A stretch of 63,467 bases of DNA from an uncultured Peptococcaceae bacterium (GTDB taxonomy: Bacteria > Bacillota > Peptococcia > Peptococcales > Peptococcaceae). The notes under the pieces are model-generated. The model did not search any database. It was not told where the DNA came from and saw only the letters and a program-made list of their open reading frames with translations. How positions within the stretch are numbered: the stretch's first letter is position 1; each line of letters starts with the position of its first letter. The stretch is from contig CATJSX010000077.1 of assembly GCA_949743265.1 (NCBI GenBank), positions 1-63,467 on the forward strand, read 5' to 3'. Below are positions 1-63,467 of this stretch, in pieces. The position numbers and the translations under genes were made by a program.

Positions 1-22
1 TATCAATCAGTTTCTTTTGCAT
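1..22 (-). CDS. 5' end of a gene cut by the window edge
   Basis: On the minus strand a GGGGGAAGG ribosome-binding site is followed by an ATG (complement of 20-22) and codons for MQKKLID before the window ends. Only seven codons are visible, so no function can be given. Its upstream leader contains the first copy of the 123-bp repeat and a promoter-like sequence, which is why the fragment is worth recording. It could also be a chance start; the good SD makes a real gene more likely. Confidence 0.4.
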
Positions 23-84
23 TCGCCTTCCCCCTTTCTGTGGATATAAGCCATATTTTGCCTTCCAACAAATAATAAACTTGG

Positions 85-207
85 TGTATAAAATATCATG
101 ATTTGTTAGACAGGCAAAATGGCATAAAAAAAGAGCCGACAAACGGCGAAACTTCGTCGTTTGTCGGCTCAAAATAGAGCGTCTAACAAATCATGCTTTT
201 TTATACA
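85..207 (-). repeat. 123-bp nested inverted-repeat element, copy 1
   Basis: Terminal inverted repeats lie at 85-111 and 181-207 (25 of 27 positions match; perfect core CATGATTTGTTAGAC). Inside is a perfect 13-bp hairpin, 133-145 with 158-170 (GAGCCGACAAACG). Read on the minus strand this hairpin is followed by a run of seven T, so it is an intrinsic terminator. A second copy in the opposite orientation is at 33201-33323, exactly the same length. A promoter-like sequence (231-259) points into the element, and a gene start lies beyond it at 22. It could be an attenuator, a small RNA gene or a MITE; the sequence alone does not decide. Confidence 0.85.
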
Positions 208-230
208 AACCAATTTTTATCTACCATAAA

Positions 231-259
231 ATTCTAGCACAGCATTTACTGCTTTTCAA
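231..259 (-). promoter_or_regulatory. sigma-70-type promoter reading into repeat copy 1
   Basis: On the minus strand TTGAAA (254-259), a 17-nt spacer and TAGAAT (231-236). The predicted transcript would start near 224 and run at once into the 123-bp element. Copy 2 has a promoter in the same relative position. Confidence 0.5.
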
Positions 260-280
260 TGGTTTTCCTCTCATTCTTCT

Positions 281-314
281 TAAAAAAATCAAACTGATAG
301 CGATCAGTTTGATT
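281..314 (-). terminator. intrinsic terminator of the LysR gene
   Basis: Perfect 12-bp stem (287-298 with 303-314, AATCAAACTGAT) with a 4-nt loop, followed on the minus strand by a T run. It ends the LysR gene that stops at 324. Confidence 0.75.
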
Positions 315-323
315 AAAATAACA

Positions 324-1283
324 TTACTCCTTGTCGATATCTTCGTGCATCAAAGCTGTTACATTATCGACGATGGTATGCTTACGAATATAATTAGTCA
401 TATAGTTTAAAAACAACTGACTTAAACGATTCAAACTCGTGTGACGCTTAGTAATATAACCAAAATTATAAATACGCTTCTCTTTGTCAAAAGGAACATA
501 GACAATATCGGATTCTTCTGGAAGATCGAGAGGCATTCGCAACGCGATGCCAACGCCGAGCCCTTCTTTAATCATATCATTGTAGACGCTTTGATTGTCT
601 AATATGATTATTTTAGCATCTTCACCGTATTTTTCTTTTTCTTTCAAAATGGAAGTATCAAAACTTTTGCTGCGATACAATAATATGGGGTATTTTCCTA
701 AGATATACGGCGTTATGATTTTATATTTTGATAAAGCAAGTTTTCGGCTCATAACAGCGTATTGTTTTCCTGTAGATAACGTTGAAAATTCAAATAAGGC
801 ATCATCATAACCATAATGATTATCTAACGCAAACAAATCATAGCATAGCACGAATTGCCGCGTTTCATCATACAAAAGACATTGCAAACTGGCAGAAAGT
901 TCTTCAACAATAGGATTTACAGCAACTTCTGGATGAGTATTGCAAAAATCAACGACCATTTTAGTCAAATAATTGTCGACAGCGCTTTGTCCAGTATAAA
1001 ATTCTAACTTACCTTTAGAGAGATGATCAATTTTGTTATAAGCGCCTTTTAATTCACTCAAGCCATCAAGAAAAGGTACCGCCAGTTCAACTAACCGCAA
1101 TCCTTCCTCCGTTAATTGAACCCCTTTGTTACTGCGAAATAGAAGTTGTAACGCCAATTCACTTTCCATGGCACGAATACTTTGACTAAGAGCGCTGGGC
1201 GTCATGTGCAACTGTTCACTGGCAGTATGCAAAGAGCCAGTTTGCTTAATGATAATTAAATATTGGAGCTGTTCTGTGCGCAT
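324..1283 (-). CDS. LysR-family transcriptional regulator
   Basis: A 319-residue LysR-type regulator. The N-terminal winged helix-turn-helix covers about residues 1-60 (EQLQYLIIIKQTGSLHTASE, then SALSQSIRAMESEL), and the rest is the periplasmic-binding-protein-like effector domain. The start is the ATG at 1283, because GAGGGAAG lies just upstream; the longer frame would add eight residues with no ribosome-binding site. It lies 101 nt downstream of a permease gene and reads the same way, so the amidohydrolase-like gene, permease and regulator may form one unit. That differs from the usual divergent LysR layout and suggests autoregulation with its target. The effector is probably a small organic anion carried by the permease, by inference from context only. 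Confidence 0.9.
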   Translation of the reverse strand: MRTEQLQYLIIIKQTGSLHTASEQLHMTPSALSQSIRAMESELALQLLFRSNKGVQLTEEGLRLVELAVPFLDGLSELKGAYNKIDHLSKGKLEFYTGQSAVDNYLTKMVVDFCNTHPEVAVNPIVEELSASLQCLLYDETRQFVLCYDLFALDNHYGYDDALFEFSTLSTGKQYAVMSRKLALSKYKIITPYILGKYPILLYRSKSFDTSILKEKEKYGEDAKIIILDNQSVYNDMIKEGLGVGIALRMPLDLPEESDIVYVPFDKEKRIYNFGYITKRHTSLNRLSQLFLNYMTNYIRKHTIVDNVTALMHEDIDKE

Positions 1284-1384
1284 GACGCTTCCCTCGCTTT
1301 CGGTCACTATATATTTGCAACGCTTATCTCATAGATATTATAACATTTTGGCAGAAGCAAATCCATTTTTACAGCAAAATAATT

Positions 1385-2842
1385 TTATAGAACAATGCCG
1401 CCCCACAAAATTCCGAACGGAATGGCAATGAGCCAAATAATTGGTGAAGCCATAATAGTGTAGCGATAGAGATCGCGTGCTTTTACCCAATCAGTATTAG
1501 CAAACATAATGCCTGCCATTGGCGTCGCTACTGGTGTACAAAAGGCTAACTGCGAAAAAATCATCAGCATAATAGCGATAGGCGTTGCAGAAATACCTAA
1601 TGTTTCCGTCATAGAAGTCAACACACTCATCAAAATAATGCAAATAACGCCATTATTCATAACTTGTGTTAACAATAAACACATTAAAAGCAACATAATG
1701 ATGAACATTGTTGACCCAAAACCAGTTAAAAACGGTCCCAATAACCCCGCTACAAATGTTTTGATGCCAGTAGCGTCACTAGTCAGCATAGAAGCAATGG
1801 GCATAATTAACGCACACATAATCAGCGTTTCATAAGAGGCGCCTTTTTTTGCTGCCGCTCCGAAATCCATAATTGCTTTTTCATTATGTCGTAAAATACA
1901 CAATAAAATAATAGCCAGCATAATTTTTCCGCTCATGCCAATACTATTCAAAAAAATAGTTATATGCCAGTCCGACGGCATAAAATTAGGCAATGTTAGC
2001 ATCAAGATAACGGCTAACAATATAAAAATCATCAATTTTTGATAACTATTCATTTGAATGGATTCCTTGTCAATTAACGTCTCATCAAGACATTTCTTTA
2101 AAGAAGAAACATCAATGCGAAAAACAAAACGGCAAATTAGCGTATATACAGCAAATACAACGATTTCTAACGGCACAGCAAAAGCAAAAAATTTGCCAGC
2201 GTCGATTGTCACCCCTGACATAGCGGTATAAGTGGTCGCAAGTACCGCGCCCGTAGCTCGAAAGGGAAAAACTACAGCGCCTAAGATAGCCGCTATTGTT
2301 GTGCCAATAATCATAACTGTTGGATAGGGATCGTAAGGCTTTGCCTCCATCTTATGAGCGAGATTGTAAATAATTTCCCAAACAATAAAGAGCGCAACGA
2401 AACCGCCAACTAAAAATGAACCGACAAAAGCCGCAATAATTAAGACAAAACTAAACAGCCAAGGTTTTTGGCGCAAAATTTTTAAACCAAGCATTCGGTT
2501 AATAATGACATTAGTGACTTTGCTTTCTGAAACCAATGTCATAAACGCAAAGAAACAAAGCAGCATGACATAAATATCACTACCAAAGCAAGACGCCAGC
2601 AGCCCGCTTACGTTAGTAAGTCCTGTAGTACATAAGCCAATAAAAGCAGCAAAACATGGCCAAATAATGCCGACCGTTGACCATGCGACCAATAAACCGA
2701 TGAAAATGCCTAATACGTGCATACCTTGCGGAGTGATTGGATCAACGGCTGGAAGATATTGAAAACCGAACATAATAATCAGGACTATGGCTGATTTGGC
2801 ATAATAAACCATACTTTTGGAATCTGTTGAGATTAACGGCAT
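1385..2842 (-). CDS. SLC13/DASS-like anion permease, subfamily A
   Basis: An integral membrane protein of about 485 residues with a dozen or so hydrophobic segments and the divalent-anion:Na+ symporter type of organisation. The N-terminal part has DPITPQGMHVLGIFIG, which recurs in the permeases at 36302-37747 and 39755-41215, so these three are paralogues. The start is the ATG at 2842 with GAGGTGAG before it; the GTG nine bases upstream lies inside that SD and was rejected. It follows an amidohydrolase-fold gene by 41 nt. The family carries dicarboxylates, citrate, sulfate or similar anions; the substrate here cannot be assigned. Confidence 0.8.
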   Translation of the reverse strand: MPLISTDSKSMVYYAKSAIVLIIMFGFQYLPAVDPITPQGMHVLGIFIGLLVAWSTVGIIWPCFAAFIGLCTTGLTNVSGLLASCFGSDIYVMLLCFFAFMTLVSESKVTNVIINRMLGLKILRQKPWLFSFVLIIAAFVGSFLVGGFVALFIVWEIIYNLAHKMEAKPYDPYPTVMIIGTTIAAILGAVVFPFRATGAVLATTYTAMSGVTIDAGKFFAFAVPLEIVVFAVYTLICRFVFRIDVSSLKKCLDETLIDKESIQMNSYQKLMIFILLAVILMLTLPNFMPSDWHITIFLNSIGMSGKIMLAIILLCILRHNEKAIMDFGAAAKKGASYETLIMCALIMPIASMLTSDATGIKTFVAGLLGPFLTGFGSTMFIIMLLLMCLLLTQVMNNGVICIILMSVLTSMTETLGISATPIAIMLMIFSQLAFCTPVATPMAGIMFANTDWVKARDLYRYTIMASPIIWLIAIPFGILWGGIVL

Positions 2843-2883
2843 GATACTCACCTCGTTTGATAAATTTTTATAAAATAATGATG

Positions 2884-3759
2884 CTATTGCGAAGATATTG
2901 ACTCCAGTTTTAGTGCCTGAGCGATGTTATGATACAAAATATCCGGCAGAATATGCTCTTTGATACCGCAATGAAGATAAAATTCTTTGGCATCTTTTAT
3001 AGCTAGCAATGGATAAGCTGAACCAAACGTCATTTTTTTTGTCAAAAAATGGTTGGCTGCGTCAATATAATCCCGATATCCCGGCGCATTAACCAAATAC
3101 ATATCTGGACACAAATAAACATTGCGATAATTGAGCGCCAAAGAACAATTTGGTACAATCCACGGCCAGCCGCCATGCACTAAAATCAGTGTTAAATCAG
3201 GGAATAGCTGAGCAACATGTTCAATGGCTTCTGGGCGATAATAACTGGCATCTGCTGGCAGACGTCCACCATAAGTCAGCATGACTGGTATAGCGTTTTG
3301 CATACAATAGTCATAAATTGGATAAACACTTTCTTCATCAGCATACCAAGGCGTATAGCCCATTTGGGGATCCATAGCAATGGCAGGCTCCATTGCTACA
3401 CCGAGCGCCGGACCATTTTGAACATAAGTTTTGATCTCTTGCAGACATTGTTCGCTGCCTTCTCTAGGACTCATGCCAGCAAAAATGATAAATCGCTCTT
3501 GAGTAGTTTGGTCAAATTGCCATAACAATTCATTTCCGCAGTTAGATGATTTTCTAATAGCAAAAATGCCTTTCTCTACTTCACATTCATCCATTTCCTG
3601 CAACAACAACGTCATTGAAGCTGCTTTAGCTGAAGGGGATACTGTACAACCATGTTGTAAAGCAGTAATATCGGTACGCCCTGTAGCTGCACCTACAAAT
3701 AAAAAATCTTTAGCATACGCGCCAACGGGAGGGCGCAATCGACAATCGATCGTTTTCAT
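2884..3759 (-). CDS. amidohydrolase-2-fold protein lacking canonical metal ligands (copy A)
   Basis: A 291-residue protein resembling amidohydrolase_2 (the TIM-barrel family with metal-dependent hydrolases and decarboxylases). The usual HxH on strand 1 is replaced by R7-x-R9 (IDCRLRPP). The strand-5 His position reads T162 (IPVMLTYGG) and the C-terminal Asp of GSDyP is A248 (FGSAYP). Of the usual ligands only H195 (HGGWPW) remains. Paralogues at 46945-47757 and 49778-50629 share this pattern. It starts with a strong AAAGGAGG and is the first gene of a minus-strand unit with the permease and LysR downstream. It may be a metal-free lactonase, decarboxylase or binding protein. Fold assignment is fairly sure, activity unknown. 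Confidence 0.75.
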   Translation of the reverse strand: MKTIDCRLRPPVGAYAKDFLFVGAATGRTDITALQHGCTVSPSAKAASMTLLLQEMDECEVEKGIFAIRKSSNCGNELLWQFDQTTQERFIIFAGMSPREGSEQCLQEIKTYVQNGPALGVAMEPAIAMDPQMGYTPWYADEESVYPIYDYCMQNAIPVMLTYGGRLPADASYYRPEAIEHVAQLFPDLTLILVHGGWPWIVPNCSLALNYRNVYLCPDMYLVNAPGYRDYIDAANHFLTKKMTFGSAYPLLAIKDAKEFYLHCGIKEHILPDILYHNIAQALKLESISSQ

Positions 3760-3798
3760 GAAAAAACCTCCTTTAGTTACCTATATGCGATTTAATGG

Positions 3799-3831
3799 TT
3801 ATAATATAACGGCTCGATAGTTATATTATAA
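3799..3831. promoter_or_regulatory. dyad operator/promoter candidate upstream of amidohydrolase-like copy A
   Basis: A perfect 12-bp inverted repeat (3799-3810 TTATAATATAAC; 3820-3831) with a 9-nt centre, 40 bp upstream of the gene starting at 3759. Each arm contains a TATAAT on one strand, so it can serve as -10 element and operator. The long dyad is in the right place for a LysR-type site. Confidence 0.5.
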
Positions 3832-4040
3832 ATTTTCATGGAATGTATTTGTATAAAGTCTTTGGGCTATTACAGTGTTTTGTATGAAGAAAAACTTAAC
3901 GCTAAAATTTAGAGTTACAAAAACCTTTTTTGCACAAGACTTTTATATGAACTTGACTATTTGAAGAGAAAATCATATTGCGAATCAATAATTTAGAAGA
4001 ATTAACAGAAAAAAACAGTGAAAATAGTTAATAAACAACA
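3832..4040. other. intergenic stretch with no gene seen
   Basis: AT-rich, with many stop codons in all frames. I see no gene or clear structure apart from the dyad and hairpin at its two ends. Confidence 0.5.
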
Positions 4041-4119
4041 AAAAACTGCTGCAAAATAAGAAAATGCTGTCCAAATAAAGCAATTTTGGGCAAACAAATT
4101 CTACTTTGCAGCAGTTTTT
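4041..4119 (-). terminator. long-loop hairpin, probable terminator
   Basis: Perfect 15-bp inverted repeat AAAAACTGCTGCAAA (4041-4055) with 4105-4119, separated by 49 nt, with T runs on both sides. It lies just after the DUF6809-like gene on the minus strand. The CTGCTGCA core recurs in the hairpin at 9758-9843. Confidence 0.5.
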
Positions 4120-4135
4120 GGCTGGGATTCTTTTA

Positions 4136-4408
4136 TTAACGATAACATTCCTGCATTAGTTGGTGTGCTAAATGTACACCATCAGCAAAAATTTGATTTT
4201 CTTCCGATTGTCGCAAAATGACATAATCAGCTAAAAGTTTTTCAAAATTTTTCTGCTGTTCTACAGAAAGTTTGGTCATGAACTGTCGGCTCTGCTCAAG
4301 CCATTCTTCAGAAAAAGTACTTTTTGCCGTTTTTAAAGGTAATACAGCAGCTAATACCGCTTGCTCATCGTCAATATTTAATGAATTTATTGGTGATTGA
4401 TTGCTCAT
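4136..4408 (-). CDS. small DUF6809-like protein
   Basis: A 90-residue soluble, helical, acidic protein. The C-terminal half (FEKLLADYVILRQSEENQIF, then a helix ending AHQLMQECYR) resembles the DUF6809 family of small firmicute proteins of unknown role; this is a resemblance from memory, not a search. The start ATG at 4408 follows GGGAGG; the upstream TTG in the longer frame lies before that SD. It stands alone between two terminators. The function is unknown. Confidence 0.55.
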   Translation of the reverse strand: MSNQSPINSLNIDDEQAVLAAVLPLKTAKSTFSEEWLEQSRQFMTKLSVEQQKNFEKLLADYVILRQSEENQIFADGVHLAHQLMQECYR

Positions 4409-4580
4409 TGTTTCGTTCCCTCCCAAATTATAATTAAAATAATTTACTATTATTCATTATAAGTTTTCTCGCTTAGATTGACAAGGAATACATTAGTGAT
4501 TATAGCGAAACTTTTTTCAGTTTGAGACAATATTTAAACAGTGATGATGATAGAGGTAATAGCAAACGCTATTTACACTG

Positions 4581-4624
4581 AAAAATAAAAAAGATCTATC
4601 ATAACATTTAAGCTGATAGATCTT
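4581..4624 (-). terminator. terminator of the rpsF-ssb-rpsR operon
   Basis: Stem AAGATCTATC (4591-4600) with GATAGATCTT (4615-4624), followed on the minus strand by a T-rich run. It lies 14 nt after the rpsR stop. Confidence 0.8.
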
Positions 4625-4637
4625 GTTGTGATGATTA

Positions 4638-4889
4638 TTATTCCGTTGTAAAAGGCAGCAAAGCCATTACTCTTGCTCTTTTAATAGCTATCGTTAATGC
4701 TCTTTGATGTTTAGCACAGTTGCCGGAAATACGTCTCGGCAAAATCTTGCCTCTTTCAGTAATATATTTCTTCAACTTTGCTGTATCTTTATAGTCGATG
4801 GAATCGACTTTATCAACGCAGAAAGCACAAACCTTTTTTTTGGGTTTTCTGCCACCGCGTTCACGTCTGTTGTTATTTACACCAGCCAT
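4638..4889 (-). CDS. rpsR: 30S ribosomal protein S18
   Basis: An 83-residue bS18. The core includes VCAFC, the conserved DYKD and the [12 protein letters not shown] segment that contacts S6 and 16S rRNA on the platform of the small subunit. The basic N-terminus ([14 protein letters not shown]) is typical. The CxxC near residue 21 is the zinc-ribbon remnant of many bS18 proteins. It is the last gene of rpsF-ssb-rpsR, 18 nt after ssb, with a terminator right behind. S6 and S18 form a heterodimer, which explains the pairing and the probable shared leader control. Confidence 0.97.
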
Positions 4890-4907
4890 ATTTTTTATCT
4901 CCTTTCT

Positions 4908-5348
4908 TTAAAAAGGTATTTCGTTGTCATCAAATACGATTTCCTCACCTAAACCGCCGAAAGAATTATCAAAGCCGCCATTATTTTGTGACTGCGCTCT
5001 TGGCGCTTGTCCGCCGCCACCGTTTTGTCCTTGAGAATTGCTCAAAAACTCCACATTATCAGCGATGACTTCCGTCACCCAGCGTCTTTGTCCATCGTTG
5101 CCATCATAAGAACGAATCTGCAAGCGTCCTTCTACGGCGACTTGTCTGCCTTTGGAAATATATTTGGCGCAGTTTTCCGCAGCTTTATTCCATACAACGA
5201 TAGGAATGAAATCGGTTTCTTTTTCACCGCTTTGATTGCTGAAACGCCGATCTACTGCCAGCGTAAAACTAGCTACCGCCGCGCCGTTAGGCGTATATCT
5301 CAATTCGGGATCTTTCGTCAGTCGTCCGATCAAAATTATTTTGTTCAT
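4908..5348 (-). CDS. ssb: single-stranded DNA-binding protein
   Basis: A 146-residue SSB. The OB fold spans about residues 1-105 ([18 protein letters not shown], then [20 protein letters not shown]). A flexible Gly/Gln/Asn-rich linker follows, ending in the acidic tip DDNEIPF that recruits repair and replication partners. The start is the ATG at 5348 behind AGAAAGGG; the GTG three codons earlier is inside the SD. It binds ssDNA as a tetramer in replication, recombination and repair. The position between rpsF and rpsR is the standard bacterial arrangement. Confidence 0.97.
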
Positions 5349-5390
5349 CAAAAACACCCTTTCTGCTTTAAAAGGGAAGCCTCAAAAAAA

Positions 5391-5681
5391 TTATTCGCCT
5401 ACTCTAGTAATCATATGGCGAAGAACGGTTTCGTCTATTTTTAATAAACGATCGGTTTCGTTAACTACCGCTGTTTCAGCGTTGAATTTAACCAGTACAT
5501 AATAACCATCGCGATATTTTTTGTCAATTTCATAAGCTAATTTGCGCTTACCCCATTGATCAACACTGGCGATTTCAGCACCTTGGGATTTCAAAACTTC
5601 ATTGAATTTTTCAACGGTTGCCGCTGTTTGTTCTTCAGTAACATCCGTTTTAATAATGTACAGCAATTCATATTCACGCAT
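5391..5681 (-). CDS. rpsF: 30S ribosomal protein S6
   Basis: A 96-residue bS6 (MREYELLYIIKTDVTEEQ, then WGKRKLAYEIDKKYRDGYYV). It pairs with S18 on the 30S platform. The start ATG at 5681 follows GGGGGAGGAGG; the GTG three codons upstream overlaps that SD and is not used. It is the first gene of the operon, with a sigma-70 promoter at 5748-5776 and a hairpin leader in between. The C-terminus lacks the long acidic tail seen in enterobacterial S6. Confidence 0.97.
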   Translation of the reverse strand: MREYELLYIIKTDVTEEQTAATVEKFNEVLKSQGAEIASVDQWGKRKLAYEIDKKYRDGYYVLVKFNAETAVVNETDRLLKIDETVLRHMITRVGE

Positions 5682-5690
5682 CGTGTGCAC

Positions 5691-5740
5691 CTCCTCCCCC
5701 TGGACTAATGGCTCTTGATTTTCAAGAGCAGGGACTTACA
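5691..5740 (-). promoter_or_regulatory. candidate S6:S18-binding leader hairpin
   Basis: On the minus strand CCCTG (5729-5733) pairs with CAGGG (5698-5702). A continuous inner stem CTCTTGA/TCAAGAG with an AAA loop sits on top, and an unpaired 9-nt CCATTAGTC (5703-5711) lies on the 3' side. A hairpin with a one-sided bulge starting CC next to the rpsF SD matches what is known of the S6:S18 autoregulatory RNA, in which a CCG-containing bulge mimics the rRNA site. Here the third base is A, so the match is imperfect. Confidence 0.55.
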
Positions 5741-5747
5741 ATTGATT

Positions 5748-5776
5748 ATTATAGCAAAGATTGGCGCATTTAGCAA
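5748..5776 (-). promoter_or_regulatory. rpsF operon promoter
   Basis: TTGCTA (complement of 5771-5776), 17-nt spacer, perfect TATAAT (complement of 5748-5753). Confidence 0.8.
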
Positions 5777-6205
5777 GAAAATTTTTATTCATCTGCGTAA
5801 AATTACAATAAAAGCATTACAAATTGTAAAACATTGTAATTTTAAAGTTAAACCAGACAGATGGCAGTTCTAACTTTATTACTGTAAAGAAATATACTAT
5901 ACCAGTAACCTCAAACTGATGCAACCAGCTCAAAAAATGAAAAGAAAACAAGATAAAGTATTTCCTAATGCAGAAAAAATATTCACGAAGGAACTACATT
6001 CAAAAAGTAGAGAAAGATAAAAAATTATCTATTTGAAAATGAAATGTAAAACATTTACAAAAATATAATATATAGATTTGATTATGAAATTTTAGGACAT
6101 GTTTTTTAAAACAATGTCTTTTTGATCTATTGAAAAGATAATTGGAATGTGAAATCATAATACTATGACATGTCAGAAAATATAAATCTCAGGAGGCTAA
6201 ATGAT
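5777..6205. other. AT-rich intergenic region with dyads
   Basis: It contains an 11-bp inverted repeat AAAATTACAAT (5799-5809) / 5833-5843 enclosing the palindrome TTACAAATTGTAA (5817-5829), and further TGTAAAACATTT-like pieces near 6046-6060. No gene is seen. The dyads are candidate operators for the enzyme-permease pair downstream or for the rpsF promoter side. Confidence 0.4.
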
Positions 6206-8263
6206 ATGATAAATGCACAAAAACGTGTAATGTTAATAGGATTAGATGGTGCTGATCCAGTAGTAATTGATCGCTTAATTAAAGCGGGAAGATTGCCTAA
6301 TATAGAAAAGGCTCTTCATTCTGGAACAACAACAGCAGATTATAGTATGATCGGTACTTTACCAACAGTTACCCCACCAAGTTGGACAACATTAGCCACA
6401 GGTGCTTATCCACGTACACACGGTGTAACTTGCTATACAAATCATACTTTAGGAAAGCAATTGGACAAAATGGAAGTTAACTGGGATTCTAGACGTTCTG
6501 AAGCAGAACTTATTTGGGAAACATTTGGTGCACAAGGCAAACGCTCTATTATGATGAATTACTGCCAAGCTTGGCCACCACGTTCTTTAGATGAGCAAGG
6601 TATTTATATTGATGGTACTGGCGTTATTCCTTTTATGCGTTGCAATGCCGAAAGTCAAAAAATAATCACTTTAAAAGAAGGGGATTTTGAATTATCGTTC
6701 ATCCCTCACGATATGAAAAAAGGTAATGCTGATTGTGTTGTCACTGGAGAACAATTTGAATCTATGATGAAACAATCGTCTGATATTCCTGATGATCCCT
6801 ATGGTTTTCAAAAGATGGTGGAATATTATCCAGAGGTCGCTTTCCGAGATGGTTATACACCAGAAGCAAAGGAAAACGCGGCCGATCGCATCATCTCTCC
6901 ATTAAAAGAACCAGAAAACTGGGAATTTGAGCTGCCTACTGGTGCAAAGGTAGCTACTGTTATTATGAACGAAGGAACTATAAGACGTTTCTTTGTTGTA
7001 AGTGCTAGTGATGGGCAAACTTATGATACTATTACTGTGTATAAAAACAAATATTTGCAAGAGCCACTAGGTACTGTCACTGGAAATATTTGGAGTAAGC
7101 CGATCTATGATATGTATTTGAAAAATGATGAAGAAATCAGAATCGCTTATGCCCTCCGCCCCTTAGATATTGCAACGGATGGCAGTAGCGCAAAAATCTA
7201 TGTTACAAATACAGTGAATATGAATGACACTCAATATGTCTGGCCAAAGGATTTAGGCGAGGAATTATATCAATCTGTTGGTCCAATGTTTGGCTTTGCT
7301 AAATTCGATTCAAGCTATCAAACGGATGAAACCAGCAGAACACTTCTATTGGAATCATTGGAACAAACATTAATATGGGAAATGAAAGCAACAGAATATC
7401 TATTTAACAAATACCCTGATTGGGCATTATATTATACGCATTTGCATGGTATAGATCAGTACAATCATTGGTATTTGAACAAGGCGCTAGAAGGTACTTG
7501 CGAGCTATGGCAAGATAATTTAGAAAGTATCTTTAAAATGTATGAGCTGCATGACAAATTTATTGGTTTTGTATCCAAATTTTTGGATGGTAATACTTCG
7601 ATTGTCATTGTATCTGATCATGCCGCAGTACCACACTGTGTTGGTGATGTCAATCCTGGTATTAGTAATATTGAAGGCATTTCATATGGTGTTATGGAAG
7701 CTTTGGGTTATACTAAAATTATTCATGAACCTATTGAAAATGGAAAAATCGAGCATTCCAAAATCGACTGGGCACATACTATAGCTATTAGCCAGCGTTC
7801 CTCTTATGTTTACTTAAATCTAAAAGGAAGAGATCCACAAGGCATCGTCGAACCAGAAGATTATGATAAGACAGTCGCAAAAATTATTGATGATTTATAT
7901 AATTACCGTGATCCACTGAACGGAAAGCGTGTGGTCGCTTTCTGCATGACCAGAGAAGAAATGGAACTTGTTGGTATGGGTGGAGATCATTGTGGAGATA
8001 TCTTAGTACAATTAGTCCCAACTTATAATATGGAACACGCCGCTTCTCCTTCTCCAGTAAAAAATGAAGGATTTTCTTTGGGACTAGTATTCATTTTATA
8101 TGGTGCAGGTATCAAACAAAATACGATCATCAATCGGAAAGTTCGCAGTGTTGATATTGTACCAACGTTATGTCATTTAGCTAATATAACGCCTTGTAGC
8201 AATGTTGAAGGTGGTGTTATTTGGCAGGCCTTAGAAGGTTTTGTAGAAAAAACATACCATTAA
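6206..8263 (+). CDS. alkaline-phosphatase-superfamily phosphodiesterase-like enzyme (copy 1)
   Basis: A 685-residue protein of the type I phosphodiesterase/nucleotide pyrophosphatase branch of the alkaline phosphatase superfamily. All expected two-metal ligands are visible: D14 (GLDGADP), nucleophile T56 (TVTPPSWTTLATG aligned with the NPP pattern TFPNHYTLVTG), D-x3-H in GIDQYNHW, DH in VSDHAAVPH, and a late His in NMEHAAS. There is no signal peptide, so it acts in the cytoplasm. The start is the ATG at 6206: AGGAGG at 6193-6198 lies inside the longer frame. It is followed after 82 nt by a permease gene, and a paralogue sits at 42268-44304. It probably hydrolyses a phosphate, phosphonate or sulfate ester of an imported compound; the substrate is unknown. 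Confidence 0.8.
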   Translation: MINAQKRVMLIGLDGADPVVIDRLIKAGRLPNIEKALHSGTTTADYSMIGTLPTVTPPSWTTLATGAYPRTHGVTCYTNHTLGKQLDKMEVNWDSRRSEAELIWETFGAQGKRSIMMNYCQAWPPRSLDEQGIYIDGTGVIPFMRCNAESQKIITLKEGDFELSFIPHDMKKGNADCVVTGEQFESMMKQSSDIPDDPYGFQKMVEYYPEVAFRDGYTPEAKENAADRIISPLKEPENWEFELPTGAKVATVIMNEGTIRRFFVVSASDGQTYDTITVYKNKYLQEPLGTVTGNIWSKPIYDMYLKNDEEIRIAYALRPLDIATDGSSAKIYVTNTVNMNDTQYVWPKDLGEELYQSVGPMFGFAKFDSSYQTDETSRTLLLESLEQTLIWEMKATEYLFNKYPDWALYYTHLHGIDQYNHWYLNKALEGTCELWQDNLESIFKMYELHDKFIGFVSKFLDGNTSIVIVSDHAAVPHCVGDVNPGISNIEGISYGVMEALGYTKIIHEPIENGKIEHSKIDWAHTIAISQRSSYVYLNLKGRDPQGIVEPEDYDKTVAKIIDDLYNYRDPLNGKRVVAFCMTREEMELVGMGGDHCGDILVQLVPTYNMEHAASPSPVKNEGFSLGLVFILYGAGIKQNTIINRKVRSVDIVPTLCHLANITPCSNVEGGVIWQALEGFVEKTYH

Positions 8264-8271
8264 TCTTCTAA

Positions 8272-8310
8272 TTCGTATACAAATGGTTCAAGTAACCACT
8301 TGTATACGAA
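8272..8310 (+). promoter_or_regulatory. intercistronic 17-bp hairpin
   Basis: TTCGTATACAAATGGTT (8272-8288) pairs with 8294-8310 with a single mismatch and a 5-nt loop. It has no T run, so it is more likely an RNA-processing or stability hairpin, or an operator, than a terminator. Confidence 0.6.
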
Positions 8311-8345
8311 ATTGAAATCATCACCTAAATGAAAGGAGCTACGGC

Positions 8346-9734
8346 ATGATGACAAAAAATAAAGTAAATATAGTGACAATCATTCAATGGTTAATCGTTT
8401 TTTTGATACCAATCACTATCAACTTAGTTCCTGTAAGCGAAATATTTACACAACAAATAAAAATATTCTTCATGATCACAACAGCAGGTATTTTAATTTT
8501 GGCATTTGAATTTTTCGATTATGGTTTAGCTGCAATGTTTATTCCTTCAATGTACGCAATAGCAGGCATCGTTCCAACAGCGACAGCATTTTCTGGTTAT
8601 GCCAATAATATTCCGTGGCTTGTACTGGGGGCTTTATTATTAACGATTGTACTAGATGAAACTGGCATCTTAAAAAGGATTGCTTATTGGTGCATTTTAA
8701 AATGCGGCGGAACATTTAACGGAATTGTTTGGGGAATTTTTGTCGCTGGTATGATTTTAAGCGTGCTAACTTCTGGTAGTGCCAATTTCTTATTAGCTCC
8801 GTTTTGCTTTGGCGTGTGCAAAGCGTTAAATCTAGGCAACTCAAAGGAATCGGCTATTATTATGTTTTCTGGCTGTATTTCAACTATCTCTACTTCTGCA
8901 CTAATCTACAAACCAGCTTTTATGGCATTGGCTCTCGGTGGAGCAAAAACCGTTGATCCTAATATTACAGTATCATGGTTAGGTTATTCTTATCACAATC
9001 TGCCTAATATCCTATTTTGTTTTCTTCTAGTTCTTGTTTCATTTGTTATCTTTCGTCCCAATAGCAATAACATCAACGGTAAAGCATATTTCCAACAAGA
9101 ATATGAAAAATTGGGTAAAGTAAGCACAATTGAAAAAAAAGCATTTGCCATTACTGCCCTTTTATTTACATTCATATTAACAACCAATATTCACGGTATT
9201 GCAATGGAATGGGGGTTTGTTTTGATTCCATGGCTATTTTTACTACCCGGCATTAACTGTGCTAACAGCAATAGTGTACGCAAAGTCAATTTTTCTATGG
9301 TATTATTTATTGGCTCTTGCCTATGTATTGGTACTACAGCAGCAGCACTGGGAATAGGCACCTTGATTTCTCAAACGATAACCCCCTTATTAGAAAATTT
9401 ATCTTCATTGGGCGTTATTGCTATTATTTGGATATGCGGTTTTATTGTAAACTTCATATTAACTCCTATAGCAGCTTGTGGTGCTTTAACTGGACCACTG
9501 ACACAAATTACAATAGATTTAGGATTAAATCCGTTAATATCTATCTATACTTTAATCAGTAGCATGGATCAATTGTTATTCCCATATGAATATGCATCTT
9601 ATGCTATATTTTTCGCTTTTGGTATTTGCAGCATGAAAAACTTCATCAAATTTATGAGTGCTAAAACATTACTCCATTTCGTCTTTATGATGATAGTTAT
9701 GGTTCCTTGGTGGAAATTCATTGGATTATTGTAA
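8346..9734 (+). CDS. SLC13/DASS-like anion permease, subfamily B
   Basis: A 462-residue integral membrane protein with about a dozen hydrophobic segments. It is clearly paralogous to 50654-52024: both share a PVSEIFTQ/TNEVFTRE N-terminus, a STPWMIFGALL-like helix and KAYFQQEYEKLGK/KEYFQDKYAELGA in the central loop. It has GAAAGGAGC in front of tandem ATGs at 8346 and 8349. It lies in an apparent two-gene operon after the phosphodiesterase-like enzyme, so it probably supplies that enzyme's substrate or exports its product. Family members move di- and tricarboxylates or inorganic anions; no substrate is assigned. Confidence 0.8.
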   Translation: MMTKNKVNIVTIIQWLIVFLIPITINLVPVSEIFTQQIKIFFMITTAGILILAFEFFDYGLAAMFIPSMYAIAGIVPTATAFSGYANNIPWLVLGALLLTIVLDETGILKRIAYWCILKCGGTFNGIVWGIFVAGMILSVLTSGSANFLLAPFCFGVCKALNLGNSKESAIIMFSGCISTISTSALIYKPAFMALALGGAKTVDPNITVSWLGYSYHNLPNILFCFLLVLVSFVIFRPNSNNINGKAYFQQEYEKLGKVSTIEKKAFAITALLFTFILTTNIHGIAMEWGFVLIPWLFLLPGINCANSNSVRKVNFSMVLFIGSCLCIGTTAAALGIGTLISQTITPLLENLSSLGVIAIIWICGFIVNFILTPIAACGALTGPLTQITIDLGLNPLISIYTLISSMDQLLFPYEYASYAIFFAFGICSMKNFIKFMSAKTLLHFVFMMIVMVPWWKFIGLL

Positions 9735-9757
9735 AGTCCAAATGCACTACAAATAGG

Positions 9758-9843
9758 CTGCTGCATTGATAAATCAATTTGCAAGTGGAATATAATGCAA
9801 TTTTCTACTAGCTAAACAGCGATATATGATCATCATGCAGCAG
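9758..9843 (+). terminator. long-loop CTGCTGCA hairpin after the permease
   Basis: CTGCTGCAT (9758-9766) pairs with ATGCAGCAG (9835-9843) around a 68-nt loop. The core resembles the hairpin at 4041-4119. A second, AT-only hairpin (9868-9879 with 9884-9895) follows. Either could end permease transcription. Confidence 0.4.
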
Positions 9844-9965
9844 TTCTTTATTTTTTGATAAAAAAAGAAAAATACTTTTTTTGAAAAGTATTTTTCCGGT
9901 TTGAGCCATTGAGGAAGTGATATGGTTATTTTATCGATATCAATTCCAACATAAAAACACCTCAA
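9774..9965 (-). pseudogene. possible fragment of an IS110-type transposase N-terminus
   Basis: A 63-codon frame begins FYVGIDIDK, which resembles the first catalytic Asp segment (YVGIDVSK) of IS110-family DEDD transposases. The similarity then stops at a lysine/phenylalanine-rich, AT-rich tail with hairpins. No intact transposase or insertion-sequence end is visible. If correct, this is a decayed scar. A short chance match cannot be excluded. Confidence 0.25.
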
Positions 9966-10256
9966 AAGAAAGAGTTCAGATTAAGAGACTGCTCATCTAA
10001 TAAGTGTCGCTACTTTGTGCAAAATACGGAGAGGAGCGAAAATGGCAACCAATAGCCAGCCCATATGCGGAAAGCTTATTAGAGAGAGGATTAGTTTTGC
10101 AAGTATGAGCAAATATGCTCAAGGAAAAAATGATCAACCCTTCAATCTAATAAAAACATTATCTCCTAGTTAGATGGGAGATGTAAAGAAGTTAGTCTAA
10201 GGATTTATAGGTATTCCTTGAACAACCTAAATACATTATACAAGGAGTAGAAAAAA
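9966..10256. other. gene-poor stretch before the ABC gene
   Basis: The base composition is less AT-rich than its neighbours around 10010-10110, and it holds one 43-codon frame (next entry). I see no known riboswitch or RNA motif. Confidence 0.4.
10042..10173 (+). CDS. possible 43-residue peptide or gene remnant
   Basis: ATG at 10042 preceded by GAGAGGAG; the frame encodes MATNSQPICGKLIRERISF and ends at TAG 10171-10173. The SD is good but the product resembles nothing I know. It could be a leader peptide for the ABC gene 84 nt downstream, or part of the scar suggested by the neighbouring transposase-like fragment. Confidence 0.25.
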   Translation: MATNSQPICGKLIRERISFASMSKYAQGKNDQPFNLIKTLSPS

Positions 10257-11090
10257 TTGGTTCTATTAGAAATGAAAGATTTTTCTTATAGAGTAGGCAA
10301 TCAAGTATTGTTAAAAAATATCAATTGGACGATCAAAGAACATGAAAACTGGTTAATTTTAGGCTTAAATGGCAGTGGCAAAACCACTTTGCTCAGTGTC
10401 GCTTCCGGTTATTTGCCATCAGAAGATGGTACTATCAATTTATTAGGCGAGCCCTTAACTGTACATAACCGCAGAAAGTTATGTCAGCAAGTCGGTTTAG
10501 TCAGCGAAAATTTTTTTTCTAAATACTTTCGTAATGAAACTATGAACGATATTATCTTTGGCGGTTATTATGGACAACTTGGTCAGCTAGGTGACTTGAC
10601 CGATAAACAGATCCTATACGCTAGAAAACTAATGCGTCAATTTGGGATCAATCAAAGCAGTCGCAAACCTTTTTGGCTACTTTCTAAAGGCGAACGTCAA
10701 AAAGGTTTGTTGATACGTGCGTTAGTACATAAACCGCAAATGCTTTTTCTTGATGAACCCTGTTCGGGATTGGATATTTTTGTGCGAATGCAACTCCTAC
10801 AATTATTTAGCCATCTATTTAACGAAGGTATATCACTTATTTTCGTCAGCCATCATTTTGATGAGATTACAAACATCTATCAAAAAGCTATGTTGTTGCG
10901 TCAAGGAGAGTGCCATTCTCAGGGTGAATTAACCCAAATACTTCACGCTGAAAATTTAAGTGATTTTTTCCACTCAAACGTGCAAATAGACATTCAAAAA
11001 AACGGTCATATTCATTTTGAAATATGTGATAAACAAAAAGCGCTAGTCATCAATTTTCCAAAACAGGAGGCAAATAAAAATGGAACATGA
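10257..11090 (+). CDS. YlmA/ModF-like ABC transporter ATP-binding protein
   Basis: A 277-residue ABC ATPase. Walker A GLNGSGKTT (36-44), signature LSKGERQKG, Walker B MLFLDEPCSGLD and the switch His in FVSHHFDE are all intact. The segment ENWLILGLNGSGKTTLLS fits the YlmA/ModF subgroup. The start is a TTG at 10257 with AAGGAG nine nt upstream; the first ATG lies 15 nt further and is too far from the SD. No permease partner is adjacent. The next gene overlaps by 11 nt and encodes a zinc-ribbon protein, so the two are translationally coupled. The substrate and even a transport role are uncertain. Confidence 0.85.
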   Translation: MVLLEMKDFSYRVGNQVLLKNINWTIKEHENWLILGLNGSGKTTLLSVASGYLPSEDGTINLLGEPLTVHNRRKLCQQVGLVSENFFSKYFRNETMNDIIFGGYYGQLGQLGDLTDKQILYARKLMRQFGINQSSRKPFWLLSKGERQKGLLIRALVHKPQMLFLDEPCSGLDIFVRMQLLQLFSHLFNEGISLIFVSHHFDEITNIYQKAMLLRQGECHSQGELTQILHAENLSDFFHSNVQIDIQKNGHIHFEICDKQKALVINFPKQEANKNGT

Positions 11091-11415
11091 TAAATTATTG
11101 GAACAGCGCTCTAAACGATGCGTATGTAAATTTTGCGGCCATCCGCTAAAATCTAAATTCATTATCTTCAACAAATATGGCGGGCAAGGAATGGAATTAT
11201 TTTGCGAACATTGTCAGAGAATCGAATATGGTGTAGAACCAGAAATATATCAATTAGCTAAGCAATTTGTTGACGACTTTGAATTCAACTATTATTTGGA
11301 TATGGATGAAAATAACATTAGCAGAGAATTAAATATTGCGAAAATAAACGAGATTCTATCGTGGGCTATGAAAAAAGTTGGTATACTTACCGAAGAAGGA
11401 CTTGGAAAAATTTGA
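11080..11415 (+). CDS. unknown CxxC/CxxC zinc-ribbon-like protein
   Basis: A 111-residue soluble protein. Two Cys pairs (CKFC and CEHC, about 25 residues apart) near the N-terminus can form a zinc ribbon, followed by an acidic helical domain (VDDFEFNYYLDMDENN). It starts at an ATG with AGGAGG inside the end of the ABC gene and overlaps it by 11 nt. I do not recognise the family. The tight coupling suggests it works with the ABC ATPase, perhaps as an adaptor; that is inference. Confidence 0.7.
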   Translation: MEHDKLLEQRSKRCVCKFCGHPLKSKFIIFNKYGGQGMELFCEHCQRIEYGVEPEIYQLAKQFVDDFEFNYYLDMDENNISRELNIAKINEILSWAMKKVGILTEEGLGKI

Positions 11416-11501
11416 TATTTGCCTATAACAAAACTTTGGATTTATACTACATATATCCCTATCAATAGAAAGGACTAGAATGAATAAATCAGAGTCTATA
11501 T

Positions 11502-12347
11502 TTGCCTTTTACGTTAAGAATGCCCACGCGATATGGCGAACATTTAGAGTTCTGCAATGGCTCGCAAATGCAATTTTCACATCAGCATAACGGCTATGAA
11601 CTATGTTATATTTTGAATAAAAGGGTGCAACTCGAAATCAGTCATGTTATTTTAAATTTAGCCGTGCAAAATTGTATAATCATTGCACCAGAAACAATGC
11701 ACAAAATAATACCAACACAATCAGATACTGAATATTTAATAATGAATTTTTCTAGCAAATTAAAACGTACTATCAAATCGGGGTATTATGACGACGCACT
11801 ATTTGTTCGACTAGAACAAGCTGTTACCACAGAATATGTACAGCACATTATTACAGATCACTACAACAATACCACAACCATTGAACAAATCAAAGAAGAA
11901 TTAGTATCACGTAAATGGGCATATAAGTTACTATTAGGAAATTTATGTTCCAATTTATTATTCGGTATTTTGCGCAACTTTTCGGCAGAGTTATTCGCAG
12001 GAAAAGATATGAAACAGTATCAAGATAATTACAATCTCGCTTTATTAATCAATAAGTACATTTCACAACATTTTATGGAGCCACTTACTACACAATTTGT
12101 TGCTGAATTATTTCATGTCTCAACCAAACAGTTAGGAAGAGTATTAGAAAAATACTACCAGAAATCTTTCACACAAATTATCAGCCTTTATCGTCTAGAA
12201 GAAGCCAAGCAACTATTATCTACTTCAAGTTTATCTTTAGAAGAAATTGCCTATAATATTGGTTTTACTTCAACTAGATCACTTTACGATCTATTTCAAC
12301 GTTACGATGAAAAATCGCCAAATGACTACAGAAAGAAATACTTGTGA
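11502..12347 (+). CDS. AraC-family regulator, start uncertain or frameshifted
   Basis: An N-terminal cupin-like sensor segment (HQHNGYELCYI) and a C-terminal double helix-turn-helix (VAELFHVSTKQLGRVLEKYY, then LEEIAYNIGFTSTRSLYDLF), the AraC signature. About 281 residues, normal length. The frame opens after a stop at 11481 and its first candidate start is TTG 11502, without a good SD. A good SD plus ATG (AAAGGA, ATG 11480) lies just upstream but in another frame. Removing one T from the run at 11501-11503 would join MNKSESI to LPFTLRMP. So the gene is either frameshifted at its 5' end or uses the weak TTG. It probably regulates the neighbouring ABC pair or the permease cassette. Confidence 0.8.
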   Translation: MPFTLRMPTRYGEHLEFCNGSQMQFSHQHNGYELCYILNKRVQLEISHVILNLAVQNCIIIAPETMHKIIPTQSDTEYLIMNFSSKLKRTIKSGYYDDALFVRLEQAVTTEYVQHIITDHYNNTTTIEQIKEELVSRKWAYKLLLGNLCSNLLFGILRNFSAELFAGKDMKQYQDNYNLALLINKYISQHFMEPLTTQFVAELFHVSTKQLGRVLEKYYQKSFTQIISLYRLEEAKQLLSTSSLSLEEIAYNIGFTSTRSLYDLFQRYDEKSPNDYRKKYL

Positions 12348-12382
12348 ACTTCAGCTTTTCTCTAACGCATACTCCTCTCTTT

Positions 12383-12429
12383 AAATACAAAACTCTTGAA
12401 CAATTTTAACATCCAAGGGTTTTGTATTT
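12383..12429 (+). terminator. terminator of the AraC gene
   Basis: AAATACAAAACTCTTG (12383-12398) pairs with CAAGGGTTTTGTATTT (12414-12429), one wobble, followed by a T-rich tail. Confidence 0.65.
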
Positions 12430-12734
12430 GTATAGTATACATTAAACATTTTACTACTCATATAAGACGCAATAGAATTTCATCAAAAAAATTAAAAGTC
12501 ATCTAACCAAAAGATAGTTCATAAATTTTGAATTTATTTTGTTCAGATTAGTTGGTGTTTTAAAAAGACTAGGGTATAGCTAAAAATTTTTCATATAGCC
12601 AACGTGCATATTTTATATCATAACAATTTATTTTTAAATTTACCAAAGCTCGAAATGGTAGTTCCAATCTTCTTAAAAACAAGCGGTCACGTTACTCGAT
12701 TATCATATCCATATTGATTACTAAACATGTTCTA
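12430..12734. other. intergenic stretch with no feature seen
   Basis: AT-rich, with stops in all frames. I see no repeat or convincing promoter. Confidence 0.4.
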
Positions 12735-13040
12735 TTATTTCCGTCGGTTAGAGAATTTGCCAATCGTATCAGCAATGTTTTTTACAGCTGCTCCACCATT
12801 TGGAATAAGATCCACTAAAGCAGCTACTGCATCGACCGCTTTTTCCTTTGCATTCTGTTTTTTCTCCCAACACAACTCACAGTATTGTTTTGAGCCGTCA
12901 GGCAACTGCGTGTAGCATTCTTTGCAAACATAATAAAGTCTTTCCCCGCACTTTGGGCAATAATCAAATTTTTCAGGATAAGTTTGTTTGTTTTTATTGG
13001 TTTCGCATTTTTTATTGATACAACCTTTTAAACAGCTCAT
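12735..13040 (-). CDS. zinc-ribbon protein of unknown function
   Basis: A 101-residue protein with at least three Cys pairs: CLKGC/CINKKC near the N-terminus, YCPKCGERLYYVCKEC, and YCELC. The first half looks like tandem zinc ribbons. The second half is a hydrophobic/amphipathic helix (AVDAVAALVDLIPNGGAAVK). The start at 13040 follows AAGAAGGGA. It lies 14 nt after the 338-residue unknown gene on the same strand, so the pair is probably an operon. I do not recognise either family. Confidence 0.7.
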   Translation of the reverse strand: MSCLKGCINKKCETNKNKQTYPEKFDYCPKCGERLYYVCKECYTQLPDGSKQYCELCWEKKQNAKEKAVDAVAALVDLIPNGGAAVKNIADTIGKFSNRRK

Positions 13041-13054
13041 TCCCTTCTTCCCCC

Positions 13055-14071
13055 TTATACAATACTCAAATAAATTGGTTTGTCCGTTGCGTTCAACTGC
13101 CGAGTTAAATCAGAAACGGTCGTTTTCAATTTTGCCCTTGAACGCCAGAAGCCTTTCTCCGTTCCGTCGTCATCTTCATCCCACTGAACCAAACGATCAG
13201 CATGTTTAGCAATGGTGTTCTCAATAAACTGTGCATAGCCGTCAAGAACCATCGACATAGCAGCCAATTCATTCAATTCGCAATAAATACCAGCACGCAG
13301 CAAAAAAGCTTGATGAATAACGGCAAAAGATTGTTTAATCCCATTCATACGCTCTTTGATTACTTCGGCGCTGTTTCCTCTGGCTTCTCTATATTTTTTA
13401 TCAACCAAATACTGAATATCCGACTGCATAGTTAGGGTCAGCTGATACGCCGCTTCTGATAACGCTCGCAATGCTTGGGCCGTCAAAGCATTTTTCAATT
13501 CATTATCAGCGATATACTTTGATTCCTGATACAAGTTCATGCCGCTATAGTACAGCCCGATACGATCGTTCTGTTGTCCTTGCAAGATTCTTTGCACGCC
13601 AATATCAATCATATTGATTTGTTCCGTAATAATCTGCAACTTGTCCTGCAAAGCGTTTATTTGCAAAATATTGACCACTTGCAGAGGGTTAAGTTCCGCA
13701 GATAAATATTCTTTTTTGATTGGCAATTTCGGACCATACTGCCCATTAGCTTCCCGAATCTGCGCCGTCATTTTGCCATGTTCAGTAACCAGCTTGAGCC
13801 GCCCTTCTTCCAAGCCCCTGCGCGTATCTTCGTCCATATCAACGACATAGCGATAGCCTTTTTTCAATAGAAACTGCACTTGCGTGGGCAAAACATTTTG
13901 CTCCAATAAAACATTATATACATCATCAACGACAGCAGGCACGACCCGCTCCAAAATATCTTTTAATCCATCAGCCAGCAACGCCGCAGGATACGCATCG
14001 TCTGTAAATGATAGCTCTTTTGACGAAAGAACTGTCCCTAGTGCCGCATTAACATTTTTAACCGAAAACAT
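13055..14071 (-). CDS. unknown 338-residue protein
   Basis: A soluble protein, mostly helical, with no signal peptide or membrane segment. N-terminal residues 1-125 are mixed alpha/beta (LLKKGYRYVVDMDEDTRRGL). A central region of long helices (NILQINALQDKLQIITEQIN) may form a coiled coil, and an acidic DEDDDGTEKGFW segment lies near the C-terminus. I do not recognise the family. It is paired with the zinc-ribbon gene immediately downstream. The ATG start follows GGAGGA in the minus-strand sequence. A role in stress, envelope or defence cannot be told apart from the sequence. Confidence 0.75.
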   Translation of the reverse strand: MFSVKNVNAALGTVLSSKELSFTDDAYPAALLADGLKDILERVVPAVVDDVYNVLLEQNVLPTQVQFLLKKGYRYVVDMDEDTRRGLEEGRLKLVTEHGKMTAQIREANGQYGPKLPIKKEYLSAELNPLQVVNILQINALQDKLQIITEQINMIDIGVQRILQGQQNDRIGLYYSGMNLYQESKYIADNELKNALTAQALRALSEAAYQLTLTMQSDIQYLVDKKYREARGNSAEVIKERMNGIKQSFAVIHQAFLLRAGIYCELNELAAMSMVLDGYAQFIENTIAKHADRLVQWDEDDDGTEKGFWRSRAKLKTTVSDLTRQLNATDKPIYLSIV

Positions 14072-14251
14072 TGTCCATCCTCCATCAATAATAAAGTCTT
14101 CTATTTTTTTAAGTATAACATATTTTTTCCATCTCCGACAATCCTTAATTTAAACGTGTTTTATTTTGGAGCAATTTCGCAAGGAAATTATTTTTCGCTG
14201 AAACCTTGTACAAAATATTGTTCACCTTGTCAATTATTTTCGCAAAATGAA

Positions 14252-14280
14252 TTGTTTTTCCTCTTCTTTTCCTCTATAAT
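14252..14280 (+). promoter_or_regulatory. promoter of the polyamine operon
   Basis: TTGTTT (14252-14257), 17-nt spacer, TATAAT (14275-14280). The leader to the speD start is about 45 nt. Confidence 0.7.
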
Positions 14281-14330
14281 GTAGACTGTATGATACTTTG
14301 CAAAAATTCAGCAGTTTAGGAAAGGTTGTG

Positions 14331-15155
14331 ATGATAGGGTTGGATAAAAAGCTGAAACTTTACGGCTTTAACAACCTCACCAAAACACTTAGCTTTAACA
14401 TCTACGATGTTTGCTATGCAAAAAGTGAGCGAGAGCAAAAAGACTATATTGCTTATATTGACGAACAGTATAATTCTGAAAGACTGACCAAAATTCTTTG
14501 CGATGTGACAGAGATTATCGGCGCTCACGTTTTGAATATTGCTAAGCAGGACTATGAGCCGCAGGGCGCCAGCGTAACGCTGCTGGTCTCGGAAGAGCAG
14601 CTGTCCCAGGATAAGGTTGATCCGTCGTGCCAATACCGCGGCGTAAAAATTCTGGAAACCCGCGAAAGCGTGGTTGGACATTTGGATAAAAGTCATCTGA
14701 CAGTACATACTTATCCCGAATATCATCCAGACACTTCTATCGCAACTTTCCGCGTTGATATTGACGTTGCTACTTGCGGGGAAATATCGCCGTTAAATGC
14801 GTTGGATTATTTGATCGGCAATTTTGATTCGGACATTATCACCATAGACTACAGGGTGCGTGGGTTTACTAGAGACGTCAACGGCAAAAAATTATTTATG
14901 GAAAATACGATGACTTCTATTCAAGATTATATTGATCCGAAAACGTTAAATCGCTATGATGCGATGGACATCAACGTATATCAGGCAAACATATTTCATA
15001 CAAAAATGCTTATTAAGGAAATGGAGCTGCAAAACTATCTCTTTAATACCGATTCCTATGAGCTGCCGCCTAGACAGCGTTTAGAAATCTCCGACAATCT
15101 CCGTCGGGAAATGATTGAGATTTTTAGCGGCATGAATATATACGGAGAAAAGTGA
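14331..15155 (+). CDS. speD: S-adenosylmethionine decarboxylase proenzyme, E. coli type
   Basis: A 274-residue class 1A AdoMet decarboxylase (KLKLYGFNNLTKTLSF, DYEPQGASVTLLVSEE, ISPLNALDYLI, TIDYRVRGFTRDVNG). The proenzyme cleaves itself before S121 in HLDKSHLTVHTYPE, turning that Ser into the pyruvoyl cofactor. The product, decarboxylated AdoMet, donates aminopropyl groups to SpeE. The start is the ATG at 14331 behind AGGAAAGG; the longer frame has no SD. It is the first gene of a six-gene polyamine operon with a clear promoter. The length matches the E. coli enzyme (264 residues). Confidence 0.95.
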   Translation: MIGLDKKLKLYGFNNLTKTLSFNIYDVCYAKSEREQKDYIAYIDEQYNSERLTKILCDVTEIIGAHVLNIAKQDYEPQGASVTLLVSEEQLSQDKVDPSCQYRGVKILETRESVVGHLDKSHLTVHTYPEYHPDTSIATFRVDIDVATCGEISPLNALDYLIGNFDSDIITIDYRVRGFTRDVNGKKLFMENTMTSIQDYIDPKTLNRYDAMDINVYQANIFHTKMLIKEMELQNYLFNTDSYELPPRQRLEISDNLRREMIEIFSGMNIYGEK

Positions 15156-15164
15156 GGGCAAATC

Positions 15165-16616
15165 ATGAATGGTAAACTTTCACAAAAAAAAGCACCTCTG
15201 GCAGAAGCCTTGGCCCGTTACCGCAAAAACCGCATCGTTCCTTTTGACGTGCCCGGACACAAGCAGGGCAAAGGCAATCCTGAACTAGTGGAATTTTTGG
15301 GTGCGCAATGTCTATCGGTAGACGTCAACTCAATGAAACCATTGGACAACTTAAGTCACCCTTCTTCAGTGATCAAAGAAGCAGAAGCGCTAGCAGCAGA
15401 AGCTTTTGGTGCTGATAATGCGTTTTTCATCGTCGGCGGCACATCAGCGGCAGTACAAGGTATGGTCATGTGCAGCTGTAAGCGGGGAGAAAAAATTATT
15501 ATGCCGCGCAATGTTCACATCAGTGCCATCAATGCTTTAGTTTTGTGCGGCGCCATTCCCGTTTATGTTAACCCCGGAGCCAATGAAATGCTGGGTATCG
15601 CCTTGGGCATGACGGTAGATAATATTCGTATGGCAATGGATGAGAATCCCGACGCTAAAGCAGTCTTTCTCAATAATCCCACCTATTATGGGATTTGTTC
15701 AGATTTGGAAGCGGTCGTCGAACTGGCGCATAGCCGCGGTATGAAAGTCATTGTAGATGAAGCTCACGGCACTCATTTCTACTTTGGCGAAGGACTGCCC
15801 AAAGCGGCAATGCATTGCGGCGCTGATATGGCTGCCGTCAGTATGCATAAAACCGGTGGCTCGCTAACACAAAGCTCATTGTTGTTAACACGCAGCATGA
15901 ATCCCGGTTATGTGCGACAAATTCTTTGCTTGACACAAACCACTAGCGCTTCTTATTTGCTGATGGTTTCTTTGGATATCTCACGACGCAATCTAGCCTT
16001 AAGAGGTTGCGAAACCTTTGCTCGCGTATTAGAACTAGCGGAATATGCCCGTCAAGAAATCAATAAAATCGGCGGATATTATGCCTACAGCACCGAACTT
16101 TGTCAAGATCAAGCAGTATTTGCTTTTGACCGCACCAAACTGTCCATCTATACCCGCAATATCGGCTTGGCGGGCATAGAAGTGTATGATATTCTGCGCG
16201 ACGAATACGACATTCAAATTGAGTTCGGCGATATCGGCAATATTTTAGCCATTATTTCCGTCGGCGATAACGAACGTATGGTAGAACGATTAGTAGCAGC
16301 GCTATATGAAATCAAACGGCGCTATGCCAAAGATCCTTCAGGACTGCTCAATAACGAATATATTGCACCGCAAGTGATTTTGCCGCCGCAAAACGCTTTC
16401 TACGGCGAACATCGTTTTCTTCCTTTAAAAGAAAGTTCTGGACACGTTTCAGCCGAATTTGTCATGTGCTATCCGCCGGGAATCCCCGTTTTAGCGCCTG
16501 GAGAACGGATCACTGACGAAATTATTGATTATATTGCTTATGCCGAAGAAAAAGGCTGTCTCTTAACCGGTCCAGAAGACGCTACACTGGCAACTGTTAA
16601 AATTGTGGAGGGATAA
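15165..16616 (+). CDS. speA: arginine decarboxylase (Orn/Lys/Arg decarboxylase family)
   Basis: A 483-residue PLP enzyme of the short, fold-I aspartate-aminotransferase-like type found in Bacillus (SpeA/YaaO group), not the long biosynthetic E. coli SpeA. PLP Lys is K229 in SMHKTGGS, and VDEAHG (D198) binds the pyridine nitrogen. GHKQGKGNP and VGGTSAAVQGM are typical. Agmatinase in the same operon makes arginine, rather than lysine or ornithine, the likely substrate. Nine nt separate it from speD; the SD is GAGGG. Lysine decarboxylase remains an alternative. Confidence 0.88.
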   Translation: MNGKLSQKKAPLAEALARYRKNRIVPFDVPGHKQGKGNPELVEFLGAQCLSVDVNSMKPLDNLSHPSSVIKEAEALAAEAFGADNAFFIVGGTSAAVQGMVMCSCKRGEKIIMPRNVHISAINALVLCGAIPVYVNPGANEMLGIALGMTVDNIRMAMDENPDAKAVFLNNPTYYGICSDLEAVVELAHSRGMKVIVDEAHGTHFYFGEGLPKAAMHCGADMAAVSMHKTGGSLTQSSLLLTRSMNPGYVRQILCLTQTTSASYLLMVSLDISRRNLALRGCETFARVLELAEYARQEINKIGGYYAYSTELCQDQAVFAFDRTKLSIYTRNIGLAGIEVYDILRDEYDIQIEFGDIGNILAIISVGDNERMVERLVAALYEIKRRYAKDPSGLLNNEYIAPQVILPPQNAFYGEHRFLPLKESSGHVSAEFVMCYPPGIPVLAPGERITDEIIDYIAYAEEKGCLLTGPEDATLATVKIVEG

Positions 16617-16618
16617 GA

Positions 16619-17479
16619 ATGGAATTATGGTTTACAGAAATTCATACGCCCAATGTGCGTTTTTCCATCAAAGTTGATCGTCAGCTGTATTCCTACACCA
16701 GCGAATTTCAGCGCATTGATATTTTTGAATCGCAGGAATTCGGACGGATTTTGACGCTGGACGGCTTGATGATGGTCGCGGAAAAAGATGAATTTATCTA
16801 CCACGATATGATCGTTCACGTACCAATGGCGACTAATCCTGAAATCAAACGCGTCCTGCTAATCGGTGCTGGCGATGGCGGTGCTGTACGAGAATTGACC
16901 CGCTACGACGGTATCGAACATATCGATATGGTTGAGATTGACAAAGAAGTGGTTAAAGCCTGTCGAGAATATCTGCCGTCACTATCCTATAAATTATCAG
17001 ATCCTCGCGTTCATCTTCACTTTGAAGACGGACTAAAATTTGTTCGCACTCGCGAGAATGAATATGATTTAATCATTGTTGATTCCACCGATCCATTCGG
17101 ACCGGGAGAAGGCTTATTCACTAAGGAATTTTACGGCAATTGCTATAAAGCGTTAAAAGCCGACGGTATTCTGGTTAATCAGCACGAATCGCCTTATTAT
17201 CCAGAAGATGCATTGGCAATGAATCGAGCACACCAACGCATCAAAGCATTTTTCCCTATTTGCAAGGTTTATCAGGCGCATATTCCTACCTATCCGTCGG
17301 GACATTGGCTTTTTGGTCTAGCCAGCAAGCAATACGATCCGCTCAAAGTGGATTTAAACCGTTGGGAACGGCTGGGATTGCATACGCGTTATTACAATAC
17401 TGACTTGCACAAGGGATGTTTTGCTCTGCCAACATACGCTTTAGAATTATTAGAACATGGTGAAGACGATGATGAATAA
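16619..17479 (+). CDS. speE: spermidine synthase (aminopropyltransferase)
   Basis: A 286-residue aminopropyltransferase. The AdoMet-type Rossmann loop LLIGAGDGGAVREL (80s), acidic VEIDKEV, and catalytic Asp region IVDSTDPFGP (D155, D158) are all present. It transfers aminopropyl from decarboxylated AdoMet to putrescine. Because it sits before agmatinase it could also use agmatine (the aminopropylagmatine route). Two nt separate it from speA (SD GTGGAGGG), so they are coupled. The glycine motif reads GAGDGG rather than the common GGGDGG. Confidence 0.93.
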   Translation: MELWFTEIHTPNVRFSIKVDRQLYSYTSEFQRIDIFESQEFGRILTLDGLMMVAEKDEFIYHDMIVHVPMATNPEIKRVLLIGAGDGGAVRELTRYDGIEHIDMVEIDKEVVKACREYLPSLSYKLSDPRVHLHFEDGLKFVRTRENEYDLIIVDSTDPFGPGEGLFTKEFYGNCYKALKADGILVNQHESPYYPEDALAMNRAHQRIKAFFPICKVYQAHIPTYPSGHWLFGLASKQYDPLKVDLNRWERLGLHTRYYNTDLHKGCFALPTYALELLEHGEDDDE

Positions 17480-18323
17480 AAATGTAGAAACATTTATTGG
17501 CGCCGACAGTACCTATGAAGACGCCAAAATGGTGATTTTCGGCGCGCCGTTTGATGCAACCACTTCTTTTCGTCCGGGGACTCGTTTTGGTAGTAAAGCC
17601 ATTCGCAGCGATTCTTTCGGCATTGAAACATACAGCCCTTACCAAGATTTGGATTTGCTGGATACTGCCGTTTTTGATGCCGGCGATTTAGAACTCGCCT
17701 TTGGTTCGCCGGAAAAAGCATTAGCGCAAATTGAAGAAATGACTACAGAAATTTTGCGCCATGGTAAAATGCCTATTATGTTAGGCGGCGAACATTTAGT
17801 ATCTTTGGCAATGGCACGCGCTTTAGTCAAACAGTATCCCGATTTGGCGATTGTCCATTTTGACGCTCACGCCGATTTACGGGACGATTATCTGGGCGAA
17901 AAATTATCCCATGCCTGCGTCATGCGCCGTATTTGGGAACTCGTGGGTGACGACAGAATCTTTCAATTTGGCATTCGTTCTGGTGATCGAACGGAATTTG
18001 TCTGGGGCAAGGATCATGTCCAGACGCAAAAATTTAATTTTGATCATCTGACGGAAACTGTACAAGCTTTAGGTAATCGACCTATTTATGTGACGCTGGA
18101 TTTGGATATTTTAGATCCGTCCATTTTTCCCGGTACTGGCACACCAGAAGCAGGAGGCGTCACTTTTAACGAAATTTTAGCGGCGTTAATGCATTTAAAG
18201 CCGCTGCATGTAGTCGCTTTCGATCTCAATGAATTATCGCCAGTCTATGATCAAAGCGGCGTTTCAACGGCTGTCGCCTGCAAACTATTACGGGAAATGA
18301 TACTATTATGGGCTTTTCACTAA
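17472..18323 (+). CDS. speB: agmatinase
   Basis: A ureohydrolase of about 283 residues. The binuclear Mn2+ ligands are GGEH (H108), DAHAD (D131, H133, D135) and DLDILDP. It converts agmatine to putrescine and urea, or aminopropylagmatine to spermidine. The start is set at the ATG 17472, eight nt behind GGTGA; the tandem ATG at 17469 is equally possible, while the earlier ATG at 17457 precedes the SD. It overlaps the speE end by 8 nt. Confidence 0.92.
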   Translation: MNKNVETFIGADSTYEDAKMVIFGAPFDATTSFRPGTRFGSKAIRSDSFGIETYSPYQDLDLLDTAVFDAGDLELAFGSPEKALAQIEEMTTEILRHGKMPIMLGGEHLVSLAMARALVKQYPDLAIVHFDAHADLRDDYLGEKLSHACVMRRIWELVGDDRIFQFGIRSGDRTEFVWGKDHVQTQKFNFDHLTETVQALGNRPIYVTLDLDILDPSIFPGTGTPEAGGVTFNEILAALMHLKPLHVVAFDLNELSPVYDQSGVSTAVACKLLREMILLWAFH

Positions 18324-18339
18324 CTAAGGAGGTTATTTT

Positions 18340-19539
18340 ATGGGAAAAATTATGATCATTGGCGCTGGCGGCGTCGCTGGCGTTGCTGCGCATAAATGTG
18401 CGCAAGTACCCGAAGTGTTTAGCGAAATTATGATCGCCAGCCGCACCAAAGCAAAATGCGATGCGATCAAAGCGCAAATTGACGGCGGTAAAAGTATTGT
18501 AACTACCGCGCAAGTCGATGCTGACAACACTAAAGAACTTATTGCGTTAATCAATCAATTTAAGCCAGATTTAGTTTTAAATTTGGCGCTGCCTTACCAA
18601 GATTTGACCATTATGGATGCTTGCCTAGCCTGCAAAGTCAACTATGTCGATACGGCTAACTATGAACCAAAGGACGAAGCAAAATTTGAATACAAATGGC
18701 AGTGGGCTTACCGAGAAAAATTTAAAGAAGCAGGTATCACCGCCCTTTTGGGCAGTGGTTTCGATCCTGGCGTTACTGGCGTTTTTTCTGCTTATGCTCA
18801 GAAACATTATTTTGACGAAATTCATTATATCGATATTTTGGACTGTAACGGCGGCGATCACGGTTATCCTTTCGCCACCAATTTTAATCCCGAAATCAAT
18901 ATTCGCGAAGTCAGCGCTAAAGGCAGCTATTGGGAAAATGGTCATTGGGTCGAAACTGAGCCCATGGAAATTAAACGCCAATATAATTTTGATCAAGTAG
19001 GCGTCAAGGATATGTACCTTTTGCATCATGAAGAATTAGAATCATTGGCGTTAAATATCAATGGTATTAAACGAATCCGTTTCTTCATGACGTTTGGGCA
19101 AAGTTATCTGACACACCTCAAATGTTTAGAAAATGTGGGTATGACATCTATTGAACCAATCATGTTTGAAGGTAGAGAAATCGTTCCGCTGCAATTTTTA
19201 AAAGCGGTTTTGCCCGATCCCGCATCATTAGGACCGCGAACCGTTGGAAAAACCAATATCGGCTGTATTTTCCAAGGCATCAAAGATGGTCAACCCCAAA
19301 CGTATTATGTTTATAACGTTTGCGACCATCAGGAATGTTACAAAGAAGTGCAGTCTCAAGCCATTTCTTATACCACTGGCGTACCGGCAATGATTGGCGC
19401 TATGATGTTAATGACCGGCAAGTGGCAAGGAGCAGGCGTTTTCAATATTGAAGAATTCGATCCCGATCCTTTTATGGAAGCGCTGAATCAATATGGATTG
19501 CCATGGCAAGAAAATTTTGCACCAGAGTTGGTTGACTAA
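18340..19539 (+). CDS. carboxynorspermidine/carboxyspermidine dehydrogenase
   Basis: A 399-residue member of the saccharopine-dehydrogenase-like family (KIMIIGAGGVAGVAAHKCAQ at the N-terminal nucleotide-binding site, LLGSGFDPGVTGVFSAYA, DCNGGDHGYPF). It reductively condenses aspartate semialdehyde with a diamine (putrescine gives carboxyspermidine) using NADPH. It has a strong AAGGAGG and its end overlaps the decarboxylase start by one base. Its presence beside speD/speE is unusual, since both routes end in spermidine. Saccharopine metabolism is less likely given the neighbours. Confidence 0.9.
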   Translation: MGKIMIIGAGGVAGVAAHKCAQVPEVFSEIMIASRTKAKCDAIKAQIDGGKSIVTTAQVDADNTKELIALINQFKPDLVLNLALPYQDLTIMDACLACKVNYVDTANYEPKDEAKFEYKWQWAYREKFKEAGITALLGSGFDPGVTGVFSAYAQKHYFDEIHYIDILDCNGGDHGYPFATNFNPEINIREVSAKGSYWENGHWVETEPMEIKRQYNFDQVGVKDMYLLHHEELESLALNINGIKRIRFFMTFGQSYLTHLKCLENVGMTSIEPIMFEGREIVPLQFLKAVLPDPASLGPRTVGKTNIGCIFQGIKDGQPQTYYVYNVCDHQECYKEVQSQAISYTTGVPAMIGAMMLMTGKWQGAGVFNIEEFDPDPFMEALNQYGLPWQENFAPELVD

Positions 19540-20672
19540 TGGTTAATTTCAATCCTCGTGAACTAAAAACGCCTTATTATGTTGTTGATGAAGATTTGCT
19601 GGAGCAAAACCTGCAAATCCTAGCTAAAGTAAAAGCGCGCAGCGGCTGTAAAATTCTTTTGGCGCAAAAAGCCTTTTCCATGTTCAGCCTGTATCCGCTG
19701 ATTGGACGCTATTTGGACGGCACAACCGCCAGTGGTCTATATGAAGCCAAACTAGGCTATGAAGAAATGGGCAAAGAAAATCACATCTTTTCACCAGCCT
19801 ATCTGCCAGATGAAATTGATGAGATTCTCGCTATTTGCGACCATTTAGTATTCAATTCATTTCATCAATGGTTGACGTTTAAAGATAAAGCGCTGGCTAG
19901 TGGTCGTTCTTGCGGACTGCGCATCAATCCAGAATGTTCAACGCAAGCGCACGCCATTTATGACCCTTGCTCACCAGCTTCAAGATTAGGCATTACTAGC
20001 GCCAATTTTAAACCAGAATTATTAGAAGGCATTGAAGGGCTTCATTTTCATACTTTATGCGAACAAAACGCCGACGCTCTAGTGACAACCTTGCACGCTG
20101 TAGAAGAAAAATTCGGCGCTTACCTCTCGCAAATGAAATGGCTTAATTTCGGCGGCGGTCATCATATTACCCGCACCGATTATGATATAGAAACTTTGAG
20201 CCAAGTTATTGAACGCATTCAAAACCAATATGATGTGCAGGTTTATCTGGAGCCGGGCGAAGCTATTGCTTTAAATACGGGATTTTTGGTTTCAATGGTG
20301 GTGGATATACTAGACAATGGACTGAAAATCGCCATTTTGGACACTTCCGCTGCTTGCCATATGCCAGACGTTTTGGAAATGCCTTATCGCCCTCCAGTCA
20401 TCAACAGCGGCTTAGCAGAGGAAAAACTTTACACTTATCGTTTTGGCGGACCAACATGTTTAGCTGGCGATATTATCGGCGATTATAGTTTTGATGAACC
20501 GCTAAATATCGGCGATAACGTCATCTTTGGCGATATGGCAATCTACTCTATGGTAAAAAATAACACCTTTAACGGCATGAAATTGCCCAGCATCGCGCGC
20601 TATAATAACCGCGAAGGGCTAAAGCTAGTCAAAAGTTTTGACTATGAAGATTTCAAAAAACGTTTGTCATAA
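19539..20672 (+). CDS. nspC: carboxynorspermidine/carboxyspermidine decarboxylase
   Basis: A 377-residue fold-III PLP decarboxylase. The PLP-binding region is LLAQKAFSMFSLYPLI, with GGGHHITR for the phosphate, an EPGEAIALN motif, and PTCLAGD near the C-terminal active site. It decarboxylates carboxyspermidine to spermidine (or carboxynorspermidine to norspermidine). The ATG shares its A with the stop of the preceding gene (TAATG), so translation is coupled. Last gene of the operon. Confidence 0.93.
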   Translation: MVNFNPRELKTPYYVVDEDLLEQNLQILAKVKARSGCKILLAQKAFSMFSLYPLIGRYLDGTTASGLYEAKLGYEEMGKENHIFSPAYLPDEIDEILAICDHLVFNSFHQWLTFKDKALASGRSCGLRINPECSTQAHAIYDPCSPASRLGITSANFKPELLEGIEGLHFHTLCEQNADALVTTLHAVEEKFGAYLSQMKWLNFGGGHHITRTDYDIETLSQVIERIQNQYDVQVYLEPGEAIALNTGFLVSMVVDILDNGLKIAILDTSAACHMPDVLEMPYRPPVINSGLAEEKLYTYRFGGPTCLAGDIIGDYSFDEPLNIGDNVIFGDMAIYSMVKNNTFNGMKLPSIARYNNREGLKLVKSFDYEDFKKRLS

Positions 20673-20730
20673 TAAAAAACATTTGTTAAAAAACTCTGCT
20701 GCAAAATAGGTTTTTTAAGCCAAACCAAAG

Positions 20731-20786
20731 AAACCCCTAGTAAAAATAGTTGGTGTCAGCGTCACAGTTTACTAGGGGCTTTGTTT
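20731..20786 (+). terminator. terminator of the polyamine operon
   Basis: CCCCTAGTAAA (20734-20744) pairs with 20768-20778 around a 23-nt loop and is followed by a T-rich tail. Confidence 0.75.
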
Positions 20787-21098
20787 TGCTAGTTCCGTTA
20801 CAAAATAGCAGTCAAAGACATTCTAATCACCATTTTTCGACCATATTTTGTCAGAAATTCACTGCAAATAAGCGTCAATCATACGCTATATCTTTTCGAA
20901 TGTGCCTAATCTTAACGCTAATTAGATTCAAGTAAATTATAGTGTTTTCTCCCTAATTATTTAAACAATAAATTTTCTATAATAAATCTGTCATCAACAA
21001 AAATTTTCCCTAAATTATTAAAAAGAACTGTTTTTTTTAGTTATTTTCTATTATAATAATTATAGATGCAGGTAAATTATTTTGAAGGAGCGTCATAT
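20787..21098. other. intergenic region before the phosphatase gene
   Basis: AT-rich. A TATAAT near 21052-21058 could be the -10 of the next gene, but I see no good -35. No gene is visible. Confidence 0.4.
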
Positions 21099-22103
21099 AT
21101 GGAAGGATTTAAAGAAGCAATTGTTACAAGAGAAAATGGCCAAATGAAAATTACTTATCAAGGTGAAAATCTAGGTAACGTCAAAGTATATCGATCCCTT
21201 TCACCAGATTTTTCTGAAGCAGAAGGTCAACTAGTAGCCGAAAGCGATAATGGCGTTTTAGAGATTCCTTTCGCTGATGGTGAAAATCGTCCCTATTTTC
21301 TTTTAGTTGCTGACAATGGAGCTCGTATTCGTACCGCTGAACGAGTGCTGCAATTTGAAGGTATGGTTAATTTCCGTGATTTAGGCGGTTATCTAACGAC
21401 AGACGGCTATCGCACCAAATGGGGTAAGTTGTTGCGCTCTGCCGCTCACGATACCATTACAGATCGTGACGTAGTTTACTTGAAAAATATCGGATTAAAA
21501 ACGGTTGTCGATTATCGTTCTTCTACTGAAGTTGCGGATAATCCTGATCGTCAAGTGGAAGGTATTACTTACCACAATCTTCGACCCTTAGAAGAAGCTG
21601 GCGCGACTAATATTCTTAACGTTAAAATGACCAATGAAGCTGATGCCATCAGCGCTTTGAAAGGAATCAATCGAACCCTAGCCACTTCTGCGCAAGCTAA
21701 CAGTGTCTATGCTCAACTGGTGCGTTTGGTTCTGGACGAAAGCAATCTGCCGTTGGTACAGCACTGCACAGCAGGTAAAGACCGCGTTGGCGTCGGTTCA
21801 GCTACTTTGTTGTTGGCTTTAGGCGTGCCAGAAGAAACTATTTTAAACGATTATCTTTTAAGTAATGATAATCAAGTCAAAGAGGATAAATTAAAACAAG
21901 GCAAATTTAGTAATGGTCAATTAAGCGAAGAAGTATTAAAAATGTTCAAAGCGTTGGCTATGGTGCGCAAAGAATATTTACAAGCGTTCTTTGACGAAAT
22001 CAAAGTGAAATTTGGCACAGCTGAAAATTATTTAAAACAAGGTTTGGGTTTAACTGATGCTGAATTAGCCCAAATGCGGGAAATGTTCTTGGAAAAAATG
22101 TAA
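21099..22103 (+). CDS. tyrosine-protein phosphatase (Y_phosphatase3/MptpB type)
   Basis: A 334-residue protein. Residues 1-85 form a beta-rich, fibronectin-like N-terminal domain (VKVYRSLSPDF). NFRDLGGYLTTDGYRTKWG opens the phosphatase domain, and the P-loop HCTAGKDRVG carries the catalytic Cys and Arg (CX5R). The family acts on phosphotyrosine or phosphoinositides. The start ATG at 21099 follows GAAGGAG. No signal peptide is seen, so it is probably cytoplasmic. Monocistronic, with its own terminator. Confidence 0.9.
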   Translation: MEGFKEAIVTRENGQMKITYQGENLGNVKVYRSLSPDFSEAEGQLVAESDNGVLEIPFADGENRPYFLLVADNGARIRTAERVLQFEGMVNFRDLGGYLTTDGYRTKWGKLLRSAAHDTITDRDVVYLKNIGLKTVVDYRSSTEVADNPDRQVEGITYHNLRPLEEAGATNILNVKMTNEADAISALKGINRTLATSAQANSVYAQLVRLVLDESNLPLVQHCTAGKDRVGVGSATLLLALGVPEETILNDYLLSNDNQVKEDKLKQGKFSNGQLSEEVLKMFKALAMVRKEYLQAFFDEIKVKFGTAENYLKQGLGLTDAELAQMREMFLEKM

Positions 22104-22111
22104 TTACCATC

Positions 22112-22156
22112 GCGCCAAAAAGCCGTCCTAATCAAGATAGGACGGCTTTTTAGCGC
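22112..22156. terminator. bidirectional terminator
   Basis: AAAAAGCCGTCCTA pairs with TAGGACGGCTTTTT, with flanking GCGC pairing. It serves the phosphatase gene on plus and the cyclophilin-like gene on minus. Confidence 0.85.
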
Positions 22157-22163
22157 TAAAAAT

Positions 22164-22673
22164 TTATGGCGCTAGCTGTACAAATTGTGCCGAAATACTA
22201 TCACTACCGGCAATTTCCGCTAAACCATTGGTATTTTCAATATGTCCCAGCGGCGTATAGCGATACGACGTAGAAAAATCTTTATAAAACAACACCAAAC
22301 AATCATCGCCATACAACATCAAATCGCCAATATGAATCTGTCCTACACTCTGCGGCTGTGTCGGCAAATTTTCTGTTAAATAGTAATATTTCTCATTGTT
22401 GTTCAGATCTGCCATCGTCACAGATAACGGCAACCGCTCTCCAAACTCTCGCGCTGCAATATTATCTTCAAGTTTAACAATAAATTCCTGATCACTAACA
22501 GTCATTTTTAATGATGCAACAGAAATAGGCGCTGCTGATGACGCTATACTTTTTTCCTCAATCGCTTGTTCCACTAAAATCACCGCTGACTCTGCCATCG
22601 TTATAACGTCACTATGATAGCAGCTAAGCGAAGCTAAAGCCGTTGTCATTAGAACTGATATCAAAAATGCCAT
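22164..22673 (-). CDS. exported cyclophilin-like fold protein
   Basis: A 169-residue protein. The N-terminus (MAFLISVLMTTALASLSC) is a signal peptide, possibly a weak lipoprotein signal. Residues about 55-165 match the cyclophilin-like domain (FIVKLEDNIAAREFGERLPL, QIHIGDLMLYGDDCLVLFY, YRYTPLGHI). The fold resembles peptidyl-prolyl isomerases, but members of this small family are not known to keep isomerase activity. SD AAGGAGA precedes the ATG. It is alone on its strand. Confidence 0.75.
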   Translation of the reverse strand: MAFLISVLMTTALASLSCYHSDVITMAESAVILVEQAIEEKSIASSAAPISVASLKMTVSDQEFIVKLEDNIAAREFGERLPLSVTMADLNNNEKYYYLTENLPTQPQSVGQIHIGDLMLYGDDCLVLFYKDFSTSYRYTPLGHIENTNGLAEIAGSDSISAQFVQLAP

Positions 22674-22939
22674 TAAATCATCTCCTTATTTGCCAATAGA
22701 TTTGCCTAACAATTACATAATAATGAAAAATGAATGGAATAGCAAATTCCTATGTTGTATATTTTACTATGTTCATTAAGCATAGTTTTTCCAACCACAC
22801 ACATATTGGACAATATATAGGGGACTCTGGCAGAAAAGAATTTCTCAAATATAAAATTTTCGCCCAGATTACAATTGTCAATTATCGCATTGCCAACCAG
22901 TCAGTTTTTCGGGAAATAATAAAAAATTTCGCGTCAATC
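22674..22939. other. divergent intergenic region
   Basis: It separates the cyclophilin-like gene from the lipoprotein gene. Apart from the promoter at 22940-22969 I see no gene or structure. Confidence 0.4.
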
Positions 22940-22969
22940 TTGACAAAATGGTTTACAAACACTTACGAT
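22940..22969 (+). promoter_or_regulatory. promoter of the lipoprotein/NHL operon
   Basis: TTGACA (22940-22945), 18-nt spacer, TACGAT (22964-22969). Confidence 0.55.
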
Positions 22970-23019
22970 ACATAGAGAACAAACAATTTTTGCAGTCAAA
23001 GAAAGCGAGACGCACGTTT

Positions 23020-23853
23020 ATGAAAAAATTTTTTCTCACTGTATTAGCGTTAGCCGCAGCTTTGATGTCGGCGGGCTGTCAACAGCCTAAAGAAAACGCG
23101 TCTCATATGCAGATGATTTATAACGATATTTATGGACTACAAATTCCGCAAGAATGGCAATATGATATTATCGACCATCATGATGGTCTGCCTGCCAGCG
23201 GTTTTCTTTTTAAAGATGGCGCACAAATAGTCGGCTATATTGATTTGATAGAAATCCCCGAAGGGCAGCTAAAAAATTTACCACAAGCTATCCATGTTTA
23301 TCGAGAAAAAACAATTGGTGAATTTGTTGGCGGCATTGTTGAGGTAGTGGGTGATGCGGTTGGCGGTGATACTAACAGCCAATATCATCTTTTGATACCT
23401 TTTACCGAAGATACCGGCGAATACAGTTATTTTGATTTGGTATTTACGATGGAGTTTTATGAATCAGAACGCGCTTTAACAATGGCAGAAAGCATTGTTT
23501 TGCGTTCTCGCCAAATTCTAGGCTATATTGTTGATTTTACTGCCGAGCAGTTAACGGTTGATACAGTAGAATCAGTAAATATAGAAGATATAATGCGGCT
23601 AAAGTCTTCTTCTGGTTTATCAAATGACGCTTTGAGCACCAATAAAGAAAAAAACCAAGAAAAATTGTCTTTATCGCCAAAAACCGCTTTCTATTTACTT
23701 GACAGCGACGAGAACTTTCAAACCGTTTCCGTTGATGAATTTACCGACTTTTGGTCAAAAGAACGGGAATGGCTCTATTATATCACTATAAAAGATGATG
23801 TTGTAATGGCGATAGAACAATTTAATTGGCGAATGATGGAGGATATAACATGA
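23020..23853 (+). CDS. predicted lipoprotein, unknown function
   Basis: A 277-residue protein. The signal MKKFFLTVLALAAALMSAGC ends in a lipobox (SAGC), so it should be lipid-anchored. Residues 35-190 form a mixed alpha/beta domain (YGLQIPQEWQYDIIDHHDGL) of the kind seen in small secreted proteins of stress or envelope operons; I do not know the family. The start is the ATG at 23020, where the signal peptide begins. Its stop overlaps the next start by ATGA, so it is translated together with the NHL/SLH-like protein, which may be its partner at the cell surface. Confidence 0.75.
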   Translation: MKKFFLTVLALAAALMSAGCQQPKENASHMQMIYNDIYGLQIPQEWQYDIIDHHDGLPASGFLFKDGAQIVGYIDLIEIPEGQLKNLPQAIHVYREKTIGEFVGGIVEVVGDAVGGDTNSQYHLLIPFTEDTGEYSYFDLVFTMEFYESERALTMAESIVLRSRQILGYIVDFTAEQLTVDTVESVNIEDIMRLKSSSGLSNDALSTNKEKNQEKLSLSPKTAFYLLDSDENFQTVSVDEFTDFWSKEREWLYYITIKDDVVMAIEQFNWRMMEDIT

Positions 23854-25232
23854 AAAAAATCATTGGAACAGTAACACTATTGGCGTTTTTATGGACGCCA
23901 ACAGCATGGGCAGCTGCGTGGCAGCAGCCAAATGGTTTATGGCTAGATGAAACGGGACGGCTTTTGGTTACTGATTTGATAGGCAATCGTATTTTTGTTG
24001 TTAATGACGGAGAAACGTCCTTATTTTCTGGCGATCATATTGGTGGCTATCATGATTTGGTTAATGATAAGGCTTTGTACCACGAACCATACGATCTGGT
24101 GCCTTTTTGGCAAGGCTATGCCGTCAGTGATCGGGCCAATCATGCCATTCGTTATATTGTAGACGGCAAAGTCAAAACATTAGCTGGCGGCAATTCACCG
24201 GATTTAATCAATAAGCCAACGACTGCGGCCGCTTTTCATCATCCGCAAGGCTTAGCTGTACAAGGAAAACTATTGTACATCGCCGATACTGATAACCATA
24301 TTCTCCGTCAACTTGATGCCGCTGGCAACGTGACGACATTAGCCGGCAGTCAAAAAGGGTTCCAAGATGGTCTCTTCAAAACGGCACGTTTCAATCAGCC
24401 AACGGGATTAGCGATAGAAGACGGTAAATTATATCTCACCGACAGTGGCAATCACGCGCTGCGTTTTTTGGAAAACGGTATGGTCAAAACCATTGCTGGC
24501 AATGGCGAAGCTGGTTATGTTGATGGTGTTTTAGCTATTGCCCGTTTCAATCAACCGAAAGGACTTATTCTTAAAGATGGTGTCATTTATATAGCAGATT
24601 ATGGCAATGGCGCTATTCGACAAATCAAAAACAATCGAGTAACGACAATTGCTGATTTGGGTCCACAAGCCAAACCTGTGGATCTCGCTCTATGGGAGAA
24701 TACGCTTTTAATTACCGATGAAGAAAGTCATTCTCTCTTAACCATAGAGTTGCTTCCACAGCCCTCTATCATCACTACAGAAGGCGTCGACACACCATAT
24801 TATTATAGTATCCAACGCGCTTTGAGCGAAGGATGGCTGGATAGCGATACTTTTGTAGCAAATGCTACCATCAGCCATGAAGAATGGCTGGCTGCTTTAG
24901 CCAATTTGTATTGTTATAGGTATCCCCATACCGTCATTGACAATGTTGTAGCGTGGGCAAATCAAATGGGGCTTATCCGATACCGCTATAATTTTAAAGC
25001 CGATGCTGCTTTGAGCCGCGCTGAATTAGCTTATTCATCGCAACAATTCGCCGAAAAATTTGGCTATGACACGAAATGGAAACAAGATCCCCTCAATTTG
25101 ACCATTACCAACGAAGAACAATGGGCCAAAGACGCTTTGCGTTGGGCATATGGCAATGGATTGATTGTAAATGATGTGCCCAATAAGGGATTATGCGCTC
25201 ATTGGCTAACTCATTTGGAAGAAAATCGCTAA
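23850..25232 (+). CDS. secreted NHL-repeat protein with C-terminal SLH-like region
   Basis: A 460-residue protein. Signal peptide MKKIIGTVTLLAFLWTPTAWA. About five NHL-type beta-propeller repeats cover residues 30-300 (HPQGLAVQGKLLYIADTDNH, FNQPTGLAIEDGKLYLTDSG, FNQPKGLILKDGVIYIADYG). Residues 310-460 resemble degenerate SLH repeats (ALSEGWLDSDTFV, ALSRAELAYSSQQFA, ALRWAYGNGLIV). SLH domains bind peptidoglycan-linked polymers or polyamine-modified peptidoglycan in Negativicutes. The start ATG at 23850 has GGAGG and overlaps the previous stop. It is probably a surface-anchored binding protein. Confidence 0.75.
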   Translation: MKKIIGTVTLLAFLWTPTAWAAAWQQPNGLWLDETGRLLVTDLIGNRIFVVNDGETSLFSGDHIGGYHDLVNDKALYHEPYDLVPFWQGYAVSDRANHAIRYIVDGKVKTLAGGNSPDLINKPTTAAAFHHPQGLAVQGKLLYIADTDNHILRQLDAAGNVTTLAGSQKGFQDGLFKTARFNQPTGLAIEDGKLYLTDSGNHALRFLENGMVKTIAGNGEAGYVDGVLAIARFNQPKGLILKDGVIYIADYGNGAIRQIKNNRVTTIADLGPQAKPVDLALWENTLLITDEESHSLLTIELLPQPSIITTEGVDTPYYYSIQRALSEGWLDSDTFVANATISHEEWLAALANLYCYRYPHTVIDNVVAWANQMGLIRYRYNFKADAALSRAELAYSSQQFAEKFGYDTKWKQDPLNLTITNEEQWAKDALRWAYGNGLIVNDVPNKGLCAHWLTHLEENR

Positions 25233-25251
25233 AGTTTTGTTGCCTAAACTG

Positions 25252-25302
25252 AAAAAAATCTCGCCTTAAAGTAAACAGCGTTACTTCTGGCGAGATTTTT
25301 TT
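25252..25302 (+). terminator. terminator of the lipoprotein/NHL operon
   Basis: AAAAAAATCTCGCC (25252-25265) pairs with GGCGAGATTTTTTT (25289-25302). Confidence 0.85.
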
Positions 25303-25424
25303 GATTGATTTTGAGTCTAACTGCTGACATTTTAGCCATATGGAGATAATGAAACTTTCTACACACAGTTTTATCACACACAGTCTTTATGATAAACGTA
25401 TCAAAATATAAGGAGGCATTTCCC

Positions 25425-26642
25425 ATGAAGCTAAAAATCTTAGCCGTTATTTTAACGGCCGTACTCAGTTTGAGCGGCTGTCAAGACGCTGACGCTAATT
25501 CGCCAACTGACTACCATGAAACGACTATCACGTTAGGCGATGCTGTCGCCCTCGTCGGCGAAGGCGCTGTTTTTGATGAAAATATGATAACCATTGAAAA
25601 AGGCGGTCGTTATGTTGTAAACGGAAGCCATGACCAAATGATGATCGTCGTCGACAGTAAAACAGAAGCCGCAACGCTAGTTCTTAACGGCGTATCGCTG
25701 AGCAATACTGAAGGACCAGCCATTTTGTTGCAAAGCGGCAGTGATATTGTCATCGAACTAGCTGAAGGCACAGAAAATTTTGTTGCTGATGGCGGTAATA
25801 GCGATTATGACGGCGCTATTTATGGTTTGGTAAGTTATACCATTGACGGCAAAGGTGCTCTTACCGTACAGGGCAATGTCAATGAAGGCATTGCCAGCGA
25901 AGAAAATTTAACCATTAACGACGGCATCATCACTGTTGAAGCAGTTGATGACGGACTAAACGCCAGCCATGACGGCGCAAGTCAACTCACTATCAACGAC
26001 GGTCAACTGCTCATAAAAGCAGGCGGCGACGGTATTGACTCTAATGGCAGCTTAACTATCAATGGCGGTACCATTATTACCATGAGTCCCACCACGGATA
26101 TGAGCGGCGGCATTGACGCTGACGGTGAAGTGTTGTTCAATGGCGGTACCATTATTGCCAGCGGCGGACATAATTCTTTGCCCTCTGAAAATTCAAAGCA
26201 ATCGTCTGTTTTAGCTGTTTTTGCTGATGAACAGATGGCACAATCCCTTATGGCAATCAAAACTGGCGAAGATTTGCTGATAGCTTTCGCGCCAGAAAAA
26301 AATTACACCGAAGTCCTTTACAGCGCAGCAAATGTCACCCCAAATACAACCTATGAAGTTTATGCAGATGTTACCGGCACTCCTAACGCGCAAGGCATCA
26401 GCGAAACCAGCGAAGGCGGCGAACTTGTCAGCGAAATTACTGCTGGAAATTTTAATCAAAGTCATCCGCCAGCTATGGGACCACGAAACGGTCGTGATGA
26501 ACCAATGCGAGAAGGTGAGCCGCCACAAGACAGACCACCCAAAGGCGAAAGAGGCGAACAACCGCAAAATAGACCGCCACTAACTGAACGCCCTGAAAAA
26601 CCAGAAGCGCCACACGAATCGCAACCATCCGCCACTCGCTAA
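25425..26642 (+). CDS. Cthe_2159-type carbohydrate-binding lipoprotein
   Basis: A 405-residue protein. The signal ends in a lipobox (LSLSGC). Residues 40-310 form repeated beta-helix turns (LTINDGIITVEAVDDGLNAS, LTINGGTIITMSP, VLFNGGTIIASGG) like the Cthe_2159 family, which binds calcium and acidic polysaccharides. The C-terminal 75 residues are a Pro/Arg/Glu-rich low-complexity tail (REGEPPQDRPPKGERGEQ), probably a flexible spacer. The start ATG at 25425 follows AGGAGG. Its last four bases overlap the end of the convergent TPM gene. Confidence 0.85.
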   Translation: MKLKILAVILTAVLSLSGCQDADANSPTDYHETTITLGDAVALVGEGAVFDENMITIEKGGRYVVNGSHDQMMIVVDSKTEAATLVLNGVSLSNTEGPAILLQSGSDIVIELAEGTENFVADGGNSDYDGAIYGLVSYTIDGKGALTVQGNVNEGIASEENLTINDGIITVEAVDDGLNASHDGASQLTINDGQLLIKAGGDGIDSNGSLTINGGTIITMSPTTDMSGGIDADGEVLFNGGTIIASGGHNSLPSENSKQSSVLAVFADEQMAQSLMAIKTGEDLLIAFAPEKNYTEVLYSAANVTPNTTYEVYADVTGTPNAQGISETSEGGELVSEITAGNFNQSHPPAMGPRNGRDEPMREGEPPQDRPPKGERGEQPQNRPPLTERPEKPEAPHESQPSATR

Positions 26643-27442
26643 AAGCGTCGGCTGCGCCCACTGTGTACGCGTCCGCTGGCAGAACGATGAATCGTTGTCC
26701 GCCCGCTGCTGTTTGCCCGATGAGACGGACGAGTAACCGCAGCGGGCGTTATATGTTGTCGGCGAACATGCTGATTGATCAGATTCGATTGTTTTTTCGT
26801 CAAGTTAACGACGCTATTGGCGATAAAATCATACTGCACAGTGTGCGCCTCTGCTTGATAACGTTTTCTGACCAATAATGTAACGCCACTGGCGCAAACA
26901 AAACCAATTCCAAACGATATCAAGGCAATTTTACCATAATCAGGCGGTCGTTTGATAATCTTTCCCGTTTCTTCATCATAAAAATACTGATTATTACTGA
27001 TTCCTCGTGCCAATTTATCTCCAGCGCCAACAATTAGACTTTCAGCAGCGGTAATATAATTTCCTTCCGACAAATACGGCAACGCTAAATCGAGAATATG
27101 ATCAGCTTCCTGATCGGTAAAATATGCCATAGCATTGCCGCAAGCCGAAAACGTTACTGCGCGATTTTGCATATCAATCAAAAACAAAAAACCGTCATTC
27201 TGACTAAGATTATCATAAAATTGATCAGCATATTCTTGACTGGTCAGGCTTTGAGTATCGTTGGTCGTTACGAAAAAAATATCCATCTGATACTGTTCTT
27301 CCAGTTTTTGAATGACCTCGTCAAGATGATCAGCTGTTTCACTGCCTAAAAGTTCAGCCATATCATAAATATGAGTCCCGCCATGCGCTATGGAAGGCCA
27401 AAAAAACATCAGCAAAAAAAACATCGTCAATATTTTTTTCAT
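26639..27442 (-). CDS. TPM-domain membrane protein (YgcG/YdjH-like)
   Basis: A 267-residue protein. Signal peptide MKKILTMFFLLMFFWPSIAHG, TPM domain at about 25-150 (QMDIFFVTTNDTQSLTSQEY, DNLSQNDGFLFLIDMQNR), a membrane helix near 170-190 (GKIALISFGIGFVCASGVTL), then a basic Ser/Arg/His-rich tail (SGRTTIHRSASGRVHSGRS) where relatives have a Gly/Ser-rich tail. Third gene of a ydjI-ydjG-ydjH-like operon; its start overlaps the previous stop (ATGA). The role in B. subtilis is envelope-associated but not well defined. Confidence 0.8.
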   Translation of the reverse strand: MKKILTMFFLLMFFWPSIAHGGTHIYDMAELLGSETADHLDEVIQKLEEQYQMDIFFVTTNDTQSLTSQEYADQFYDNLSQNDGFLFLIDMQNRAVTFSACGNAMAYFTDQEADHILDLALPYLSEGNYITAAESLIVGAGDKLARGISNNQYFYDEETGKIIKRPPDYGKIALISFGIGFVCASGVTLLVRKRYQAEAHTVQYDFIANSVVNLTKKQSNLINQHVRRQHITPAAVTRPSHRANSSGRTTIHRSASGRVHSGRSRRF

Positions 27443-28455
27443 AATAACCCTCCGATAATAAAACTTAATAAACTAACTGCAGTAAAAACAGTACCAAATA
27501 ATCCGCAGAACTTTCCTCGCGAAAGTGGCAATTCTCCATAAACAGCGCCGGTCTGACCATTTAACGCAAAAAGATAATTCCGCCCATGATAAGGATAGCT
27601 AAGCAGCCAAACGGGCAGGAGCACATAACGGCTATCAGTATTAACCAGATCAATTTGGTATTGACAGCTATAAACCCGATCATAGCCCTGAACCGTTCTC
27701 ATGAGTAAAGATTCGCTATACTGACGAAGCTCTTTGTCTAAAGAAAGAGCAATACTATTTTGTTCAATATCTTTTTGCTCCGCCAAAAAACCTGCCAAAT
27801 AAGCCATGTCAAAAGGTTTTAACTGACTATAATCAAAAGACTGTATACAAGTCAACAGTTTGGCTTCATCATGATTCAACGCTTGATGAAATATGTGTTG
27901 AAAACTAATGGAACCTTCGCGCACAATTTGATATTCACTGACTTCTGTATAGCGAACATTGCCATTTTGCCAACTGTGACTAGCAGAGGCTTTAGCGTTT
28001 AATTGAACGTTGACTTCTCCCTCACTCAACCAATATGGCAAATACAAGCCGGTAATCTTCTCAAGCTGCTTGGGCGCAGCAAATCCTTTGGCGGTAAACC
28101 ATTTACCCTTACGCCAATCTAAAAAACGATTGATAGCTTCTTGGCGACTAATCTGAAAAGGAATTATTCCGTCAGGCTCTCGCTTGTCATAAAGACGGTC
28201 GCTAATAATGACAGGATTGTGACAATAACAGCAAAACGTTGCTAAAGTCGTTTCTTTTGTAAAAATTTCTGCACCGCAAGCAGGACAATAGTAATGTTGT
28301 GGCGGCTCACGAAAAAGCTGTGGCTGTTTTTGGTTGTTTTTAGTCAATTCCGCTAAAGAAATTTGACTTTGACAATAGTCACAATGACAAGTCTGGCTCT
28401 CTGGCTCAAAGCGCAATTCTCCACCGCAGTTGGGACAATGATAAATCTTTGTCAT
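27439..28455 (-). CDS. zinc-ribbon membrane protein (YdjG-like)
   Basis: A 338-residue protein. Two TFIIB-like zinc ribbons (CPNCGGEL with CHCDYC; CPACGAEI with CCYC) occupy residues 1-90, followed by an unknown central domain and a hydrophobic C-terminus (LFGTVFTAVSLLSFIIGGLL). The start ATG at 28455 follows AAAGGAG; the longer frame runs into the preceding gene. B. subtilis YdjG has the same architecture and the same neighbours. Confidence 0.78.
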   Translation of the reverse strand: MTKIYHCPNCGGELRFEPESQTCHCDYCQSQISLAELTKNNQKQPQLFREPPQHYYCPACGAEIFTKETTLATFCCYCHNPVIISDRLYDKREPDGIIPFQISRQEAINRFLDWRKGKWFTAKGFAAPKQLEKITGLYLPYWLSEGEVNVQLNAKASASHSWQNGNVRYTEVSEYQIVREGSISFQHIFHQALNHDEAKLLTCIQSFDYSQLKPFDMAYLAGFLAEQKDIEQNSIALSLDKELRQYSESLLMRTVQGYDRVYSCQYQIDLVNTDSRYVLLPVWLLSYPYHGRNYLFALNGQTGAVYGELPLSRGKFCGLFGTVFTAVSLLSFIIGGLL

Positions 28456-28466
28456 AATGCGCTCCT

Positions 28467-29576
28467 TTACCCTAATTTTTGCCCGCAATGCGAACAGAAG
28501 TTAGCTCCGTTCGTTTTGCTTCCACAATTTGGACAAAAAGCAGCTGTTTGTTCTCGATTAGCGCCGCAGTTGGCGCAAAAATTGCCGCTAGCCATATGAC
28601 CGCAATGACATCGCCATTGCTGATCAACTGACGATGCTTGATAAAACGCCCCCATATTTCGCGCTGCCATTTGATAACCTAAAAAACCGTTAACAGCCCC
28701 TTGCGCATTGCTTGCGGCTTTTTCCATACCACGCGCCGCCGCACCTTGGCAATATCCCGCTCTCACTAACGGATCGCTAAGCATAGCGCCTTGATTACGT
28801 AAATTGATTAACTCTTGTGACTCATCATCATAACTCAACCCGATAATAGCTGCTGATTCAACAACTATGCCTAAACGCTTTTGCCAGCTGTCGTCCAAAA
28901 TTTGACTGAGATACTGACTAAGCAGTCGACTTTTGCTCAATAAAAAAGAAATCCGCTCGCCTTCGGCGGAAAGCTGATTGATAGCGCTTTGCAGCGCTTC
29001 CACAAATTCGCCAATCAACTGCTCATTAAGTTGAGCGCTAGTCAAATAATCCTTTTCTCCCAAAGGCGTTTGCATAAAAAATAACAACGGATCAGTGACC
29101 TTGATACTAAATATCCCATGCGCCCGCAAAAAAAGCTCCGCGTTATAAAAATGGTCGTAGTAATTGATAGGATTTTTAGTACCGAATTTGATCCCTTTAA
29201 TTTCACTTAAATTAACATAATAAACTTGCTGACGCTGACTAGGCACGCCGCCGAAACGAAAACGACTCAATAAATCCTGTACCGCTTCGTCTAACTGGTC
29301 GGCAAAAATTGACGGCGATTGCGATTGATTAACCGTATAATAACCTTCTTCTGCTGTGTAATCGGCGATTTTACCGCCATCCAAAAGCATCATCACGTGA
29401 TTGGAGGGAACATGAATAACCGAACCATTAGGAATAATATCATGACTCTTAGACCGCTTGAGATTGGCTCCCTTAGTGATTACCATATCATCAGCTGTAT
29501 ATATCGGTTCAATGGCTTCCAACCATTGATCAGAAAGCGCACCAGCAGCACCGATGGCAGCTTTAACTAAACCCAT
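28467..29576 (-). CDS. SPFH-domain protein with C-terminal zinc ribbons (YdjI-like)
   Basis: A 369-residue protein. Residues 25-240 form the SPFH/virion-core-like domain (GSVIHVPSNHVMMLLDGGKI, FGTKNPINYYDHFYNAELFL). After a Gly/Ala-rich linker, three Cys pairs (CHCGHMASGNFCANCG, CPNCG, CSHCG) form zinc ribbons. The SD is AAGGGAGG. Relatives assemble on membranes with PspA or with the YdjG/YdjH partners encoded next door. Confidence 0.82.
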   Translation of the reverse strand: MGLVKAAIGAAGALSDQWLEAIEPIYTADDMVITKGANLKRSKSHDIIPNGSVIHVPSNHVMMLLDGGKIADYTAEEGYYTVNQSQSPSIFADQLDEAVQDLLSRFRFGGVPSQRQQVYYVNLSEIKGIKFGTKNPINYYDHFYNAELFLRAHGIFSIKVTDPLLFFMQTPLGEKDYLTSAQLNEQLIGEFVEALQSAINQLSAEGERISFLLSKSRLLSQYLSQILDDSWQKRLGIVVESAAIIGLSYDDESQELINLRNQGAMLSDPLVRAGYCQGAAARGMEKAASNAQGAVNGFLGYQMAARNMGAFYQASSVDQQWRCHCGHMASGNFCANCGANREQTAAFCPNCGSKTNGANFCSHCGQKLG

Positions 29577-29590
29577 AAAAAAACCTCCCT

Positions 29591-30151
29591 TTAGTTAATA
29601 TGTTCAAAATGAGTGAATAACCAGTGTTGGGTATCCAACGTAATATTGTACTTAGCGTGAATCTTTTCGCTGGTACTGCCACTAGAAAGCAGCCCTTCTT
29701 TAAGACGATAATTATAACAATAGACGGCACATTGAAAAGTAATCAAATAGCCGCTGTTTTCCTGCCGACAATTAGCAATGACCGTCCCTTCAAAAGAAAC
29801 TTCATCAAAAACAGACGCCAATGCTTCTTTTTGTAGTTTAGTAATAATATGGGATACTTGTTTGTGCAATTTTTCATCACACTTATGCAATAATGTCGTA
29901 TTTTGCGCTGTAATAGCGCCAAACACAGACAACAATGCGTCTTCTGCCTGAATGGCGTATTCTTCCAAAGTAAAATCAGGATAAATTGCAGTAATCTTAG
30001 GCAAACAAACTTTTGTCATATTATTCAACTTATTTGATGATGCCGCAGGCTCTTTAATTAAACTTCTAGCGGCTTTAGCGCCTTTATGCATCATCAAAAA
30101 ACCGCCTAAAAGCATCAAAAGCCCCAAAATAATCATCAACAGTTGTTCCAT
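29591..30151 (-). CDS. Tim44-like domain membrane protein
   Basis: A 186-residue protein with one N-terminal membrane helix (LLMIILGLLMLLGGFLMM), a short basic linker, then a domain (YPDFTLEEYAIQAEDALLSV, and CAVYCYNYRLKEG) like the Tim44-type domain of bacterial zinc-ribbon transport proteins. The start ATG at 30151 follows AAAGGGAG. First gene of the minus-strand operon that continues with the SPFH, zinc-ribbon and TPM genes, so it probably belongs to the same membrane complex. Confidence 0.65.
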   Translation of the reverse strand: MEQLLMIILGLLMLLGGFLMMHKGAKAARSLIKEPAASSNKLNNMTKVCLPKITAIYPDFTLEEYAIQAEDALLSVFGAITAQNTTLLHKCDEKLHKQVSHIITKLQKEALASVFDEVSFEGTVIANCRQENSGYLITFQCAVYCYNYRLKEGLLSSGSTSEKIHAKYNITLDTQHWLFTHFEHIN

Positions 30152-30287
30152 AAAAAAGCTCCCTTTCAAAATAAATGTTACATTGCTAAACAATCATTCA
30201 ATACTAAGCTATTATTTAATACGCCGCTTCAAAACTTGCCACACGCTAAAAATCATTGCTGTATGATAAAAACTCTCGTATGGTTTC

Positions 30288-30316
30288 ATTGTAATAGATT
30301 TTTTGATGTTTTTCAA
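30288..30316 (-). promoter_or_regulatory. promoter of the Tim44-SPFH-TPM operon
   Basis: TTGAAA (complement of 30311-30316), 17-nt spacer, TACAAT (complement of 30288-30293). Confidence 0.65.
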
Positions 30317-30601
30317 TAATAGATCGCTCGGTCTTTTTGTAAAGTTCAAAAATATTGCCACTACCTCATTTTATCAAAATTATAGTCTTATAAGTAACGG
30401 TAAAATAGAAAAACTTATATTGTTTGTTCATCATTAGATGATTTGTTTAGATTTATGGAAAATTTCAGTGATAACTATAGTCATAATTTTTATCTTGTGG
30501 TATGATAAGATTGTAGCAGCATTTAAGCGTAAGCCATTGAAAACACAATGATGAAGGCACCGCGGTACTAGTGCTGCATATAAATGGAAGGAGGCACGAT
30601 A
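30317..30601. other. divergent intergenic region
   Basis: A TATGAT near 30500-30506 could be the -10 for the rightward gene. GCAGCA near 30517 can pair with TGCTGC near 30571, forming a loose hairpin before the SD. No gene is seen. Confidence 0.4.
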
Positions 30602-32062
30602 ATGAAGTATTGGCAGTATAGTGATTTACAAACTATGCCTGAGTTGGCAGAAAAATTTGCTTTATGCATTGATGATGTGTTAAAAAATACAGCGACATTA
30701 CAAAAGCGGATAGGTGTTTGGGGAGCATCAGCGTATGCGCCATGTTTTCGACTGGCTGGCGGCGAGTTAATTTTAGCCTCGTCGGTGCTGGAATATTATT
30801 TGCATCAGTGGGAAAACTCACCACAAAGTTTATCTTTTAATGAAGTACAATCTTTTTGCGACGATATGCAAAAACTCATTGGTTGGGAAGAAACAGCGCC
30901 AATATTAGAATCATGGTGCAACCGCAACTTGCGAGACCCCTATTTTATTGACAAACAAATCAGACAGGATAAATACCATTGGGATTATGTACTAAAAGCC
31001 GATATTGATCCTCGAGCAGTCCCATCTGATTATTTACATTTTGGTTGTTATATTGCGTTATCTTTTCGGCAACACAACACGATTTTGCAAGAAAATATCG
31101 CCAAGCAAGTCGCCAGCTTTGTCATCGATCTGGGCTTTTCGGAAATGCTGACTTTGGAACAAAACGGTTCAGGCAACTTGCCTGAAGAATTACAATACTA
31201 TCATGATGGGTTTATCACATTCCGTGCTAATGATGCAACGGCCATGATACGGATTCATGTCCATAAAGAAGAACTTGCCAGCTATGAAAAAGTTCTGACG
31301 TTACTGTGTGAATTGTTAAAATGCGGCTTTCCCAAAAGTTTCTGTATTGATTTTAAAAGCAGGCAAAAAGGAGAACTGCCTTTGCGAGGCTTACCCAAGA
31401 AAGGCGTTTATCGTTTATTTGCCAATGCAGCCGCTTATCCTGAATTGTGGGATAAAATTGAAGAATACAGCCGTTTAGCGATGCACAAAGGCGCTTGGTA
31501 TTTAGGACTCAGCACAGAAGACTGCGCCATGCCGGGTACCTTCGCCGTTTTGGCGTTGGCGACAAAAGAACGACGGTATTTTCCTTTGATTATGACGTAT
31601 ATGGATTTATGCGATCGTAAAATTTCTTCGATACAAGCTAAGTATTCTATGTTTTTAGTTGAACATTTTGGTCTTGACGAAGAAACGTTGCCTGTGCTTT
31701 TGCACTGCATCTGCGCTTATGAAGGACATCGTAGCGCACAGGCTTTTTGGGAAGCTTTTACTGATGAAAAAGCGCTAAAACTGCTTTTAAACGTCAAGCC
31801 GCAAATTTTACAGATGGCATCGGCTGATGATATTGCTGATTATTTGTTAGGCTATGAGCCCAAAGAACAGCCTAAAGCATTAGAAGAATTTGCCCAGCTA
31901 CTTTGGCAGCATGTTTTGGGTGTCATTTTCGGCAAAGCTACAACCAAAAAACGCATGGAATTGGTGCAAAATGCGCCAGAACACTTAAAAACTTTGTACG
32001 ATCGACTGTTAAATGAACCAGTTCTCCTAAGCGAAGATGAAATCGAACGTCTACTAGCGTGA
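30602..32062 (+). CDS. DUF6138-like protein
   Basis: A 486-residue soluble, mostly helical protein with no signal or membrane segment. It resembles the DUF6138 family (my recollection; not searched). Features include KYHWDYVLKADIDPRAVPSD, CYIALSFRQHN and a C-terminal AYEGHRSAQAFWEAF. The start ATG at 30602 follows GGAAGGAGG. It is followed after 51 nt by an ATP-grasp gene on the same strand, so the two probably work together. The function is unknown. Confidence 0.6.
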   Translation: MKYWQYSDLQTMPELAEKFALCIDDVLKNTATLQKRIGVWGASAYAPCFRLAGGELILASSVLEYYLHQWENSPQSLSFNEVQSFCDDMQKLIGWEETAPILESWCNRNLRDPYFIDKQIRQDKYHWDYVLKADIDPRAVPSDYLHFGCYIALSFRQHNTILQENIAKQVASFVIDLGFSEMLTLEQNGSGNLPEELQYYHDGFITFRANDATAMIRIHVHKEELASYEKVLTLLCELLKCGFPKSFCIDFKSRQKGELPLRGLPKKGVYRLFANAAAYPELWDKIEEYSRLAMHKGAWYLGLSTEDCAMPGTFAVLALATKERRYFPLIMTYMDLCDRKISSIQAKYSMFLVEHFGLDEETLPVLLHCICAYEGHRSAQAFWEAFTDEKALKLLLNVKPQILQMASADDIADYLLGYEPKEQPKALEEFAQLLWQHVLGVIFGKATTKKRMELVQNAPEHLKTLYDRLLNEPVLLSEDEIERLLA

Positions 32063-32113
32063 ACTTAAGGACAGAACGGCTGACAGTCACGTTAAGAAAG
32101 CAGGGAAGCAACA

Positions 32114-33124
32114 ATGGCTAGAATCGTCCATTTAGGCGCAAAAACAGACCGCCGAGCAACATATTTCAAACAAGCTACAGAAAAACTGGGGATGGAAACA
32201 GCGTTTTATACTTATGCAGAATATGAGAAAGATTCTCGACCAGACGATCTATTGAAACTGGATCCGCCGCCACAAGAAGACGCTTTGCTGTGCAAGCTAG
32301 CACCATTTGTACAATCTTATTGTCATCAGTTGCAAATTTTGAGCCGTTTGCCTTCTGTACATTTTCTAAATTCTCCTGCAGGAATTTGGGCGGCGCTAGA
32401 CAAAAAAACAGCCAAGCAGCGTCTGCTTGCCGCCCAAGTATCGACAACGCCCCTGCTTGATTATACAGCGTCTTCTTATGAAGAATTGTTGGATAAAATG
32501 ACGATGAATCATCATCAGCGCGTTTTTATCAAACCCCGCTATGGTTCCGGCGCGGCTGGTGTGGCAGCTTTTCAAATCAACCGCCAGAATCAACAAGTTT
32601 TGCAAACTTCTTTAGCCCTCACCAAACAAGGTCTAATCAACACCAAACGCGTGCGCCGCTTTAGTCAGCCGGAAAAAAACCGCCGTTTGTTGGACTTGTT
32701 GCTGCAAGAAGACTGTATTTTGGAAACATGGATTCCTAAAGATTCTGTCAACGGCATAACTTACGATTTAAGAATCGTTTATCAATTAGGTAAAATTGTT
32801 TTTGCTATACCCAGAGGAGCCGACTCACCCATCACTAATCTACACTTGAATGACCGCCCGCTGGATTGGGCACAGATTAGTCTGCCCCAAAGTCTTTGGC
32901 AAAAAATCGACGAGCTATCCCGCCAAACAATGACTTGTTTTCCTGAATTAGTTTACGCCGGCCTTGATGTCCTCATTCCAGCGGGCGATAGACAAAGAGT
33001 TACTCCGTTAATTATTGAAATTAACGGACAAGGTGATTTAATTTACAAAGATATTTTTGCTGATAACCGAATCTATAGCGAACAAGTGCGCTATTTATCT
33101 TCATTGGCAAAATACCCCACTTGA
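32114..33124 (+). CDS. ATP-grasp ligase-like protein (STM4014-like)
   Basis: A 336-residue ATP-grasp protein. The A-subdomain nucleotide loop is RVFIKPRYGSGAAGVAAF, the adenine-binding segment is CILETWIPKDSVNGITYDLR, and the metal-binding residues are in TPLIIEINGQGDL. ATP-grasp enzymes join a carboxylate to an amine or thiol through an acyl phosphate. The short form and N-terminal domain (IVHLGAKTDRRATYFKQATE) suggest the STM4014 group. SD AGGGAAG. It is coupled to the DUF6138-like gene. The substrate is unknown; a small-molecule or peptide ligation is inferred. Confidence 0.75.
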   Translation: MARIVHLGAKTDRRATYFKQATEKLGMETAFYTYAEYEKDSRPDDLLKLDPPPQEDALLCKLAPFVQSYCHQLQILSRLPSVHFLNSPAGIWAALDKKTAKQRLLAAQVSTTPLLDYTASSYEELLDKMTMNHHQRVFIKPRYGSGAAGVAAFQINRQNQQVLQTSLALTKQGLINTKRVRRFSQPEKNRRLLDLLLQEDCILETWIPKDSVNGITYDLRIVYQLGKIVFAIPRGADSPITNLHLNDRPLDWAQISLPQSLWQKIDELSRQTMTCFPELVYAGLDVLIPAGDRQRVTPLIIEINGQGDLIYKDIFADNRIYSEQVRYLSSLAKYPT

Positions 33125-33157
33125 AAAATTATTTGGCGAAAAACGACAGGTTTTATC

Positions 33158-33187
33158 TTGTCAATTATGCCATACATGCGTTATAAT
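33158..33187 (+). promoter_or_regulatory. promoter reading into repeat copy 2
   Basis: TTGTCA (33158-33163), 18-nt spacer, TATAAT (33182-33187). Predicted transcription starts about 7 nt before the 123-bp element. Confidence 0.65.
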
Positions 33188-33200
33188 GATTGTATTAGTT

Positions 33201-33323
33201 TGTATAAAAAAGCATGATTTAATAGACGCTCTATTTTGAGCCAACAAACAACGAAGTTTCGCCGTTTGTCGGCTCTTTTTTTGTGCAAATTAGCCTGTCT
33301 AACAAACTATAGTTTATTAGACA
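33201..33323 (+). repeat. 123-bp nested inverted-repeat element, copy 2
   Basis: Inverted relative to copy 1 (85-207) and exactly the same length, with about 17 differences by eye, most of them in one terminal repeat. The inner hairpin (238-249 with 264-275 of the 33 kb block, one mismatch) is followed by a run of seven or eight T, an intrinsic terminator on the plus strand. It lies between the ATP-grasp gene and a LysR gene starting at 33407, behind its own promoter. It may terminate the upstream operon, attenuate the LysR gene or be a small RNA. Confidence 0.85.
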
Positions 33324-33406
33324 CAAAAAACCAAACTCACAGACAGATCGCTTTTGTTCATTTATGCTACTAAACTCACACGACAGTCGTTGAAGGGAGC
33401 CGCCAT

Positions 33407-34345
33407 ATGCGCATCGAACAGCTACTCTACTTAAAAGATTTAAGCGAAACCCATTCTATTACGCAAACTGCACAACGTTTCTTTATGACGCAACAAGGAC
33501 TCAGCAATGCTATTCGTAATTTGGAAAACGAGTACAATGTCACTTTATTGACTCGTTCCAATCAAGGCGTTTCTCTTACTTCCGAAGGACAATTATTTTT
33601 AGCAAAAGCCCAAAAACTAATTGATGATTATAACGAGCTAAAAACATCTTTTGTTTCACTTGAAGAAAAGACCGACTCCCTACAAGGTATCGTCAAAATC
33701 GCCTGTCACGCACGATTATTAGATGCATTTCTGATAGATATTCTTGAAACCGCCAGCATACGCTACCCTTTTCTTCAATTCAATGTCATTGAAGAAGACG
33801 TCGTGGAATTTATCAATATTATTGAAGAAAAAGAAATAGATATCGCCATTAGTTTAATCTCCGATCAATTTTTTGATTATTCCACGTTGAAAACGGTAAT
33901 TGCTGATAAAAATTTTGTTTTTACTATCTTGTATGCTGATTTTTTCGTTTATTGCTGCAAAAAAAATCATCCATTAGCGCAACATTCCACACTAATCTTT
34001 GAGCAAATACTATCTCATCCTATGGTTATCTTTAATCAAATAGACGCTTATCCAAAAGTCTTATGGACTAATCAAATTAGAGATGCCCACAATTTTCAAA
34101 ATCGATTTGTTACCAACAACACTTCTTTCCATCGGTCAATGATCAAACGCGGTTTAGCCGGTAGCTTATTAAGCGCTTTTGAATTTCGCAAACTATATCG
34201 TAAACACACTTACTTAACTGCTATTCCTATTAGCGATTTAGCACAATTCACTTTCTTTGTCATCCATCAAAAAAATGACAATTTGTCGCCTGCCGCTGCC
34301 AAAATCTTGGAATTGATTCAAACGTATGATTTTGCCCGCAACTGA
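33407..34345 (+). CDS. LysR-family transcriptional regulator
   Basis: A 312-residue protein. The N-terminal winged HTH (MRIEQLLYLKDLSETHSITQ, then QQGLSNAIRNLENEYNVTLL) is followed by a substrate-binding domain (residues 90-300). SD GAAGGGAG. Its leader contains repeat copy 2 and a promoter. No enzyme gene is divergent from it, so its target is not obvious; the permease and sulfotransferase pseudogene 3 kb downstream are candidates. Confidence 0.9.
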   Translation: MRIEQLLYLKDLSETHSITQTAQRFFMTQQGLSNAIRNLENEYNVTLLTRSNQGVSLTSEGQLFLAKAQKLIDDYNELKTSFVSLEEKTDSLQGIVKIACHARLLDAFLIDILETASIRYPFLQFNVIEEDVVEFINIIEEKEIDIAISLISDQFFDYSTLKTVIADKNFVFTILYADFFVYCCKKNHPLAQHSTLIFEQILSHPMVIFNQIDAYPKVLWTNQIRDAHNFQNRFVTNNTSFHRSMIKRGLAGSLLSAFEFRKLYRKHTYLTAIPISDLAQFTFFVIHQKNDNLSPAAAKILELIQTYDFARN

Positions 34346-34571
34346 ATATTGCTAAACAGTCACTTTTCGATCATCTAAACAGCGTCATTTATGGTCAAAT
34401 TTTTTGTAATTTTATGGTCATTAACAACGCTCAAAATATTTCTAATACGCTTCAAAAACTGTGTCGCCATTTTTAGTGTCCAATTAGCACTAACGCCAAA
34501 AAAAGACAGTACTTGTAGAATCATCCCTCTTGCGATATGTTAAAGCTATCAAAAATGAAGGAGAGATTATC

Positions 34572-35468
34572 ATGCATTATACTGGAACCATTTGGCGGCC
34601 GCCTTACGAAGCGTCATCATTGCTTTTAGAAGTCACTGCCGGCTGCACCCATCATTGCTGCAAATTTTGTACCCTTTATCATGATTTGCCGTTTCCGTTT
34701 AAAATGTCGCCGTTAGAAGTCATCGAAGCCGATTTAAAAGAAGCACAAGAAGCCTATGCCTTGAAAAATCAACAACCGTCACGCCTATTTTTGACTGGCG
34801 CTAATCCGTTTGCTTTAACGTCAGAAAAATTATTAGCTATTGCCGCCTTAATTTACCAATATTTTCCTGACAATAAAACTATTGGTTGCTTTGCACGTAT
34901 CACTGATATAACATCAAAAACCGATGATGAACTGGCTTTGCTGCGCCAAGCAGGCTACAACAGCATCACTATTGGTATGGAAACCGGCGACGATGAAGCG
35001 CTGACCTTTATGCACAAAGGTTATCTTGCCCAAGATATCATTACACAGTGTCAACGTTTAGATCATGCTAATATCAGCTATCGCTTTTTCTATCTGACAG
35101 GCATTTCCGGTGCGCGAAAAGGCGAAAAAAGCGCTCAAGCAACGGCAACCGTTTGTAATCAACTTCACCCGCAGCTTATTGGAGCCAATATGCTGACAGT
35201 TTATCCTGATTCATTGCTTTATCAAGAAATCCAAAAAGGGAATTGGCAAGAAGCCAAAGAATTGGAAAAATATCAGGAGTTAAAAATTTTAGTGGAAAAT
35301 TTAACTATTCCCGTTCAATTCGCCGCCTTTGGTGCCTCCAACGCAATTCCCATCTACGGCAAACTGCCACAAGATAAAGAGAACATTTTGCTCACGTTGG
35401 ACAAAATTATCACAACAATCGCCGAAGACGATTTGCGCTATTACCGCAAAAATCTTCGCCATCTATAA
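34572..35468 (+). CDS. radical SAM protein
   Basis: A 298-residue protein. The Fe-S cluster motif GCTHHCCKFCTLY has Cys at relative positions 1, 6 and 9 (C-x4-C-x2-C, with an extra Cys), as in a subgroup of Elp3/HemN-like radical SAM proteins. TIGMETGDDEALTFMHKGY and FFYLTGISGARKG fit the TIM-barrel AdoMet site. The start ATG at 34572 follows AAGGAGAG. The substrate is unknown. It sits alone between a LysR and a Crp/Fnr regulator. Confidence 0.82.
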   Translation: MHYTGTIWRPPYEASSLLLEVTAGCTHHCCKFCTLYHDLPFPFKMSPLEVIEADLKEAQEAYALKNQQPSRLFLTGANPFALTSEKLLAIAALIYQYFPDNKTIGCFARITDITSKTDDELALLRQAGYNSITIGMETGDDEALTFMHKGYLAQDIITQCQRLDHANISYRFFYLTGISGARKGEKSAQATATVCNQLHPQLIGANMLTVYPDSLLYQEIQKGNWQEAKELEKYQELKILVENLTIPVQFAAFGASNAIPIYGKLPQDKENILLTLDKIITTIAEDDLRYYRKNLRHL

Positions 35469-35509
35469 ATATACAGCTTGATATTTTTTGTCTTAACTTC
35501 TTTCACCAC

Positions 35510-36133
35510 TTAATACTCAAAATTGATATACTCTTCCAGCTGGCTCATTTCATGAATGGTGATGCCATCTGGCCGTTTTTCAATAATATGCGCTTTGGAT
35601 AACTGAGCTAACAAACGTGAAACGGAAACAGCATGAATGCCACAATACTTACTCAATTCGACATTGGTAAAAATAGCATCAACCAAGAAAGAACCGTCAG
35701 TCTGAGGAATAGCCAGTGATTTTAGAGCAATTCCTACTACTGAAATTCCACCGCCTAATGTACGGGCAATATGAAATGTTAACTGTTGCCAGTATTCCTC
35801 TGCCATTTCCTGCAAAAGTGCATACGCAAAATCATGATGCCCCTTGATATATGTTTCTATTTGAAGGCATGGAATTTTATAACAAATACAATCCGTCTTA
35901 GCCAAAAATTCTTCAACTACTTCCTGCTCTCTTTCTGAATAGATACCAATCATTTTCCCCGAATGAAAATAGTTAAGAACAATTTCCTCCCCGTTGGGGG
36001 CTAGAAACACACGAGCACAAATACCATTTAACAAATAGTAATTATATTGAAGCCGTTCCCCTATTTTAAAAATATGCTCTCCCGCTCGAAAGCAAATTTT
36101 AGGATATTGCTCCACCCATTTTTTCTCCCACAT
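35510..36133 (-). CDS. Crp/Fnr-family transcriptional regulator
   Basis: A 207-residue protein with a cyclic-nucleotide-binding-like beta-barrel (residues 15-110, NYYLLNGICARVFLAPNGEE), a long dimer helix, and a C-terminal winged HTH (VELSKYCGIHAVSVSRLLAQ). No Fnr-type N-terminal Cys set is present. The relatives are effector-sensing Crp-like proteins such as the CprK group, which bind organic anions. It is divergent from the permease at 36302 with a palindrome between them. Confidence 0.88.
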   Translation of the reverse strand: MWEKKWVEQYPKICFRAGEHIFKIGERLQYNYYLLNGICARVFLAPNGEEIVLNYFHSGKMIGIYSEREQEVVEEFLAKTDCICYKIPCLQIETYIKGHHDFAYALLQEMAEEYWQQLTFHIARTLGGGISVVGIALKSLAIPQTDGSFLVDAIFTNVELSKYCGIHAVSVSRLLAQLSKAHIIEKRPDGITIHEMSQLEEYINFEY

Positions 36134-36198
36134 ATCACTTTACGCTCCCTTTACCCGAAAAATCGACAAGCCTTAAATTTTGATACCTTTTATCTTAT

Positions 36199-36214
36199 CA
36201 TAACAAATGTTATG
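36199..36214. promoter_or_regulatory. perfect palindrome, candidate Crp-type operator
   Basis: CATAACAAATGTTATG, seven-base arms around AA, between the divergent Crp/Fnr gene and the permease gene. The size and position fit a dimeric Crp-family site. Confidence 0.6.
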
Positions 36215-36301
36215 GCAAAATAATTTCAATTTTATTATTATATTCATATAAAATCTTTGATCAAAGAAAAAAATTTCTTATTTTTATTTGAGGTGACTGA
36301 T

Positions 36302-37747
36302 ATGATAAAAGTAAAAAACATGATCTATTTGATCAACTCAATAATAGGCATCGCGCTAATGTTTGGCATCCCACTCATTCCACCAATTGAGCCGCTCACT
36401 AAAATCGGTATGCAGTTGGGTGGTATCTTTATCGGTTTGGTCTATTTGTGGTCAACGGTTGATCTACTTTGGCCTTGTTTGTTAGGTATCATTGCATTAG
36501 CTTTTACGGATTACGTTGATTTCTATGGCATATTGCCAGCTTTTGCAGATTATACCCCACTATTTATGCTTTTTAGTATGATGTTTGGCGGCGCAGTCGC
36601 TTCTTGCGGTCTAACAGCTTATATTGCTCATTGGTTTTTAAGTTTAAAGATTATCAATGGACGCCCTGATGTATTTAATTTTATTATTATGCTGGCTATG
36701 TACATCGTTTCAGGATTTTTTGATCCACTGATGGCTATGTTAATTTTATGGCCGACGTTATATTCAATTTTTAAGGAAGCTGGTTATAAACCGGGGGACG
36801 CCTATACCCGTATTTTAATTATTGCTACTTTTATCGCCATTACTTTAGGACAAGGCATCTTGCCATTTTTTGGCGCACAGTTAATTATTTTAAGCGCCTT
36901 TCAGGCAGCAAGCGGTATTACTGTTAATTATATGATCTATATCACATTACAAATGCTCATAAGCATCATTATATTGCTTGTCATCACGCTATTGATTAAG
37001 TTCATTCTACGCCCAGATATGAACAAAATGAAGAATATTTCTGCCGAAAAAATAAATACAAAACCATTACCGCCCATGAATATTACGCAAAAATCATTTG
37101 CTACTATTTTCGTTATCATGATCATCTTTGGCTTAATACCATCTATCTTACCTGCTGAAAGCATAATCGTATCATTTATCAATCATTTAAGCCTACTAGG
37201 CTTTTTACTATTGATTCTTGCTATTTTATCAGCATTGCAAATTAAAGGAACGCCAGTCATTGATCTTAGAGAAACAGCCAAAGAAAATGTTATGTGGGAT
37301 TTATATTTATTGGTAGTTTTGGCTATCTTTTTTTCTGGCAATTTATTGGCAGACGCCACTGGTATCAAACCATGGTTAATTCAGTTATTGATGCCCATAT
37401 TTGGAAATTTCGGTCCCGTTTTCTTCATTGTCTTTTTATTAATTATTGGCATTTTATTGACCAACATCGCCAATAATGCTATTGTAGGCGCTATCTTTGT
37501 CCAAATTTTAACTGCTATGGCGCCATCATTAGGCATCAAAAATCCTGCTCCTATGGTAATTATTTTAACAATGGTTATGTTTTTAGCTGTACTAACCCCG
37601 ACGGCTTCCCCTTACGCCGCTGTGCTACATGCCAATAAGGAATGGGTTTCTATGAATGATATTTTAAAATATGGCTCGCTCATGCTCATCGTCAACCTCA
37701 TTATTTTTGTCATTGTTGGTTTGCCTTTAGCCAATTTATTGTACTAA
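36302..37747 (+). CDS. SLC13/DASS-like anion permease, subfamily A
   Basis: A membrane protein of about 481 residues. It shares with the permease at 1385-2842 and the one at 39755-41215 the N-terminal PLTKIGMQLGGIFIG and a DLLWPCLLG segment, and has a C-terminal ANKEW motif. The start ATG at 36302 follows GAGGTGACT; the longer frame has no SD. It is followed after 42 nt by the broken arylsulfate sulfotransferase and is divergent from a Crp/Fnr regulator. Transport of an arylsulfate or the freed phenol is a reasonable inference but unproven. Confidence 0.8.
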   Translation: MIKVKNMIYLINSIIGIALMFGIPLIPPIEPLTKIGMQLGGIFIGLVYLWSTVDLLWPCLLGIIALAFTDYVDFYGILPAFADYTPLFMLFSMMFGGAVASCGLTAYIAHWFLSLKIINGRPDVFNFIIMLAMYIVSGFFDPLMAMLILWPTLYSIFKEAGYKPGDAYTRILIIATFIAITLGQGILPFFGAQLIILSAFQAASGITVNYMIYITLQMLISIIILLVITLLIKFILRPDMNKMKNISAEKINTKPLPPMNITQKSFATIFVIMIIFGLIPSILPAESIIVSFINHLSLLGFLLLILAILSALQIKGTPVIDLRETAKENVMWDLYLLVVLAIFFSGNLLADATGIKPWLIQLLMPIFGNFGPVFFIVFLLIIGILLTNIANNAIVGAIFVQILTAMAPSLGIKNPAPMVIILTMVMFLAVLTPTASPYAAVLHANKEWVSMNDILKYGSLMLIVNLIIFVIVGLPLANLLY

Positions 37748-37789
37748 GACAAGTTGAGCATTAAAATGAATAATAAAGGAGTTTTTACT

Positions 37790-39698
37790 ATGTCAATTCA
37801 ATATCAAAAAATTTCTCACATTATAGAGCAACAGTATGAAGCAGAACAGCAATTTTTGCAGGAATTTGCTCAAGGAAACTATACCGTAAAGAATCCACTC
37901 ATCAAGCAAAATCCCTAACTTATATTGTCCGCTAACGGCCATCGTGCTGTTTCGGGCACCAATCGCTACAGAAGTAACCATCACAGTTATGGGCAAAGAA
38001 CCAGCAGGCAATATCAGTCATACTTTTCCAGCAGCAAAAGAACATATTTTACCAATTTATGGTCTGTACGCCGACTATACCAATCAAGTCATTCTCAAGA
38101 CCGCCACGGGTCAGCAACAAATCATTACTTTGCAAACAGAACCGACAGCCACCAATGTGCATGCAGCTTCCAACATTCGCACCACTGCTGAATATATGGG
38201 GAATAATTTAATGTTTTTGACAACAGCTATGGATTCTATGCCCGTTGGTTATGATTATCGCGGCGATATTCGTTGGTATGCTACCGTCAATTTTAATTTT
38301 GACCTTAAGCGAATGCCAAATGGTCATTTATTAGTTGGTACTGAACGATTAGTAGAAATGCCATATTATACAACCGGATTGTACGAAATGATTTTTAGCG
38401 GAAAAATTTTTAAAGAATACCGTTCTTCCATTGGGGGATACCATCACGATCAATTTTTGATGGATGATGGCAATATTTTAATGCTGTCTTATGAAGCCGA
38501 TTCCAGCACGGTAGAAGATATCTGTATCTTGCTAGATAAAAATACGGGGGAAATTTTACGAAAATGGGATTATAAAGACGTTTTGCCGCAATATCCAACA
38601 GCCGGCTTAGGCAGTCAAGATGAAATCGATTGGTTTCATAACAACGCCATATGGTACGATAAGCGAACTAATACCTTGACAGTGTCCGGTCGTCATCAAG
38701 ATGCAGTTATCAATCTTGACTATGAACTAGATGAAAACGGCAAGTGCCGATTAAATTGAATTTTAGGCGATCCCGAAGGCTGGCCGCAAAATATGCAAAA
38801 ATATTTCTTTAAACCTATCGGTGAACTAAGCAACTTTGATTGGCAATACGAACAACATGCTGCCGTTGTTTTACCCGACGGCGATATTATGTTGTTTGAT
38901 AACGGGCATTTTCGCTCTAAAGATCCGAAAAAACGTATTCCTAACAGCCAAAATTTCTCGCGAGGCGTGCGCTATCGAATTGATACCCAAAAAATGGAAA
39001 TTAAGCAAATATGGCAATATGGAAAAGAACGAGGCGCTGAGTTTTTTTCTCCGTATATCTGCAATGTTGAATATCACGATGAAGGGCATTATATGGTACA
39101 CTCTGGCGGTATTGGTTATAAAGACGGGCAAACATGTGAAGGCATGGCAGTTATTGAATGTGTCAATCCAGACGGTCACCGCTATACATTTAATTCCATT
39201 ACGTGCGAACTTGTCGATGATGAATTATTATACGAATTGCAAGTACCTGCTAATTGCTATCGCGCCGAAAAATTGCCCCTTTATTCTGCTAATGAAGTCT
39301 GGGAATCCGGCAAAGGACAATTACTCGGTTCGTTAAAAGCCACGCCAACAACAACGTTAAAAATTAAAGCCGACGAAACAAGCGATGTTGTCGCCGACCA
39401 ATACAACATTAAAATTGTAGAATGCGATCGTATTTTATTGCAAGGAACTTTTGAAGAAGACACTCTAGCACAAATTTTATTCATTGCAGAAGACAACACT
39501 ATATTGCGTTACAAAATTGACACCACCCATAAAGATTTCCAAGCCATGTGTGTAGGAACTTTCCAAAAAGCAAACAACCGCGAAATTGATACCTTTATCA
39601 ACAAAACCGGCTTATGCGGAAAGTATCAAATCAAACTACTATTGCCCTATGGAGAATCTTACAAAATTTATCAGACCAATATAACAATCAGCGTCTAA
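37790..39698 (+). pseudogene. arylsulfate sulfotransferase, broken by a frameshift and a nonsense codon
   Basis: Good homology to arylsulfate sulfotransferase (Arylsulfotrans family) runs from ATG 37790 (SD AAAGGAG) to 39698, about 636 codons, near normal length. Two lesions are visible. The first frame stops at TAA 37916; deleting one C from CCC 37913-37915 restores N-P-N-L-Y-C-P-L-T-A-I-V. The second is TGA 38757-38759 where the family has Trp (KLNWI). Active-site segments GGYHHDQF, DWFHNNA, SGRHQDAV and EQHAAVVLPDG (the probable sulfated His) are intact, but the last lies beyond the TGA. There is no signal peptide, so it would be cytoplasmic. It is decayed, or one lesion may be a sequencing error. 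Confidence 0.88.
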
Positions 39699-39701
39699 TC
39701 T

Positions 39702-39736
39702 AAATACCCTCGCCACATTAGTCAGCGAGGGTATTT
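39702..39736. terminator. bidirectional terminator
   Basis: AAATACCCTCGC (39702-39713) pairs with GCGAGGGTATTT (39725-39736) between the sulfotransferase pseudogene and the convergent permease. Confidence 0.85.
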
Positions 39737-39754
39737 TATCCATCATTCACACTA

Positions 39755-41215
39755 TTAAAAAATCACTTGCACCAAAATTATTCCAACTGCCGCACAAATC
39801 AGAGTCAACACGATTAAGGCAACACCCATCAGTTGATACATATCTTTAGGTTTAATCCATGTCGTATTGGAGAACAGCATCACCGCAAAAGGAGATGCCG
39901 CTGGCGTCAATAGCGCCAGATGCACGCCAAAAATCAAGAGCACTGCGCCGGGCAAAGAACTGACCCCCATAGCTGCCGAAAAGCTGCATATGATAGGCAG
40001 AAACATTACACCCACAATAAAGTTTTGCAAAAAATTAGTCAAAACAATAGCTAAAATCACAATAGAAAGGGTAAAAACCATAGGGGATAAGCCGCCAAAT
40101 ACAGGCGTTAAAATTGTTACCAAAAATGGTTGTAAACCAGTATTTTCAGCGGTTAGCAAATTGGCAACAGGTAAAATAGCGATACAACAAATTAACATGT
40201 CCCACATGGTATGTTTTTTGGCAATATCAACAAATTTGAATAATGGCTCGCCATCTACTTTGACCCAAGTCATCACTGCCAAAAGCGCCATAGCTACGCC
40301 AGCAGCTCCTAATGCTTTTAGCTTAGCAGTCAACAGCCATTGCGTTGGTAAAAATCCCTGCATAAGAACCAGACCGATAAAAGCAATCAAGAAAAACATC
40401 ATCCATTTAATTTGTTTAGTAAGCTCCAAATCTTCCGCTTTAACAATATCTGGACCAATATTTTTTAATGGTGTCATATCCACTCTGAAAATAAAGCGAG
40501 CGATCAACACATATGCTAAAACCATTAACGTCCCCATCAGCAAAATAAAAATAATCCATTGAGCGTAGCCTACAGCAATACCCGAAATATTTTCATAAAG
40601 TTTTAACAAAATCATAGCAATCCCTTTAAAAGGAAAAACGCTCATCCCTACTGTCGAAGCTAACACAACGCCGCCGACCATAACGTTAGTATATTTTTCA
40701 AAAGGCTTAATGCCAAACATATTCAAAATATTATATAACATCCCCCAAAAGACCAAAATCATCACATAAGGATTAGCAAAAGAAGTCAGCAACATACAAC
40801 TTAACAAAAATACCGTTGTAAACAGCCATGGACGACCAGTCAAAATTTTTCTGCTTAAGATCCATGCGGCTAAAAATCGTCCAACCCCCGATTCATTAAC
40901 AGCAGAAATCAAAATAACGGAAAAAATCATTAACGCCGTTGTATCAGCGCCAAGACCGATAACCAAAAAGTTAGCCAATGTTGTAACATTATACAGCACG
41001 ACTATCACAATAGCCAGTAAATTAGGCCAAATCATGCCGCTGGTCAGCCAGCCGTAAACCATACCAATAAAAATCCCTATAATTCGCATACCTTCCGGTG
41101 TCAACGGTGCTACAGGCGGAATATAACCAAAACCGATCATTAAAGCTGCGCAAATAATAATATGAATATATAAGGAATCAAATTTTTTCTCAGATTTTTC
41201 TATCGATGCACTCAT
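39755..41215 (-). CDS. SLC13/DASS-like anion permease, subfamily A
   Basis: A 486-residue protein with PLTPEGMRIIGIFIG at the N-terminus and FSNTTW near the C-terminus. It is paralogous to the permeases at 1385-2842 and 36302-37747. The start ATG at 41215 follows AGGAGGGAG. It is divergent from a LysR gene at 41307, with a 91-bp shared control region, and is probably that regulator's target. It sits in the same locus as the second phosphodiesterase-like enzyme (42268-44304). Confidence 0.8.
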   Translation of the reverse strand: MSASIEKSEKKFDSLYIHIIICAALMIGFGYIPPVAPLTPEGMRIIGIFIGMVYGWLTSGMIWPNLLAIVIVVLYNVTTLANFLVIGLGADTTALMIFSVILISAVNESGVGRFLAAWILSRKILTGRPWLFTTVFLLSCMLLTSFANPYVMILVFWGMLYNILNMFGIKPFEKYTNVMVGGVVLASTVGMSVFPFKGIAMILLKLYENISGIAVGYAQWIIFILLMGTLMVLAYVLIARFIFRVDMTPLKNIGPDIVKAEDLELTKQIKWMMFFLIAFIGLVLMQGFLPTQWLLTAKLKALGAAGVAMALLAVMTWVKVDGEPLFKFVDIAKKHTMWDMLICCIAILPVANLLTAENTGLQPFLVTILTPVFGGLSPMVFTLSIVILAIVLTNFLQNFIVGVMFLPIICSFSAAMGVSSLPGAVLLIFGVHLALLTPAASPFAVMLFSNTTWIKPKDMYQLMGVALIVLTLICAAVGIILVQVIF

Positions 41216-41253
41216 TATTCTCCCTCCTATTATTGTTTTCCGTTTTATTTCAT

Positions 41254-41282
41254 TTGACATTTTGATATATCTAGTTTATCAT
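41254..41282 (+). promoter_or_regulatory. promoter of the LysR gene
   Basis: Perfect TTGACA (41254-41259), 17-nt spacer, TATCAT (41277-41282). A leftward promoter must overlap this short region. Confidence 0.65.
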
Positions 41283-41306
41283 ATCCTTAAAAAGGAGGTA
41301 ATCACC

Positions 41307-42224
41307 ATGCGTTCGGAGCAACTGGAGTATTTAATTGAGATCGCCAACAGCCAATCCATCACCAAAGCCAGCAAAACATTAACTATTACCCCACAAGCAT
41401 TGAGTCTTGCTATCAAAAATTTAGAGCAGGAGTTAGGCTTCGCTGTTCTCGAACGCACCAACAAAGGTATTACCGTTACTGATGGCGGCAAATCGCTGAT
41501 TCGTAGCGCTAAACGCTTCTTAGCAGATGTTTCTTTGCTGCAAAAAAAGTTGTCTTCTTCCCCTACTTCAGTTATTAACTGCTCTATTTTAGCAACACTA
41601 GGGGGATTATCAACGTTTTTCCCAGAGTTTTTGTGCCATTTATACCAAAAATATCCTCATTCGCAAATTACTATCAATTATCAACCTTATCAAACGGTTA
41701 TTGAACAAATCGAAAATGATGATTGTGAATTTGCCTTTTATGATAATGTTTTAATTGCTGAAAAGCCGCGGGATATGCTCAGCGAAACACTTCATTTTAC
41801 CGCTATTTTTTCTTATAAATTATTTTGTATTGTTCCGCAAAGGCTACCTATCGCTCGCCAAAGCAGTCTGTCAATTAAAACTTTGCTGAAATATCCCTTT
41901 ATTCTTTTAACTCATCAACATAATCTAAATCTATCGCCTTATGCACTTTTTTCCTACTTTGACCAAAAACCAGCAGAAATTATTCACGCTTCCGATTCGA
42001 TTATGTTTAACGAAATGGTTTCCAGTGGTCTGGGCGTTGCTTTAAAATTGATTCCGCCAAATATTCCAGTGGAAAAATATACTCTGCCTGACGCCAAACT
42101 GATCCCTTTAAATTATAAAGATTTCGCGGTTATCTTCGGCTACCTTACCAAAAAAACTGTTGATGAGTTGTCAGCCGACGCTAAAAAATTGCTCTCTGAA
42201 TTAAAAAAATACGCTACTTTTTAA
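41307..42224 (+). CDS. LysR-family transcriptional regulator
   Basis: A 305-residue protein with winged HTH MRSEQLEYLIEIANSQSITK, then PQALSLAIKNLEQELGFAV. The effector domain covers residues 90-300. The start ATG at 41307 follows AAAGGAGG; the longer frame adds 15 residues without a better SD. Divergent from the permease. Confidence 0.9.
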   Translation: MRSEQLEYLIEIANSQSITKASKTLTITPQALSLAIKNLEQELGFAVLERTNKGITVTDGGKSLIRSAKRFLADVSLLQKKLSSSPTSVINCSILATLGGLSTFFPEFLCHLYQKYPHSQITINYQPYQTVIEQIENDDCEFAFYDNVLIAEKPRDMLSETLHFTAIFSYKLFCIVPQRLPIARQSSLSIKTLLKYPFILLTHQHNLNLSPYALFSYFDQKPAEIIHASDSIMFNEMVSSGLGVALKLIPPNIPVEKYTLPDAKLIPLNYKDFAVIFGYLTKKTVDELSADAKKLLSELKKYATF

Positions 42225-42227
42225 ACC

Positions 42228-42254
42228 AAAGCGGCAGCATATCGTTGCCGCTTT
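42228..42254. terminator. hairpin between convergent LysR and enzyme genes
   Basis: AAAGCGGCA (42228-42236) pairs with TGCCGCTTT (42246-42254). GC-rich with only short T runs, but correctly placed between convergent stops. Confidence 0.6.
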
Positions 42255-42267
42255 GCTCATTCTTCTC

Positions 42268-44304
42268 TTAATATTCTGCGTCAAGAATCTGATACACTGG
42301 TGCGCCTTCACATTGTGCTGGCATTCTGACACCGCCCAAAACAGCGATTGTTGGAGCGACATCTACTTCGCGAATAATCCGATCCGTTTCAAACCCTTGC
42401 TTCAATCCTTTGCCAGCGGCAATGAAGATAGGAGAAACCGATGTGCCACCAAAACCATAAGTCGTTGACAGCGAATCAGCATGGTCATAATTATAGCCTT
42501 CTGCCAAGAAATAAATAATATCGCCTGATTCTGGTCCACCAGTACCCAAGATAACCGCATCTTTATTGCGCAAAGCTAACGCAATAACCCGTTTGCCAGT
42601 AGCTTTGTCACGATAGCCATAAAGTGCTGTCATAATTTCTTCTTCTAATTCATACTGATCCTCAGGCTCAACAATACCATTGGGATTTCTACCTTTAATG
42701 TTCAAATAAATATGGTTGCCTCGCGTTGCCAACGCTTTGGTGTGCTCCCAATCAATTTCTCGCAATTCTTCTCCATTAGGCCCCGTTTTTAATACTGTAT
42801 AGCCCAATTCCTGCATGACACGAATATTGACGCCAGTAATATCGCCTATTAGTGGCGGATCATTTTCAGGACAAACCTGTGCATGGTCAGACACAATCAA
42901 AATGGTCCAGCCGTCGTCTAGCATATCCACAAAATCGCCAATATAGTTATCCGTTTGAATATAGATTTTTTCCAAAAATTCCGCAAAATCAGCTTCAGTT
43001 AAATTGGGCGTCAAACCTTTATCTTTCATATATTTCACGATCATGTGTCCTTGCGCATCAACATTATGGTAATGAGAAAAGACTACATCATATTTTTCTT
43101 GTTCAATCAATAGTTTGAGACTCTTAGACTGCCATTGTCCGATATGATCCCAGTTAGCGATCATGCCATCGCAAATTAGCGTACGGTCTGCGCCGCCCAA
43201 AATCGTAGCTGGTGGCGGATATCCGATATTTTCTGTAACGGTTTTGAACAACGTTCTTGGATGCCACAGTAAATCATTGGTAATATCCATACCAGAAGAA
43301 ATCCACATTTTTACTCTGCTGCCGTCTGCTTTCAATTCAAAAATACGCATATTACGATTTACTAAATATCTCTCATCATTTTTAAAGGCATCATCCAAAT
43401 AACCTTCGATAAATTCGCCTTCTTTGAGCACAATTCTAGGCTCTGTATCTTTTTTAGATTTATAGATAGCAATCCGATCATACACTCCATTTTCATTAGC
43501 CAAAATTAGCGTTGGGCGATGAATCAAGCCATGAGAAAGCAAAATAGTAAATTCTTTGGCATCTTTGGGAGCTTCTGCCCAGCCAATAGCCGGTTTAATC
43601 GGCGATAATACCGCATCATAAGGCGTTGCCGTCATAGAGCCTTCGCCGTCCTCTTTGCAGAGCAAAATATTTCTGGTGGCTTTATTGCCCACACCACTGG
43701 CGGCTGCAGCCAAGTCGGTACCACTGCCATTTTCGTCTTCGGCAACCAAATCTTCAATCATACAAGGAACATTGCTGTCTGTTGCTGCTTTTTCCTGAAA
43801 ATGCAATTCTTTTATTTTTTCATCAGCCAACAAAATAAATTCCTTGTCGACTTTAGCCACACCAGAATTGACTGTTGAAGGTTGTGTTCCGTCTACAACA
43901 TGCAAATTGGCACTGTCAGAACTTGGTGGCCAAGAAGCGCCGGGCCAATGCCAAACCAATGTTTTTTTGCCATTTTCGGCGAAAACGTTCCATAATTGTT
44001 CAGCTTTACACAAACGAGAATCCAAATTATATTCCAATAAATCCAAGTTTTCTTCTGACTGTCTCCAGAAACAAGTAATTCCGTGCGTCACTGGATAAGC
44101 CCCTGTGGCTAACGTCGTCCACATGGGCGGCGTTACTGTTGGTACACCACCCAACATCACCAAATCATGCCGCTGTGCGCCTTGTTCAATTAAACGCTTC
44201 GTGTTAGGCATTTTACCTTCATCGACATAGCGTCTGGTCAAACGAGGATCCATTCCGTCAACGCCTAAAACTAAAATTTTTTCACTTAATGCTTTTCTTT
44301 CCAT
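42268..44304 (-). CDS. alkaline-phosphatase-superfamily phosphodiesterase-like enzyme (copy 2)
   Basis: A 678-residue paralogue of 6206-8263. Metal site: D16 (VLGVDGMDP), nucleophile T58 in TVTPPMWTTLATG, D-x3-H in NVDAQGHM, DH in VSDHAQV and the late His in YNYDHADS, all present. No signal peptide, so cytoplasmic. SD GAAAGGCAGG. It is convergent with the LysR gene and presumably belongs to the same locus as the permease at 39755-41215. The mid-region (residues 120-330) differs from copy 1, so the substrates may differ. Confidence 0.8.
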   Translation of the reverse strand: MERKALSEKILVLGVDGMDPRLTRRYVDEGKMPNTKRLIEQGAQRHDLVMLGGVPTVTPPMWTTLATGAYPVTHGITCFWRQSEENLDLLEYNLDSRLCKAEQLWNVFAENGKKTLVWHWPGASWPPSSDSANLHVVDGTQPSTVNSGVAKVDKEFILLADEKIKELHFQEKAATDSNVPCMIEDLVAEDENGSGTDLAAAASGVGNKATRNILLCKEDGEGSMTATPYDAVLSPIKPAIGWAEAPKDAKEFTILLSHGLIHRPTLILANENGVYDRIAIYKSKKDTEPRIVLKEGEFIEGYLDDAFKNDERYLVNRNMRIFELKADGSRVKMWISSGMDITNDLLWHPRTLFKTVTENIGYPPPATILGGADRTLICDGMIANWDHIGQWQSKSLKLLIEQEKYDVVFSHYHNVDAQGHMIVKYMKDKGLTPNLTEADFAEFLEKIYIQTDNYIGDFVDMLDDGWTILIVSDHAQVCPENDPPLIGDITGVNIRVMQELGYTVLKTGPNGEELREIDWEHTKALATRGNHIYLNIKGRNPNGIVEPEDQYELEEEIMTALYGYRDKATGKRVIALALRNKDAVILGTGGPESGDIIYFLAEGYNYDHADSLSTTYGFGGTSVSPIFIAAGKGLKQGFETDRIIREVDVAPTIAVLGGVRMPAQCEGAPVYQILDAEY

Positions 44305-44645
44305 AATCTAACCTGCCTTTCATTATTATTAGCACTTGGCTTAAGGAAAGTATAGCAATAATGCATTCTATAAGGAATAATTATTTATTTTGTTCAAATG
44401 CCTTTGCATCAAGTTTTTCTTTCAGCAAAACCGCTGTGAATCCGCTATACGAATACATTTAGAATTGTTTAACAATTTAACTTTCTAGCAAAATTTCTTG
44501 CTATTGATTGTTCCTGTGAACAATTTCTCACACAATTTTATGCTTATAATGATAACCTTTTATCAGCTGTTAAGCAGTAAGACTACAATTTATGTCGAAT
44601 ATATTACTTAGTACAATTTTAATTAAATCAAAGAAAGGACTGACT
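44305..44645. other. divergent control region with two palindromes
   Basis: AATTGTTTAACAATT (44463-44477) and TTGTTCCTGTGAACAA (44508-44523) lie ahead of a TATAAT at 44545-44550 for nfnA. They resemble redox-regulator half-sites but do not match the Rex consensus spacing. No gene is seen. Confidence 0.5.
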
Positions 44646-45491
44646 ATGATGTATCAAATAATTAAACGCAGAGAGCTCAATCCTACAGTAACGCTGATCG
44701 AAGTTGATGCGCCTTTTGTCGCCCGCAAAGCAGAGCCGGGACAATTTATCATTCTTCGCGTCGATGCAGAAGGGGAACGCATTCCTTTGACCATTGCCGA
44801 TTATAACCGTTCAAAAGGCACAGTTACTGTTATTTTTCAAATTGTTGGCGCTACAACGGAAAAACTCAATCATATACCAGAAGGCGGCTATATCGCTGAT
44901 TTTGTCGGTCCCTTGGGTAATCCTTCCGAACTAGAAGGATTAAAAAAAGTAGCGGTTGTTGGTGGCGGCGTAGGTTGCGCTATTGCTTATCCTATTGCCA
45001 AAAAGCTGCATGAATTGGGCGCTGAAGTTCATTTAATTGTCGGGTTTAGAAATAAGGATTTAATCATTTTAGAAGATGAATACAAAGCTGCTTCCAGCAA
45101 ACTTTACTTTATGACCGACGACGGTTCTTACGGTGAAAAAGGCTTGGTAACGGTTCCCTTGACTCGATTGTTAGAAGAAGGAGAAACCTTTGATGAAGTT
45201 ATTGCCATTGGTCCGCCTATTATGATGAAAGCGGTTTGCGATTTGACCAAAGGCTATGGAGTGAAAACTATTGTCAGTATGAACCCTATCATGATCGATG
45301 GGACGGGTATGTGCGGCGGCTGTCGGTTAAGTGTTGGCGGCGAAACCAAATTTGCTTGCGTTGACGGTCCAGATTTTGACGGTCATTTGGTAGATTTTGA
45401 CGAAGCCATGATGCGCAGTCGCATCTATAAACCTTTTGAACGTCATGCTTATGAAGAAGCTTGCAACCTATTTAAAAAGGAGGTTCAATAA
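44646..45491 (+). CDS. nfnA: NADH-dependent ferredoxin:NADP+ oxidoreductase, small subunit
   Basis: A 281-residue protein with a FAD domain in residues 1-100 (GQFIILRVDAEGERIPLTIA), an NAD site VAVVGGGVGCAIAYPI, and a C-terminal [2Fe-2S] segment GTGMCGGCRLSVGGETKFAC. It resembles NfnA and dihydroorotate-dehydrogenase electron-transfer subunits. With the next gene it forms the electron-bifurcating Nfn complex, which couples NADH and reduced ferredoxin to NADPH formation. The start ATG at 44646 follows GAAAGGA. The gene ends 2 nt before nfnB. Confidence 0.88.
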   Translation: MMYQIIKRRELNPTVTLIEVDAPFVARKAEPGQFIILRVDAEGERIPLTIADYNRSKGTVTVIFQIVGATTEKLNHIPEGGYIADFVGPLGNPSELEGLKKVAVVGGGVGCAIAYPIAKKLHELGAEVHLIVGFRNKDLIILEDEYKAASSKLYFMTDDGSYGEKGLVTVPLTRLLEEGETFDEVIAIGPPIMMKAVCDLTKGYGVKTIVSMNPIMIDGTGMCGGCRLSVGGETKFACVDGPDFDGHLVDFDEAMMRSRIYKPFERHAYEEACNLFKKEVQ

Positions 45492-45493
45492 TC

Positions 45494-46876
45494 ATGGCTA
45501 ATCTATCCAACACCAAAAACCCGATGCCAGTACAAGACCCAAATGTGCGCAATAAAAATTTCGACGAAGTAGCGCTAGGCTATGATGAAGCTACTGCTAT
45601 TGACGAAGCCATGCGTTGTTTAAATTGTAAAAATCATCCCTGCATGAGCAAATGTCCCGTAGCAGTCAATATTCCCGGCTTTATTGATAAAATCAAAAGC
45701 CAAGATTACGAGGGCGCTTACCAAATCATCAGCGTTGACAGTTCCCTGCCAGCCGTCTGCGGTCGTGTCTGCCCGCAGGAATCCCAATGTGAAAGTGCCT
45801 GCATTCGCGGCATCAAAGGCGATCCGGTAGGTATTGGACGCTTAGAACGGTTCGTTGCTGATTATCATAATGCTAATAACACTTCAGCGCCAGCAAAACC
45901 AAAAGCTATCGGACATAAAGTTGCTATTGTCGGTTCCGGACCCGCCGGTCTGACTTGTGCTGGTGATTTGGCTAAATTAGGTTATGATGTAACCATCTTT
46001 GAAGCACTGCACACTGCCGGCGGTGTGCTGGTCTATGGGATTCCTGAATTTCGTCTGCCAAAAGCCATCGTACAGAAAGAAATCGACACGCTAAAAAGTT
46101 TGGGCGTTACGCTGCATACCAACGTGGTTGTTGGACGCTCCTTAACCATTGACGAACTATTTGAAGACGGCTATGAAGCAGTCTTTATCGGCTCCGGTGC
46201 AGGTTTGCCTATGTTTATGCATATTCCGGGCGAAAATTTAAACGGCGTCTATTCTGCCAATGAATTTTTGACTCGCATCAATTTAATGAAAGCCTACAAA
46301 CAAAGCGCCGACACGCCTATTCAGCAAATTCACAAAGTAGCTGTCGTCGGCGGCGGCAATGTTGCTATGGACGCTGCGCGTTGTGCCAAACGGCTGGGCG
46401 CTGAAGAAGTTTACATCGTTTATCGACGTTCTGCCGAAGAACTTCCTGCCCGCCGTGAAGAAGTAGAGCACGCAGAAGAAGAAGGAATTATTTTTAAATA
46501 TTTGACCAATCCTATCGCTATTACTGCTAATAATGATAATACAGTCGGCGGTATGACCTGCATGCGCATGGAATTAGGCGAACCCGATGCTTCTGGTCGT
46601 CGCCGTCCCCTTGCCGTTGAAGGTTCAGAATTTAATCTTGACGTTGACTGCGTAATTATGGCGTTAGGAACGACCCCCAATCCTTTGCTGAAATCAACAA
46701 CCAAAGGTTTAGAAGTCGATAAAAAAGGCTGCTTAATTGTCAATGAAGATGGGCTGACTTCCCGAAATGGCGTTTACGCTGGCGGCGATGCCGTTACTGG
46801 TGCTGCAACAGTTATCAAAGCCATGGGTGCCGGCAAATTAGGTGCCAAATCCATTCATGAGTATTTGAGCAAGTAA
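45494..46876 (+). CDS. nfnB: NADH-dependent ferredoxin:NADP+ oxidoreductase, large subunit
   Basis: A 460-residue protein like the glutamate synthase small subunit. The N-terminal Fe-S cysteines are CLNCKNHPCMSKCP and CGRVCPQESQCESAC. Two nucleotide folds follow: VAIVGSGPAGLTCAGDLA (FAD) and VAVVGGGNVAMDAARCAK (NADPH). It is coupled to nfnA, which makes NfnB much more likely than GltD; no gltB is nearby. It supplies NADPH, possibly to the flavin reductase encoded about 1 kb downstream. Confidence 0.88.
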   Translation: MANLSNTKNPMPVQDPNVRNKNFDEVALGYDEATAIDEAMRCLNCKNHPCMSKCPVAVNIPGFIDKIKSQDYEGAYQIISVDSSLPAVCGRVCPQESQCESACIRGIKGDPVGIGRLERFVADYHNANNTSAPAKPKAIGHKVAIVGSGPAGLTCAGDLAKLGYDVTIFEALHTAGGVLVYGIPEFRLPKAIVQKEIDTLKSLGVTLHTNVVVGRSLTIDELFEDGYEAVFIGSGAGLPMFMHIPGENLNGVYSANEFLTRINLMKAYKQSADTPIQQIHKVAVVGGGNVAMDAARCAKRLGAEEVYIVYRRSAEELPARREEVEHAEEEGIIFKYLTNPIAITANNDNTVGGMTCMRMELGEPDASGRRRPLAVEGSEFNLDVDCVIMALGTTPNPLLKSTTKGLEVDKKGCLIVNEDGLTSRNGVYAGGDAVTGAATVIKAMGAGKLGAKSIHEYLSK

Positions 46877-46894
46877 TCATCAACAACATACGAA

Positions 46895-46947
46895 TAAAAT
46901 CAAAGGCTTTCTTTGGCAAATTTAACCACAGAAAGCCTTTGATTTTA
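46895..46947. terminator. bidirectional terminator after nfnB
   Basis: TAAAATCAAAGGCTTTCT (46895-46912) pairs with 46930-46947. It overlaps the stop codon of the convergent amidohydrolase-like gene. Confidence 0.85.
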
Positions 46948-47757
46948 TATTTTCAGTAAATCTGCTGCATTTTTATAAAAAATGTTTTCTAATACCTCGG
47001 GACGAATGCCACACGTCTGATACCATTCCACCATCAGTTTAAGCGGTACTTGTGGATAGCTAGTAGCGAATAAAAAACGATAGCGCAAATGCCAATTAGC
47101 GGCTGTAACAAAATCCTGATACCCCGGTGTACGAAACAAGTATAAATCTGGACACAAATAAACATTTTCTCGTTTGTAAGCAACGCCGCACATTTCCTGA
47201 ACATAAGGCCAACAGCCATGCCCAATAATCATTTGCAAATTGGGAAACTGTTTCGCTATATTATCAACATGAATAGGATTGTTTTCTGCATAATTTATTC
47301 TGCTGTTTCCTCCTGAAAATATCATCAACAAAATTTTTTCCCTTTCACATTTTTCATACAAAGACCATAGCTGTTCATCATCAACCAAATAACTGGCAAA
47401 AGACGGAATCATCGAAATCCCACTGCAACTACCATTTAATACATAGCGCTCTATTACCAAAAGAGATTCTTCTAAAGTATCATTTAAATCAAGAGCGGCA
47501 AAAGCATAGTATTTGCCGAGATATTTTTCCACTAACTCTACCATATCTGGATTTTGCGCCTTAGTTCCTTGCATAACGGCAATATCTATACCAGCTTCTT
47601 GTTTTTCCTGCTCGTACAGCGCCATCGACCGTTGTTCGACCGCTATCGTATGCGCCACATCAAATTTCACGCCATATTTTTCTACCGCTTCTTGCTGAAA
47701 TAAAAAACTTTCCTTAAAGCGTCCATATGGCGGTCTATTCCTAAAATCAATGATCAT
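46945..47757 (-). CDS. amidohydrolase-2-fold protein lacking canonical metal ligands (copy B)
   Basis: A 270-residue paralogue of copies A and C. IIDFRNRPP replaces the HxH motif. The strand-5 position is Phe/Ser (LLMIFSGG), the C-terminal Asp position is S233 (FATSYP), and the only classical ligand left is H180 (GHGCWPY). Last gene of the permease-amidohydrolase-reductase-amidohydrolase operon, 23 nt after the flavin reductase. SD AAAGGCGG. Confidence 0.75.
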   Translation of the reverse strand: MIIDFRNRPPYGRFKESFLFQQEAVEKYGVKFDVAHTIAVEQRSMALYEQEKQEAGIDIAVMQGTKAQNPDMVELVEKYLGKYYAFAALDLNDTLEESLLVIERYVLNGSCSGISMIPSFASYLVDDEQLWSLYEKCEREKILLMIFSGGNSRINYAENNPIHVDNIAKQFPNLQMIIGHGCWPYVQEMCGVAYKRENVYLCPDLYLFRTPGYQDFVTAANWHLRYRFLFATSYPQVPLKLMVEWYQTCGIRPEVLENIFYKNAADLLKI

Positions 47758-47780
47758 GTTTACACCGCCTTTTACAATCT

Positions 47781-49697
47781 TTACAACATTAACCCTAACT
47801 CAAAACTTTCTCTAATATCCAAAAATCCATTTTTCACTGCTTTAGCATCACCAATGACTTCTATTTCACCAGAAAAATCTTTTAATTCCGCCTCTAAAGG
47901 ATTGTAAGATTTTACGCCAACAGCTAAAATTATCGTATCAATTCCTGTGATTTCTTTTGTTTCATCAGCTTCTTCGATGATAACGCCGTTTTCTCTCACC
48001 TCTAATACTCGCGTTTCTAAATGAATTTCCACTTGATTTTTCTTCAGTTCCTGCATTAACTGAATTTTAGGTAATAATGCGCCGTCTTTAGCAATATCCT
48101 TTGTCATTTCTATTAAAATTACTTTGTGACCATGAGCGGCAAAAAACACCGCCGTCTCTGCACCAGTCAATCCTCCACCTATAACCAAGATGGATTGTCC
48201 TACCGAAACCTTCCCTAATAACGCTTCATTGGCCAAAACAACTTTTTCATGATCCGTCACAAATGCAGAAGGAATAATAGGCTTGCTACCTGTAGCCAAT
48301 ACGACAACGTCTGGCGCTTTTTCGCAAATTAAATCGGCTGTTACAGCCGTATTAAGAATTATTGTCACCCCATATTTTTGCAACTGCTTTTTCTGCCACG
48401 CCGTAAAACTAGCGAAGTCCGTCTTTCCTACAGGAACTACAGCAGCCAACCACTGTCCACCTAACTTATTGGATTGTTCATACAACGTTACATGATGTCC
48501 ACGCTGCGCTGCTATTAAAGCAACTTCACAACCACTGATACCGCCACCCACAACCATAACTTGCTTTTTCATTTCTGCCAACGCTATTTGACAACTATCT
48601 TCTCGACCTACGCTCGGATTGACCATACAAGTCATAGCAGCCGACACACCATTAAACATACAACCTTGTAGACAGCCAATACAATGATTAATATCGTCAT
48701 GTTCGCCATGCATAGTTTTCTTCGGTAATTCGGGATCGGCAATGGAAGCACGCCCCATATTGACCAAATCGGCTTTACCAGAACAAAGGATTTCCTCCGC
48801 AATCAAAGGATCATCAATGCGGCCCACTCCAATAACTGGAATCGTTAACACTTTTTTCATTTCTGCCGCATTATCAATATACAATGCTTTATTAGCAATA
48901 GAAGAAGGAATAACAATATTGACCACATCGCTCCCTTGCGAACAATGCATGACATCAACGCCCGCCTCTTCCAGCAGCATGGCAATGGCTTTTGTTTCTT
49001 CAATGCCCAAGCCACCCGTTAGCGGTTCTATTGAGGATATACGATAAAAAATCGGAAAATCCTCGCCCACTTGTCCTCTGACTTCCTTTACCACTTCAAC
49101 AGAAAAGCGAGCGCGATTTCTTGTGTTACCGCCGTATTCGTCGCTTCTTTTATTAGAAAATGGCGATACAAAATTATGCAGTAAATAGCCATGACCACCA
49201 TGAATTTCCACCCCATCAAATCCAGCCGCCTTAGCTCTATACGCAGCTTCGCCAAATTGTCTGATGATTTCTTTTATTTCTTCTATCGTCAATTCGTGCG
49301 GTATTACAGCGTTCAGTGGGCTTTTAATGGCTGACGGTGCGACCGGCGGAACATGATTAACTGACATACTGCAAGATTGCCGACCGGCATGATAAATTTG
49401 CGCAACGATTTTGCTACCTGCTGCGTGAATTTTAGTGGTAAACATTTCATTTTCAGCAATAAATTTATCATCATATAATCCCGGTAAATTAGGATAGGCG
49501 CCCGCCATAGGATTGATAATATAGTCTTCTGTAATAATCAATCCAAATCCCCCTTTTGCTTTAGCAAGATGATAGCTTTCAAATGTTCCTGTTATTGTAT
49601 GATCCAAGTTATTCATGCGAGTAACCATTGCTGAAACAATTAGTCTATTCTTCAATGTCATTTTTTTAATCGTAATTGGCTCAAAAATTTTTTCCAT
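47781..49697 (-). CDS. FAD/FMN, Fe-S old-yellow-enzyme-type reductase
   Basis: A 638-residue protein of the 2,4-dienoyl-CoA reductase / 2-enoate reductase / BaiCD group. The N-terminal FMN TIM barrel (residues 1-330) has AQIYHAGRQS and GVEIHGGHGYLLHNFVSPFS. The [4Fe-4S] Cys cluster is CIGCLQGCMFNG with a further CMVNP. FAD/NAD(P) domains follow (VMVVGGGISGCEVALIA, ILVIGGGLTGAETAVFFA). It reduces an activated C=C or a similar bond in an unsaturated or aromatic acid. The start ATG at 49697 follows GAGGGGG; the longer frame runs across a terminator. It lies between two amidohydrolase-like genes. Confidence 0.88.
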   Translation of the reverse strand: MEKIFEPITIKKMTLKNRLIVSAMVTRMNNLDHTITGTFESYHLAKAKGGFGLIITEDYIINPMAGAYPNLPGLYDDKFIAENEMFTTKIHAAGSKIVAQIYHAGRQSCSMSVNHVPPVAPSAIKSPLNAVIPHELTIEEIKEIIRQFGEAAYRAKAAGFDGVEIHGGHGYLLHNFVSPFSNKRSDEYGGNTRNRARFSVEVVKEVRGQVGEDFPIFYRISSIEPLTGGLGIEETKAIAMLLEEAGVDVMHCSQGSDVVNIVIPSSIANKALYIDNAAEMKKVLTIPVIGVGRIDDPLIAEEILCSGKADLVNMGRASIADPELPKKTMHGEHDDINHCIGCLQGCMFNGVSAAMTCMVNPSVGREDSCQIALAEMKKQVMVVGGGISGCEVALIAAQRGHHVTLYEQSNKLGGQWLAAVVPVGKTDFASFTAWQKKQLQKYGVTIILNTAVTADLICEKAPDVVVLATGSKPIIPSAFVTDHEKVVLANEALLGKVSVGQSILVIGGGLTGAETAVFFAAHGHKVILIEMTKDIAKDGALLPKIQLMQELKKNQVEIHLETRVLEVRENGVIIEEADETKEITGIDTIILAVGVKSYNPLEAELKDFSGEIEVIGDAKAVKNGFLDIRESFELGLML

Positions 49698-49725
49698 TAG
49701 ACAAACCCCCTCAAAATAATTAAAG

Positions 49726-49754
49726 AAAAAGGCGTAGCCAATAATGGTCACGCC
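49726..49754 (-). terminator. intra-operon terminator-like hairpin
   Basis: GGCGT (49731-49735) pairs with ACGCC (49750-49754), with an inner CCA/TGG. On the minus strand a run of five T follows. It sits in the 80-nt gap between copy C and the flavin reductase, so downstream genes may be attenuated. Confidence 0.6.
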
Positions 49755-49777
49755 TATGTCATCTTCCTCTTGTGCCA

Positions 49778-50629
49778 TTAAAGATCTTCTTCTGTCATTC
49801 CCAAAAATTCCAATGCGTTCTGATACATTACTTTCGGTAGCGCAGTTTCAGACAATCCCCAGTTTGTATAATAATCCACCATATCTGTTATATGCATAAT
49901 GGGAAAAGTAGATCCAAAAATGATTCTATCTTTAATAAAACCATTAGCAGCCGCCATATAATCATTACCGCCGGGACAGTCCAAAACGTAAATATCTGGT
50001 GAAATCCAAAGATTTTTGTGACGTGCAGCTAACCAACAATATTCATTAACATAGGGGTATCCGCCGTGGCACAGCGCTATTCGCATTTTGGGGTACCGTT
50101 TCAAAACGTTTTCAATATGCACAGGCGCTCCGTGCTCAATTTCCATAGAAGCCATACCGCCCCAAGTCAACATAACGGGCAAACTCAAGTTATGACACTT
50201 TTCATAAATAGGCGTGATAATTTCATCATCTGCATTTAAAATCATTTGTCCGTTTGGACCGCATACGGTTAATTCCATCATGATTCCTTTACAAGGTCCG
50301 TTTACCACAAATTTTTCAATTTCCGATAAACAAAATTCTGGTCCAGCTAAAGGATCAATACCGATCATTGGAATAAATTTATCAGGATACATGGTGTATA
50401 GCTCAACCAATTCTTCATTAGTGACATGACTGGATACACGCCCCGGCACAACGCCTTTATTGACGCCAGCGGCCTCCATTTCGGCAAGACATTCGTCAAT
50501 AGAGCGAATTCCTGCTGCTGTTTTTTGATTGAATTTTCCAGCAAAACTAGTTAAATAGGGCTCGTTATATAACCAGCTTGTCCTAAATCCTCCATGGTAC
50601 GGTCTAACACGAAAATCAATAATTTTCAT
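49778..50629 (-). CDS. amidohydrolase-2-fold protein lacking canonical metal ligands (copy C)
   Basis: A 283-residue protein with MKIIDFRVRP at strand 1 (no HxH), T155 at the strand-5 His position (LPVMLTWGG), H188 in CHGGYPY kept, and T241 in place of the Asp (IFGSTFP). Second gene of the operon, 24 nt after the permease. SD AGGAGG. Same questions as copy A. Confidence 0.75.
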   Translation of the reverse strand: MKIIDFRVRPYHGGFRTSWLYNEPYLTSFAGKFNQKTAAGIRSIDECLAEMEAAGVNKGVVPGRVSSHVTNEELVELYTMYPDKFIPMIGIDPLAGPEFCLSEIEKFVVNGPCKGIMMELTVCGPNGQMILNADDEIITPIYEKCHNLSLPVMLTWGGMASMEIEHGAPVHIENVLKRYPKMRIALCHGGYPYVNEYCWLAARHKNLWISPDIYVLDCPGGNDYMAAANGFIKDRIIFGSTFPIMHITDMVDYYTNWGLSETALPKVMYQNALEFLGMTEEDL

Positions 50630-50653
50630 TATAATTACCTCCTCATCTTATTT

Positions 50654-52024
50654 TTATAACACTTGCACTAAATACCAATAAGGTATTAAAAACACCATTA
50701 CAAAAATGAAATTTACTGCCATTTTTACTGCCATGCCTTTAGCAAAATCAGCCAATTTCATTGCGCCAAACGAAAAGAATATCAAATAATAAACGTTTTC
50801 ATAAGGAAGTATAATCTGATCACAAGCATGATAAATCACCATATACAACGCTTCTGGATTTAAACCAATAGATAACGCTATTTCGGTTAAAGGTACTGTC
50901 AAAGCTCCCCAAATAGCTAACGGCGTTAAAAGGAAGTTTAAAACCATACAAAGCAGCCAAACGAATCCACAAACGAACAGCATACTTTTGTCAGATACAA
51001 TGGGTAGCGCCATTGTAGCAATGATTTGTCCGATACCTAATGCGCCTGCTACGCTTCCTATAGCTGTACAAGCGACCACAAATAATAAAATGCCAAAATT
51101 TACTTTTTGAAAATCTTCTTTCGTACCAATATTTATTCCGGGCCAATAACACATACAAGGAATAAAAGTAAATAACCACCCCATGCTAATGCCATGATAT
51201 TTTATCGTCAAAATGGCTATTACCAAAAATATCCCTACGCCTAAACACTTTCTTTCGCTCAATTTCATTGCGCCAAGTTCAGCATATTTGTCTTGAAAAT
51301 ACTCTTTTCCGTCAATAGTATGATTGGGCTTAAACATTTTGGAGTAAATGAACACCATCAATATTAAAAAAACTACAGAAACAATATTTTGTTGCAAAAA
51401 TGCTAAGTAACTGGGAATAGCCTTTCCTGTAACAGTCATTCCCGCTGTATAAATAACCGCTACTGAAGGACTATACATAAACATTAACGGCAATAAAGCG
51501 CCTGCTGCCGCTGAAAGCATAATTCCAGTAGAAGCTTTCGACACGCCCAAATTCAACGAACGACAAATCCCATAAGCCAAAACTGCCATTGGTAAACATG
51601 CTTGACTTGGAATGAAAATATTCAATACAAGCCCTGTCAAAGCCAAGCCAATCATAATTCCTCCATACGTTCCGCCAGTTAAAATTAAACATTTATAGGC
51701 AATTCTTTGAAGTAGTCCTGTCGATTCCATAATATTAGCAAAAAGCAACGCACCAAAAATCATCCACGGCGTAGAGGTTAACCAAGGCGACAATGCTATG
51801 TTGGCTGAAGCCAATCCTGTCATAATGTAAATCACAGGCAACATTAGCGATACAGCCGTTTGATTGATATTTTCACAAGCAAACATAATAACCGCCAAAA
51901 TAGTTATTACGCAAAACAAACGAATCTCCCTTGTAAATACTTCATTGGTTGGAATTAAGAAAATACAAAGCGGTACTCCTAACGTTATTACCCATACTAA
52001 CAAATCTTTTTTATTGATATTCAA
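50654..52024 (-). CDS. SLC13/DASS-like anion permease, subfamily B
   Basis: A 456-residue membrane protein, paralogous to 8346-9734. The start is taken as the TTG at 52024 behind AGGGGGG, because no ATG with an SD lies nearby. First gene of a four-gene operon with two amidohydrolase-like proteins and the Fe-S flavin reductase, divergent from a LysR gene. It presumably imports the unsaturated or aromatic acid used by the downstream enzymes. Confidence 0.8.
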   Translation of the reverse strand: MNINKKDLLVWVITLGVPLCIFLIPTNEVFTREIRLFCVITILAVIMFACENINQTAVSLMLPVIYIMTGLASANIALSPWLTSTPWMIFGALLFANIMESTGLLQRIAYKCLILTGGTYGGIMIGLALTGLVLNIFIPSQACLPMAVLAYGICRSLNLGVSKASTGIMLSAAAGALLPLMFMYSPSVAVIYTAGMTVTGKAIPSYLAFLQQNIVSVVFLILMVFIYSKMFKPNHTIDGKEYFQDKYAELGAMKLSERKCLGVGIFLVIAILTIKYHGISMGWLFTFIPCMCYWPGINIGTKEDFQKVNFGILLFVVACTAIGSVAGALGIGQIIATMALPIVSDKSMLFVCGFVWLLCMVLNFLLTPLAIWGALTVPLTEIALSIGLNPEALYMVIYHACDQIILPYENVYYLIFFSFGAMKLADFAKGMAVKMAVNFIFVMVFLIPYWYLVQVL

Positions 52025-52082
52025 TGGTAACCCCCCTTTTTTGATAAGTATTGATTTCTATGCAGCATACGAATTTATTATT

Positions 52083-52098
52083 TAACGAGAACTCGTTA
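52083..52098. promoter_or_regulatory. perfect palindrome, candidate LysR operator
   Basis: TAACGAGAACTCGTTA, seven-base arms around AA, in the 214-bp divergent region between the permease operon and the LysR gene. It is the longest perfect palindrome there. Confidence 0.55.
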
Positions 52099-52197
52099 GG
52101 TTTATGTTACCATCAGAATCACTATATTAGAAATGCTTATGTATTATCTTTTTTTAATTGCCATAAAAAATTGGCATTAAAGCGCTACCACAAAATA

Positions 52198-52226
52198 TTT
52201 TCATTTGCTTATTGGTTTGTTATACT
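52198..52226 (+). promoter_or_regulatory. weak promoter of the LysR gene
   Basis: TTTTCA (52198-52203), 17-nt spacer, TATACT (52221-52226). Confidence 0.45.
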
Positions 52227-52238
52227 ATCTTATAACGA

Positions 52239-53180
52239 ATGATCGTAAGGGAGGCGTTGATTATACGTTTAGAACAGCTACAATATTTATTAGAAATCTC
52301 AAAAAGTCGCTCATTAACCACTGCTGCTGAACATCTTTACATGACGCAACCAGCACTTAGCCGCGCTATTAAAGCTTTAGAAGATGAGCTTGGCATTACC
52401 TTATTACATCGCGCCTCAAATGGCGTTCAATTAACCACTGATGCAGAAGCAATTCTCCCTATTGCCCAAAATATAACTCAGCAAGTTGAACATTTGAAAC
52501 AAGCAGCACAAATTCGCAGCAAACATAATCGTATTTTTCAGCCTGTTTCTTTTTCTATTTTTACCTCTCCAGCCATAGTGGATACTTATTTGCCTGTTAT
52601 TTTGCGCAGTTACAGAGAAGATTACCCTTTGGCCGATATCAACATCACTTTGGCAAAAACAAACGAGCTTATCCAATTAACAAAATCACCTACAGAACAT
52701 TTAATATTATTGATGAAATCACGTGAATCTTTTCCCGATATTTTCTCACAGTCTTCTTTAAAAAATAAAATTCTTTTTACTGAAAACTATTCGGTTGTCG
52801 TTCGTTCTGATTCAGAAATTGCCAAAAGACGATTTATTCAACTAAAAGATGCTATTCACCATAAACTTGTATTAGGTCATAACGGAATAGACTTTCCCGA
52901 ATTTTTTTATAATGAAATTCACTCGAAAGTATCACTGGACATTTTACTGGAAAGCAACAATATCGATGTTATCAAAGAAATGATTCTAACTTATAATGCT
53001 CTATTTATCGCCAGTAACACGCTAATCAACAATTCCAATTTTTCTCACGAATTTAAAATTGTTGCTCTACGCAACAAAAAACAATTATGTCAAACTCATA
53101 TTTGTGCATTTCATGATTTTGAGTACCCTACTAGTCCTTTTATGGAAGCATTTTTAGAAAAATTTCAGTTATTTTTATAA
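52239..53180 (+). CDS. LysR-family transcriptional regulator, start unclear
   Basis: A protein of about 305-313 residues with N-terminal winged HTH (IIRLEQLQYLLEISKSRSLT, then QPALSRAIKALEDELGITL) and effector domain at 90-300. The coding start is ambiguous. An AGGGAGG at 52248-52254 lies directly in front of TTG 52257 (too close) and of ATT/ATA codons at 52260-52265, while the in-frame ATG 52239 precedes this SD. A non-ATG start is likely. It is divergent from the permease operon and is probably its regulator. Confidence 0.85.
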   Translation: MIVREALIIRLEQLQYLLEISKSRSLTTAAEHLYMTQPALSRAIKALEDELGITLLHRASNGVQLTTDAEAILPIAQNITQQVEHLKQAAQIRSKHNRIFQPVSFSIFTSPAIVDTYLPVILRSYREDYPLADINITLAKTNELIQLTKSPTEHLILLMKSRESFPDIFSQSSLKNKILFTENYSVVVRSDSEIAKRRFIQLKDAIHHKLVLGHNGIDFPEFFYNEIHSKVSLDILLESNNIDVIKEMILTYNALFIASNTLINNSNFSHEFKIVALRNKKQLCQTHICAFHDFEYPTSPFMEAFLEKFQLFL

Positions 53181-53314
53181 TGACTCTCCTCTAACTTTTT
53201 ACAATACGTTATAACGTCTTTTTTCATTTAAGTTTACAATGTGTGCCAACTTTTATCATCTGCTAATTCTTATTATACCAAACAAGTAAGAAACACTAAA
53301 GAAAACACAAAAAA

Positions 53315-53346
53315 AGCCATTAGCATATCGTAATGTGCTAATGGCT
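53315..53346 (-). terminator. terminator of the atp operon
   Basis: AGCCATTAGCA (53315-53325) pairs with TGCTAATGGCT (53336-53346), followed on the minus strand by seven T. Confidence 0.85.
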
Positions 53347-53367
53347 TATATTTTTTATTTCATTGCT

Positions 53368-53772
53368 TTATCGCCCAGAGCCCGCTGCAATACGAGCATT
53401 TGCTCTCGCTAAAGCAGCTTCTGCACGAGCAATGTCTATACCATCACGCTTTGCCAAACGATCCAATGCTCTTTTCTTGGCAGCTTGCGCACGTTCAAGA
53501 TCAATATCGCCAGAAAGTTCGGCAGCCGGTGCGATAATACTGACGACATTATTAGAAACTTCAACAAAACCGCCAGCAACAACGATAATTTTAAGACCTT
53601 CGGAAGTTTTATATTTAATACTTCCCGGCTTTAACCCAGCCAATAACGGCGCGTGATTAGGCCAAATACCTAACGTTCCATCGATAGCTGGAATAATAAT
53701 CGAAGTTGATTCTTCGCTTAAAGCCACTTTTTCTGGTGTAATGATCTCTAATTTTAGGGTAGTACCAGCCAT
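53368..53772 (-). CDS. atpC: ATP synthase epsilon subunit
   Basis: A 134-residue F1 epsilon subunit. The N-terminal beta sandwich (LEIITPEKVALSEESTSII, DGTLGIWPNHAPLLAGLKPG) is followed by the C-terminal helical hairpin (DLERAQAAKKRALDRL). It is part of the central stalk and can inhibit ATP hydrolysis. Last gene of the operon, with a terminator behind. Confidence 0.97.
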   Translation of the reverse strand: MAGTTLKLEIITPEKVALSEESTSIIIPAIDGTLGIWPNHAPLLAGLKPGSIKYKTSEGLKIIVVAGGFVEVSNNVVSIIAPAAELSGDIDLERAQAAKKRALDRLAKRDGIDIARAEAALARANARIAAGSGR

Positions 53773-53785
53773 TTGCTAATCCCCC

Positions 53786-55216
<1,431 letters not shown>

Positions 55217-55228
55217 TCATAATGACTG

Positions 55229-56095
55229 CTAATTATTTAACGCATTAACGCCGCCGACGATTTCCGTAATTTCGTTAGTAATCGCCGCTTGACGCGCTCT
55301 ATTGTAGCTGAGATCCAGCTTGCGGAGCAGTTCAGTTGCATTATCAGTTGCTGCGGTCATAGCCGTCATGGTCGCCCCATGCTGACCGGCTTTGGCTTCA
55401 GTCAATGCGCTGAACACTTGGTTTGCTAAATATAATGGCAGTATTTGACTTAATACTTCATGAGGCGACGGTTCAAAGATATAATCTAATCCTTCGCCGC
55501 TCTCGCTTTCTGGGGTTTCAATAGGAAGTACCTTGACTGTTTTCGGTACTTGTGTCATCGCACTGACAAACTCAGCATAAACGATATAAACTTCGTCATA
55601 ATCACCGTTTATGTAAGCCGACTTAACTACTTTAGTGATAGCGTCAGCGTCGATAGCGTTAGGTAAGTCATTAACGTTCAAAAATTCATGATCCAAAGTA
55701 TAGCCTCTCTTGGTAAAGTATTCTTTGGTTTTTCTGCCGATAGCTACAATACCAACTTCCAACCCTTTGGCTTCAGCTTCCTGAATGCGGTGATGGGCTT
55801 CCTTCATGATCCCTGCATTGTAACCGCCGCAAAGCCCTTTGTTGGAAGCAAAAATAACGAATCCAACTTTTTTCACTTCACGAACTTCTAATAAAGGGTC
55901 AGTTGCCGCCGAACCCATAGAAGCCACTAGACGGGAAAGTACTTCTTTTAATTTATTCTTATACGGACGAGCCGAAACAACCGATCCCTGCGCTCTGCGC
56001 AATTTACTGGCCGAAACCATCTTCATGGCTTTGGTAATCTGCTGATTGTTTCTAGCGCTGCGCATCCGTCGTTTTATTTCTTTTGCATTAGCCAA
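55229..56095 (-). CDS. atpG: ATP synthase gamma subunit
   Basis: A 288-residue rotor shaft of F1. The N-terminal coiled-coil helix (AKEIKRRMRSARNNQQITKA) and C-terminal helix (ATELLRKLDLSYNRARQAAI) pair inside the alpha/beta ring. ASNKGLCGGYN is a hallmark. Confidence 0.98.
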   Translation of the reverse strand: MANAKEIKRRMRSARNNQQITKAMKMVSASKLRRAQGSVVSARPYKNKLKEVLSRLVASMGSAATDPLLEVREVKKVGFVIFASNKGLCGGYNAGIMKEAHHRIQEAEAKGLEVGIVAIGRKTKEYFTKRGYTLDHEFLNVNDLPNAIDADAITKVVKSAYINGDYDEVYIVYAEFVSAMTQVPKTVKVLPIETPESESGEGLDYIFEPSPHEVLSQILPLYLANQVFSALTEAKAGQHGATMTAMTAATDNATELLRKLDLSYNRARQAAITNEITEIVGGVNALNN

Positions 56096-56137
56096 ACCTG
56101 TTCACCACCTTTTTTCTCGAAATTCCGCAAGGATCAA

Positions 56138-57652
<1,515 letters not shown>

Positions 57653-57673
57653 TTAGTCCCTCACCCCAATCTA

Positions 57674-58219
57674 TTAAAACTGTATTTCATGCAATTTGTT
57701 TTTCATGCCTAAAAGACGGGCAGTAACTGTTCCGTCAAATACTTTATCGCCAAATATAACTTTAATGCCGCCTAATAAAGACTGATCAACCGATGCATTT
57801 AAGCGGATTTCTTTGCCGGACATTTTGCCCAAAGCCGTTTTGATTTCCTCTGCTTGCCCATCGGTCAATTCATAAGCGGAAATGACATCAGCATAAGCGA
57901 TATTTCTTGCTTCGTCAGCATACAGCTGATACATAGCCAGAATGTCGCCTACTGACGCTTCACGTCCTTTTTCTACAACAACGCAAAGCAAATTAACCAC
58001 CATTTCATCAATTTTAGCGCCAAAAAGCTCTTTAACAACTTTTATACGCGTTTCATTGTCAAACTCTTTACCAAACCAAACGCTTCGAAGCTGCTGATCA
58101 TTTTCCAACGTCTCAACAACCAATTCCAAGTCACTTTGAAATTTGTCCAAAGCATTTCGTTCTTGGGCAATCTGTAAGAGAGCCTTGCCGTATCGTTTTG
58201 CAACCGCTTGATTTATCAT
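57674..58219 (-). CDS. atpH: ATP synthase delta subunit
   Basis: A 181-residue protein linking the F1 head to the b-subunit stalk. N-terminal helices (AVAKRYGKALLQIAQERN) and C-terminal VDQSLLGGIKVIFGDKVFDG are typical. Its start overlaps the atpF stop (ATGA). Confidence 0.95.
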   Translation of the reverse strand: MINQAVAKRYGKALLQIAQERNALDKFQSDLELVVETLENDQQLRSVWFGKEFDNETRIKVVKELFGAKIDEMVVNLLCVVVEKGREASVGDILAMYQLYADEARNIAYADVISAYELTDGQAEEIKTALGKMSGKEIRLNASVDQSLLGGIKVIFGDKVFDGTVTARLLGMKNKLHEIQF

Positions 58220-58701
58220 TTGGCTTCCCCTACCTCTTTAACAAAGTTGTTGACCATGTTTTCATGATCTTTGACGTCAATACTTTTGCCAACAATTTTA
58301 CCAGCGGCAAGTACAGCAAGGTTTGCAACTTCGCTTCTGAGTTCGTTTAACGCTTCGGATTTTTCTCGTGAAATTTCTTCCTGAGCTTTTTTCGTCAGCT
58401 TAGCGGCTTCTTCTCTAGCTTCCGCTACGATTTCATTCTTTGTTTGTTCACCAATCTGCGTTGCTTTATTGATAATTTCCTGCGCTTCATTTTTAGCATC
58501 TTTAATCTGCGCCTGATAATCTTCTTTCAATTTTTGAGCTTCGTTTTTCGCTTCTTCCGCCTGATTTAAGTTATTGACGACTTCTTCTTTACGAGCATCA
58601 AGCATACCGCAAATGGGACCATACAAGAACTTTTTCAACAGAAAAACCAATACCAAGAAGTTTATCATTGAAATAATTATTGTACTTACATGTAACTCCA
58701 T
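58216..58701 (-). CDS. atpF: ATP synthase b subunit
   Basis: A 161-residue protein with one N-terminal membrane helix (STIIISMINFLVLVFLLKKF) then a long charged coiled coil (QAEEAKNEAQKLKEDYQAQI). The peripheral stalk homodimer. A large structured leader separates it from atpE. Confidence 0.95.
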   Translation of the reverse strand: MELHVSTIIISMINFLVLVFLLKKFLYGPICGMLDARKEEVVNNLNQAEEAKNEAQKLKEDYQAQIKDAKNEAQEIINKATQIGEQTKNEIVAEAREEAAKLTKKAQEEISREKSEALNELRSEVANLAVLAAGKIVGKSIDVKDHENMVNNFVKEVGEAK

Positions 58702-58719
58702 GTATTAACCTCCTCTCAT

Positions 58720-58798
58720 GTAGGGATCTTGGCCAAAAAACCGCCTGATACCAATGTAGGCGATTGGACCAAGTCCCAATCGCCTACTTAGACCCTAC
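58720..58798 (-). promoter_or_regulatory. structured intercistronic RNA between atpE and atpF
   Basis: Inner 12-bp hairpin GTAGGCGATTGG (58756-58767) with 58776-58787, enclosed by GTAGGG (58720-58725) and CCCTAC (58793-58798). On the minus strand a six-T run follows a little later. It may partly terminate or stabilise the upstream message so that more c subunit than b subunit is made. Confidence 0.6.
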
Positions 58799-58846
58799 GT
58801 TACCTAATGCCTAAATTCAGGTAGCTTTATGTGATTAAAACACTGC

Positions 58847-59092
<246 letters not shown>

Positions 59093-59164
59093 CTAAAAAA
59101 TAAATGATTTTTCTTTCTAAACGTACCGTTTAGAGTGTTAAAAACTTATAAATATCTCAAAGCC

Positions 59165-59878
59165 TTAATGATGGACAGCCGTAGCTTCCTCAATATACAT
59201 CGCCGCTAAAAGCGTGAAAACAAAGGCTTGGATAGCGCCAAAAAGCAACCCTAACACTTGCATCGGTATCGGCAAAAACAGCGGGATAAGCGATGCTAAA
59301 CTGGCGACAACCATTTCTTCACCGTAAACGCTGCCATAAAGACGAAGCGCCAATGATAACGGTCTAGTAAATTGCTCTAAAATATTGATGGGCAAAAGAA
59401 TAACGATAGGTTCAACAAAATGTTTAAAGTATCCTAACCCTTTTGCTTTGATCCCAAAAATAATAACGCTGAAAAAAACAACGATAGCAAAACCGGCTGT
59501 AACACTGACATTACTTGTCGGCGGTTTATAACCGGGAATATGTTCCCCCGCTAAAGGCAAAACACCGGAATAATTTGAGCACAGAATCAAGATAAAGAAC
59601 GTCATCAACATGGGCAAAAACTGTTTTGCCCGCTTCTCACCCATCAAATCAGCAAAAAAGCTCTGCAAAGTCGATACCCCATACTCCAAAACATTCTGCA
59701 AACCAGAAGGAATACGTTTTAAATTTCTTGTTCCCAAATAGCAGACGATAGTGACCAAAAGCATTACCGCCCACATCGTGATAATCTCACTGGTTATTTC
59801 TACCGGTCCAATGCTAAAAACAACTTGTATAGCGGAATGGGATTCTTCACTGGCATAAGCTATATTTGTCAAAAACAA
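59165..59878 (-). CDS. atpB: ATP synthase a subunit
   Basis: A 237-residue membrane subunit of the ion channel. The essential Arg is in LSLALRLYGSVYGEE; the C-terminal LFGAIQAFVFTLLAAMYI is the conserved last helix. Seven nt after atpI. Confidence 0.97.
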   Translation of the reverse strand: MFLTNIAYASEESHSAIQVVFSIGPVEITSEIITMWAVMLLVTIVCYLGTRNLKRIPSGLQNVLEYGVSTLQSFFADLMGEKRAKQFLPMLMTFFILILCSNYSGVLPLAGEHIPGYKPPTSNVSVTAGFAIVVFFSVIIFGIKAKGLGYFKHFVEPIVILLPINILEQFTRPLSLALRLYGSVYGEEMVVASLASLIPLFLPIPMQVLGLLFGAIQAFVFTLLAAMYIEEATAVHH

Positions 59879-59884
59879 CTGAAT

Positions 59885-60166
59885 TCACTCCTTTCTCTTC
59901 TGAAGTCGCATATCATTAAGACACTTAATAAATATATAATTTTTCACAGCTAATAAACCTAAAGCTGTTCCAATTAACATTGGCACATTCCGATAAACCA
60001 AAAACATGGCTAAGACATTGATCCCTTGTCTTAAGACAAAAAATAAGACAGCCAGTTTACTTTTGGGATGATATAAAGCGCGGGCAGTCCAAAAATTGTT
60101 AAATAAACTAACCAAAAAACCCCAAATGAAGCCGAGTAAAGCGGGTAATATAATTTCTTTAAGCAC
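59885..60166 (-). CDS. atpI: ATP synthase subunit I
   Basis: A 93-residue membrane protein with about four short helices. It is thought to help assemble the c-ring. It is less conserved than the core subunits, and the identification rests mainly on its size and position before atpB. Confidence 0.8.
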   Translation of the reverse strand: MLKEIILPALLGFIWGFLVSLFNNFWTARALYHPKSKLAVLFFVLRQGINVLAMFLVYRNVPMLIGTALGLLAVKNYIFIKCLNDMRLQKRKE

Positions 60167-60224
60167 TTTTTCGCCCCACTTTCTCCAAACGACAGCCCGC
60201 CGTTTTCATTTGTTGCTTTCGGGC

Positions 60225-60470
60225 TTATTCGTCTTCTTTATCGTTTTGCCAGTCTTTCTCCCGCTCCAGCGCCGCAACATTCTCTAACAACAGCCGAAAT
60301 CCTGAAAAAACCCCCAACAAAAGACCAATAAAAGAACAAACACCATTAAGTCCTAATTTACCATCCAGCCAGCCGCCGATTTTTGTCGTAATCCAAACGC
60401 TTACAAACATGGTCACACCAAAACTCAATCCTAAGCCGAATAACTGAGAAGGTGAAATACTTTTTTTCAT
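60225..60470 (-). CDS. atpZ: AtpZ/AtpI-type F0F1 accessory protein
   Basis: An 81-residue protein with two helices (LGLSFGVTMFVSVWITTKIG, and a second Gly-rich one SFIGLLLGVFSGFRLLLEN). It matches the small F0F1-ATPase accessory family. The start ATG at 60470 follows GAGGTG. First gene of the operon. Confidence 0.82.
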   Translation of the reverse strand: MKKSISPSQLFGLGLSFGVTMFVSVWITTKIGGWLDGKLGLNGVCSFIGLLLGVFSGFRLLLENVAALEREKDWQNDKEDE

Positions 60471-60510
60471 CCAAATGAGCACCTCGCTTCTATGCTTGGC
60501 TCTATAAAGT

Positions 60511-60539
60511 ATTTTACTAGAAAATGCTAAACGATACAA
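60511..60539 (-). promoter_or_regulatory. promoter of the atp operon
   Basis: TTGTAT (complement of 60534-60539), 17-nt spacer, TAAAAT (complement of 60511-60516). Confidence 0.6.
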
Positions 60540-60708
60540 CAACAAATTTCGGCGAAATGGTTGATTATGATGCTTTTTTTCCCTATAAAATTTTATCTGT
60601 TATCCATAAATATTTTTATCTGAGCCTCATTTTTGCCTATTATTGCCTTATTTGTCTTCTATTAAACCCATTATGTGAAACAATGCACTTTGCTGACTAA
60701 TCCCGTTT

Positions 60709-61851
60709 TTATTGCCAATCCGCTGGTCTTTCTTCCGTATTATACAAATAAAATTTGATAGCTTTGATAATTCGTTCACAAGCTTTGCCGTCGCCATAAG
60801 GATTAACAGCTCGCCGCATTTTTTCATACGCTTTTTGATTGGTCAAAAGTTCTTTTGCCGTATCATAAATTTTTTGCTGATCACTACCTACCAAAAGAAC
60901 CGTACCGGCCTCCACCGCTTCAGGGCGTTCGGTATTTTCTCGCAAAACCAAAACCGGTTTGCCCAACGACGGCGCTTCCTCTTGCAAACCGCCTGAATCA
61001 GTCAAAATTAAATCCACCTTGTTAACCGCATTAGCAAAAGGCTCATAATCCAGCGGCTCAATCATATGCACCCGTGCACACGCTCCCAACGCCTCTTGCG
61101 CCAACGCGCGCACACGGGGATTTTTATGAATAGGAAAAATAAATTCACAAGTTGGCAAATCATCATGCAATGCACGTACCGCGCTAAAAATTCGCACCAT
61201 GGGCTGACCTTGATTCTCCCGCCGATGCGCCGTGACCAAAACTTTGGGACAATCCCGCTCTAACAATTCCTGTAGAGACTGTTCGGCAAAAATATAATCG
61301 TCCTGTACCGTTTTTAGCAAGGCGTCGATTACAGTATTGCCTGTAGTAAAAATAGTTTCTGGCATCACATTTTCTCTAAGTAAATTTTCTCTGGCAGCTT
61401 TGGTAGGCGCAAAATGCAGACTGGCCAAAGAGCCTGTCAAACGACGGTTGATTTCTTCTGGAAAAGGCGAATAGCGATTACCCGAACGCAAGCCCGCTTC
61501 TACATGACCCACCGGCGTCTGTTGGTAAAATGCACCCAAGCTGGCGGCAAACGTCGTCGTCGTATCACCATGCACCAAAACCAAATCAGGCGCTTCCTTA
61601 ATGATAATCCGTTCCAACCCCCGCAAAGCCCCGACTGTAATATCTGTCAGCGTTTGATTGGCTTTCATCAAATTCAGATCATAATCCGGCGTAATTTGAA
61701 ATAAATCCAGCACTTGGTCTAACATTTCCCGATGCTGCGCCGTCACCACTACGACGCTCTTTAAATCTTCTGTCGCTTCAATATGCTTAACCAACGGCGC
61801 CATTTTGATGGCTTCTGGTCTCGTTCCAAAAATACTCATCACTTTTTTCAT
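60709..61851 (-). CDS. wecB: UDP-N-acetylglucosamine 2-epimerase (non-hydrolysing)
   Basis: A 380-residue protein with FGTRPEAIKMAPLV, VVVTAQHREMLDQVLDLF, VHGDTTTTFAASLGAFY, GHVEAGLRSG and TDSGGLQEEAPSLGKPVLVL, all hallmark motifs. It makes UDP-ManNAc for cell-surface polymers. It lies 12 nt after the MazG-like gene on the same strand. Confidence 0.96.
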   Translation of the reverse strand: MKKVMSIFGTRPEAIKMAPLVKHIEATEDLKSVVVVTAQHREMLDQVLDLFQITPDYDLNLMKANQTLTDITVGALRGLERIIIKEAPDLVLVHGDTTTTFAASLGAFYQQTPVGHVEAGLRSGNRYSPFPEEINRRLTGSLASLHFAPTKAARENLLRENVMPETIFTTGNTVIDALLKTVQDDYIFAEQSLQELLERDCPKVLVTAHRRENQGQPMVRIFSAVRALHDDLPTCEFIFPIHKNPRVRALAQEALGACARVHMIEPLDYEPFANAVNKVDLILTDSGGLQEEAPSLGKPVLVLRENTERPEAVEAGTVLLVGSDQQKIYDTAKELLTNQKAYEKMRRAVNPYGDGKACERIIKAIKFYLYNTEERPADWQ

Positions 61852-61863
61852 GAGTTTTTCCTC

Positions 61864-62172
61864 CTATTGCAAATAGCCTCTATCCACTAATTTCTGCACA
61901 TGTTCTGACAACGCTTGATTCAAATCGACTTGATAATCTTCTTCTAATACATACATCATGGACACTGCCGTCTGCGCCACGTCCAATAATTCTTTAGCAA
62001 TCATCATCACGACCTCGTTTTCGCCATAAGAAGATTTTTCACCGCTTAAGCCGCGATATTTACCGATAGCCTGCGCTAATTCACCGGCTTCTTCCATCAA
62101 TTTCAATGCAGTCGATTCTAGCGTGGGCTGCAACTGATTCAATTTTGGCAGAGAAATCATTTTTTGCTCCAT
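61864..62172 (-). CDS. MazG-like nucleotide pyrophosphohydrolase
   Basis: A 102-residue all-helical protein. The metal-binding pattern ALKLMEEAGELAQAIGKY, with the later KELLDVAQTA, fits the EExxE-x(n)-ExxD type MazG/dUTPase-like fold (the ligand Glu and Asp are visible). It hydrolyses non-canonical or regulatory NTPs. The start ATG at 62172 follows AAAGGAG. Apparent operon with wecB. Confidence 0.8.
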   Translation of the reverse strand: MEQKMISLPKLNQLQPTLESTALKLMEEAGELAQAIGKYRGLSGEKSSYGENEVVMMIAKELLDVAQTAVSMMYVLEEDYQVDLNQALSEHVQKLVDRGYLQ

Positions 62173-62397
62173 TTTGACAACGCTCCTTTTTATCAAACTA
62201 CATAACAACTACTTCATCATCGTGCTAAATCAATCATTTTTCCGCTTATCTCTATAAAATTTCGCCATAGATACAAAAATAAAATTCCCGTTATCGTTTT
62301 GACGCTATATATTGGCGAATATACGCCATTTAACGCCAACGTCTTTAAACACAAGCTTTTGCCTATGCCGAACAAAATCATTAAAATGAATAGCCTT

Positions 62398-63345
62398 TCA
62401 GCTGCGCCAAATCACAAACCCTAAATAGACGCCATAAATCATCATCAAACAAATCCCTTCACCTTTGCTGAAACGGCGACCTGAAAGAGCAAATAAAAAC
62501 GCAACTACTGTAATGAACAACAATAAAATGCCATCAATTATCACCGTATTTGACACTGCTATTGGTGAAATAACTGCTGACATCCCCAGAATAAAGAAAA
62601 CGTTAAATACATTGGAGCCGATAACATTACCTAACGCAATATCACTGTCTCCCTTACGCGCCGCCACATAAGATGTCATTAACTCCGGCAGCGATGTGCC
62701 AACACCAACGATTGTCAGCCCCACCAACGTTTCACTCATGCCCCATCGAAGAGCAATAGCACTAGCGGCATCAACTGTCATATCACCGCCAAAAACAACC
62801 CCCATCAAGCCTATCAGCAAAAAAATCACACTACGACCGATCGGCAGAGCAGTCATCGTTTCTTCGTCTTCTTTTGGTCCCGCTAAAGCAACGCTAAGCA
62901 AATAATACATAAAAATTCCCAAAAATGTCAGCAGAATCAAACCATCACTTCTACTAATCATGTTATTGCTGTCGCTGCCCCATACCTTGTCCAACATCAA
63001 AATTAAGATTACCAAACAAGTTAATAAAACAAACGGAAACTCTTTGGCAATAATCGTTTCTTTTACTTTGAACGGCAAAATGCAAGCGGCTGTTCCTACT
63101 ACAAAAAGCAAATTAAATAGATTAGACCCCATGATATTGCCAATAGCAAGATCGCTCTGACCATTAAGAGCTGACACAACACTAACCGCTGCTTCTGGCG
63201 CACTGGTACCAAAGGCAACAATAGTCAAGCCCACAACTAAAGAAGGAATCTGCAATCTTCGCGCAATACCGCAAGCGCCAGTAACAAAAATATCGGCGCC
63301 TTTCACTAATAATACCAATCCTATCGCCAACAACGCATAATTCAT
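62398..63345 (-). CDS. Ca2+/Na+ antiporter of the CaCA family
   Basis: A 315-residue protein with ten or so membrane helices and two inverted alpha repeats: LTIVAFGTSAPEAAVSV with AIGNIMGSNLFNLLFV, and LTIVGVGTSLPELMTS with ALGNVIGSNVFNVFFI. The Glu/Asn residues of these repeats bind the ions. It resembles YrbG-type exchangers. SD AGGAGA. Confidence 0.92.
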   Translation of the reverse strand: MNYALLAIGLVLLVKGADIFVTGACGIARRLQIPSLVVGLTIVAFGTSAPEAAVSVVSALNGQSDLAIGNIMGSNLFNLLFVVGTAACILPFKVKETIIAKEFPFVLLTCLVILILMLDKVWGSDSNNMISRSDGLILLTFLGIFMYYLLSVALAGPKEDEETMTALPIGRSVIFLLIGLMGVVFGGDMTVDAASAIALRWGMSETLVGLTIVGVGTSLPELMTSYVAARKGDSDIALGNVIGSNVFNVFFILGMSAVISPIAVSNTVIIDGILLLFITVVAFLFALSGRRFSKGEGICLMMIYGVYLGFVIWRS

Positions 63346-63391
63346 AATAATCTCCTCTCTGTCTAAACGGTTCTGTTAAGTTAATATTAAA

Positions 63392-63467
63392 TGACAAACG
63401 CTCCCCCATGGTTTATACTGGAATTGAAATATAACCCTTATACTCCCAACGAAAGGAGCGTTTGTCA
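63392..63467. repeat. inverted repeat at the window edge
   Basis: TGACAAACGCTCC (63392-63404) is repeated inverted as GGAGCGTTTGTCA (63455-63467), exactly at the end of the window. GAAAGGAGCG could be an SD for the next gene, or the repeat could be an element end; the cut-off prevents a decision. Confidence 0.55.

Follow-up and report, generated by a model that had tools for sequence, protein, structure and literature searches.

The window analysed here, a stretch of 63,467 nucleotides from the draft genome of an uncultured Peptococcaceae bacterium with relatives among gut anaerobes, holds at positions 37790-39698 of the forward strand (+) an arylsulfate sulfotransferase (ASST) gene that is interrupted at two places. 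The question raised by this locus is whether the gene has been inactivated in the organism, is intact there and misrepresented in the assembly, or yields an active product in spite of both interruptions. The frame that opens at ATG 37790 reads from MSIQYQK to KNPLIKQNP, 42 residues in all, and is closed by TAA 37916-37918; this 5' part (37790..37918, +) aligns with the N-termini of the homologs up to the residues NP. A second frame then runs from 37917 to the final TAA at 39696-39698, its sole interruption being the TGA at 38757-38759 (+). By reading, alignment and Pfam, the middle part of the gene (37917..38756, +) has most of PF17425 and the first part of PF05935, and by reading, Pfam and a structure match the 3' part (38760..39698, +) has the second part of PF05935. 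Upstream of the TGA, PF17425 scores 46.7 bits and PF05935 150.8 bits, and downstream of it PF05935 scores 147.2 bits; read through the TGA, the whole gene matches PF05935 at 325.8 bits (cut-off, 24.2 bits). The identity proposed in the first-pass annotation therefore holds, with PF05935 and PF17425 matched on either side of the TGA, and so does its description of a frame that is whole apart from two point lesions: within 37917-39695 the continuing frame has one stop and the other two have 24 and 47, so that it is far from chance. The uninterrupted frame that a functional ASST gene needs is thus absent at this locus, where a frame change and a TGA both stand in the way. No Rfam family matches anywhere in the window at gathering scores.

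The two lesions were placed against 35 homologous rows drawn from relatives and named genomes, two overlapping collections that reduce to 26 distinct proteins as judged by the last 300 residues. The column of TGA 38757 is Trp in all 35 rows, as had been claimed. At the frame-change place (CCC TAA C, 37913..37919, +) the window copy has TAA in the column that follows the Pro column, where Tyr stands in all 34 rows covering it; the remaining row, the partial sequence L092, does not reach this column and is left outside the identity counts, and the 34 rows without it represent 25 distinct proteins. The partial loci L017 and L026 were kept outside the alignment, and two remote rows that also lie outside it (L024 and L025) carry Tyr and Trp at the same columns. 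An extra C in CCC 37913-37915 had been proposed. The frame change at that position stands; the base need not be a C, because Tyr occupies the column in 34 of 34 rows, which suggests that an extra base in the triplet after CCC fits at least as well. The extra C is one of several placements, and the exact base is left undecided.

E. coli AssT (PDB 3elq) is a periplasmic enzyme; the window reading differs from it in showing, by eye, no obvious signal peptide at its beginning. The region around the catalytic His436 of AssT does align with the window copy (E 1.8e-16), placing the equivalent codon at 38856..38858 (+), downstream of the TGA, so a product ending at 38756 would be without the catalytic residue. 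According to the review PMC13426309, His436 becomes sulfated transiently and shows high conservation among the known enzymes of both clusters; it also names His252, His356, Asn358, Arg374 and Thr501 as active-site residues of the E. coli enzyme. The piece upstream of the TGA gave no match of its own among solved structures. The window copy has the segments HHD, DWFHNN and SGRHQD, which are common to its close homologs. The ASST fold needs both halves of the enzyme. A ribosome that begins at the natural start is stopped by the frame change after 42 residues, and a product of the second frame, with GTG 37944 as one possible start, ends at the TGA before reaching the catalytic histidine.

We consider, with a probability of roughly 0.72, that the window copy is a real and recently inactivated pseudogene, a paralog within the PAPS-independent arylsulfate sulfotransferases that lies next to an intact anion permease, in an anaerobe that is probably related to Peptococcaceae MAGs, to judge by its named relatives. 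Most likely this is an ordinary pseudogene; the enzyme family is a known one, and intact homologs are present both elsewhere in this genome and among relatives. That permease, of the DASS/CitMHS type, is an open frame at 36257..37747 (+) matching PF03600 and PF00939 over nearly the full length of these profiles, which bears out the earlier statement that it is intact; its translation more likely begins at ATG 36302 than at the listed TTG.

Five PF05935 matches occur in the genome: the window copy, one on contig C96, two on C79 and one on C146. The C96 paralog (L001/L110) is an open frame of 627 aa with no internal stops, 63.9% identical to the window copy over 621 columns. It differs from the window locus in having no DASS gene, by eye, among ORFs of at least 150 aa in the first 9 kb, with its upstream side out of view because the gene sits at the contig start. 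The two C79 genes are remote members of the family and likewise have no internal stops. The first-pass annotation had concluded that the enzyme was probably lost from the locus only just now; this would be right for the window copy, which is broken, but the C96 paralog and the two C79 members persist in the genome. Because the 627-aa paralog and other ASST-family genes are kept, the loss would be tolerated, and clusters that pair such a gene with a transporter may often be gained and lost. The arylsulfate sulfotransferases of Desulfosporosinus and Desulfitobacterium belong to the same family (PF05935), and the window copy differs from them in being broken at two places. PMC13426309 lists DsAST of Desulfosporosinus sp. 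HMP52 with its substrates; the homolog fetched from that strain (L094), which may not be the characterised DsAST itself, is 66.1% identical to the window copy over 620 columns.

The remaining ASST-family member, on C146, is of a remote branch (58.7 bits, profile 99-337) and resembles the window copy in having in-frame stops (one TAG and one TAA) in an otherwise long reading; it differs in that adjoining genes also change frame. On this contig (L109, 1-6324) these are a phosphodiesterase and a DASS-type permease, and a Crp-like regulator there is matched over part of its length only. Since the phosphodiesterase and the DASS-type gene change frame as well, C146 may represent a cluster in decay or else a stretch of poor assembly. 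Elsewhere in the same genome, two families were used for comparison: internal stops occur in none of 78 LysR matches and in one of 72 ABC-domain matches, the exception being an ABC-transporter ATPase with one TAA in frame (C30:5128-5568). Among 56 PF05935 match rows from 20 further genomes of the order there is none, a count that includes fragments and is blind to frame changes. Two of five ASST genes with stops, set against 0/56 and against the LysR and ABC matches, give one-sided Fisher p values of 0.005 and 0.0025. The significance is inflated, since the breaks were the very reason for selecting the window copy; once this copy is set aside, one of four remains and the values (0.067 and 0.051) are not significant. 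The excess of internal stops among the ASST genes of this genome is only a hint.

The age of the loss was approached through the nearest homolog fetched, L023, which is the same protein as L086 of the MAG uncultured Clostridia bacterium BRZ_EN__bin1 and is 75.7% identical to the window copy over 634 columns. The window copy carries 13 private changes in columns that 17 close homologs otherwise keep invariant, against 0 to 14 in the homologs themselves; in a wider set of 25 it has three, the others 0 to 4. In Tajima-type counts the window copy has more private changes than L023 with all nine outgroups, and chi-square exceeds 3.84 with three of them; with six of nine under the threshold, these counts suggest at best a weak excess of rate. 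With a pS of 0.79 between the window copy and the nearest homolog, synonymous sites are saturated, so dN/dS cannot date the loss. The good preservation of the remaining reading agrees with the very recent decay proposed earlier: if the lesions are real, the decay is probably recent. Among the papers searched, none that mentions arylsulfate sulfotransferase and pseudogenes concerns this group, as judged by titles and opening lines of abstracts.

A consensus or assembly error in the draft, with the gene intact in the organism, is unlikely and is the only serious rival to inactivation. The draft is in 208 contigs, and the good preservation of the reading on either side of both lesions is what an intact gene with two errors would also look like; C146, a short contig (6.3 kb) that has more than one additional break, points the same way. 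Against this, two errors would have to fall within one gene, and internal stops are rare in the two other families counted in this genome, LysR and ABC-domain. The longest run at either lesion is three bases, while the longer G5, A6 and T7 runs of the same gene stay in frame. For the same reason, and with no tandem repeat found at 37913-37919 or at 38757, the suggestion of a phase-variable or error-prone site did not hold up.

A very improbable alternative is recoding, in which UGA would be read as Trp or selenocysteine and a +1 frameshift at CCC-TAA would give a full-length enzyme. Family residues do continue in frame after both places, and a CCC codon followed by a stop, as here, is similar to +1 slippage sites that are known. 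Two unrelated events would be required, however, and a +1 slip at CCC would insert Asn in the column where all 34 rows carry Tyr. The translation apparatus speaks against the other half of the scheme. The best SelB match in the genome scores 110.8 bits against a cut-off of 242.25, passed in two of 14 control genomes, and the best tRNA-Sec match scores 44.1 bits against a cut-off of 47, passed in five of 14; ARAGORN assigns the latter place to tRNA-Ser(tga). With an assembly completeness of 98.41%, the absence of SelB and tRNA-Sec is likely, not certain. None of the papers searched mentions arylsulfotransferase together with selenocysteine. With both factors below their cut-offs, a selenoprotein reading of the ASST TGA was rejected.

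The check for a UGA-decoding tRNA-Trp, which had been advised for this locus, gave tRNA-Trp(cca) as the only tRNA-Trp seen by ARAGORN in the 52 tRNA matches covered; in the first look at tRNA candidates 150 of 189 were scored, and a weak tRNA match at the end of contig C86 corresponds to no ARAGORN tRNA. TGA terminates 10 of the 47 picked ORFs of the window. No internal TGA occurs in the other 154 domain matches of the genome (ASST, LysR and ABC), and Trp stands in all 35 homologous rows at the affected column. A code with UGA as Trp was rejected, as no tRNA-Trp with a UCA anticodon was seen among the tRNA matches covered and TGA is used as a stop. As far as tested, UGA acts as a stop in this genome, and the TGA in the window is not to be taken as a sign of an altered genetic code. 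It is hardly credible that two recoding events would sustain full-length enzyme at a low level, leaving a copy that is translationally throttled and not dead.

Equally hard to credit are two part-proteins, one of 271 aa starting at GTG 37944 and the other of 301 aa starting at ATG 38793, that would be made separately and assemble. Both ORFs are open and bear the two parts of PF05935, but the pair would be missing the conserved N-terminal stretch and the conserved Trp, and the 56 rows from the 20 further genomes, in a count blind to frame changes, offer no case with an internal stop. A phase-variable switch at the frame-change site, where a change of one base in length at 37913-37919 would shift the frame, has next to no probability and in its short-repeat form was rejected, since there are only three C's, the simple repeat of a switching site is lacking at both lesions, and the separate TGA would leave the gene off in either phase.

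With inactivation as the preferred reading, the permease next to the broken ASST gene should not be counted as part of a sulfotransferase locus that functions in this strain. If other isolates confirm the loss, the locus would be a small example of turnover of ASST and anion-transporter gene sets in these anaerobes; beyond annotation, the broken gene has little significance.

The surroundings of the gene comprise a Crp-like regulator (35510..36133, -) and a LysR-type regulator (41262..42224, +), both by profile match, and a second DASS-type permease (39755..41260, -) recognised from a near-full-length alignment with scores below the curated cut-offs. Beyond these lies an open frame for a protein of the phosphodiesterase/nucleotide pyrophosphatase family (42268..44304, -; PF01663), a relative of the split copy on C146. 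Comparable neighbours occur near ASST genes elsewhere, with DASS-type permeases for example at L093-L098 and LysR regulators at L096-L098; as these are 20-35% identical to the window's own (24-35% for the permeases of L094-L098 against the two of the window), the linkage of ASST, DASS and LysR holds at the family level. At L086, the locus of the nearest homolog, no match to the DASS or LysR genes of the window is listed; by eye its ORFs include transporter-like and LysR-regulator-like ones. Such gene linkage would be consistent with sulfated organic anions being taken up and processed.

Some other features of the window were recorded. Three permeases of the DASS/Na-sulfate-symporter type lie within the 63 kb, at 36257-37747, 39755-41260 and 50654-52024. 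The last belongs to a possible catabolic cluster (46945-52024) in which two Amidohydro_2 proteins flank an Oxidored_FMN-type flavoprotein. A compact polyamine set at 14298-20672 includes AdoMet decarboxylase, an Orn/Lys/Arg decarboxylase, spermidine synthase, an arginase-family protein, a saccharopine dehydrogenase-like protein and a PLP-dependent decarboxylase; from the gene order, a carboxynorspermidine route might be guessed. At 32114-33124 there is an STM4014-family protein (NF038074, 282.6 bits).
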